Shown: one piece after another, positions 1 through 32,347 of the stretch
Layout: every line of letters begins with the position of its first letter
How positions within the stretch are numbered: position 1 is the stretch's first letter
NCBI GenBank assembly: GCA_017996625.1
Contig: JAGOGO010000017.1
Span: forward strand, 1 to 32,347
Source: Deltaproteobacteria bacterium
GTDB taxonomy: Bacteria; Desulfobacterota; WTBG01; JAGOGO01
Reading direction: 5' to 3'
DNA length: 32,347 nucleotides
Notes under the pieces: model-generated
Databases searched by the model: none
Seen by the model: the letters and a program-made list of their open reading frames with translations, nothing else
Told to the model about the DNA's origin: nothing
Position numbers and translations under genes: made by a program

Positions 1-56
1 TGGCGATGAGTGCTCGGTAAAATGTCGTTCCTACCAGAAGCGCCCATATGCTCTGG

Positions 57-76
57 ATTCCCGCCTTCGCGGGAAT
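57..76. repeat. REP/dRS3-like perfect palindrome
   Basis: ATTCCCGC and GCGGGAAT form an 8-bp perfect stem around a CTTC loop. The form ATTCCC-N8-GGGAAT is the same as the dRS3 repeat described in Neisseria, but this is a resemblance of form and not a claim of homology. The minus-strand core CCCGCGAAGGCGGG is nearly the same as the hairpin core of the tandem repeat at the right end of the window. It lies downstream of the histidine kinase gene, outside any credible ORF. Confidence 0.7.
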
Positions 77-118
77 GACATCTCAGTGGATTGCCGCCTG
101 CGCGGGTTGCGCGTCAGG

Positions 119-180
119 TCGTTATCCACCGAACGAAGTGAGGCGGCGCTCCAGCTCGTTATCCACCGAACGAAGTGAGG
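119..180. repeat. Two direct copies of a 25-bp sequence, 37 bp apart
   Basis: The same 25 bases, beginning TCGTTATCCACC and ending AAGTGAGG, occur at 119-143 and 156-180. Together with the palindrome at 57-76 they make positions 1-238 a repeat-rich non-coding stretch past the 3' end of the histidine kinase. I see no gene in it. The second copy runs into AATGACGATGGG. Confidence 0.65.
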
Positions 181-238
181 AATGACGATGGGAACGTTTC
201 TTCTGCGATCTACCTGGACCGTGTCCAGAGGCTTTCGC

Positions 239-3200
239 TCACTCCTCACTCTTCGTCAGCGGCCATGATGCCTTGATGATCGTACCTTTTCCCTTTCGGC
301 TCCTGATATAGAAGGCACCGCCGGAGAGCTGGGATCGCTCTCGCATGCTGGAAAGTCCGATCCCGCATTCTTCAGCTCTGGCGTTAAGTGCTTGAGGGAG
401 ATTGAAGCCCCTTCCGTTATCTTCGATCACAAGCTCGATCCGATCATCCATTTTCCGCAGCGAAAAATGCACCCGATCGGCGCGACTGTGTTTGATAATA
501 TTGTTCATAGACTCTTGTGCAATTCGAAAAATCGTAATTTTTAGTGCTTCGGGCACATCGTGGTCTTCTACTGTAATGAATGTCTCGACATTGATCTGCG
601 GAAACAGTTTCTTGAACCGACGAACAAACCAGGAAAATGCCGAAACCACCCCCAGATCGTCAAGCATCGCCGGCCTCAGGTCCATCTGAATCCGGCGGCA
701 GTCCTCGATACTATCTTTGATTACCGTGGTCGCAGCAAGCAGGGCCTGGGTTGCTGCCGGCATCGGGGTTTTCGTCACCTCTTCCAAGGCAGTTTCCACT
801 TTCATCTTAATAAGACTCAGTGATGCACCGAGGCTGTCGTGGATTTCCCGGGCAATGCTTTTTCGTTCATTCTCCTGGGCAGTGAGCAACCGCGAGGAAA
901 GAACCCGCAGCTGTTCTTCCGACTGCTTCAGTGATAGTTCAATGTGCTTTCGGCGGGTGATATCGGTCATCGTGACAACCACGGCGGTGATTTCCCCGTT
1001 CTTCCCGAGAATGGGAACCGCCGAGTCCAGGATAATCTTGCGAGTACCGTCAAAGGCCTCGATCTCGATCTCCTGATTCAGACATGCCTCTGCGGTCGCC
1101 AGAGCACGAAGTCCCGCCAATTCATTGCTGCTCAGCGGTTTTCCGGTATTCGTCCACCAGGCTCGGTACTCTCCGCATTGGTCAATGCTCCGATAGCGTA
1201 TTCCGTCCCAGATTTTTTCCGCTGCTGGATTTGCCTCGATAATTCTTCCTTTTCCATCGATAACCAGAACACCTACCGGCAGGTACTCAAGGACAGTTTT
1301 GATAAGGGTTTTTTGTTCCTGAAGCAGCCGTTCACGCTCAATCAGCTTGCGAATGAGATCACGAAGCTCCATGGTTCGTTCCGCAACGCGTGACTCAAGT
1401 CGCTCCCGCGCCGTTCGCAGCTCTTCCAGCAGTCGCATCTGTTCCATGGAAACCGCAACATGCTCGGCCACCATCTTCATCAGGGAGAGTTCATCGTCAG
1501 CGAAGCTCGTGCGGGTATAGGTGCCGAACAAAAGCGTACCGATTACCCGATCACCTGCGATCAGCGGGTGGCAAGCACAGGCAGTCAACCCCAGTGAAAG
1601 CGCCACGTCACAGCATAAATCCTGCGGCTTCGCCATCCTCTCAGTAGCAATCCGTACACCATCCCAGGCAACACATTGACAGATCATATCCCAAAGCGGC
1701 ATCTCATCGAGTACTTTCGCGGTCTCTTCATTAATACCGCTCCAGGCATGCAGCCGCAACACCTTCTTGTTCTCATCCGCCAGGAAGTTGAGAAACACCT
1801 GGCAATCAAGGTAAGCCATGACATCGCCGCACAGTTGCTTTATCTTATCTTGAGGCTCCTGAGTTTGCAGCAGCTCGCCGGCCACCTTTGATAAAAGCTC
1901 GAACCGCTGCCGGCTCCTTCTTAACGCCTCTTCAGCCCGCAGGTGCTCGGTCACATTTCTGCTTGCACCTGCTATAAATACCACTCGGCCATCTTCCCCA
2001 AACATGGGACTGAGGACATTTTCATATTGACTGCTCACTCCGGCCGGGCCCGGGTAAGAGGTCTCGTTTCTCACCACGTTGCTGCTGGCTATGACCTGCT
2101 GGATACCGTGAAAAAGCGTATCCGCCGCATCCTGGGGATAACCAAGCTCCCGCACGGTCTTTCCAATGGCCTGCTCTCTGGTAAGACCCCACAGATCCAG
2201 CAGAATCCGGTTGGCATACACAATCCGGCCCTCGGTGTCAAAAACATACAGGCAGTCCTGCACCGCAGCGCTGAATGCCTCCAGAAGACGTGACTGTTGA
2301 TCCAACTCAGATTCAATCTTCCGGGAATGCTTCTGCATCCGGGCCTTCTCCGAGACACTCCAGGAACGTTTAGCAGCTTTTTGTACCAGCGCGATTTCCT
2401 GATCATTCCACTTTCGGGGCCGGTCGCTTACCGCCCAAAACAGTGCGACCCGCTGCCTCTGCTCGAAAACAGGCACGACCACAAGAGCCCGGAACCCATG
2501 GTCCAGATACCATCCCCGGCATTCAAGCGACAACAGCCGAACATCCTTCTCCCCGTCCTCGCAGACGACTACCTGTCCTTCATCCAAATCAGCCCGGCAC
2601 ACCCCGCCTGGAAGTCCTACCTCAATCAGGCCGGCAATCGATGGTGTCCTTGGATGATAATCCCCGGTCACAAATGCCAGTTTTCCTCTGTCATCAATTT
2701 TCGTAAAGAAACAGTGTGACAGACCCAGATGACTGCCGACAGCCGCGGCAGCAGCTTCCAGAATATCACTCGGATCCTCAATATAATGGATCCGGTCGGT
2801 AACATCCTCCATGAAGTCACCGTGCAATTCCCGCACCTTTTGTTCGGTGATGTCCTGTACCCAGGCCTTAAGCAGGTCGCCAGTGCTCGTGTGATAGATA
2901 CCTCCATGAGCTTCCAGCCACCGAATGGTTCCTTCACTGTCCAAGCAGCGATACACTACCAACAGCGTGGTTCCGGTGAATGCAGCTTTTACTGCGTCTT
3001 CTACGTTCTGACGATCCAAGGGGTGAATGGATTGCAGGAAGGTCTCGAATGATAACGGAGTTTCACGACGTGGATAAAGATTGTGCAATCGCAGTACTGC
3101 GGCGGTGACGGTAAGCTGGCGGGTAGCGATATCAAGGGTCCAGGTGCCGCTTGATGGAGCCTTTTTCAATAACGTCCGGAGGTGTTCACCTGCAGCCAAA

Positions 3201-3292
3201 CGCTTCTCCCAACCGGATATGTCACCAGTTCTGACACTATCACGCGGTAATCCGTTACCGACCTGATTTCCGTCATTGGATTTCTTGTTCAT
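239..3292 (-). CDS. Soluble multi-PAS/GAF sensor histidine kinase (HisKA_3, NarL/DegS type)
   Basis: This is a cytoplasmic two-component sensor of 1017 aa with no membrane segment visible. Rough domain order is PAS (45-155), GAF (165-325), PAS (345-465), GAF (485-640), a coiled-coil linker, PAS (690-800), HisKA_3 and HATPase_c. The H-box is ERKSIAREIHDSLG with phospho-acceptor His818. The N-box is ESMNNIIKH near 930, and DNGRGF at 958-963 is a G-box. HisKA_3 kinases normally phosphorylate LuxR/NarL-type regulators, but none is in the window; one could lie beyond position 1. The chosen ATG at 3292 is preceded by GGGG at about 8 nt. An in-frame extension to 3412 looks non-coding. The ligand is unknown. 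It is the last gene of the minus-strand block, 333 bp from the ferritin-like gene, so it may be transcribed alone. Confidence 0.9.
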   Translation of the reverse strand: MNKKSNDGNQVGNGLPRDSVRTGDISGWEKRLAAGEHLRTLLKKAPSSGTWTLDIATRQLTVTAAVLRLHNLYPRRETPLSFETFLQSIHPLDRQNVEDAVKAAFTGTTLLVVYRCLDSEGTIRWLEAHGGIYHTSTGDLLKAWVQDITEQKVRELHGDFMEDVTDRIHYIEDPSDILEAAAAAVGSHLGLSHCFFTKIDDRGKLAFVTGDYHPRTPSIAGLIEVGLPGGVCRADLDEGQVVVCEDGEKDVRLLSLECRGWYLDHGFRALVVVPVFEQRQRVALFWAVSDRPRKWNDQEIALVQKAAKRSWSVSEKARMQKHSRKIESELDQQSRLLEAFSAAVQDCLYVFDTEGRIVYANRILLDLWGLTREQAIGKTVRELGYPQDAADTLFHGIQQVIASSNVVRNETSYPGPAGVSSQYENVLSPMFGEDGRVVFIAGASRNVTEHLRAEEALRRSRQRFELLSKVAGELLQTQEPQDKIKQLCGDVMAYLDCQVFLNFLADENKKVLRLHAWSGINEETAKVLDEMPLWDMICQCVAWDGVRIATERMAKPQDLCCDVALSLGLTACACHPLIAGDRVIGTLLFGTYTRTSFADDELSLMKMVAEHVAVSMEQMRLLEELRTARERLESRVAERTMELRDLIRKLIERERLLQEQKTLIKTVLEYLPVGVLVIDGKGRIIEANPAAEKIWDGIRYRSIDQCGEYRAWWTNTGKPLSSNELAGLRALATAEACLNQEIEIEAFDGTRKIILDSAVPILGKNGEITAVVVTMTDITRRKHIELSLKQSEEQLRVLSSRLLTAQENERKSIAREIHDSLGASLSLIKMKVETALEEVTKTPMPAATQALLAATTVIKDSIEDCRRIQMDLRPAMLDDLGVVSAFSWFVRRFKKLFPQINVETFITVEDHDVPEALKITIFRIAQESMNNIIKHSRADRVHFSLRKMDDRIELVIEDNGRGFNLPQALNARAEECGIGLSSMRERSQLSGGAFYIRSRKGKGTIIKASWPLTKSEE

Positions 3293-3625
3293 GCTGCAGA
3301 CCCCAGATTGGGAGCAGAGTCCTTCGCTTGGGAATGAGGCTTGTTTTGAGAAGCGCAGATGGGAAGAAGGCGAATTTGCACGGGTATGCAACCCCGTTGC
3401 GGACGGCACCATCCTCTCGTGTTACGTTATGAACAGCCTCTATTCAGTGCGAAGGCATTGTCTTTACAAAAAAAGAAGACAACGGTTCAAAAAGCCCACC
3501 ACTATGGAAAGATTTACAGTATCAGCTCGGACAAGTCATTGTCAAGCCGAAAGGACATATGCAAGTGACAGGCAGGATACGATAAAAACTGACCACACGA
3601 AGATGTTTTTGAAGCAGAGAGACAC
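3293..3625. other. Intergenic gap with a short hairpin
   Basis: No gene is seen in these 333 bp. TTGTCTT and AAGACAA form a 7-bp stem around an A-rich loop near 3459-3485. A candidate promoter for the histidine kinase lies at 3516-3545. No clear terminator follows the ferritin-like gene, so read-through into the kinase remains possible. Confidence 0.5.
3516..3545 (-). promoter_or_regulatory. Candidate sigma70 promoter for the histidine kinase
   Basis: Read on the minus strand there is a perfect -35 TTGACA (3540-3545), an 18-bp spacer and a weak -10 TACTGT (3516-3521). It lies about 225 bp upstream of the chosen kinase start. The -10 box matches the consensus at only three positions, so this is tentative. 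Confidence 0.35.
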
Positions 3626-4090
3626 TCAGATGAGTTCCGTCGCACGCTCTTCTAATACTTTCGCATGCTGCTTCTCCTCTGAGATGATAACCTCCAGATG
3701 AGTACGGATCTCTGCATCTTCAATCCACTCCCAGATCAGTTCGTAGAAAAGAATGGTGTCCCGTTCGAATTCTAAAGCAATACGCCTCAGATCTTCAACG
3801 GTCAGGGTATCAGAAGACAGTGTGTCTTCCAGAGAAAAAGTCTGAGCACCAAGCACAGTGGAGAGGATTTCAGCTGAAGCTTCATCAATGAGGTAGTCGT
3901 TCCCAGTCTTTGCATGCTGTTGTTGCAGTGCCATGAACCACTGCCGATGGCTGACTTCCTGCTCCGCGAGCCAGAGAAAAAGATCACGCACTTCTTTGGC
4001 AGTGACTCTCTCAAGTACCGTGCGGTACACTGCCTCACCGTTTCTTTCCAGGTGAATTGCTAGGCTCGTGATATCGTGGAGCGTGAACAT
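3626..4090 (-). CDS. Ferritin-like (rubrerythrin-type) diiron protein
   Basis: This is a 154-aa four-helix-bundle protein. Candidate diiron ligands come in the usual two halves: Glu19 and E45-V-S-H48 in the first helix pair, then a Glu in EFERD (107-109) and E139-K-Q-H142 in the second pair. There is no C-terminal rubredoxin CxxC domain, so it belongs with the erythrin-only or YciE/rubrerythrin-like ferritins rather than full rubrerythrins. Such proteins handle iron or peroxide in the cytoplasm; the exact activity is not readable here. AGGAGA lies about 9 nt before the ATG. It is separated from malQ by a 561-bp repeat-filled gap, so it is probably not strictly part of the trehalose operon. 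A link to stress defence is an inference from its neighbours. Confidence 0.8.
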   Translation of the reverse strand: MFTLHDITSLAIHLERNGEAVYRTVLERVTAKEVRDLFLWLAEQEVSHRQWFMALQQQHAKTGNDYLIDEASAEILSTVLGAQTFSLEDTLSSDTLTVEDLRRIALEFERDTILFYELIWEWIEDAEIRTHLEVIISEEKQHAKVLEERATELI

Positions 4091-4651
4091 GAATCAGAAT
4101 CTCCTAGTGCGTTTTCCTCTCTACGCGAGAAGGATCAGCTGATACGCCGGCCGTACCGTAGGAAGACTGGGTGAATGGAATAGTGGAATGACAAAACAAA
4201 GGAAGACCCGCTGATGGAAATTCTAAGCACGAAGCTCTAAATCCAAAACGGCAAGTCCAAGACAGACGCGAGGAATCCAGTCCCGGCCGGTGCGGGATTC
4301 GCTGCGGGGACGCTGCTCCCACACGACAGTAAAAAGTAAGAAGCAAGAGGTAAGAAGTATAAAGACGAGGGGCGAGTCGTGTCTTCTCGTTCTTGCTTCT
4401 CGTATGAAACTTCACGTTCGTCTGTCATCCCTGCCGCCGCCTTCGCGGACGGTAGACTCCGAAGGGGATCCAGGTTTAGAACCTTGGAGCCTTTGGGTGT
4501 TGAATGTGTTTAGAGCTTAGAGATTCGGATTTAGAATTTTCCTCCGCTCTCCTCCTGCGCGTCACACAAGACTCCCATTATTCCGTTATTCCATCGTCCC
4601 ATTTCTCCATTTCACCACTTTTCAATTCCTCCAATTCCCTATCCCCCTCTC
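4091..4651. repeat. Nested inverted arrays of degenerate heptamers (non-coding, 561 bp)
   Basis: I see no credible gene here. Three pairs of complementary arms are nested. The outer arms are 4165-4200 and about 4575-4620, rich in GGTGAA and TGGAATA on the left and their complements on the right. The middle arms are 4214-4262 and 4484-4545, sharing TTTAGAG, CTTAGA and TTTAGAA units. The inner arms are 4328-4365 and 4381-4404, sharing GAAGCAAGA and its complement. Each arm is written in 7-bp steps, for example GTAAGAA-GCAAGAG. Between the arms sit GC-rich segments (4265-4320, 4421-4472), the second with the core GCCTTCGCGG related to the palindrome at 57-76. Confidence 0.7.
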
Positions 4652-6145
4652 CTACACCCGGCCATACGCTTCGGTCATTTCCCGAAGCCGGTCGCTGATG
4701 GATGGATCGATCTGTTCCGGAGCGAGCTGCCAACGCCAATTACCCTGATTGACCGCCGGTCGGTTCATGCGGGCTTCCTCTCCGAGGCCAAGCAGATCCT
4801 GCATCGGAATGATGGAGGTATTTGCCACCGATCTCATGGCCATGCGGATCAGGTCCCAGTGGCCCGATCTACTATCAATCGGACAGCCCAGGTATCGAGA
4901 GAGACGTGCCTTTTCTTCCGCAGAGGCTTCGTTATTGAGCCAGCCGCGAGTGGTGTTATTGTCGTGGGTTCCCGTATAGACAATACAGTCGCGCACCAGG
5001 TTATGAGGAATATAAGGATTTGTTCCGATATCGGGCCCGAAGGCAAACAGGAGAACCTTCATACCCGGCAACTCATACTGACTCATCACTTCCCGAACGT
5101 CCGGTGTAATTACGCCAAGGTCTTCGGCAATCACCGGAAGTGAGGAGAATTTGCGGTGCAGGTGCTTGAAGAAGTCCTTAACCGGTGCTTCCACCCAGCG
5201 ACCGCGAATAGCAGTCGTTTCATGAGCCGGAACTTCCCAGTAGGCCACCAGACCCCGGAAATGATCGATCCTGACGATATCGAAGAGCGCCAGATTATGA
5301 CGCAAACGATCTACCCACCAGTCGTAGTGTCGATCCTTCAGTACGTCCCAGTTGTAGACGGGGTTTCCCCAGAGCTGTCCGGTGGAGCTGAAATAGTCCG
5401 GTGGAACCCCAGCGACAACATACGGCTGCTTGTGCTCACCAAGCTTAAAAATGGATGGATGAGTCCACACATCGACGCTGTCGAACTGAACATAAATCGG
5501 AAGATCTCCGATGATCTGAATGCCTTTGCTAAAGCAGTATTCCTTGAGTGCATACCACTGTTGGGAGAAGAGGTACTGAACAATTTTTATCCTCTCGATT
5601 GCATCGCTCAACTCGGCAGCGGCAACCACCAGTGCTTCCGGATTTCGGTCTCGCAGCTCGACCGGCCACTCGTTCCAACTTCTTCCATCAAAACGGGAAT
5701 GCAATGCCATAAAGACAGCGAAGTCATTAAGCCAGACCGCGTTCCGTTCAAGAAAGAGCTCATAGGTGCTCGATCGATGATGCTTGAATGCCTGAACGGC
5801 CCGAAACAGCAGTGTTCTTTTATAATCGGTAACGGTCTCGTAATCTACGGTGCCGACAGGAAATTTCGGACCATCTTTCATATCCGCATCCGAGAGCAGA
5901 CCGGCCTGATGCAGCAGTTCAGGGCTGATCAGAAGTGGATTGCAGGCAAAAGCTGATGTGCTGTGATAGGGAGAATTTTGATAGACTAGATCAGTAGGGT
6001 TGAGCGGTAGAATCTGCCAGTAGCTCTGTTTTGTCTGAGCAAGGAAGTCGGCGAACCGATAGGCCTGGGGTCCGAGATCGCCAATGCCGAAAGCACTCGG
6101 CAAAGAGGATACGTGGAGAAGAACTCCGCTTCCGCGTGTTTTCAT
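4652..6145 (-). CDS. malQ: 4-alpha-glucanotransferase (amylomaltase, GH77)
   Basis: This enzyme transfers alpha-1,4-glucan segments between malto-oligosaccharides and releases glucose. At 497 aa it is the short bacterial amylomaltase form. The GH77 catalytic residues are visible: nucleophile Asp294 in VRIDHFRG, acid/base Glu341 in IAEDLG and Asp395 in GTHDNNT. These positions agree with Thermus amylomaltase (293/340/395). The N-terminal GVLLHVSSLPS and NSPYHSTSAFA motifs are typical. The start overlaps the treY stop by 4 bases (ATGA), which implies translational coupling in one transcript; GGAG lies about 10 nt upstream. Here it can recycle short maltodextrins left by TreY/TreZ into chains long enough to be used again. 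Confidence 0.96.
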   Translation of the reverse strand: MKTRGSGVLLHVSSLPSAFGIGDLGPQAYRFADFLAQTKQSYWQILPLNPTDLVYQNSPYHSTSAFACNPLLISPELLHQAGLLSDADMKDGPKFPVGTVDYETVTDYKRTLLFRAVQAFKHHRSSTYELFLERNAVWLNDFAVFMALHSRFDGRSWNEWPVELRDRNPEALVVAAAELSDAIERIKIVQYLFSQQWYALKEYCFSKGIQIIGDLPIYVQFDSVDVWTHPSIFKLGEHKQPYVVAGVPPDYFSSTGQLWGNPVYNWDVLKDRHYDWWVDRLRHNLALFDIVRIDHFRGLVAYWEVPAHETTAIRGRWVEAPVKDFFKHLHRKFSSLPVIAEDLGVITPDVREVMSQYELPGMKVLLFAFGPDIGTNPYIPHNLVRDCIVYTGTHDNNTTRGWLNNEASAEEKARLSRYLGCPIDSRSGHWDLIRMAMRSVANTSIIPMQDLLGLGEEARMNRPAVNQGNWRWQLAPEQIDPSISDRLREMTEAYGRV

Positions 6146-8949
6146 GGGGATGTTTCTCCTGTAAGCAGTGCTGCAGGAAATTGGTTAAAGAGTTCACCCG
6201 CCGCAAGCGATCCGATTCCCACAACTGTTTCTCCAGTCAATCGATTCTGCCAGGAAGCAGGGGCCTGCGAATCGACGCGTACGCTCGTGTCCGCCCAGAG
6301 ACTTTGTCCAATGGGAAGTTCATCCGTTCCGACCAGTGATGTAAAGAATCGAGGAACCGCCACCACAGCCCACTGGTGCTTCCAGCGCCGTCCAAAGGCA
6401 ATGATGTGGTTACGGAGCCTTCCGCTCACAGACAGAGGCAGATATGTTCCCGATTCGAAAAGCTGCGGCAGCTCCTGCCGCACCTGTAAGGTTCGCCAAA
6501 TAAGGAAGAGTTTGACCCGGCCATCCTTCCAGCTGTCTAACAGAAGCCGGGCCAGGTGCCCTATTCCCGCTCTGCTTTCAGTTGCCAGGTTCTCGAGGAT
6601 TTCGGATCGCTGCTGGTACTGTACCGGCCGCCGGTTGTCAGGATCGACCAGGCTCAGATCCCAGAGTTCGCTTCCCTGGTAAAAATCCGGCACCCCAGGC
6701 GTAGTCATTTTTACCAGTACCTGGGACAATGAGTTGAATATACCATATCTGGCTACAAACTGTTGAAAAGGAATAAAGTCCCTCAGAAAGAGGTTTTCCT
6801 CCGACGGCTCAAGGATTTGCTCGATAAATGCTGTGCATCCTTCCTCATAGTCAGTATCTGGCTTGAGCCAGCCGGTATGGACCTTGGCTTCCCGGATCGC
6901 TTTGATACAGTAGTCCTTGATCCGCTCGGAAAATTCCGGAATCTCGTCCTGTGAAAAAGGAAAGGCACCTACGAGCGTCTGGTAAAGAAAGTATTCATCG
7001 TTGCGGTCAGGCGCCAGGATATCTCCGGTCTTGCGTTTCCTCTTCTGATTGACTCTGCCCCAGAGCTTGACGTGTTTCTCCCAGAGTTCGGGTACTTCCG
7101 AGATCACATCGAGCCGGCTGCGCACATCTTCGCCTCGTTTGGAATCGTGAGTCGATGTGGTATTCATTGTATGCGGCCACTGCTCACTGCGGTCGCGACA
7201 GAACCGGTGAAACTGCTGGAGCGTAATGCCGAACACATCGGGATTACCGCCGACCTCATTCAACGAAAGAAAGCGGTTGTATACGTACAGCAGTGTATCT
7301 TCGAACCCTTTTGCTGTCAGTGGTCCTGTTGTCTGCTGAAATTTCAGGACAAAGTGCATCCATTGATCCCGCTCACCCTGGCCGGTGTGAGGATCCCAGT
7401 CCCGCTTAAGAAACCGCTCGATAAACCGCAGCTCTTTGGTCAGTCCCGGATTGCTGCTTATCGCACGATTGATCGCCTGATCGAGGTACTGGATATCCAT
7501 CTCTCGGAATGCCGCATTGTTGTTGAAGTAGGTCCGATATACCGGAAAGCGGGCCATTACCTCCATGAGACCGCGCTTTAGACCGGTAAGCGTGATGTCT
7601 CGGGCGTAGCGGTTCAGGCTGGAAATTCTTCGAAGCAGGTGGGCCAGGTTGTCTACATCCCCACCCATTTCTTTTCCGAGGATCAGGTTTTTCTTCTCGG
7701 TCATTACCTCTCGATAATTCATCCGAAAGCCCAGGAAGGAAGCATAGATACGAGTGAAGCTGCGCTCATTGTCGCGACGGATGAACAAACCGTTCACATG
7801 GTTCGTAAAATCGTATCCGGTGGTGCCCTGGACTGGCCAGAATGAGGGCAATTGCTCATCCTGATCGAGTATTTTCTCTACCACAATATACACGTCGCCG
7901 GCAGTTTCCCGAAGGCGGGCCAGGTAGCGGGTTGGATCATACAGCCCATCAATGTGATCAACCCGCAGTCCATTGATCCGCTTCTCGCGCACAAGGGAGA
8001 GAACGAACTGGTGCGTTTTGTTAAATACTGCTTCATCTTCGACCCGCAGGCACATGAGTTCGTTGACATAAAAAAAACGCCGGTAATTGATCTCTTCAGA
8101 GGCGACCTTCCAGAAAGCCAGTCGAAAAAGCTGCTCGGAGAGAAGTCCATCAAGCAGAGCAAAGCTCTCCGGATGGCCTTTTTCCCCGTTGAATTCTTGT
8201 ACATTCTCCTGCAGGAAACTCCGTATGGGGTCGCTTTCCTGAGTAAGTTCCCTCAAGATTCGCTTCGCAAAGCTGATCTGATCATACCGTTCCTGGCGGT
8301 TTTCAGGACCAGGCAGGTTTTTGAAAACGAAGATTACCCCAAGGTACTTGATGAAATCCGGATGCTCCCGGCCGATGGTATCCCTCAATCTGGCCAAGCG
8401 ATGCGTAAGCACGCTGCCGTATGATTCTCCCCGCAGAGGGAAAGCATTCTCGTAGAATCGAATTCGAAAGCCCTCGACCAGATCGTATTCAAGCCTAATA
8501 TCGCCGTCTTCTAATGCTTCGCCGAATGACGTCCCCAGAAACGGCGCCAGAACTCTGCCGCGGATGCTCTCATAATGATGATTCCATTCTATATCGAAAT
8601 ATTGATGATACGCAGATGCCTCACCATTTTCCAAGACATCCATGAGCATCGTGTTCTGGGAGTCAAATGCCATATGATTGGGCACAATGTCCTGCAGCCA
8701 GGTCATCCCGGCGTCGTTCAGCTCCTGACGCAGTGCTTCGAAGTCCTGCTCGGTTCCGAGTTCCGGATTGAGGTGGTTCGAATCGACCACATCGTACCCA
8801 TGCAGACTCCCGGTGCGTGCTCTCATAATCGGAGAAGCGTATAGATCGGATATCCCCAAAGCGGAAAGATACGGCACAATCGCTTTCGCCTGTCTAAAGC
8901 CGAAGCCGGCGTTGAATTGGAGACGGTAAGTCGCCCGGGGAATACGCAT
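6142..8949 (-). CDS. treY: Maltooligosyl trehalose synthase
   Basis: TreY is a GH13 intramolecular transglucosylase that turns the reducing-end alpha-1,4 bond of a maltodextrin into the alpha,alpha-1,1 bond of a maltooligosyl trehalose. The 935-aa protein starts PRATYRLQFNAGFGF and continues DLYASPI and HGYDVVD, all typical of TreY. The nucleophile is Asp331 in GLRVDHIDGLYDP, the acid/base is Glu358 in VVEKIL, and the third acid lies in TSTHDSKRGEDVR. It is at the long end of the family range. It lies 45 bp after treZ and overlaps malQ by 4 bp. GAGGTG about 8 nt upstream supports the ATG at 8949. TreZ acts on its product. Confidence 0.97.
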   Translation of the reverse strand: MRIPRATYRLQFNAGFGFRQAKAIVPYLSALGISDLYASPIMRARTGSLHGYDVVDSNHLNPELGTEQDFEALRQELNDAGMTWLQDIVPNHMAFDSQNTMLMDVLENGEASAYHQYFDIEWNHHYESIRGRVLAPFLGTSFGEALEDGDIRLEYDLVEGFRIRFYENAFPLRGESYGSVLTHRLARLRDTIGREHPDFIKYLGVIFVFKNLPGPENRQERYDQISFAKRILRELTQESDPIRSFLQENVQEFNGEKGHPESFALLDGLLSEQLFRLAFWKVASEEINYRRFFYVNELMCLRVEDEAVFNKTHQFVLSLVREKRINGLRVDHIDGLYDPTRYLARLRETAGDVYIVVEKILDQDEQLPSFWPVQGTTGYDFTNHVNGLFIRRDNERSFTRIYASFLGFRMNYREVMTEKKNLILGKEMGGDVDNLAHLLRRISSLNRYARDITLTGLKRGLMEVMARFPVYRTYFNNNAAFREMDIQYLDQAINRAISSNPGLTKELRFIERFLKRDWDPHTGQGERDQWMHFVLKFQQTTGPLTAKGFEDTLLYVYNRFLSLNEVGGNPDVFGITLQQFHRFCRDRSEQWPHTMNTTSTHDSKRGEDVRSRLDVISEVPELWEKHVKLWGRVNQKRKRKTGDILAPDRNDEYFLYQTLVGAFPFSQDEIPEFSERIKDYCIKAIREAKVHTGWLKPDTDYEEGCTAFIEQILEPSEENLFLRDFIPFQQFVARYGIFNSLSQVLVKMTTPGVPDFYQGSELWDLSLVDPDNRRPVQYQQRSEILENLATESRAGIGHLARLLLDSWKDGRVKLFLIWRTLQVRQELPQLFESGTYLPLSVSGRLRNHIIAFGRRWKHQWAVVAVPRFFTSLVGTDELPIGQSLWADTSVRVDSQAPASWQNRLTGETVVGIGSLAAGELFNQFPAALLTGETSP

Positions 8950-8994
8950 TACCGAAGCACCTCAGAATTCAACATCGAAGCCAAGGGATTCTTC

Positions 8995-10848
8995 TCATAC
9001 ATTATCGTCTTCTTCGCTCTGGATAAGTACGCAGAAAGACCAGGGCGAAAGGGTGAGTTCTGTATCCTCACCCCCTTGAATCACCTCTGGTATCAAGCTG
9101 CCGGGGCCATGCCACTGCGTCTCGGAGGTGTCGATCAGTTTTTCCCAGTATCCTTCCGGGAATCCGATATTCAGCAGCACCCGATTGTCACCACAGTGAA
9201 AGAGGATCAAAGCTTCGCTAGCCCCTGTCCACCGCCGCACCATAAGCGTCTGGTCAGCAGGGAAGGACAAGACCTCCATCTTCTCCTTATCCAGACTCCG
9301 CAGACACGGAATTGCCGTGCGCATCTGGATCAAGATTCTATAGAGATCGTATATAAGCTGGTGTTCTTCTTTTTCTTTACACGCATGATCGAGCTTGCAG
9401 GCTAAAAAGGTTTCTTTTGCCTGAGGATCAGGTGGCTCGATACCCTTGGCAAACTCAGCGAACTCCTGCTTCCGGCCCTCGGCCACTGCCTTTGCCAGCT
9501 CCGGATCGCCGGCACTGACAAAATATTGAAACGGCGCTCTCTCCCCATATTCTTCTCCCATAAAGAGCAGTGGAAGATACGGAGCCAGGAGCACCAGCCC
9601 GGCGGCCAGCTTCTGCGCTTCCAGCGAAACCAGGCTGCTTAACCGCTCGCCCAGCATCCTGTTGCCGATTTGATCATGGTTCTGACTAAATATAATCAGT
9701 TGATGTCCGGGAATTGCCTCTGATGAGGTGCCGTAGTTGCGCTTCCGATAGGGCGAGTACTGGCCGGAATAAACGAATCCTTCGCGATAGGCTTTGGCCA
9801 GATCCTGTATCTGCCCGTAGCCGCAGTAGTATCCATCCCGCTCGTTGGTCATCAGTGCGTGCAGGGCATGATGAAAATCATCATTCCACTGAGCATCCAT
9901 CCCGAAACCACCCAACTCACGGCATCGGATCAGACGCGTATCATTGAGATCGCTTTCAGGAATAAGATAGATGCGTCGATTAATGCGTTCAGCATAATCG
10001 TGAATTGTTTCTGAGAGTTGCTGGAGAAACGGCTGAGCGGCAAAGTCGAGTATGGCGTGGACCGCATCGAGACGCAGGGCATCAACGTGAAATTCGCTTA
10101 CCCAGTAAAGGGCATTTTCCAGAAAATACCGGCGGACGTGATCGCTAAAAGGACCGTCGAAATTGATCGCTTCTCCCCACGGAGTCGTGTAACGGTCGGT
10201 GAAGTAGTATCCAAACTCAGAGAGATAGTTCCCTTCAGGCCCGAAGTGGTTGTATACAACATCGAGCACGACTGCCAGGCCGTTCTGATGGCAGGCATTG
10301 ACCAGAGTCTTCAATCCCTCCGGACCGCCGTAGGAGTTTTGAACGGCAAACGGATAGACTCCGTCGTATCCCCAATTGCGTGAACCAGGAAACTGTGCCA
10401 CCGGCATCAGTTCGAGTGCAGTGATTCCCATATCCCGCAACTCTCCAAGGTGCGGGATAATGGCTGCAAATGTTCCTTCGCTGGTATATGTTCCCACGTG
10501 CAGCTCATAGAGGATGTAGTCCCGCAAGGGAATCCCATACCAGAATCCGTCAGTCCATTCGAACGTGGGATCGATCACTGCGGATGCTTCGTGAACCCCA
10601 TCGGGCTGGTATCGTGAGGCCGGGTCCGGCCGCTCCCTACTATCGTCAAGGACGAAGACATACCGGCTCCCCGGTGTGATATTTTCGATCACTCCGCTGA
10701 AGTATCCATTATTTTGCTTTATCAAGGGGAAGGTGCGTTGTTCAGGAGCACACACGTGAACCTCAAGCTCCTGCAGCTTGGGGCCCCATACACAAAAAGC
10801 GCATTGGCCTTCGCCCAGCCACGTGGCACCTAACGGATACCGTCTCAT
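8995..10848 (-). CDS. treZ: Malto-oligosyltrehalose trehalohydrolase
   Basis: TreZ is a GH13 hydrolase that releases trehalose from the maltooligosyl trehalose made by TreY. The 617-aa protein has an N-terminal beta domain (1-95, CBM48/E-set type), then the barrel from YELHVGTY. The nucleophile is Asp261 in VDALRLDAVHAI, the acid/base is Glu298 in YLIPESDLND, and the third acid is in FSQNHDQIGNR. DVVYNHFGPEGNYL is a family signature. I chose the ATG at 10848 because GGAGGA sits about 4 nt before it; an in-frame GTG lies 21 bases further upstream. It precedes treY by 45 bp, so the two are almost certainly co-transcribed. The gap to glgB holds an inverted repeat that could partly separate them. 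Confidence 0.96.
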   Translation of the reverse strand: MRRYPLGATWLGEGQCAFCVWGPKLQELEVHVCAPEQRTFPLIKQNNGYFSGVIENITPGSRYVFVLDDSRERPDPASRYQPDGVHEASAVIDPTFEWTDGFWYGIPLRDYILYELHVGTYTSEGTFAAIIPHLGELRDMGITALELMPVAQFPGSRNWGYDGVYPFAVQNSYGGPEGLKTLVNACHQNGLAVVLDVVYNHFGPEGNYLSEFGYYFTDRYTTPWGEAINFDGPFSDHVRRYFLENALYWVSEFHVDALRLDAVHAILDFAAQPFLQQLSETIHDYAERINRRIYLIPESDLNDTRLIRCRELGGFGMDAQWNDDFHHALHALMTNERDGYYCGYGQIQDLAKAYREGFVYSGQYSPYRKRNYGTSSEAIPGHQLIIFSQNHDQIGNRMLGERLSSLVSLEAQKLAAGLVLLAPYLPLLFMGEEYGERAPFQYFVSAGDPELAKAVAEGRKQEFAEFAKGIEPPDPQAKETFLACKLDHACKEKEEHQLIYDLYRILIQMRTAIPCLRSLDKEKMEVLSFPADQTLMVRRWTGASEALILFHCGDNRVLLNIGFPEGYWEKLIDTSETQWHGPGSLIPEVIQGGEDTELTLSPWSFCVLIQSEEDDNV

Positions 10849-10962
10849 GGTTCCTCCGCGGTCTTTCACTGCAGCAAACTAGCCGGATAAGGAAATCACT
10901 CTGTAATGGTTATCGAACAACTGTCGCAGGAATATGGGGGAAAAAGGGTATTTTGTCGGAGA

Positions 10963-11135
10963 AGACTCTTTATTTAGAAGGAACGAAGGAAGGTCCAAAG
11001 TTGCAGGTTCAAGGTTCAAAGTGGAACAGTAAGGAGTAAAAAGTGAGAAATAAGGAGTTGGGAAAAACGGGCATCAATCACCTGTCGTCTTACCACTCCT
11101 TACTTTTCACTTCTCATTCTTCACTGTATTTTGCG
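10963..11135. repeat. Inverted heptamer arrays between glgB and treZ
   Basis: The arms 11028-11062 and 11091-11125 are complementary at 26 of 35 positions without gaps by my count. Seven of the nine mismatches are purine-purine differences, which in RNA means G-U wobbles or A-C mismatches. Both arms read in 7-bp steps (AGTAAGG-AGTAAAA; CTTACTT-TTCACTT). GTTCAAG-GTTCAAA units flank the left arm. The structure lies just past the glgB stop, so it could act as a processing or attenuation hairpin, but no clear U-run follows it. Confidence 0.7.
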
Positions 11136-11143
11136 CCTTACCG

Positions 11144-13051
11144 TCATCGTTTAAAGAATACTGCGGCCAGCGGCGGCAGCGTAATATTGAGTGAGTTAGG
11201 AAGACCGTGAAATGGAATCGGGTGAGCTTCAACACCGCCGAGATTTCCCATTCCACTTCCACCGTACCAAGCGGCATCACTGTTGAGCACCTCTTTCCAA
11301 AACCCAGGGCCTGGTGCGCCGACTCGATAATTTTCTCGGGGAACCGGCGTGAAATTAAAAACCGCCATTATGATATCGTCCGAACCCGGCCTGCGGCGGA
11401 AGAAACTAATAGTATTCTGCAATGCATCGTTGCAGTCGATCCAGCGAAACCCATCCGGATGAAAATCGCCTGCATGCAACGCACCCTCGCTTCGATACAG
11501 GCCATTCAGATCCCGCACCCAGTGAGAAAGACCGGCATGCAAAGGTTCATCGAGCAGGTTCCAGTCGAGACTCACCTCATGGTACCACTCGTTCCACTGG
11601 CCGAACTCTCCGCCCATGAAAAGCAGCTTCTTGCCGGGTTGTCCGTACATGTACGCGAAGAGGAGCCGAAGATTGGCACATTTTTGCCATTTATCTCCCG
11701 GCATTTTCTGCAGCAGCGATCCCTTGCCATGAACTACTTCATCGTGGGACAGAGGCAAAACAAAATTCTCGTGATAGGCATAGAGCATTCTGAAGGTAAG
11801 CTTGTCATGGTGGTAGGTTCGATAGATCGGGTCCCTGGACATATACTCGAGCGTATCATGCATCCAGCCCATATCCCACTTCATACCGAATCCCAGTCCT
11901 CCAACGTACGTGGGGCGCGATACCATTGGCCAGGCAGTCGACTCTTCGGCGATAGTCTGCACCGACGGAAAATCGCTGTACACAACCTCATTGAATCGCT
12001 TGAGGAATGAAATCGCTTCGAGACTCTCGTTGCCGCCATACTGATTGGGGATCCATTCTCCCTCATGTCGGCCGTAATCCAGGTAGAGCATGGATGCGAC
12101 TGCGTCCACCCGAAGACCATCGGCATGGTAGCAGTCCAGCCAGAACCGAGCACTGCTGATGAGGAAGCTTCGAACTTCGCTTCTTCCATAATTGAAAATA
12201 AAGCTATCCCAGTCCGGATGAATTCCCTGCCGGGGATCAGAATGCTCGTAGAGATGCGTTCCATCAAAATATCCCAGGCTGTGTCCGTCCCGCGGAAAGT
12301 GAGATGGTACCCAGTCCAGAATGACTCCTATACCCTGCTGATGCAGAAAATCAATCAAGTACATGAAATCCTGCGGAGTCCCATAGCGACTGGTCGGCGC
12401 AAAGTAACCGGTAACCTGGTATCCCCATGATCCGTAAAAAGGATGTTCCATGACCGGCATGAACTCGACGTGGGTGAATCCCATCCGATTCACGTATTCA
12501 GCCAGACGCGGAGCGATTTCCCGGTAGGTAAGCGACCGGTAGTTCTCTTCGGGAACCCGCATCCACGATCCCAGATGTACTTCATAAATCGAAATCGGGT
12601 CATCGCCCCGGTTACTTCGGGAGCGCCGGGTCACCCACTCGACATCGTTCCAGTCATAACTAAGATTCCAGACTATTGAACCGGTCAGTGGCGGCACTTC
12701 ATTGTAGGTCGCAAACGGATCCGTTTTGTCTATGTGATAACCGAGGTAGCGGGAGGCAATGTAATATTTGTAGAGCGTTCCCTGCCCTACGCCAGGAATG
12801 AAGCCTTCCCATATGCCCGAGGCCTCGGCAGGCCGGAGCACATGGCAGTCGGGGTCCCAACTGTTGAAGTCGCCGATAACAGATACTTGTTCGGCATCGG
12901 GCGCCCAGACCGCAAAGTACGTGCCTGCTCCTCCGTCAGTATCGATACTGTGAGCCCCCAGCTTCCGGTACAGCTGAAAATGGCTGCCCTCATTAAACAG
13001 AAAGAGATCATCAGTCGTGAGCAGGCTTACGTCGTAGTTGACTGTATTCAT
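11144..13051 (-). CDS. glgB: 1,4-alpha-glucan branching enzyme (GH13)
   Basis: GlgB cuts alpha-1,4-glucan and rejoins the fragment as an alpha-1,6 branch. The protein is 635 aa with a CBM48 module (roughly 25-125; [20 protein letters not shown]), the catalytic barrel from YEVHLGSW, and a C-terminal beta domain. The nucleophile is Asp316 in [15 protein letters not shown], the acid/base is Glu369 in IAEEST, and the third acid is in [13 protein letters not shown]. The D-to-E spacing of 53 equals that in the E. coli enzyme. It lacks the extra N-terminal module of long GlgB forms. I prefer the ATG at 13051, with GGAGA about 6 nt upstream, over the in-frame ATG at 13066, which has a poor ribosome site. 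It lies between treS and treZ with repeat-filled gaps on both sides. Confidence 0.97.
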
Positions 13052-13109
13052 CTTGTCTCCATTCATGGTTACTCATAAAAGGAACGAAACCGGGAATGAT
13101 AAGAAAGTT

Positions 13110-13258
13110 GGGGTACCAGAACAGTGGAGTGCTGGAATGCTGGGTGTTGGTATAAAGATCAGGACACCATGAGAGACAACCATTGCTCGATTATTCCCTT
13201 ATTCCAACACCATAAATTTCGCTATTCCAGTATCTTCGCTCAACGGATAACGGTGAAC
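13110..13258. repeat. Inverted heptamer arrays between treS and glgB
   Basis: The left arm has CTGGAATG and GGTGTTGG (13132-13150) and the right arm has the complements CCAACACC and ATTCCAG (13204-13230). Both are in degenerate 7-bp steps such as CGATTAT-TCCCTTA. Next to the right arm, 13244-13258 reads CGGATAACGGTGAAC, an exact 15-mer shared with 23050-23064 in front of the second prkA-like gene. Confidence 0.65.
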
Positions 13259-13266
13259 GTCCACCA

Positions 13267-16200
13267 TCATTCCATCCGCAGCTCCAGCAGACGCTGGACC
13301 CCGTCCAAGGGGATGCGGACCCAGTCCGGCCGGTTATTGAGCTCATAGCCCAGCTCATAGACCGCCTTTTCCAGCAACAGCAGGCTGAGCAGGAGCGATC
13401 GTTCTTCCTTGGTTGGAGGAAGAAACGTACCAGAGCCAGCAACACTAAAATACTCTTTTAAAAAAGCAGCGCTTACGCTGTGCCCCCATACCCGGGAAAC
13501 AGTGCCGAGGTACTGCAAATCATCCGCCGTATGCACTCCCGACCTCCGCTGCTCGAGAAGCGCCGCAAGAGCTGCATAATGAAAGGACCGGAGCATGCCG
13601 GCAACATCACGCAAGGGTGAGCGCTTCAGCCGCCGCTGCGTAAGCGGCCGGGCCGGTTCACCTTCAAAGTCGATAATGACTACATCTTTGCCCGTATAGA
13701 GCACCTGTCCGAGATGATAGTCACCGTGGATGCGGATACGTGCCCCAGAAATCCTGGTTTTCAGGAGCAATGCGAAACGGCCGATGATGTCAGCCCGGAT
13801 ATCCAGCAGCGCTTTTCCCAGCACTTGTATTTCCGGCGGGAGACTTGAAAGCTGCTGCCGCAGCGTCATCATGACCTCGTTGGTGAGGGTGCGCATGGAC
13901 TGGTACAGAGATCGTTGAAAAAGCCTGGTAAACGGTTCGGGCGCAAAATTACTATCCTCTGACTCTGACGCAAGCACCAGGTGACATTCCGCCGTTCGCC
14001 TTCCCAAAAGCCGAATCATTTCTACATACGGCCCGATCATATTCATAATCGCCGGATTGGGCTCTTCCTCAAAGAGCTGGTCGAGGCTGACGACTGGCCT
14101 CACTTCCGATAGTATACCATCTCTTCGGGCTAATGCAGTCTCAAAAAAGTGCTTAAACATGTCCAGCGTGTAATCCCAGGTGTCTCCCTCGTTCTCAACA
14201 AAGGAATGCAGAATCGCCACAGTACGGTTTTCCTCGCCTCCACGATGATACTCGATAGCCCCGGCTACCTGAGGAATGTGGACAAACCCTGCCCGGGTAA
14301 GAAATCCGCCGACCTCCAGATCCGGGTTGATGCCTGCCTCAAGCCGGCGGAATAGTTTCAGGACGAAACGTTTTCCATAGATGACCGAGGTATTGTTCTG
14401 CTCTCCACCTATTACTGTCGGTGCCATTGCTTCGCCGTCCGGACTTCGAAGCGTTCGAAATGCTCGGGTGACACTGCCGGCGAGCTCGCCTTCCATTCCT
14501 CTGGACTGACGACGATAAGCTGTTACCTCGAACAGATACTGACAGAAATTGACATCAATCACTGCATCCACAATCGCCGCCGTTTCTTCACCCTTGCCGG
14601 AATGGAGCCGACAGATCACGGCAGCAGGGAATCGCCTGGCGTCTTCGCTGTCCGTACTTAGTGCAGTCAACGGAACCAAATACACCTCCGGATCTTCTAC
14701 CGTATATTCCACGTGCAGCAGGGTTATGGCGAAATCCTGTCCCCGCCGCGAAGCCCGGATCACCTCGCGCAGAAAAACTGACTTGATCGTGCGTGTCTTT
14801 CCTCGAAACCACCGCTGCATCACCAGCCATCCCGGCAAGGCTCCTTCGAGGTCCCTTCTGCCTCTCCCGTGAAAAAGATCGAACCACGAACCGTCTACCA
14901 TAATCCTTGGAATAGAACACACAGGTGCCGGAGAAACCATAAACTGTTTAATCTGTTCCGGCCGATGAGACTCCAGGGAAAACCAGTAGAAGGAATGAGC
15001 GCCCAGAGTAAGAAAATAAGGCTCCTCGCCTATAGCAGGAAACTGCGTTCTGCCGAACAGCTCGACCGGTATCATTCCTTGAAAATCGGTCAGGTCCAGA
15101 AAAGCGGACTGCGCGAACCGAGACAGATTGGCTACTACCAGCAGATGTTCCTGCTCATAGCTGCGCAGGAACGCCAGAACTTTGCGGTTCTCTGGTTGAA
15201 GGAACTGGATCGTTCCCCGGCCAAACGCCTTGAACTGTTTTCTCAATCCGATCAAGCGCTTCATCCACCACAGGAAAGAATGCGGATTCTGCTGCTCATT
15301 TTCGGCGTTGATCGCTTCGTAGTGGTACTGAGGGTCGATTATAATCGGGAGGTACAGCTGCTGAGGATTGGCCCGGGAAAAACCGGCATTGCGATCGGAA
15401 TTCCACTGCATGGGTGTTCGAACTCCGTCCCGGTCGCCCAGATAAATATTGTCACCCATGCGCATTTCATCCCCATAGTAAAGCACCGGGGTTCCCGGCA
15501 GAGAAAAGAGAAGTCCCTTCATCAGCTCGATCCGGCGGCGATTATTGCCCAGCAAGGTGGCGAGCCGGCGGCGAATGCCCAGATTAATGCGCATCTTGCT
15601 GTCGCGCGCATACACCCGGTACATATAGTCCCGCTCTTCGTCAGTAACCATCTCCAGCGTAAGCTCATCGTGATTCCGCAGGAACACCGCCCACTGGCAG
15701 TTCTCCGGAATCGCCGGTGTCTGATCCAGGATGTCCAGGATAGGAAACCGGTCTTCCATATAGATTGCCATGAAGAGACGGGGCATAACTGGAAAGTGAA
15801 ATGCCATGTGGCATATATCCCCATCACCGAAATAGGCGGCAGCATCCTCCGGCCACTGGTTTGCTTCCGCCAGCAGCATCCGATTGCGGTACTTCTGGTC
15901 GACATGAGCACGCAGGGTTCTCAAAAATTCGTAGGTCTCCGGCAGGTTCTCGCAGTTCGTGCCTTCCCGTTCATAGAGGTACGGTACGGCATCCAATCTT
16001 AACCCGTCGACCCCCAGATCGAGCCAGAAATCAATGACTCGCAGCATTGCTCGGCGAACCTGAGCGCTCTCATAATTCAGGTCGGGCTGATGCGAGTAGA
16101 AGCGATGCCAGAAATAGGCCTTTGCCACCGGATCCCAGGACCAGTTGGATGTTTCGAAGTCTTTAAAAATGATTCGTGCTTCTTGATATTCTGAGCTCGA

Positions 16201-16629
16201 ATCGCTCCAGACATAAAAGTTGCGCCAGGCACTTCCTGGTTTTGCTCGCCGGGCTCGCTGAAACCAGGGATGCCGGTCTGAGCTATGATTCAATACCACC
16301 TCGCTGATCACTCTGAGTCCACAGCGGTGAGCTTCATACAGAAATTTCTTGAAGTCGGACATGGTTCCATACGAGGGATGAATTCCAGTGTAATCCGAGA
16401 TATCGTAGCCGTCGTCCCGCAAAGGAGACGGGCAGAAAGGAAGCAGCCAGATACCGCTGACGCCCAGATCCCGGAGATACTCAAGCTTCTGGGTAAGTCC
16501 GCGAAAGTCTCCGATGCCATCGGCATTACTGTCGAAATACGATTTGACATGAAGTTCGTAAAGAATCGCATCCTTGTACCAAAGCGGATCATCGTCCAGC
16601 GGAAAATTTTCGTCGACACATATCGTCAT
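13267..16629 (-). CDS. treS: Trehalose synthase fused to maltokinase (TreS-Pep2)
   Basis: This 1120-aa protein joins two enzymes. Residues 1 to about 560 are a GH13 trehalose synthase (maltose to trehalose interconversion): Asp213 in GLRLDAVPYLYEREGTNCEN, Glu255 in LLAEANQWPED, and the third acid in FLRNHDELTLEM. Residues from about 600 to 1120 are a maltokinase: RIHGDYHLGQVL (966-977) is the catalytic loop and IDFEGEP (986-992) the metal-binding motif. Maltose from the first domain can thus be phosphorylated to maltose-1-phosphate by the second. Such fusions are known in several phyla, usually feeding GlgE, which is absent here. AGGGAGA about 8 nt before the ATG fixes the start. It is the first large gene of the minus-strand block. 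Confidence 0.96.
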   Translation of the reverse strand: MTICVDENFPLDDDPLWYKDAILYELHVKSYFDSNADGIGDFRGLTQKLEYLRDLGVSGIWLLPFCPSPLRDDGYDISDYTGIHPSYGTMSDFKKFLYEAHRCGLRVISEVVLNHSSDRHPWFQRARRAKPGSAWRNFYVWSDSSSEYQEARIIFKDFETSNWSWDPVAKAYFWHRFYSHQPDLNYESAQVRRAMLRVIDFWLDLGVDGLRLDAVPYLYEREGTNCENLPETYEFLRTLRAHVDQKYRNRMLLAEANQWPEDAAAYFGDGDICHMAFHFPVMPRLFMAIYMEDRFPILDILDQTPAIPENCQWAVFLRNHDELTLEMVTDEERDYMYRVYARDSKMRINLGIRRRLATLLGNNRRRIELMKGLLFSLPGTPVLYYGDEMRMGDNIYLGDRDGVRTPMQWNSDRNAGFSRANPQQLYLPIIIDPQYHYEAINAENEQQNPHSFLWWMKRLIGLRKQFKAFGRGTIQFLQPENRKVLAFLRSYEQEHLLVVANLSRFAQSAFLDLTDFQGMIPVELFGRTQFPAIGEEPYFLTLGAHSFYWFSLESHRPEQIKQFMVSPAPVCSIPRIMVDGSWFDLFHGRGRRDLEGALPGWLVMQRWFRGKTRTIKSVFLREVIRASRRGQDFAITLLHVEYTVEDPEVYLVPLTALSTDSEDARRFPAAVICRLHSGKGEETAAIVDAVIDVNFCQYLFEVTAYRRQSRGMEGELAGSVTRAFRTLRSPDGEAMAPTVIGGEQNNTSVIYGKRFVLKLFRRLEAGINPDLEVGGFLTRAGFVHIPQVAGAIEYHRGGEENRTVAILHSFVENEGDTWDYTLDMFKHFFETALARRDGILSEVRPVVSLDQLFEEEPNPAIMNMIGPYVEMIRLLGRRTAECHLVLASESEDSNFAPEPFTRLFQRSLYQSMRTLTNEVMMTLRQQLSSLPPEIQVLGKALLDIRADIIGRFALLLKTRISGARIRIHGDYHLGQVLYTGKDVVIIDFEGEPARPLTQRRLKRSPLRDVAGMLRSFHYAALAALLEQRRSGVHTADDLQYLGTVSRVWGHSVSAAFLKEYFSVAGSGTFLPPTKEERSLLLSLLLLEKAVYELGYELNNRPDWVRIPLDGVQRLLELRME

Positions 16630-16641
16630 GAGCAGTCTCCC

Positions 16642-16767
16642 TTAGAGATAATAGTCGAAATCTACTGTCCGTCTGCCGATCTCACGTTTTACCGGAAAGC
16701 GGCTGCAATCGATCTGAAAACGGACTTCTTCCTCGATGACTACTCGCGCTCTTCCATCAGGTGTCAT
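16642..16767 (-). CDS. Possible 41-aa protein upstream of treS
   Basis: The frame ends 12 bp before treS and reads MTPDGRARVVIEEEVRFQID onward, ending VDFDYYL. AGGAGG lies 12 nt before the ATG at 16767, a rather long spacing. The frame stays open further upstream (to 16905), but that part is arginine-rich and looks non-coding. An alternative ATG at 16788 has a poor ribosome site. I do not recognise the family. The mix of acidic and hydrophobic residues looks more protein-like than chance, and the tight spacing suggests a leader or small partner of treS. It could equally be untranslated leader. Confidence 0.35.
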   Translation of the reverse strand: MTPDGRARVVIEEEVRFQIDCSRFPVKREIGRRTVDFDYYL

Positions 16768-16993
16768 AACCGCACGGATCCTCCTCATCGCGCTGACGGC
16801 ATCAGCTCGCCGCAAGCATACTCTTCGGGTCAACCGGCGGACTCCCCTTTTCTCGAAGAATAATACGCGGACTGGGTGAAGACAAGAACACTCACTCCTA
16901 TCCAAATTTATTGAAGCAGCACTATAGGAATAAGGAATTCAGGTAGTTTCGTCTCTTCCGGAGGTCTTTCCGATTTCAGCCTGACGGAGAAAG

Positions 16994-17166
16994 TGTCATT
17001 CTGAGGAAGTCCCGCCTTACAGCTGGAGTGCGGGACGGCTGAAGAATCTCAGAAACGCACCCCTATTCCCTCCCAGATCCTTCGTTTCGTCGCAACCGGG
17101 ACTCAGGACGACAAAAAAGCGCCCTCGAAATCTTTCGTTCCGCGGCCGGAGGAACTCAGGATGACA
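16994..17166. mobile_element. MITE-like element with TGTCATTCTGAG terminal inverted repeats
   Basis: The left end TGTCATTCTGAG (16994-17005) pairs with the right end CTCAGGATGACA (17155-17166), matching at 11 of 12 positions. Inside are GAAGAATCTCAG, AGATCCTTCG and a second internal end-like copy, ACTCAGGACGACA, near 17100. Short elements with these ends and internal GAAGAATCT/AGATCCTTCG are, from general knowledge, frequent in environmental bacterial genomes. It has no coding capacity, and target-site duplication is not obvious. Confidence 0.6.
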
Positions 17167-17284
17167 GTACATGCAACCAGGCTATATAATTCCTTCACTG
17201 CCTGTTTTGGGCAAGAGCAAAAAAAGATGGGTAATCCAACAGCCACGAGGTGGGCCAATTTTCACTGCGTATCAATTTTCACTG

Positions 17285-17313
17285 TTGACTTTTCTATATT
17301 GAATCTCTACTAT
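17285..17313 (+). promoter_or_regulatory. Candidate sigma70 promoter towards prkA
   Basis: A -35 TTGACT (17285-17290), a 17-bp AT-rich spacer and a -10 TACTAT (17308-17313) make a good match. It is about 450 bp upstream of the prkA start, which would give a long leader. I found no better candidate closer to the gene. Confidence 0.5.
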
Positions 17314-17384
17314 GGAAATCTTCACCGACCAAGCTTATCTGGGGACTTTGTATTTCCTGATACCGTGTTCCTCTTTTGGAGAGA

Positions 17385-17456
17385 ATGAAATATTCGCTAC
17401 TATCCAGCGACAGTCGATGTACTCCGTCGGTGAACCATTACAGAAAAAAACAGTGA
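17385..17456 (+). CDS. Possible 23-aa leader peptide upstream of prkA
   Basis: A short frame, MKYSLLSSDSRCTPSVNHYR followed by KKQ and a TGA stop, has GGAGAGA immediately before its ATG. It lies about 70 bp after the candidate promoter at 17285-17313 and about 300 bp before prkA. The good ribosome site is the only evidence for translation. Chance occurrence is quite possible. Confidence 0.25.
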   Translation: MKYSLLSSDSRCTPSVNHYRKKQ

Positions 17457-17763
17457 CCTGTGTGCGTAGGCGGTTTAGTTTAGGACGTTGAAAAGCGACT
17501 CATCGCAGTTCCTGCAGTTGACCATCCCACACCAGTTCTCGTCTCCTCCTGAATCAGTACCGTACGACTCACCGATTCTATCCTAGTATGCGACCCTGTC
17601 ACAGCGCGCATCTCGCACACTCTGTGTATCCCATGTTAATAACCCTGAGCGGAAGCAGCCTCTCACAACCGCGGTGAAAGCAGCCTCACGTGGCCGCACT
17701 CACCATGTCTGTATGCTGGCGCTGCTTTCGCTTACCTTGACTGAGCAATTCCGGGAGGCAGCA

Positions 17764-19827
17764 ATGAAGGAAAACGGCATCGGTACTCTGGACTATCATC
17801 TGAAACAGGTTAAAGCGGGTAAGCGACGATTCGAAAACGCGTTTCAATCCGTAGCACGGATGATCCTCGATGATACCAGTCTGATCGATAAAGTCATCGT
17901 ACATGGGAAAAGCACGTACGATTTTGGCTTGTTCCGCACTGGGAAAAAACACGTTATCGGCATGTATGACGAGATCAACAGCTTCGTGTCCTTTGTAAAA
18001 GACGCCGCTGAAGGTGGTTCTTCGAGTGAAATGGCGTTCGTTCTGGTCGGCGAACCCGGTAATGGAAAAACCTTCTTTGTCGAGTACCTCTGCGCGGCCT
18101 ACCGGCAGTTTCTGAGCAAGGAAGCAAACCGGCGGTACACCTTTACCTTCAAGAATCTCGACCGCCTCGGCAGCTACGGAAAAATTACCACCGCTCAGTC
18201 CCAGACCTTCGAAGATCCCATGATTCTCGCGATGAATCTATTTCCCAGCGAGGACAAAAACAAAGAATATCTCAGTCGGCTCGGGTTCACCGATGACGAG
18301 ATTGAGACCTTCTATCGGAGCTTCCGCCCCCTGGGCGCCTGCAGCGACTATGTTCTCAACGATATCCGCAGCAATACCCACGATCACCTCGATAAAATCT
18401 TCGACTATATCGAAATCGTTCCGGTTCCGCTCAGTGAGAGCCTCGGCACGCTTACCGGAAAATATTCGGCCAAAGACAAGATAACTTCTTCCGCGGTCGA
18501 CCTGCTCGGAGAAGAGTCTATTCAGCGCCTGCTCCATATCAGTGATCTCAATAATCCCTACCGCTTCGACCTCCGCCGCGGCGCCCTGGCCCGGGTTGCT
18601 GGCGGCGGCATTCACTTCAGCGATGAAATCTTCAAAAACAAGAAAGACCTCGTCCAGGTCTATCTCGGCGTGATCCAGAATCGAAATATCGAGATCGACG
18701 GATTTCGCTGGCCGATCGATACGCTGATCATCGCTACCAGCAACAACTCGGAGTTCAACCGCTTTGTAGCCGAGCGGGAAGAAGCGCCGATTGTTGACCG
18801 CTGCCGCATCTGCTATGTTGCGCACAATACCGACTACCGTATGCAGAGACAGCTCACTTCCTACGCAATCGGCAGCGAGACCAAAACGACTCTTACTAAG
18901 GCTGAACTCCACCAGGATCCAAACCTCAATTACGCAGCCTCGATTGCCGCAGTGCTTACCCGGCTGCCGCGCTCAGAGAAGCTCACACCCGTGGAGATGA
19001 TGAAGCTCGCCGCAGCAGAAGTTGCTGGTGAAAAGAGCGTCAAGACGCTGGCCGAAGTGATCGACACACTCAATCACGAACCCGATATTACCAAGCGGTT
19101 TGGTCAGAAGGGACTTGGCCAGCGCGACCTCGGCCGAGCGATCCAGCTGCTCATGGAAACCTCGGAAACCAATGAAGGGCAGTGCATGTATGGCGAAGAT
19201 ATCTTCCGGGCACTCGAGCGGGTGATCCTCGACTATGTGGTCGACGGCAGCGATCGCTCAAAGTATCTTCAGGACCTGAAGATTTCCCGTGGCCTGTACC
19301 GTGAACGGATCATGACCGAAATGTTCAATGCCTACATGGACGAGCCACACGCCATCCGCAAGGACGTAATGAACTATGTCAACATGGTGATCGGCATCGA
19401 TGCTGAAAACCTAGGCCCCGACCGGATGTGGAAATACAAGGATCCCCAGAATGGGGAACTCAAGGCCCTTAAGATAGACGAGAAGTACATTCAGAGCGTT
19501 GAAGAGCGCCTGGGACTGAAAACCCGGGAGCAGTGTGAAGCTTTCCGCACCTCCATTCGCAAAATCTACGGGCAGAAGATCTCAGTTGATCCTGGCTATG
19601 ACTTTATGGATAACCTTGAACTCGTCAAAGCGGTTACGGATGTCCGGCTCAAAAGCGACATTGCCGGCGCCGGCAGCCTGATTGGGGCGCTGGCCAACCG
19701 AGCCAATGAGGAAAACCAAAAATTGTACGATCGTATGATCACGACAATGCTCAATAAGCTCGGCTACTGTAAAACCTGCGCTCAGAAAACCATCGAGTAC
19801 TTCTGTACTCAGAACGACGAAAACTAA
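17764..19827 (+). CDS. prkA: Serine protein kinase PrkA (AAA-type)
   Basis: PrkA/YeaG proteins have an N-terminal AAA-like module followed by the PrkA C-terminal domain and act in stationary-phase and starvation signalling. The protein is 687 aa. The P-loop is GEPGNGKT (96-103), acidic Walker-B-like SDEIFK follows GGGIHF, and IIATSNNSEFNRF is the sensor-like strand. The C-terminal tail carries C669-K-T-C672 with Cys681, a possible metal site that I do not recall from E. coli YeaG (about 644 aa). The start is the ATG at 17764 with GGGAGG 5 nt upstream; an in-frame extension to 17674 lacks this support. It leads a plus-strand operon with yeaH and spoVR, the conserved partners of PrkA. Confidence 0.95.
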   Translation: MKENGIGTLDYHLKQVKAGKRRFENAFQSVARMILDDTSLIDKVIVHGKSTYDFGLFRTGKKHVIGMYDEINSFVSFVKDAAEGGSSSEMAFVLVGEPGNGKTFFVEYLCAAYRQFLSKEANRRYTFTFKNLDRLGSYGKITTAQSQTFEDPMILAMNLFPSEDKNKEYLSRLGFTDDEIETFYRSFRPLGACSDYVLNDIRSNTHDHLDKIFDYIEIVPVPLSESLGTLTGKYSAKDKITSSAVDLLGEESIQRLLHISDLNNPYRFDLRRGALARVAGGGIHFSDEIFKNKKDLVQVYLGVIQNRNIEIDGFRWPIDTLIIATSNNSEFNRFVAEREEAPIVDRCRICYVAHNTDYRMQRQLTSYAIGSETKTTLTKAELHQDPNLNYAASIAAVLTRLPRSEKLTPVEMMKLAAAEVAGEKSVKTLAEVIDTLNHEPDITKRFGQKGLGQRDLGRAIQLLMETSETNEGQCMYGEDIFRALERVILDYVVDGSDRSKYLQDLKISRGLYRERIMTEMFNAYMDEPHAIRKDVMNYVNMVIGIDAENLGPDRMWKYKDPQNGELKALKIDEKYIQSVEERLGLKTREQCEAFRTSIRKIYGQKISVDPGYDFMDNLELVKAVTDVRLKSDIAGAGSLIGALANRANEENQKLYDRMITTMLNKLGYCKTCAQKTIEYFCTQNDEN

Positions 19828-19957
19828 CAGGGTGCTGCCAGTGCTGGGTTCAAAGTCGAGGGCTGAGTTTTTGTATAGGTCCTGTATGTCTTATCCGACC
19901 TATACTTCCCCCTCACATCAACCTTGAACCTTGAACTTTGAACATGGAACTTTGAAC
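19828..19957. repeat. Heptamer arrays and a 9-bp hairpin between prkA and yeaH
   Basis: GTATAGGTC (19873-19881) and GACCTATAC (19897-19905) form a perfect 9-bp stem with a 15-nt loop. It is flanked by GTTCAAAGT near 19850 and by a 7-bp periodic array, TTGAACC-TTGAACT then GAACTTT-GAACATG, from 19923 to the start codon of yeaH. ACTTTGAAC in the right array is the complement of GTTCAAAGT on the left. The hairpin could attenuate or process the prkA-yeaH transcript. Confidence 0.65.
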
Positions 19958-21271
19958 ATGGACAAAACTGACAAAGTATCGCCTTATCAACTATACCTAA
20001 CCGGTGACCATATTCTTTCCGAAACGGCACGCGTGGATCCTGAAGCCAGCAGCATTAACGAAATCACCACTGCACCCCGGCTTGAGGAACTGAAACCGCA
20101 CGTTCCCTTTATTCATACTATGCATTCATTGGAGGAACTTCTCGATCGCGACAGCCAGCGAGTGAAAGACGGTTTTCCGCGCAAGATCCGCTTGGGCCGG
20201 TTGATCCGGCCTGAAAGCAAACACAAGGGCAAGGTCATCCTGGTTCCTTCTACTATTGAAGAGAAATTTATTCACGATCGGCGATTCTCTCAGCTGGAAC
20301 AGGATTCTCCGACCGGAGGAGTTGGAAACGGCCAGGAAGGCGACGTAATTGCAGAGCAGCCGATTCATGGCGTCCGGGGCTCCGGAAGTGGGGACGGAGG
20401 CACCGGCGAAGGAGCAGATCACGAAATCGAATCCAACGCTTACGATCTTGGTCGAATTCTCTCAGAGCGCCTTGAGCTTCCCAACATCAGAAGCAGAGGC
20501 AAGAAGCGTTTTCTTTCCCGGTACAGCTACGACCTTACCGACAAGCATGCCGGCACCGGCCAGGTGCTCGATAAAAAGGCAACGCTGCGCAAAATCGTTC
20601 AGACCAATATCGGCCTTGGTACCATTACCAGCGAACAGATGATCGACCCGAACCGCCTGATGGTATCTCCCGACGATAAAGTCTACCGCATTCTCTCAAA
20701 AGAGAAGGACTACGAATCCCAAGCGCTGGTCTTTTTTATGCGCGATTATTCCGGATCGATGACGGGCAAGCCTACGGAAATCATCGCAACCCAGCATGTT
20801 CTCATCTACAGCTGGCTTCTCTACCAGTACGAAAAGCAGGTCGAAACCCGCTTTGTTCTTCATGATACCGAAGCAAAAGAAGTTGACGATTTTTATCAGT
20901 ACTACAGTTTGTCCGTCGCCGGCGGAACCCACGTTTCCGCAGCCTATCGCCTGGTCAACAAGATCGTTGAGGACGAGGGCCTCGCACGTGACTACAACAT
21001 CTACGTCTTTCACGGTACTGACGGCGACGACTGGGATAAAGACGGCCGCAAGACACTGCCGGAGATCAGAAAGATGCTCAGGTATGTAAACCGCATTGGA
21101 ATAACCATTGCCAGCGGTTTCGGGGGTCAGGCTGGCATCACTCCTCTGGAGCGATATCTGAAAGACTCCGGCCTCCTGCAGAAGCATTCCGATCTAATCC
21201 GCCTCGATACCATCGCTGGCGATGACAGCGAGGACCGGCTTATCGAAGGCATCAGAAAGATGACGGCATAA
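19958..21271 (+). CDS. yeaH: YeaH/YhbH family protein (DUF444, vWA-like)
   Basis: This 437-aa protein belongs to the DUF444 family that is nearly always found with PrkA and SpoVR. A charged N-terminal region leads to a glycine-rich linker (about 120-153, with GSGSGDGGTGEGA), then a von Willebrand A-like domain with the MIDAS-type motif D263-Y-S-G-S-M. GGTHVSAAY and FHGTDGDDWDKDG follow, as in the family. The molecular role is not settled; it is thought to act with PrkA in stress responses. The ATG at 19958 is the last unit of a heptamer array and has no clear Shine-Dalgarno, so translation may be weak or coupled. An in-frame TTG lies 27 bases upstream inside the array. Confidence 0.93.
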   Translation: MDKTDKVSPYQLYLTGDHILSETARVDPEASSINEITTAPRLEELKPHVPFIHTMHSLEELLDRDSQRVKDGFPRKIRLGRLIRPESKHKGKVILVPSTIEEKFIHDRRFSQLEQDSPTGGVGNGQEGDVIAEQPIHGVRGSGSGDGGTGEGADHEIESNAYDLGRILSERLELPNIRSRGKKRFLSRYSYDLTDKHAGTGQVLDKKATLRKIVQTNIGLGTITSEQMIDPNRLMVSPDDKVYRILSKEKDYESQALVFFMRDYSGSMTGKPTEIIATQHVLIYSWLLYQYEKQVETRFVLHDTEAKEVDDFYQYYSLSVAGGTHVSAAYRLVNKIVEDEGLARDYNIYVFHGTDGDDWDKDGRKTLPEIRKMLRYVNRIGITIASGFGGQAGITPLERYLKDSGLLQKHSDLIRLDTIAGDDSEDRLIEGIRKMTA

Positions 21272-21317
21272 GAAGTCGACGGTCGAATTTCCAAAGTCTA
21301 AGGTCGAAAGTGGGTCT
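21272..21317. repeat. Short heptamer array between yeaH and spoVR
   Basis: The 46-bp gap is almost wholly a degenerate 7-bp array: GAAGTCG-ACGGTCG, then AAAGTCT-AAGGTCG and AAAGTGG. Unlike the other gaps it has no inverted partner. It also holds the only possible ribosome site for spoVR. Confidence 0.55.
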
Positions 21318-22973
21318 ATGCAACTGATCGATCAACACACCAAGAAAATTATGGAGGGGTGCAAGGAGCGCGCCCGCGATGCTGGCTTGCGTTTTCAGGA
21401 CGAGACGCTTGAGTACATTGTTACCAACAAGGATCTCCTCGAACTCACTCCAAAATACATGATTCCTACGCTATACGATTACTGGGTGCATGACGTCGAT
21501 GTGCTTCGGGAACGTGGGCGCTATGAGCTCTATCCGGTCAATCCCTACGAGACCGTTATCAATACCCGGCCGCCAATTTCGTTTTATAACGATAACAACC
21601 CGGACTGGCTCAACGTCATGATCTTTTATCATGTGCTCGCGCACATTGACTTTTTCCAGAACAACATGCTCTTTAAACATACGTGGCATGAGGATTTCAC
21701 CGGCATCGCCCTCGCCGACAAGCGCCTTATTGCCAGATTGCGTTCCGAAAAGGGCCGCTGGGTCGATTACGTCATCGAGTTCACCCGGGGGATCGACAAT
21801 ATCATCGGATACTACGAACAGCTTTCGGACCTCAATCACCCAAAGGCGATCGCGACCTCGCGAAAGGTCAACTACTATTTCGATCATTTCCTCCAAACTG
21901 TCCACCACGCCAAAACACATGAGTACTTCAAAGAAATCGATCGTTACAACGAAGCGCAGCGCCGCTACGGTGCTGCCGCCGAATCCATCTTCTTCTCCGA
22001 AGTCTCACAAAAATATCCTGAGTTCGACACGCTCTTTCTGCGTTCCCGCAGCCAGCGGAGGCAGGAAACGAGAGACGTCATCCAGTACCTTATCGAGCAT
22101 TCCCCTTTCCTTCAGCGCGAAGAAAACAAGTGGATGAGATCACTGATGCAGGTCGTGCGCAACACATCCCTCTTCTTTCAACCGCAGATTCGCACCAAGA
22201 TCCTGAACGAAGGGTGGGCCAGCTATTGGCATGAGAAACTGTTTCTCGGCGACGACCGCATCAGAGGAAACGAGGTCGCTTTCGCGCTGGTCAATGCTAA
22301 CGTCATCGCCATCCCCCGCATCGGTCTCAATCCCTACGGGCTCGGTGTCCGGCTCTTATCCTATCTCGAAGAGCTGGCAGAAACGGGAAAAACATCTTTC
22401 GAGTTTCAAAAGCTTACTAGGAATGAGGATCGTGCTTCTTTCAACCGCAAGACTGGCAAAGGAAAAGACTTTCTTTTTTCAGTGCGCGAGAACTACAGCG
22501 ATTTTCTCTTCATCAATTCATTTGTTGACCAGGATTTTGTCGATCGCCACAACCTTTTCGTGGCCGGCAAGCGGCTCAATGCCGCCAAAGGCGTGTGGGA
22601 GATTTACGTCAAGAGCCGCGATTCCCACCAATACAAGGAGATGCTGATCGACTCGCTCTATCACCCGCCATACATTTACATTGATCCGGCAAAGGCTCGG
22701 GGCTATTGCCTCTACCTTAATCATCGGTTCGAAGGCAAGCCGCTCGTTCAGGATTATATCGCCAATACCATGTTGGGAATCGAATACCTCTGGGGAGGTC
22801 CGGTGAAGCTCGAAACCACCGAACTCCACTCAGACTGGCAGGCGCATAAGCTTCCCCGGGGACCTGCCCAGCCGTATACACCATCAGCAGGTCGCAGCAC
22901 GACAGCGCCGCCCCGCCTTCAGCGCGTCGTCTATACCATGGAAAACCGCCGGCTGCGACGGGCACTGATATGA
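21318..22973 (+). CDS. spoVR: SpoVR/YcgB family protein
   Basis: SpoVR was named for a spore-cortex role in Bacillus, but family members are widespread in non-sporulating bacteria next to prkA and yeaH. Their biochemical activity is unknown. The 551-aa protein has the long SpoVR body with family-like segments such as TPKYMIPTLYDYWVHD, FYHVLAHIDFFQNN and ILNEGWASYWHEKLF. The last 45 or so residues are basic and proline/serine-rich and may be an extension beyond the family (E. coli YcgB is about 510 aa). The ATG at 21318 directly follows a heptamer array, with only a weak AAGG upstream. The gene is third in the prkA-yeaH-spoVR set and most likely co-transcribed. Confidence 0.94.
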   Translation: MQLIDQHTKKIMEGCKERARDAGLRFQDETLEYIVTNKDLLELTPKYMIPTLYDYWVHDVDVLRERGRYELYPVNPYETVINTRPPISFYNDNNPDWLNVMIFYHVLAHIDFFQNNMLFKHTWHEDFTGIALADKRLIARLRSEKGRWVDYVIEFTRGIDNIIGYYEQLSDLNHPKAIATSRKVNYYFDHFLQTVHHAKTHEYFKEIDRYNEAQRRYGAAAESIFFSEVSQKYPEFDTLFLRSRSQRRQETRDVIQYLIEHSPFLQREENKWMRSLMQVVRNTSLFFQPQIRTKILNEGWASYWHEKLFLGDDRIRGNEVAFALVNANVIAIPRIGLNPYGLGVRLLSYLEELAETGKTSFEFQKLTRNEDRASFNRKTGKGKDFLFSVRENYSDFLFINSFVDQDFVDRHNLFVAGKRLNAAKGVWEIYVKSRDSHQYKEMLIDSLYHPPYIYIDPAKARGYCLYLNHRFEGKPLVQDYIANTMLGIEYLWGGPVKLETTELHSDWQAHKLPRGPAQPYTPSAGRSTTAPPRLQRVVYTMENRRLRRALI

Positions 22974-23147
22974 AGCGTTCACCGTTGACCGCAAGAGACA
23001 GAAAAAAGGGTCTCTATTAGTGAACAAAAGACCTAATCCAGCCGGTGAACGGATAACGGTGAACACCAAGACGCTCAACAACGGCACCTGCTTCATGAGG
23101 AATAACGAGCACGAGCTACAATACAACCAACATGAGGACCTCAAGAC
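22974..23147. repeat. Inverted GTTCACCG-type arrays between spoVR and the second prkA-like gene
   Basis: The left arm GCGTTCACCGTTGACCGC (22975-22992) is largely the complement of 23042-23067, which contains CGGTGAACGG and CGGATAACGGTGAAC. The 15-mer at 23050-23064 is identical to 13244-13258 near the treS 3' end, and 13 of 15 positions match 30564-30578 in front of rmlA. The rest of the gap to 23147 shows nothing I recognise. Confidence 0.65.
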
Positions 23148-25451
23148 ATGCACCACGCTGTCGATACCATCATCACCAATCTCTGCAGCACGATCAAGGC
23201 CGAAAGTGAACGGACCCCGATACCCTTCCGTACCTATCTCGGGTACGTAGCGGAAACACCTGCCCGGCAGCTCCGCACTATTTTTCAGCTCTTCTATGAC
23301 ATGATCCATACCCTCGTTGGCGAAGGCTATGATGAGTGTCCGGGCGACCCGGAATCAGTCAATTTCGTTCTTTTTAATTGCAGCCGACTGTTTGTTAACG
23401 GCTCTGACCATCCTTTTTTTGCCGATCGCATCTTTGCGAATCGCTTCATCAACACGATAAGATCGCTCATCCACTGCGTCCCTCAGAATCGTATGTTCAT
23501 TTTTCGCGGACCGCACGGTTCCGGGAAAAGCACCTTCCTCAACAATCTGCTTCTGAAGTTCGAGCAGTTCACTCGTAGCGAAGAGGGAGCCATCCATGAA
23601 ACGATCTGGCGCCTCGATCGCAAGCGTCTCGGAGATTTTTCCGAGCACGATGCCCAGCTTATTTTGACGCGGCTCATCCGGTTTTCTGATAATGGTACCA
23701 GTCATCATCCGGGTCGGGCTCTTGCCCCTCACCACAGCCCGAGCACGCAGCTTTCCTGCAATGAGTATCTCGAGATTCCCTGTCCCAGCCATGACAACCC
23801 GATCCTGCTTATACCGAAAGCTCACCGCCGGCAGTTCCTCAGCGAGCTCATCAGCGACGAGCCATTCAAACAAAGGCTTTTTTCCGAAAAATCCTACGAG
23901 TGGCTTTTTCGCGCCAACGCCTGTACCATCTGCACCTCACTTTACCAGGCGCTGGTCGACATCCTCGGCTCACCGGCCGCTGCTTTCGACATGCTGTACA
24001 GTCGGCGCTACCAGTTTAGCCGCGGCCTTGGTGAAGGAATCAGTGTATACAACCCGGCTGATCGCGAACCACGGACAAAAGTACTCTCCAATCAGCTTCT
24101 TCAAAATCAGCTAAACAGCCTGCTGCGGGATAGCAATCGGGTAAAGTACGTGTTTTCCCGCTATGCAAAAACGAATAACGGCGTCTATGCACTCATGGAT
24201 ATCAAAGGCCACAACAAGGAGCGGTTTGCCAATCTCCACGGTATTATCAGCGAAGGCATCCACAAGGTGGATGATATTGAGGAAAACGTGAGCTCACTGT
24301 TCCTCGCGCTGCTCAATCCTGAAGATGGCGAAGAACTCGAAACCGAGTCCTTCTCCGATCGCATCACGCCAATTAAAATCGGCTATATTCTCGATCACAA
24401 TACTGAGATAAAGATCTACCGCACTGTGTTTGGCGATCACATCGAAGCAGACTTTCTCCCTCGAGTGCTTCAGAACTTTTCCCGGATCATTATCTCTTCG
24501 CGCCTGCGCCCGTCCTCTGAAGGCCTGCGGGAGTGGATCGATAATCCCGAAAAGTACCGGCCCTATTGCGACCGCAACCTTCACCTGCTCAAGATGGACA
24601 TTTACGCTGGAGCGCTGCCGCTATGGCTTAAAGAAGAGGATCGCAAGACGTTCACCTCCCGGCGACGCCGGCACATCATTGCCGAATCGGAGTTTGAAGG
24701 TGAATGGGGTTTTTCGGGGAGAGATTCCATCGCCATCTTCAATGAATTCTATTCCACCTATGCCGCATCCGGGAAACTGATCAGCATGGATATGGTCTAT
24801 AACTTTTTCACCAAGCAGCGACACGATCTCTGCGACCTCCTGCCGGAAGGATTTCTGAGCGCCATTGTTCGCTTCTATAATTATTCCGTGCTTCAGGAAG
24901 TCAAAGAAGCGCTCTACTACTATAACGAAGGACATATTGCCCGGGACATCAAGAACTATCTGTTTGCCATCAATTTCGATCCCGGTCAGATCCAGCGCTG
25001 CGTGTATACCGGCGATCAGATTGACATCTGCGAAGACTTCCTCGAAGCCATTGAGTCACGTTTCTTCTCTTCACCTGTGCCTCCGGCCCAGCGACTCATC
25101 TTTCGTACGGAAATCCAGCACCAGTACGCTTCCCGCACCCTGACGCAGGAAATGCTCCTCCACGGAAAACCCTTGGAGGATACCGAGGTATACCAATTTC
25201 TCTACGAGCGCTACGTTCATAACCTGAAGGAAAAAGTCATGGAACCGTTTCTTCGGAACGACAATTTCCGCCGCGCCATCAAGGAGTATGAAACACCGGC
25301 TTTCAAGACCTTCGATCAACGTATTCGTGAGGAAGTGACTTTTCTGATGCGGAATCTCACCACTAAGTACAAATATACCCCCCAGGGGGCAAAGGAAGTA
25401 TGCATGTATGTAGTAGATAATAACCTGGCCCGAACGTTTGCAGAACGATGA
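23148..25451 (+). CDS. Divergent PrkA-type AAA protein (second PrkA paralogue)
   Basis: This 767-aa cytoplasmic protein has a clear P-loop, GPHGSGKS (121-128), after FIFR, and an overall layout like PrkA: a 110-residue lead-in, the nucleotide-binding module, then a long alpha-helical C-terminal part. SSRLRPSSEGLREWI and VMEPFLRNDNFRRAIKEY resemble PrkA-family segments. It differs strongly from the PrkA at 17764. The segment matching SDEIFK reads ALMDIKG, so the Walker-B glutamate seems lost. There is a CTIC pair in the middle (NACTICTSLYQAL), and there is no TSNN-like strand at the expected place. It is fourth in the operon, 174 bp after spoVR behind inverted arrays. The ATG at 23148 has GAGG about 11 nt upstream. 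Kinase activity is not shown by the sequence; it could be a regulatory partner of PrkA. Confidence 0.8.
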   Translation: MHHAVDTIITNLCSTIKAESERTPIPFRTYLGYVAETPARQLRTIFQLFYDMIHTLVGEGYDECPGDPESVNFVLFNCSRLFVNGSDHPFFADRIFANRFINTIRSLIHCVPQNRMFIFRGPHGSGKSTFLNNLLLKFEQFTRSEEGAIHETIWRLDRKRLGDFSEHDAQLILTRLIRFSDNGTSHHPGRALAPHHSPSTQLSCNEYLEIPCPSHDNPILLIPKAHRRQFLSELISDEPFKQRLFSEKSYEWLFRANACTICTSLYQALVDILGSPAAAFDMLYSRRYQFSRGLGEGISVYNPADREPRTKVLSNQLLQNQLNSLLRDSNRVKYVFSRYAKTNNGVYALMDIKGHNKERFANLHGIISEGIHKVDDIEENVSSLFLALLNPEDGEELETESFSDRITPIKIGYILDHNTEIKIYRTVFGDHIEADFLPRVLQNFSRIIISSRLRPSSEGLREWIDNPEKYRPYCDRNLHLLKMDIYAGALPLWLKEEDRKTFTSRRRRHIIAESEFEGEWGFSGRDSIAIFNEFYSTYAASGKLISMDMVYNFFTKQRHDLCDLLPEGFLSAIVRFYNYSVLQEVKEALYYYNEGHIARDIKNYLFAINFDPGQIQRCVYTGDQIDICEDFLEAIESRFFSSPVPPAQRLIFRTEIQHQYASRTLTQEMLLHGKPLEDTEVYQFLYERYVHNLKEKVMEPFLRNDNFRRAIKEYETPAFKTFDQRIREEVTFLMRNLTTKYKYTPQGAKEVCMYVVDNNLARTFAER

Positions 25452-25491
25452 CCCCGAAACGCGCCAAGCCCCACTCATTTCCACATATTTG

Positions 25492-28152
25492 TCAGGTTCC
25501 TAAGACACTACCCCTCCACCGCTTGATTGACTTTTCCACTTCCACCGCCAGGAATACGACCGTTGAAAGCATCATCGTTACGACAAGTTCCCCGGCAGCA
25601 AGCGGTTCGGTCTTGAAAATTGGGTTCAAAAACGGCACATAAATGGTGACCATCTGAAGAGCAAAGGTCAGCAAAACAGCCCCGAAAAGGGGTTTGTTGG
25701 ATAAGGGCCCCTGCTTGAAAAAAGATTCCCGTTCGGATCGGATGGCCAGAACGTGCCCCAATTGGTTCAAACACAGGACCGTGAAAACCATTGTTTGCCA
25801 GCGGGTCTGACTTTTGTCAATAAACCAAGCCTGGGTGATGATGGAAACGGCACCCATAAGCAGTCCAACCCAGACAATGTGAATGCCTAGGCCTTTGGCG
25901 AAAATGCTTTCCTTCGGGTCGCGGGGAGGGCGACTCATGATGTTTTTCTCTCCCGGCTCGGCGGCCAGGGCCAGACCGGGTACGCCATCGGTCACCAGAT
26001 TGATCCACAGGATGTGGATCGGCAGCAGGGGAATGGGCAGACCGAGGAAGGGCGCCAGAAAAATAGTCAGGATCTCGCCGGAATTGCTGGTCATAGTGTA
26101 TTTGATGAACTTGCGGATGTTGTCAAAAATGCGCCGCCCTTCCCTGACGGCCTTGACAATGGTGGCAAAGTTGTCGTCCAACAGAATCATGTGTGAGGCT
26201 TCCTTCGATACATCGGTCCCGGTAATGCCCATGGCCACTCCGATATCCGCCCGTTTCAAAGCCGGGGCATCGTTGACCCCGTCCCCGGTCATTGCCACAA
26301 AATGCCCTTTATCCTGCAGGGCCTTGACAACCTTCAGTTTTTGCTCGGGGGCGACCCGTGCGTAGACTCGTATCTTTTCCACCCTCTGTTCGAATTGCTC
26401 CAGCGGAAGCTGCCCGAGTTCCCGGCCGCTCATTACAGCCTCTCCCTCGTCGCGGATGATCCCGACCCGTTTGGCAATTACCGCGGCTGTCAGCGGGTGG
26501 TCCCCTGTGATCATCACCGGCCGGATGCCTGCGGATCGGCACATGGAAACCGCCTCCGCTGCCTCAGGCCGGGGTGGGTCCATCATGCCGACAATCCCGA
26601 TCAGAATCAGCCCTGCTTCCGCTTGTTCCGAAGTCAGTGGATCTGGGATTGCCTCCCAGAACCGCATTGCGAAACCCAACGTTCTCAGACCGTCGGCTGC
26701 AATCTGTTCGGTAGTCTCCAGAACTCTCGAACGGTCTATTTCTTCCAAGCCTTCGGGAGCACAAGCCTTTTCGGATCGCTCCAGTACTTCCTCAACTGCC
26801 CCCTTGGTGAAAGAAACGAATTTGCCGTTTTCCCAGGGATGAAACGTGGTCATAAGTTTTCGATTCGACTCGAAAGGAATTTCGGCCACCCTGGGATATT
26901 TTTCGTCAAGCCTCTCACGTTGATAGCCTTTCTCCCGGGCCAGGTCGAACAGAGCCGTTTCCGTCGGATCACCGATAACGCTTTCTGAGGCATTCAGACG
27001 GACATCATTGCAAAGAGCCATTGCCTTCAGCAGCAGGTCCGACGGTTTCCTGCTGGGCAGCAGGACCTCTTCAGCATCCTTTTGGCCTGAGGCCGTCAGT
27101 GCTGTGGTCGGGAGCAGTCGGCCGCCGGTGTACACCTTTTCCACGGTCATACGGTTCATAGTCAGGGTTCCGGTCTTATCGGAGCAGACATACGTTACCG
27201 ATCCCAGCGTCTCCACCGCCGGCAGTTTTCTAATCAACGCCTGCTGTTTGACCAGCTTCTTGGCGCCCAAGGCCAATGAAATGGTAATGACGGCGGGCAG
27301 GGCTTCCGGAATCGCGGCCACCGCCAGCGAGATAGCCGTAAGAAGCATCAAGAGGAAAGATTCTCCTCTAAGAAGGCCAGCGATTAAAACGATCCCACAG
27401 ATTGCCAGAACAGCATAGGCAAGCTTCTGTCCGAAAGAAGTGAGCCTCTTCTGAAGAGGTGTCCGTGCTTCACCCTGGTCCTGAAGCAGGGCAGCGATCC
27501 GTCCGAGTTCCGTTCGCATTCCCGTGGCCGCCACCAGCCCCTGACCTCGGCCGTAGGTCACCAGTGTGCCTTTGTAGGCCATATTTTTCCGGTCTCCGAT
27601 GGACAGATCCTCTTCCCTAAGCGTCGCGCTATCCTTTTCTACCGGCACGGACTCTCCGGTCAAAGCCGCTTCATCGATTCGAATTTGAACCGTTTCTGTT
27701 AGTCGAATATCGGCTGGCACCACATTGCCGGCCTCTAAGATCACCAGATCTCCGGGGACAAGGTATTCCGCGGCGATCGATCTGGGCTGCCCGCCCCGGA
27801 TGACAGTAGCCGAAGGGCCTGCAAGTTTTTTCAGAGCAGCCATTGCCTTTTCGGCTCGGTATTCCTGGACGAACCCAAGCACGGCGTTCAGCAGCACAAT
27901 CACGGCGATGGCGATGGTATCCGAAGGTTCGCCAATAAATCCGGCCACCACTGCGGCCACAATCAGCACCAGGATCATAAAATCATTGAACTGATCGAGA
28001 AACATCATGAACGGATTCTTTTTCTTTTTCTCCTTCAATTCGTTAAGGCCGTGTTCTTTCAATCGCTGCCCGGCTTCTCGATCGGAGATTCCCTGAGGCG
28101 ACGTCTTCAACTTCTCAAAAGCCGCTTCCACGTCTTCCTGATGCCACTGCAT
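25492..28152 (-). CDS. P-type cation-transporting ATPase, Ca2+ type (P2A)
   Basis: This inner-membrane ATPase, probably a calcium exporter, has 886 aa. An N-terminal cation-ATPase domain leads to TGES (165-168, actuator), the M4 motif PEALP (282-286), phosphorylated Asp325 in DKTGTLT, the hinge MTGDGVNDAP, M5 with NSGEILTIF and M6 with NLVTDG. The M4 Glu, M5 Asn/Glu and M6 Asn/Thr/Asp match the SERCA calcium ligands. In M8 (NQLGHVLAIRSERESFF) I see no clear equivalent of SERCA Glu908, as in bacterial pumps thought to move one Ca2+ per cycle. GAGGAGG just before the ATG is a strong ribosome site. It is convergent with the prkA block (40-bp gap) and divergent from rmlD. Other divalent or monovalent cations cannot be excluded. 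Confidence 0.92.
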   Translation of the reverse strand: MQWHQEDVEAAFEKLKTSPQGISDREAGQRLKEHGLNELKEKKKKNPFMMFLDQFNDFMILVLIVAAVVAGFIGEPSDTIAIAVIVLLNAVLGFVQEYRAEKAMAALKKLAGPSATVIRGGQPRSIAAEYLVPGDLVILEAGNVVPADIRLTETVQIRIDEAALTGESVPVEKDSATLREEDLSIGDRKNMAYKGTLVTYGRGQGLVAATGMRTELGRIAALLQDQGEARTPLQKRLTSFGQKLAYAVLAICGIVLIAGLLRGESFLLMLLTAISLAVAAIPEALPAVITISLALGAKKLVKQQALIRKLPAVETLGSVTYVCSDKTGTLTMNRMTVEKVYTGGRLLPTTALTASGQKDAEEVLLPSRKPSDLLLKAMALCNDVRLNASESVIGDPTETALFDLAREKGYQRERLDEKYPRVAEIPFESNRKLMTTFHPWENGKFVSFTKGAVEEVLERSEKACAPEGLEEIDRSRVLETTEQIAADGLRTLGFAMRFWEAIPDPLTSEQAEAGLILIGIVGMMDPPRPEAAEAVSMCRSAGIRPVMITGDHPLTAAVIAKRVGIIRDEGEAVMSGRELGQLPLEQFEQRVEKIRVYARVAPEQKLKVVKALQDKGHFVAMTGDGVNDAPALKRADIGVAMGITGTDVSKEASHMILLDDNFATIVKAVREGRRIFDNIRKFIKYTMTSNSGEILTIFLAPFLGLPIPLLPIHILWINLVTDGVPGLALAAEPGEKNIMSRPPRDPKESIFAKGLGIHIVWVGLLMGAVSIITQAWFIDKSQTRWQTMVFTVLCLNQLGHVLAIRSERESFFKQGPLSNKPLFGAVLLTFALQMVTIYVPFLNPIFKTEPLAAGELVVTMMLSTVVFLAVEVEKSIKRWRGSVLGT

Positions 28153-28478
28153 ACATCCTCCTCATACTGATCAGTGCAGATATTGTGAAGAAATGCTTAA
28201 TGATAGCATCCAGACCGTAAAATTTCACCCGGCAAGCACGTTTGTTTTCTGAAAAGTTTGCTGTTATCGCCGAATGTTCCGGAACGCTGTTGTTCAGAAA
28301 CAGCTCGCGTATCCATGACGATCGGATCGAGCCCTATGTTTCACCGTGCGCTTTTTCAAAAAAAACACCAAGTCGTAAATTCATATTGTGATTTTCTACT
28401 GAGACGGTACAATAAGCGATACTTTAGTCATTTTGGTAAATACCATGTGACCTTGTTTCCATTCATCAGGTTTAACCC
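28153..28478. other. Divergent intergenic region between the ATPase gene and rmlD
   Basis: No gene is supported in these 326 bp. On the ATPase side there is the palindrome ACTGATCAGT (28166-28175) and a possible extended -10, TGC-TATCAT on the minus strand (TATCAT = 28200-28205). GTTCCGGAAC (28276-28285) is a second palindrome. The rmlD promoter candidate lies at 28386-28413. The palindromes could be operators, but nothing in the sequence identifies a regulator. Confidence 0.45.
28386..28413 (+). promoter_or_regulatory. Candidate sigma70 promoter of the rml operon
   Basis: A -35 TTGTGA (28386-28391), a 16-bp spacer and a -10 TACAAT (28408-28413) lie about 65 bp upstream of the rmlD start. 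Position and match make it the likely promoter for rmlD and rmlB, and possibly the whole operon. Confidence 0.6.
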
Positions 28479-29366
28479 ATGAAGATACTGATCACCGGCT
28501 CTACCGGGCAGCTTGGTACTGATTGTACGGCAGTATTCAGTGTTGAGCACCAGGTTACGCCGCTTTCGGAACAGGAACTGGATATCACGGACAGCGCTGC
28601 GGTGCACCGGGCAATCCGCGCCGCGAAGCCTGAGGTCGTGCTCAATTGTGCGGCCTTTACTCGGGTCGATGCCTGTGAGAGTGAGATCGAACAGACCTGG
28701 AAGATCAATGTTGAGGGGCCGGTTATTCTCGCTCGCAGCATCAAGGAGGCTGGAGGCCGGCTGGTCCACATTTCCACCGACTATGTTTTTGACGGCACCA
28801 GGGAAATTCCGCTGCCCTATGTTGAGGATGATACTCCGGGGCCGCTTTCTCGCTATGGCGCCAGCAAGCATGAGGCGGAAGAAGCGGTCCGACACATTCT
28901 TGCCGATGCAACCATCGTGCGTACGGCTTGGCTTTACGGTGCCACCGGAACCAATTTCCTCAAGACAATGCTCAGGTTATCCCTACAAAACCCGAACCGA
29001 ACTATTAAGGTGGTAAGCGATCAGTTCGGATCACCTACCTGGTCTTTCCGGCTAGCCCAACAATTGATCAAGCTGATTCAACACGGTGGAGGCGGCATTT
29101 ATCATGCCACTGCTGAAGGCTACTGCACCTGGTACGAGCTGGCCCGGTACTTTCTTTCCGCCATGAACGTACCCTTCAACCTCGTTCCCTGTTCGACAGC
29201 TGACTATCCAACGCCCGCCGTTCGTCCCAGGAATTCGATTCTGGAAAACAAGCGGCTTAAGAGCGAAACTATCAACCTGATGCGGCCATGGCATACGGAT
29301 GTCGAAGCATTCGTCCTCCTTCATAGCCAATCACTGCTTGCGGAAGCATGTGGAGCTGTATTATGA
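28479..29366 (+). CDS. rmlD: dTDP-4-dehydrorhamnose reductase
   Basis: RmlD makes the last step of dTDP-L-rhamnose synthesis, an NAD(P)H-dependent reduction of dTDP-4-keto-L-rhamnose. The 295-aa protein is an extended SDR with the Rossmann motif GSTGQLG (7-13). The catalytic residues are Thr100 in HISTDYVFDG and Y126-GAS-K130. Length is typical for the family. The start ATG has AGG about 8 nt upstream. Its stop overlaps the rmlB start by 4 bases (ATGA), so the two are translationally coupled. It leads the rmlDBAC operon. Rhamnose made here probably goes to O-antigen or another surface glycan, whose transferase genes are not in the window. Confidence 0.96.
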   Translation: MKILITGSTGQLGTDCTAVFSVEHQVTPLSEQELDITDSAAVHRAIRAAKPEVVLNCAAFTRVDACESEIEQTWKINVEGPVILARSIKEAGGRLVHISTDYVFDGTREIPLPYVEDDTPGPLSRYGASKHEAEEAVRHILADATIVRTAWLYGATGTNFLKTMLRLSLQNPNRTIKVVSDQFGSPTWSFRLAQQLIKLIQHGGGGIYHATAEGYCTWYELARYFLSAMNVPFNLVPCSTADYPTPAVRPRNSILENKRLKSETINLMRPWHTDVEAFVLLHSQSLLAEACGAVL

Positions 29367-30418
29367 AGACTCTCCTTGTTACCGGCGGCTGCGGTTTTAT
29401 TGGCAGCAACTTCATTCGCTATCTTATCGAAGAATCTGATTTCGACGGCTGCATCATCAATGTCGATAGTCTCACCTATGCTGCCAATCTGGAAAACCTC
29501 GCCGACATTGCCGAGCGCTTTCCCGAGCGCTATGTATTCGTCAAAGCCGACATTACTGACCGCACGGCGATGACGGCAGTCTTCGATCGTTACGCCGTCG
29601 ATTCGGTCTGCCACTTCGCTGCAGAATCGCACGTTGATCGTTCTATCGTTCGACCGGATGCGTTCATTCAGACCAATATCATGGGCACCTTCACGCTTCT
29701 CGAATTGGTTAGGGAGCGCCAGGAGCGAATCAGCATTTTTCACCACATTAGCACTGATGAGGTGTTCGGCAGCCTCGGTCCAACGGGGTCTTTCAACGAG
29801 GAAACCTCCTACAAGCCGAACAGTCCCTATTCAGCCTCCAAAGCATCCTCCGATCACCTGGTCAGAGCCTATCACACGACCTATGGGGTTCCGGTTACCG
29901 TTTCCAATTGTTCCAACAATTACGGTCCCTATCAATTTCCGGAAAAACTCATTCCCCTCATGATTTCCAATTGCCTCGAAAACAAGCCGTTGCCGGTCTA
30001 TGGTGACGGCCGCAATGTTCGCGACTGGCTGTATGTACGTGATCACTGCACTGCTATCTGGAAGATTATGCAACATGGGCGCATCGGCGAAACGTATACC
30101 ATAGGCGGCAACAATGAGATGCAAAACCTCGTGCTCGTCGAGATGATCTGTGATATGGTCGATGCATACTGCTCGCACCCTGGCTCATCGCAGCGGCGCA
30201 GCCTGATTACCTTCGTAAAGGATCGGCCTGGCCATGACCGCCGCTATGCCATCGACGCCAGCAAGATCCAGCGGGAACTTAACTGGACACCGGCGGAATC
30301 ATTTGAATCCGGCATCCATAAAACAGTCACCTGGTATCTCAACAACCAGGCGTGGGTCAGCCGGGTCAGAACCGGGGAGTATCAGCGGTGGATCACCGAG
30401 CAATATGAAAAACGTTAA
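29363..30418 (+). CDS. rmlB: dTDP-glucose 4,6-dehydratase
   Basis: RmlB converts dTDP-D-glucose to dTDP-4-keto-6-deoxy-D-glucose with bound NAD+. The 351-aa protein has the Rossmann motif GGCGFIG (8-14), the T131-D132-E133 triad in HISTDEVFG that sets dehydratases apart from epimerases, and Y156-SAS-K160. NYGPYQFPEKLIPLMI and VYGDGRNVRDWLYV are family signatures. I start it at 29363, where GGAG lies about 8 nt upstream and ATGA overlaps the rmlD stop; a start 15 bases earlier is in frame but poorer. The 180 bp after it hold a strong hairpin before rmlA. Confidence 0.97.
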   Translation: MKTLLVTGGCGFIGSNFIRYLIEESDFDGCIINVDSLTYAANLENLADIAERFPERYVFVKADITDRTAMTAVFDRYAVDSVCHFAAESHVDRSIVRPDAFIQTNIMGTFTLLELVRERQERISIFHHISTDEVFGSLGPTGSFNEETSYKPNSPYSASKASSDHLVRAYHTTYGVPVTVSNCSNNYGPYQFPEKLIPLMISNCLENKPLPVYGDGRNVRDWLYVRDHCTAIWKIMQHGRIGETYTIGGNNEMQNLVLVEMICDMVDAYCSHPGSSQRRSLITFVKDRPGHDRRYAIDASKIQRELNWTPAESFESGIHKTVTWYLNNQAWVSRVRTGEYQRWITEQYEKR

Positions 30419-30598
30419 CCGTTGGCCGTTCACCGTTCACCGAAGAAATAGATGCTGTTTTCTTTCGGTGAACAGAATGCAGATACCAGGTCGCTCGTAA
30501 GCGTAGCGTAACTCCAGTCGGTCAATCCCGCTTCAGCGGCATCAATGTATAACCTGATCTTGTCGGTCAACGGTGAACGTTTATTTCAAGGAGACTCT
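30413..30598. repeat. Hairpin and GTTCACCG/CGGTGAAC arrays between rmlB and rmlA
   Basis: GTTCACCGAAGAAA (30435-30448) pairs with TTTCTTTCGGTGAAC (30459-30473): 14 base pairs with one bulge and a 10-nt loop, the strongest hairpin in the window. It is preceded by CCGTTGG-CCGTTCA units, and the complementary CGGTCAA-CGGTGAA units appear at 30564-30578 just before rmlA. No U-run follows, so processing or attenuation is more likely than simple termination. AAGGAG for rmlA follows at about 30589. Confidence 0.75.
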
Positions 30599-31495
30599 AT
30601 GAAAGGAATCATTCTCGCCGGAGGATCCGGAACCAGGCTATACCCGATTACCCGTGTCGTCAGCAAGCAGCTTATCCCGATCTACGACAAGCCGATGATC
30701 TACTATCCTCTGTCGGTGCTCATGCTGGCCGGTATTCGTGAAATTCTCATCATCTCCACGCCAGAGGACCTTCCTCGCTTCCGCGATCTCCTGGCTGACG
30801 GCAGCGACCTCGGCCTGTCACTCACCTACGCCGAGCAGCCACGTCCGGAGGGACTGGCACAGGCTTTTATTATCGGCAAAGACTTTATCGGCAACGATAC
30901 GGTATGCCTGGTGCTGGGAGACAATATCTTCTATGGCCATGGACTCCCTGAAATTCTCTGCCGGTGTCACACCCTCGAGCAGGGTGCGATTGTTTTCGGC
31001 TACCTGGTGAGCAACCCTGAACGGTACGGCGTAGTTGAATTTGATGCCAGTGGAACGGTGATCGGCATCGAAGAAAAACCGAGAAAGCCCAAGAGCAGGT
31101 ATGCTGTTCCCGGGCTGTACTTTTATGACAATGCCGTCGTTCAGATTGCAGAAAACCTGAAGCCCTCCGCCCGGGGCGAGCTGGAAATAACTGATGTCAA
31201 TCTCGCCTACATGTGGAAAGGCAACCTCAAAGTCGAACTGCTCGGACGTGGATTCGCCTGGCTGGATACCGGCACCTATGAGTCATTGCAGCAGGCAACC
31301 TGCTTTGTCCAATCCATTCAGGAGCGTCAGGGAGTCAAAATCGCCTGTCTTGAAGAAATTGCCTATCGGTTGGGATATATTACGAAAGCCCAGCTGATCG
31401 AGCTGGCTCAGGACATGCTGAAAAATGACTATGGCGCCTACCTGATGGATATCGCCCAAGAGATTGAACGGGAGTTTGTATGCCAATTACAGTAA
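30599..31495 (+). CDS. rmlA: Glucose-1-phosphate thymidylyltransferase
   Basis: RmlA joins glucose-1-phosphate and dTTP into dTDP-glucose, the entry step of the pathway and usually the one inhibited by dTDP-rhamnose. The 298-aa protein starts [18 protein letters not shown], the nucleotide-binding signature, followed by [18 protein letters not shown]. Asp108 in VLGDNIFYG is the expected metal ligand, and EEKPRKPKS and [11 protein letters not shown] are family motifs. The ATG at 30599 has AAGGAG about 6 nt upstream; the in-frame extension to 30545 runs through repeat DNA. It ends 16 bases inside rmlC, so these two are coupled. Confidence 0.97.
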
Positions 31496-32046
31496 CTTCG
31501 ACAGCTCTTGCCGGTCTCATGATCATCGACCCGGTCGTCTTCCGTGATAGCCGAGGGTGTTTCCTGGAAACGTATCATCAACAAAAGTACCTGGAATTGG
31601 GCTTGCCCCGGTCCTTTGTTCAGGACAACCACTCCCATTCCCACTATGGTACACTGCGCGGTCTGCATTATCAGCTCCATCGCCCTCAGGGTAAGTTGGT
31701 GTATGTGGTGGCCGGCGAAATATTTGATGTTGCCGTGGATATCCGTCATGGTTCTCCAAGCTTCGGACAGTGGCTGGGAATCACCCTTTCTTCGGAGAAC
31801 AAACGACAGATGTTTATCCCTGAAGGCTTTGCACACGGTTTCTGCGTTGTCAGCGCCGAAGCCGATGTCATCTACAAGTGTACGGATTTTTACGCTCCTG
31901 ATGATGAGTATGGCATTCTCTGGTCGGATCCTGGTATAAAAATCGCCTGGCCGATCACTGATCCACTCATATCACCCAAAGACAGTAGCAATCCCGAACT
32001 CGGCAGCGTCCCCCTCACGAAGTTACCAGTATATCATAGGACGTAA
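31480..32046 (+). CDS. rmlC: dTDP-4-dehydrorhamnose 3,5-epimerase
   Basis: RmlC epimerises C3 and C5 of dTDP-4-keto-6-deoxyglucose, giving the substrate of RmlD. The 188-aa cupin protein has His63 in LRGLHYQ as the expected base, Asp87 in [17 protein letters not shown], and KCTDFY with a conserved Tyr (132 or 138). [12 protein letters not shown] is a family motif. It overlaps rmlA by 16 bases, which sets the start at the ATG at 31480. It completes a full rmlDBAC set. A weak inverted repeat, GTTCAGG (32067-32073) with CCTGAAC (32104-32110), follows the stop, then the tandem repeat at the window end. Confidence 0.97.
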
Positions 32047-32134
32047 TTGGCTAGCGGGGAATCGGGGTTCAGGACACAGGAAGCCAAAGACGCAGGCAAT
32101 ATCCCTGAACACCAGCAAAGCATCAGAACCTGCC

Positions 32135-32347
32135 CCCGCGAAGCGGGTTACCCGTCAGCTCTTCTGGCCCGCGAAGCGGGTTACCCGTCAGCTCTTCTGG
32201 CCTGCGAAGCGGGTTACCCGTCAGCTCTTCTGGCCCGCGAAGCGGGTTACCCGTCAGCTCTTCTGGCCCGCGAAGCGGGTTACCCGTCAGCTCTTCTGGC
32301 CCGCGAAGCGGGTTACCCGTCAGCTCTTCTGGCCCGCGAAGCGGGTT
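32135..32347. repeat. 33-bp tandem repeat, seven hairpin cores, cut by the window end
   Basis: The core CCCGCGAAGCGGG recurs every 33 bp, at 32135, 32168, 32201, 32234, 32267, 32300 and 32333. The copy at 32201 has CCTGCG instead of CCCGCG. Each core is a CCCGC/GCGGG stem with a GAA loop, followed by TTACCCGTCAGCTCTTCTGG. Because 33 is a multiple of 3, all three plus frames and one minus frame stay open; in rmlC's frame each unit would read LLAREAGYPSA. I see no start signal for such a peptide. There are no variable spacers, so it is not a CRISPR array. Confidence 0.9.

Follow-up and report, generated by a model that had tools for sequence, protein, structure and literature searches.

A Conserved Four-Gene Bacterial Cassette Combines Two Very Different PrkA-Family Proteins with DUF444 and SpoVR

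Introduction

PrkA, DUF444 (YeaH-type) and SpoVR proteins form a widespread trio with effects on sporulation and on the response to starvation and osmotic stress. How the trio works biochemically is a matter of debate, and the designation of PrkA as a kinase is doubtful. In a contig of a Deltaproteobacteria bacterium (JAGOGO010000017.1), all 32,347 nucleotides of which were analyzed and are referred to here as the window, the three genes are followed on the same strand by a fourth, encoding a second PrkA-family protein. This locus raises the question of whether the second PrkA belongs with the trio and, if so, what two unlike PrkA proteins may do together. We found that the cassette containing both proteins, designated PrkA1 and PrkA2, is real and conserved, and the invariable presence of a second, very different PrkA suggests a machine in which two different ATPases serve as subunits.

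Gene Content and Family Membership

The first gene, prkA1 (17764..19827, plus strand), encodes a 687-aa PrkA-family AAA+ protein matching the Pfam models PF06798 (123.5 bits) and PF08298 (47.9 bits). It is followed on the plus strand by a DUF444/YeaH-type gene (19958..21271; PF04285, 121.6 bits) with VWA MIDAS residues, by spoVR (21318..22973), which encodes a 551-aa SpoVR-family protein (PF04293, 193.8 bits; cut-off 27), and by prkA2 (23148..25451), the intergenic gaps being approximately 130, 46 and 174 bp. Elsewhere in the window's genome, no further PrkA-family protein scored above the Pfam cut-off. Although the open reading frame of DUF444 extends back to a TTG (19931) within a tandem repeat, the ATG at 19958, giving 437 aa, is the likelier start. 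TTGAACC-like, heptamer-type intergenic repeats occur at window positions 19920-19962, 11007-11019 and 30413-30442, with one array immediately preceding the DUF444 start; the pattern TTGAACNTTGAAC gave 5 matches as compared to 0.19 expected. Upstream of the module (4652-16629) lies a divergent trehalose/glycogen gene set, comprising a TreS-maltokinase fusion, a branching enzyme, a 4-alpha-glucanotransferase and alpha-amylase family proteins, and a convergent P-type ATPase gene lies downstream. A 33-bp tandem repeat (6.5 copies, 98% identical) at 32135-32347 reaches the contig end. No RNA families were found.

The product of prkA2 had been described in the first-pass annotation, made from the sequence alone, as a 767-aa PrkA-like AAA protein with its own P-loop, and the family models bore this out. 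Both PrkA domain models scored above their cut-offs: PF06798 with 166.4 bits (cut-off 25) at residues 482-754, and PF08298 with 25.2 bits, barely above its cut-off of 25 and matching the C-terminal part of that domain only; the P-loop, GPHGSGKS, lies at residue 121. Together with a full-length profile match to the Thermomicrobium PrkA (probability 99.3%, 576 columns), the Pfam matches rule out an origin in an unrelated AAA family. Against the canonical PrkA model NCBIfam NF011999 (cut-off 576), PrkA1 reached 35.9 bits and PrkA2 15.8 bits, so that both proteins are divergent and PrkA1 is itself no ordinary PrkA. The earlier view of the first three genes as a known set thus agrees with the family models, except that its PrkA is a divergent one. 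PrkA1 also passes Pfam AAA_5 (26.9 bits, cut-off 22), for which PrkA2 gave no match, and the PrkA1 and PrkA2 profiles match one another weakly (38%).

One reading offered from the sequence was a kinase-partner pair or a two-layer switch. On this view, either PrkA would phosphorylate its counterpart or some target, and a two-layer switch would result. The family name and the Pfam name of the C-terminal domain of both proteins, "serine protein kinase", are in line with it, as is in vitro phosphorylation by YeaG, reported in a work cited in PMC4664914. However, neither PrkA1 nor PrkA2 matched a kinase family, the Pfam Hanks-kinase family included, and the column of the YeaG "kinase" lysine K426 contains R in PrkA1, is mixed in PrkA2, and is unconserved in several ordinary PrkA proteins. 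Moreover, the kinase activity of B. anthracis PrkA, a protein needed for sporulation and osmotic stress, is negligible (PMC13001217). These data argue against a kinase and its partner, which we consider quite improbable.

The DUF444 protein passes NCBIfam NF003712 (subfamily PRK05325.2-4) with 649.9 bits, as compared with a cut-off of 421. Its MIDAS motif, DxSxS-T-D, consists of D272, S274, S276, T333 and D364 (residues counted from the TTG at 19931), and all five residues are invariant in 19 sequences, among them E. coli YeaH. Because a plain HMM search of the PDB gave no VWA match for DUF444, a profile comparison with E. coli ViaA was needed; it gave a match over the MIDAS with a probability of 79% (E 1.6e-5), as compared to 0.2% for an unrelated control. 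SpoVR fails the equivalog model NF008737 (80.8 bits, cut-off 679), and its H105xxxH109 and N297-E-G-W300 (NEGW) motifs are invariant in both paired and ordinary forms. Since a sequence search of the PDB with SpoVR returned no match even at E 10, its identification as a known metallopeptidase was rejected, and a putative metal site is proposed from the conserved residues.

Recurrence of the Cassette

With PrkA2 alone as the query against genome contigs, we obtained 31 relatives, and their loci were then probed with the four proteins of the window. The gene spoVR was located directly upstream of prkA2 in 25 of the 31 loci, in support of the earlier suggestion that the four-gene order may recur in other genomes. 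All four genes are on one contig in the order prkA1-DUF444-spoVR-prkA2 in 20/31 loci; inserted sequence or genes are present within the full cassette in L017, L020 (where the spoVR-prkA2 gap is approximately 2 kb), L031 and L036, and L037 is truncated at the contig end. Five loci (L009, L015, L026, L028 and L029) have the spoVR-prkA2 adjacency on a truncated contig, prkA2 precedes prkA1 in L007, and L018 lies at the edge of its contig. The remaining four loci, all of Bacteroidota (L021, L030, L034 and L035), have prkA2 apart from the trio, which is found together at a separate site in L030 and L035. PrkA1 is encoded in each of the nine genomes checked in which prkA1 is unlinked or not intact near prkA2. 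Homologues of the 767-aa protein are thus found mostly beside the trio and, where apart from it, in genomes that still encode PrkA1, the opposite of the outcome that the first-pass annotation had named as refuting its proposal.

The organisms with these PrkA2 relatives represent about ten phyla, namely Thermodesulfobacteriota, Myxococcota, Gemmatimonadota, Krumholzibacteriota, Bacteroidota, Ignavibacteriota and Zixiibacteriota, in addition to three candidate phyla. Since the gene order recurs over this range, chance or artefact is rejected. Beyond the four genes, no flanking gene is conserved in more than 4 of 28 loci. A plasmid or phage origin was dismissed, as PrkA2 had no matches in plasmid and phage collections.

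Several loci show local peculiarities. A response-regulator-like gene follows the module on the opposite strand, downstream of prkA2, in L010, L100 and L103. In one genome (G145; L097 and L098), PrkA2 is split between two places on the same contig, most of it lying at one contig end and the last 82 residues 1.3 Mb away, and a 1693-aa frame comes after DUF444; the split reflects either misassembly or rearrangement. Broken frames were seen for SpoVR, in two parts (L110, in genome G013), for PrkA2, in two parts (L035), and for PrkA1, with a stop (L007); they are due to either sequencing error or decay.

Co-Occurrence and Divergence of PrkA1 and PrkA2

When 148 genomes were sampled from the phylum of the window, seven gave strong matches to PrkA2, all within the eight that have PrkA1; the eighth, 84% complete, contains a PrkA1 fragment only. 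In a second phylum, sampled as 198 genomes around a centre genome picked for having PrkA2, PrkA1 and PrkA2 were present in exactly the same five. The Fisher p values for co-occurrence, which ignore kinship and the choice of the centre genome, are approximately 3e-11 and 4e-10, respectively, and no sampled genome has PrkA2 without PrkA1. A PrkA scoring above 160 bits against PF08298, either ordinary or of the G037 type described below, is present in 11 genomes of the first sample, and none of the 11 has PrkA1/PrkA2; this exclusivity is noted as unproven, because the expected overlap is less than one genome. A PF08298 match in genome G007 was dropped, since no Pfam domain was found in the overlapping open reading frame that was tested.

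A maximum-likelihood tree built from 40 proteins placed PrkA1, PrkA2 and ordinary PrkA in three clades (support 100/100, 100/100 and 100/99, respectively), the order of whose splits is unsure because the stems are long. The two deep 100/100 clades with long stems rule out a recent duplication, as the first-pass annotation had supposed in describing the pair as more than a simple duplication. The evolutionary distances of PrkA1 and PrkA2 are correlated (r = 0.82), with PrkA2 evolving approximately twice as fast, and those of PrkA1 correlate more highly with DUF444 (0.92) and SpoVR (0.95).

The main rival to a single mixed machine is that the operon encodes two separate homomeric PrkA rings, which would share DUF444 or SpoVR but differ in the step or the client that they serve. 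Consistent with this, PrkA1 and PrkA2 are very unlike, prkA2 is unlinked in the four Bacteroidota loci, and the canonical systems function with one PrkA gene, whereas the finding that PrkA2 never occurs without PrkA1 in the sampled genomes argues against two independent rings.

Walker B and Cysteine Motifs

PrkA1 has the Walker A motif GEPGNGKT (residue 96), the Walker B motif IHFSDE (residues 283-288), a sensor Asn (327), Arg 346 and a C-terminal C669xxC672. In PrkA2, the Walker A Lys (127) is invariant across all PrkA2, and a Walker B-like ALMDI (residues 348-352), a sensor Asn (390), Arg 405, C212-P-x-H215 and C259xxC262 are found. The Walker A Lys, the sensor Asn and the Arg are kept in all 31 aligned sequences (14 PrkA1 and 17 PrkA2). 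At Walker B, where the alignment is uncertain by one position, 14/14 PrkA1 carry DE, and in 17/17 PrkA2 the residue after D is I or V. The corresponding pair in ordinary PrkA consists of E and then M, V or I; since ordinary PrkA too has one acid there, the absence of the second acid from PrkA2 need not mean an absence of hydrolysis. Ordinary PrkA has C-P-x-H and CxxC elements that are retained in PrkA2 and lost in PrkA1, whereas the reverse holds for the C-terminal CxxC.

These motifs bear on both remaining alternatives. Each PrkA could be self-sufficient, because PrkA2 keeps the C-P-x-H and CxxC elements that PrkA1 has lost; on the other hand, the second Walker B acid is missing from every PrkA2, which speaks against two separate rings, an explanation that we regard as possible but with chances well short of even. 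Alternatively, PrkA2 may stand outside the ring structure as a regulator or inhibitor of PrkA1, either as a dominant-negative-like subunit or as an adaptor responding to a signal from a metal or nucleotide. Its faster evolution, its degenerate Walker B and its invariant Cys/His elements, which could bind zinc or sense the redox state, would fit such a role. However, the Cys/His elements are already present in ordinary PrkA, and the obligate co-occurrence suggests that PrkA2 is required rather than optional; we consider a purely regulatory PrkA2 unlikely.

The predicted structure of PrkA2 (pLDDT 84) gave top PDB fold matches that are nearly all AAA+ proteins, including BchI and NorQ, none of them significant (none below E 4.8e-3). 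The solved PrkA structure 9xip, detected by sequence, was absent from the output of the fold search. The predicted structure of PrkA1 was poor (pLDDT 49), and no conclusions were drawn from this model.

A Proposed AAA+/VWA Machine

We prefer, with confidence somewhat below even, the hypothesis that the four genes encode one ATP-driven heteromeric AAA+/VWA remodelling machine, with PrkA1 as the active subunit, PrkA2 as a structural or regulatory one, and SpoVR as client or effector. PrkA1 would be the ATP-hydrolysing AAA+ subunit, and PrkA2 an AAA+ subunit with a structural or regulatory part in that ring or in a stacked one, able to bind ATP and to offer an arginine finger while lacking the usual catalytic Walker B glutamate. 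DUF444 may serve, in the manner of NorD with NorQ, as a VWA/MIDAS adaptor linking ring and target, and SpoVR, with its conserved His/His and NEGW site, as the client or effector enzyme. The single machine is favoured because PrkA1 and PrkA2 co-occur, have correlated distances (r = 0.82) and differ at Walker B, because prkA2 directly follows spoVR in 25/31 loci, and because DUF444 has an invariant MIDAS and a profile match to ViaA; it is weakened by the 38% profile match between PrkA1 and PrkA2, the insignificant fold matches, the one-position uncertainty at Walker B, the single acid of ordinary PrkA there, the closer distance correlation of PrkA1 with DUF444 and SpoVR than with PrkA2, and the four unlinked Bacteroidota loci. 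Gene content and order, co-occurrence, motif conservation and the deep split between the two PrkA clades were observed here, whereas the mixed ring, a PrkA2 that does not hydrolyse ATP, DUF444 as adaptor and SpoVR as a metal-site protein are inferred. Judging from the motifs, the two proteins are more probably different AAA+ subunits than a kinase and its partner.

A role in stress or starvation is plausible by analogy with the ordinary systems of E. coli, in which YeaG/YeaH act in nitrogen starvation (PMC4664914), and Bacillus. The first-pass annotation had proposed an extended stress-signalling module should the gene order recur in other genomes; the order does recur, and such a module is plausible, although its stress part leans on knowledge of the ordinary trio. 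In the cassette, the AAA+ part would be naturally divided between two obligate partners that differ at Walker B, and this paired form separates the AAA+ function from the presumed kinase function.

Comparison with Known Systems

The ordinary PrkA-YhbH/YeaH-SpoVR systems (E. coli yeaGH/ycgB, B. subtilis prkA/yhbH/spoVR and the Thermomicrobium trio) comprise the same three families, and the trio gene order in Thermomicrobium and in several sampled genomes is the same as that in the window. The ordinary trio differs in having one PrkA only, which belongs to its own clade, and no sampled genome has both systems. A division of labour between an active and a degenerate AAA+ subunit, together with a VWA domain, is found in the magnesium chelatase BchI/BchD. 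This is an analogy only, since the VWA domain of BchD is fused to the degenerate AAA+ subunit, whereas the VWA protein of the window is separate. MoxR-type pairs such as NorQ/NorD and RavA/ViaA likewise encode an AAA+ protein with a VWA/MIDAS protein; this is an established mechanism, in which the AAA+ ring of NorQ/NorD acts through the VWA adaptor (PMC13036017, PMC9976466). By family models, however, PrkA does not clearly belong to the MoxR proteins, since PrkA1 passes AAA_5 and PrkA2 does not match it; PrkA has its own C-terminal PrkA domain, and the window has two AAA+ genes and SpoVR.

A set with two PrkA proteins is not new in itself, since Anderson et al. (2011, PMC3102087) reported neighbouring PrkA-related genes, two in number and invariably accompanied by DUF444 and SpoVR, in every haloarchaeon that they examined. 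Compared by this published description only, the haloarchaeal cluster resembles that of the window, except that its PrkA genes are adjacent, whereas DUF444 and spoVR lie between those of the window; no haloarchaeal PrkA was found in plasmid records. For the bacterial paired form, no description was found in the open-access literature, to which the search was confined.

A second bacterial cassette, in genome G037 (L095, 7031-14642), has the order prkA-DUF444-spoVR-second PrkA, as in the window. Its fourth protein (863 aa) resembles PrkA2 in having D without E at Walker B and no C-terminal CxxC, and its profile matches PrkA2 better than PrkA1, although the tree groups it apart on a long branch; the first PrkA of the cassette stands closer to the ordinary type than PrkA1 does (PF08298, 170 bits). 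PrkA pairs of the G037 type, approximately 5 kb apart, are present in three other members of that class (G367, G368 and G370). The first approximately 30 codons of the fourth frame in L095, which starts at 12054, reappear at numerous sites in these genomes, so that this opening probably represents an intergenic repeat upstream of the true start. A broader and rather doubtful hypothesis is that the two-PrkA cassettes of the window, the G037 type and the haloarchaea represent one ancient heteromeric AAA+/VWA machine, whose other branch would be the single-PrkA system of E. coli and Bacillus; in this scheme PrkA2 would be the non-hydrolysing subunit, and SpoVR either the client or the effector.
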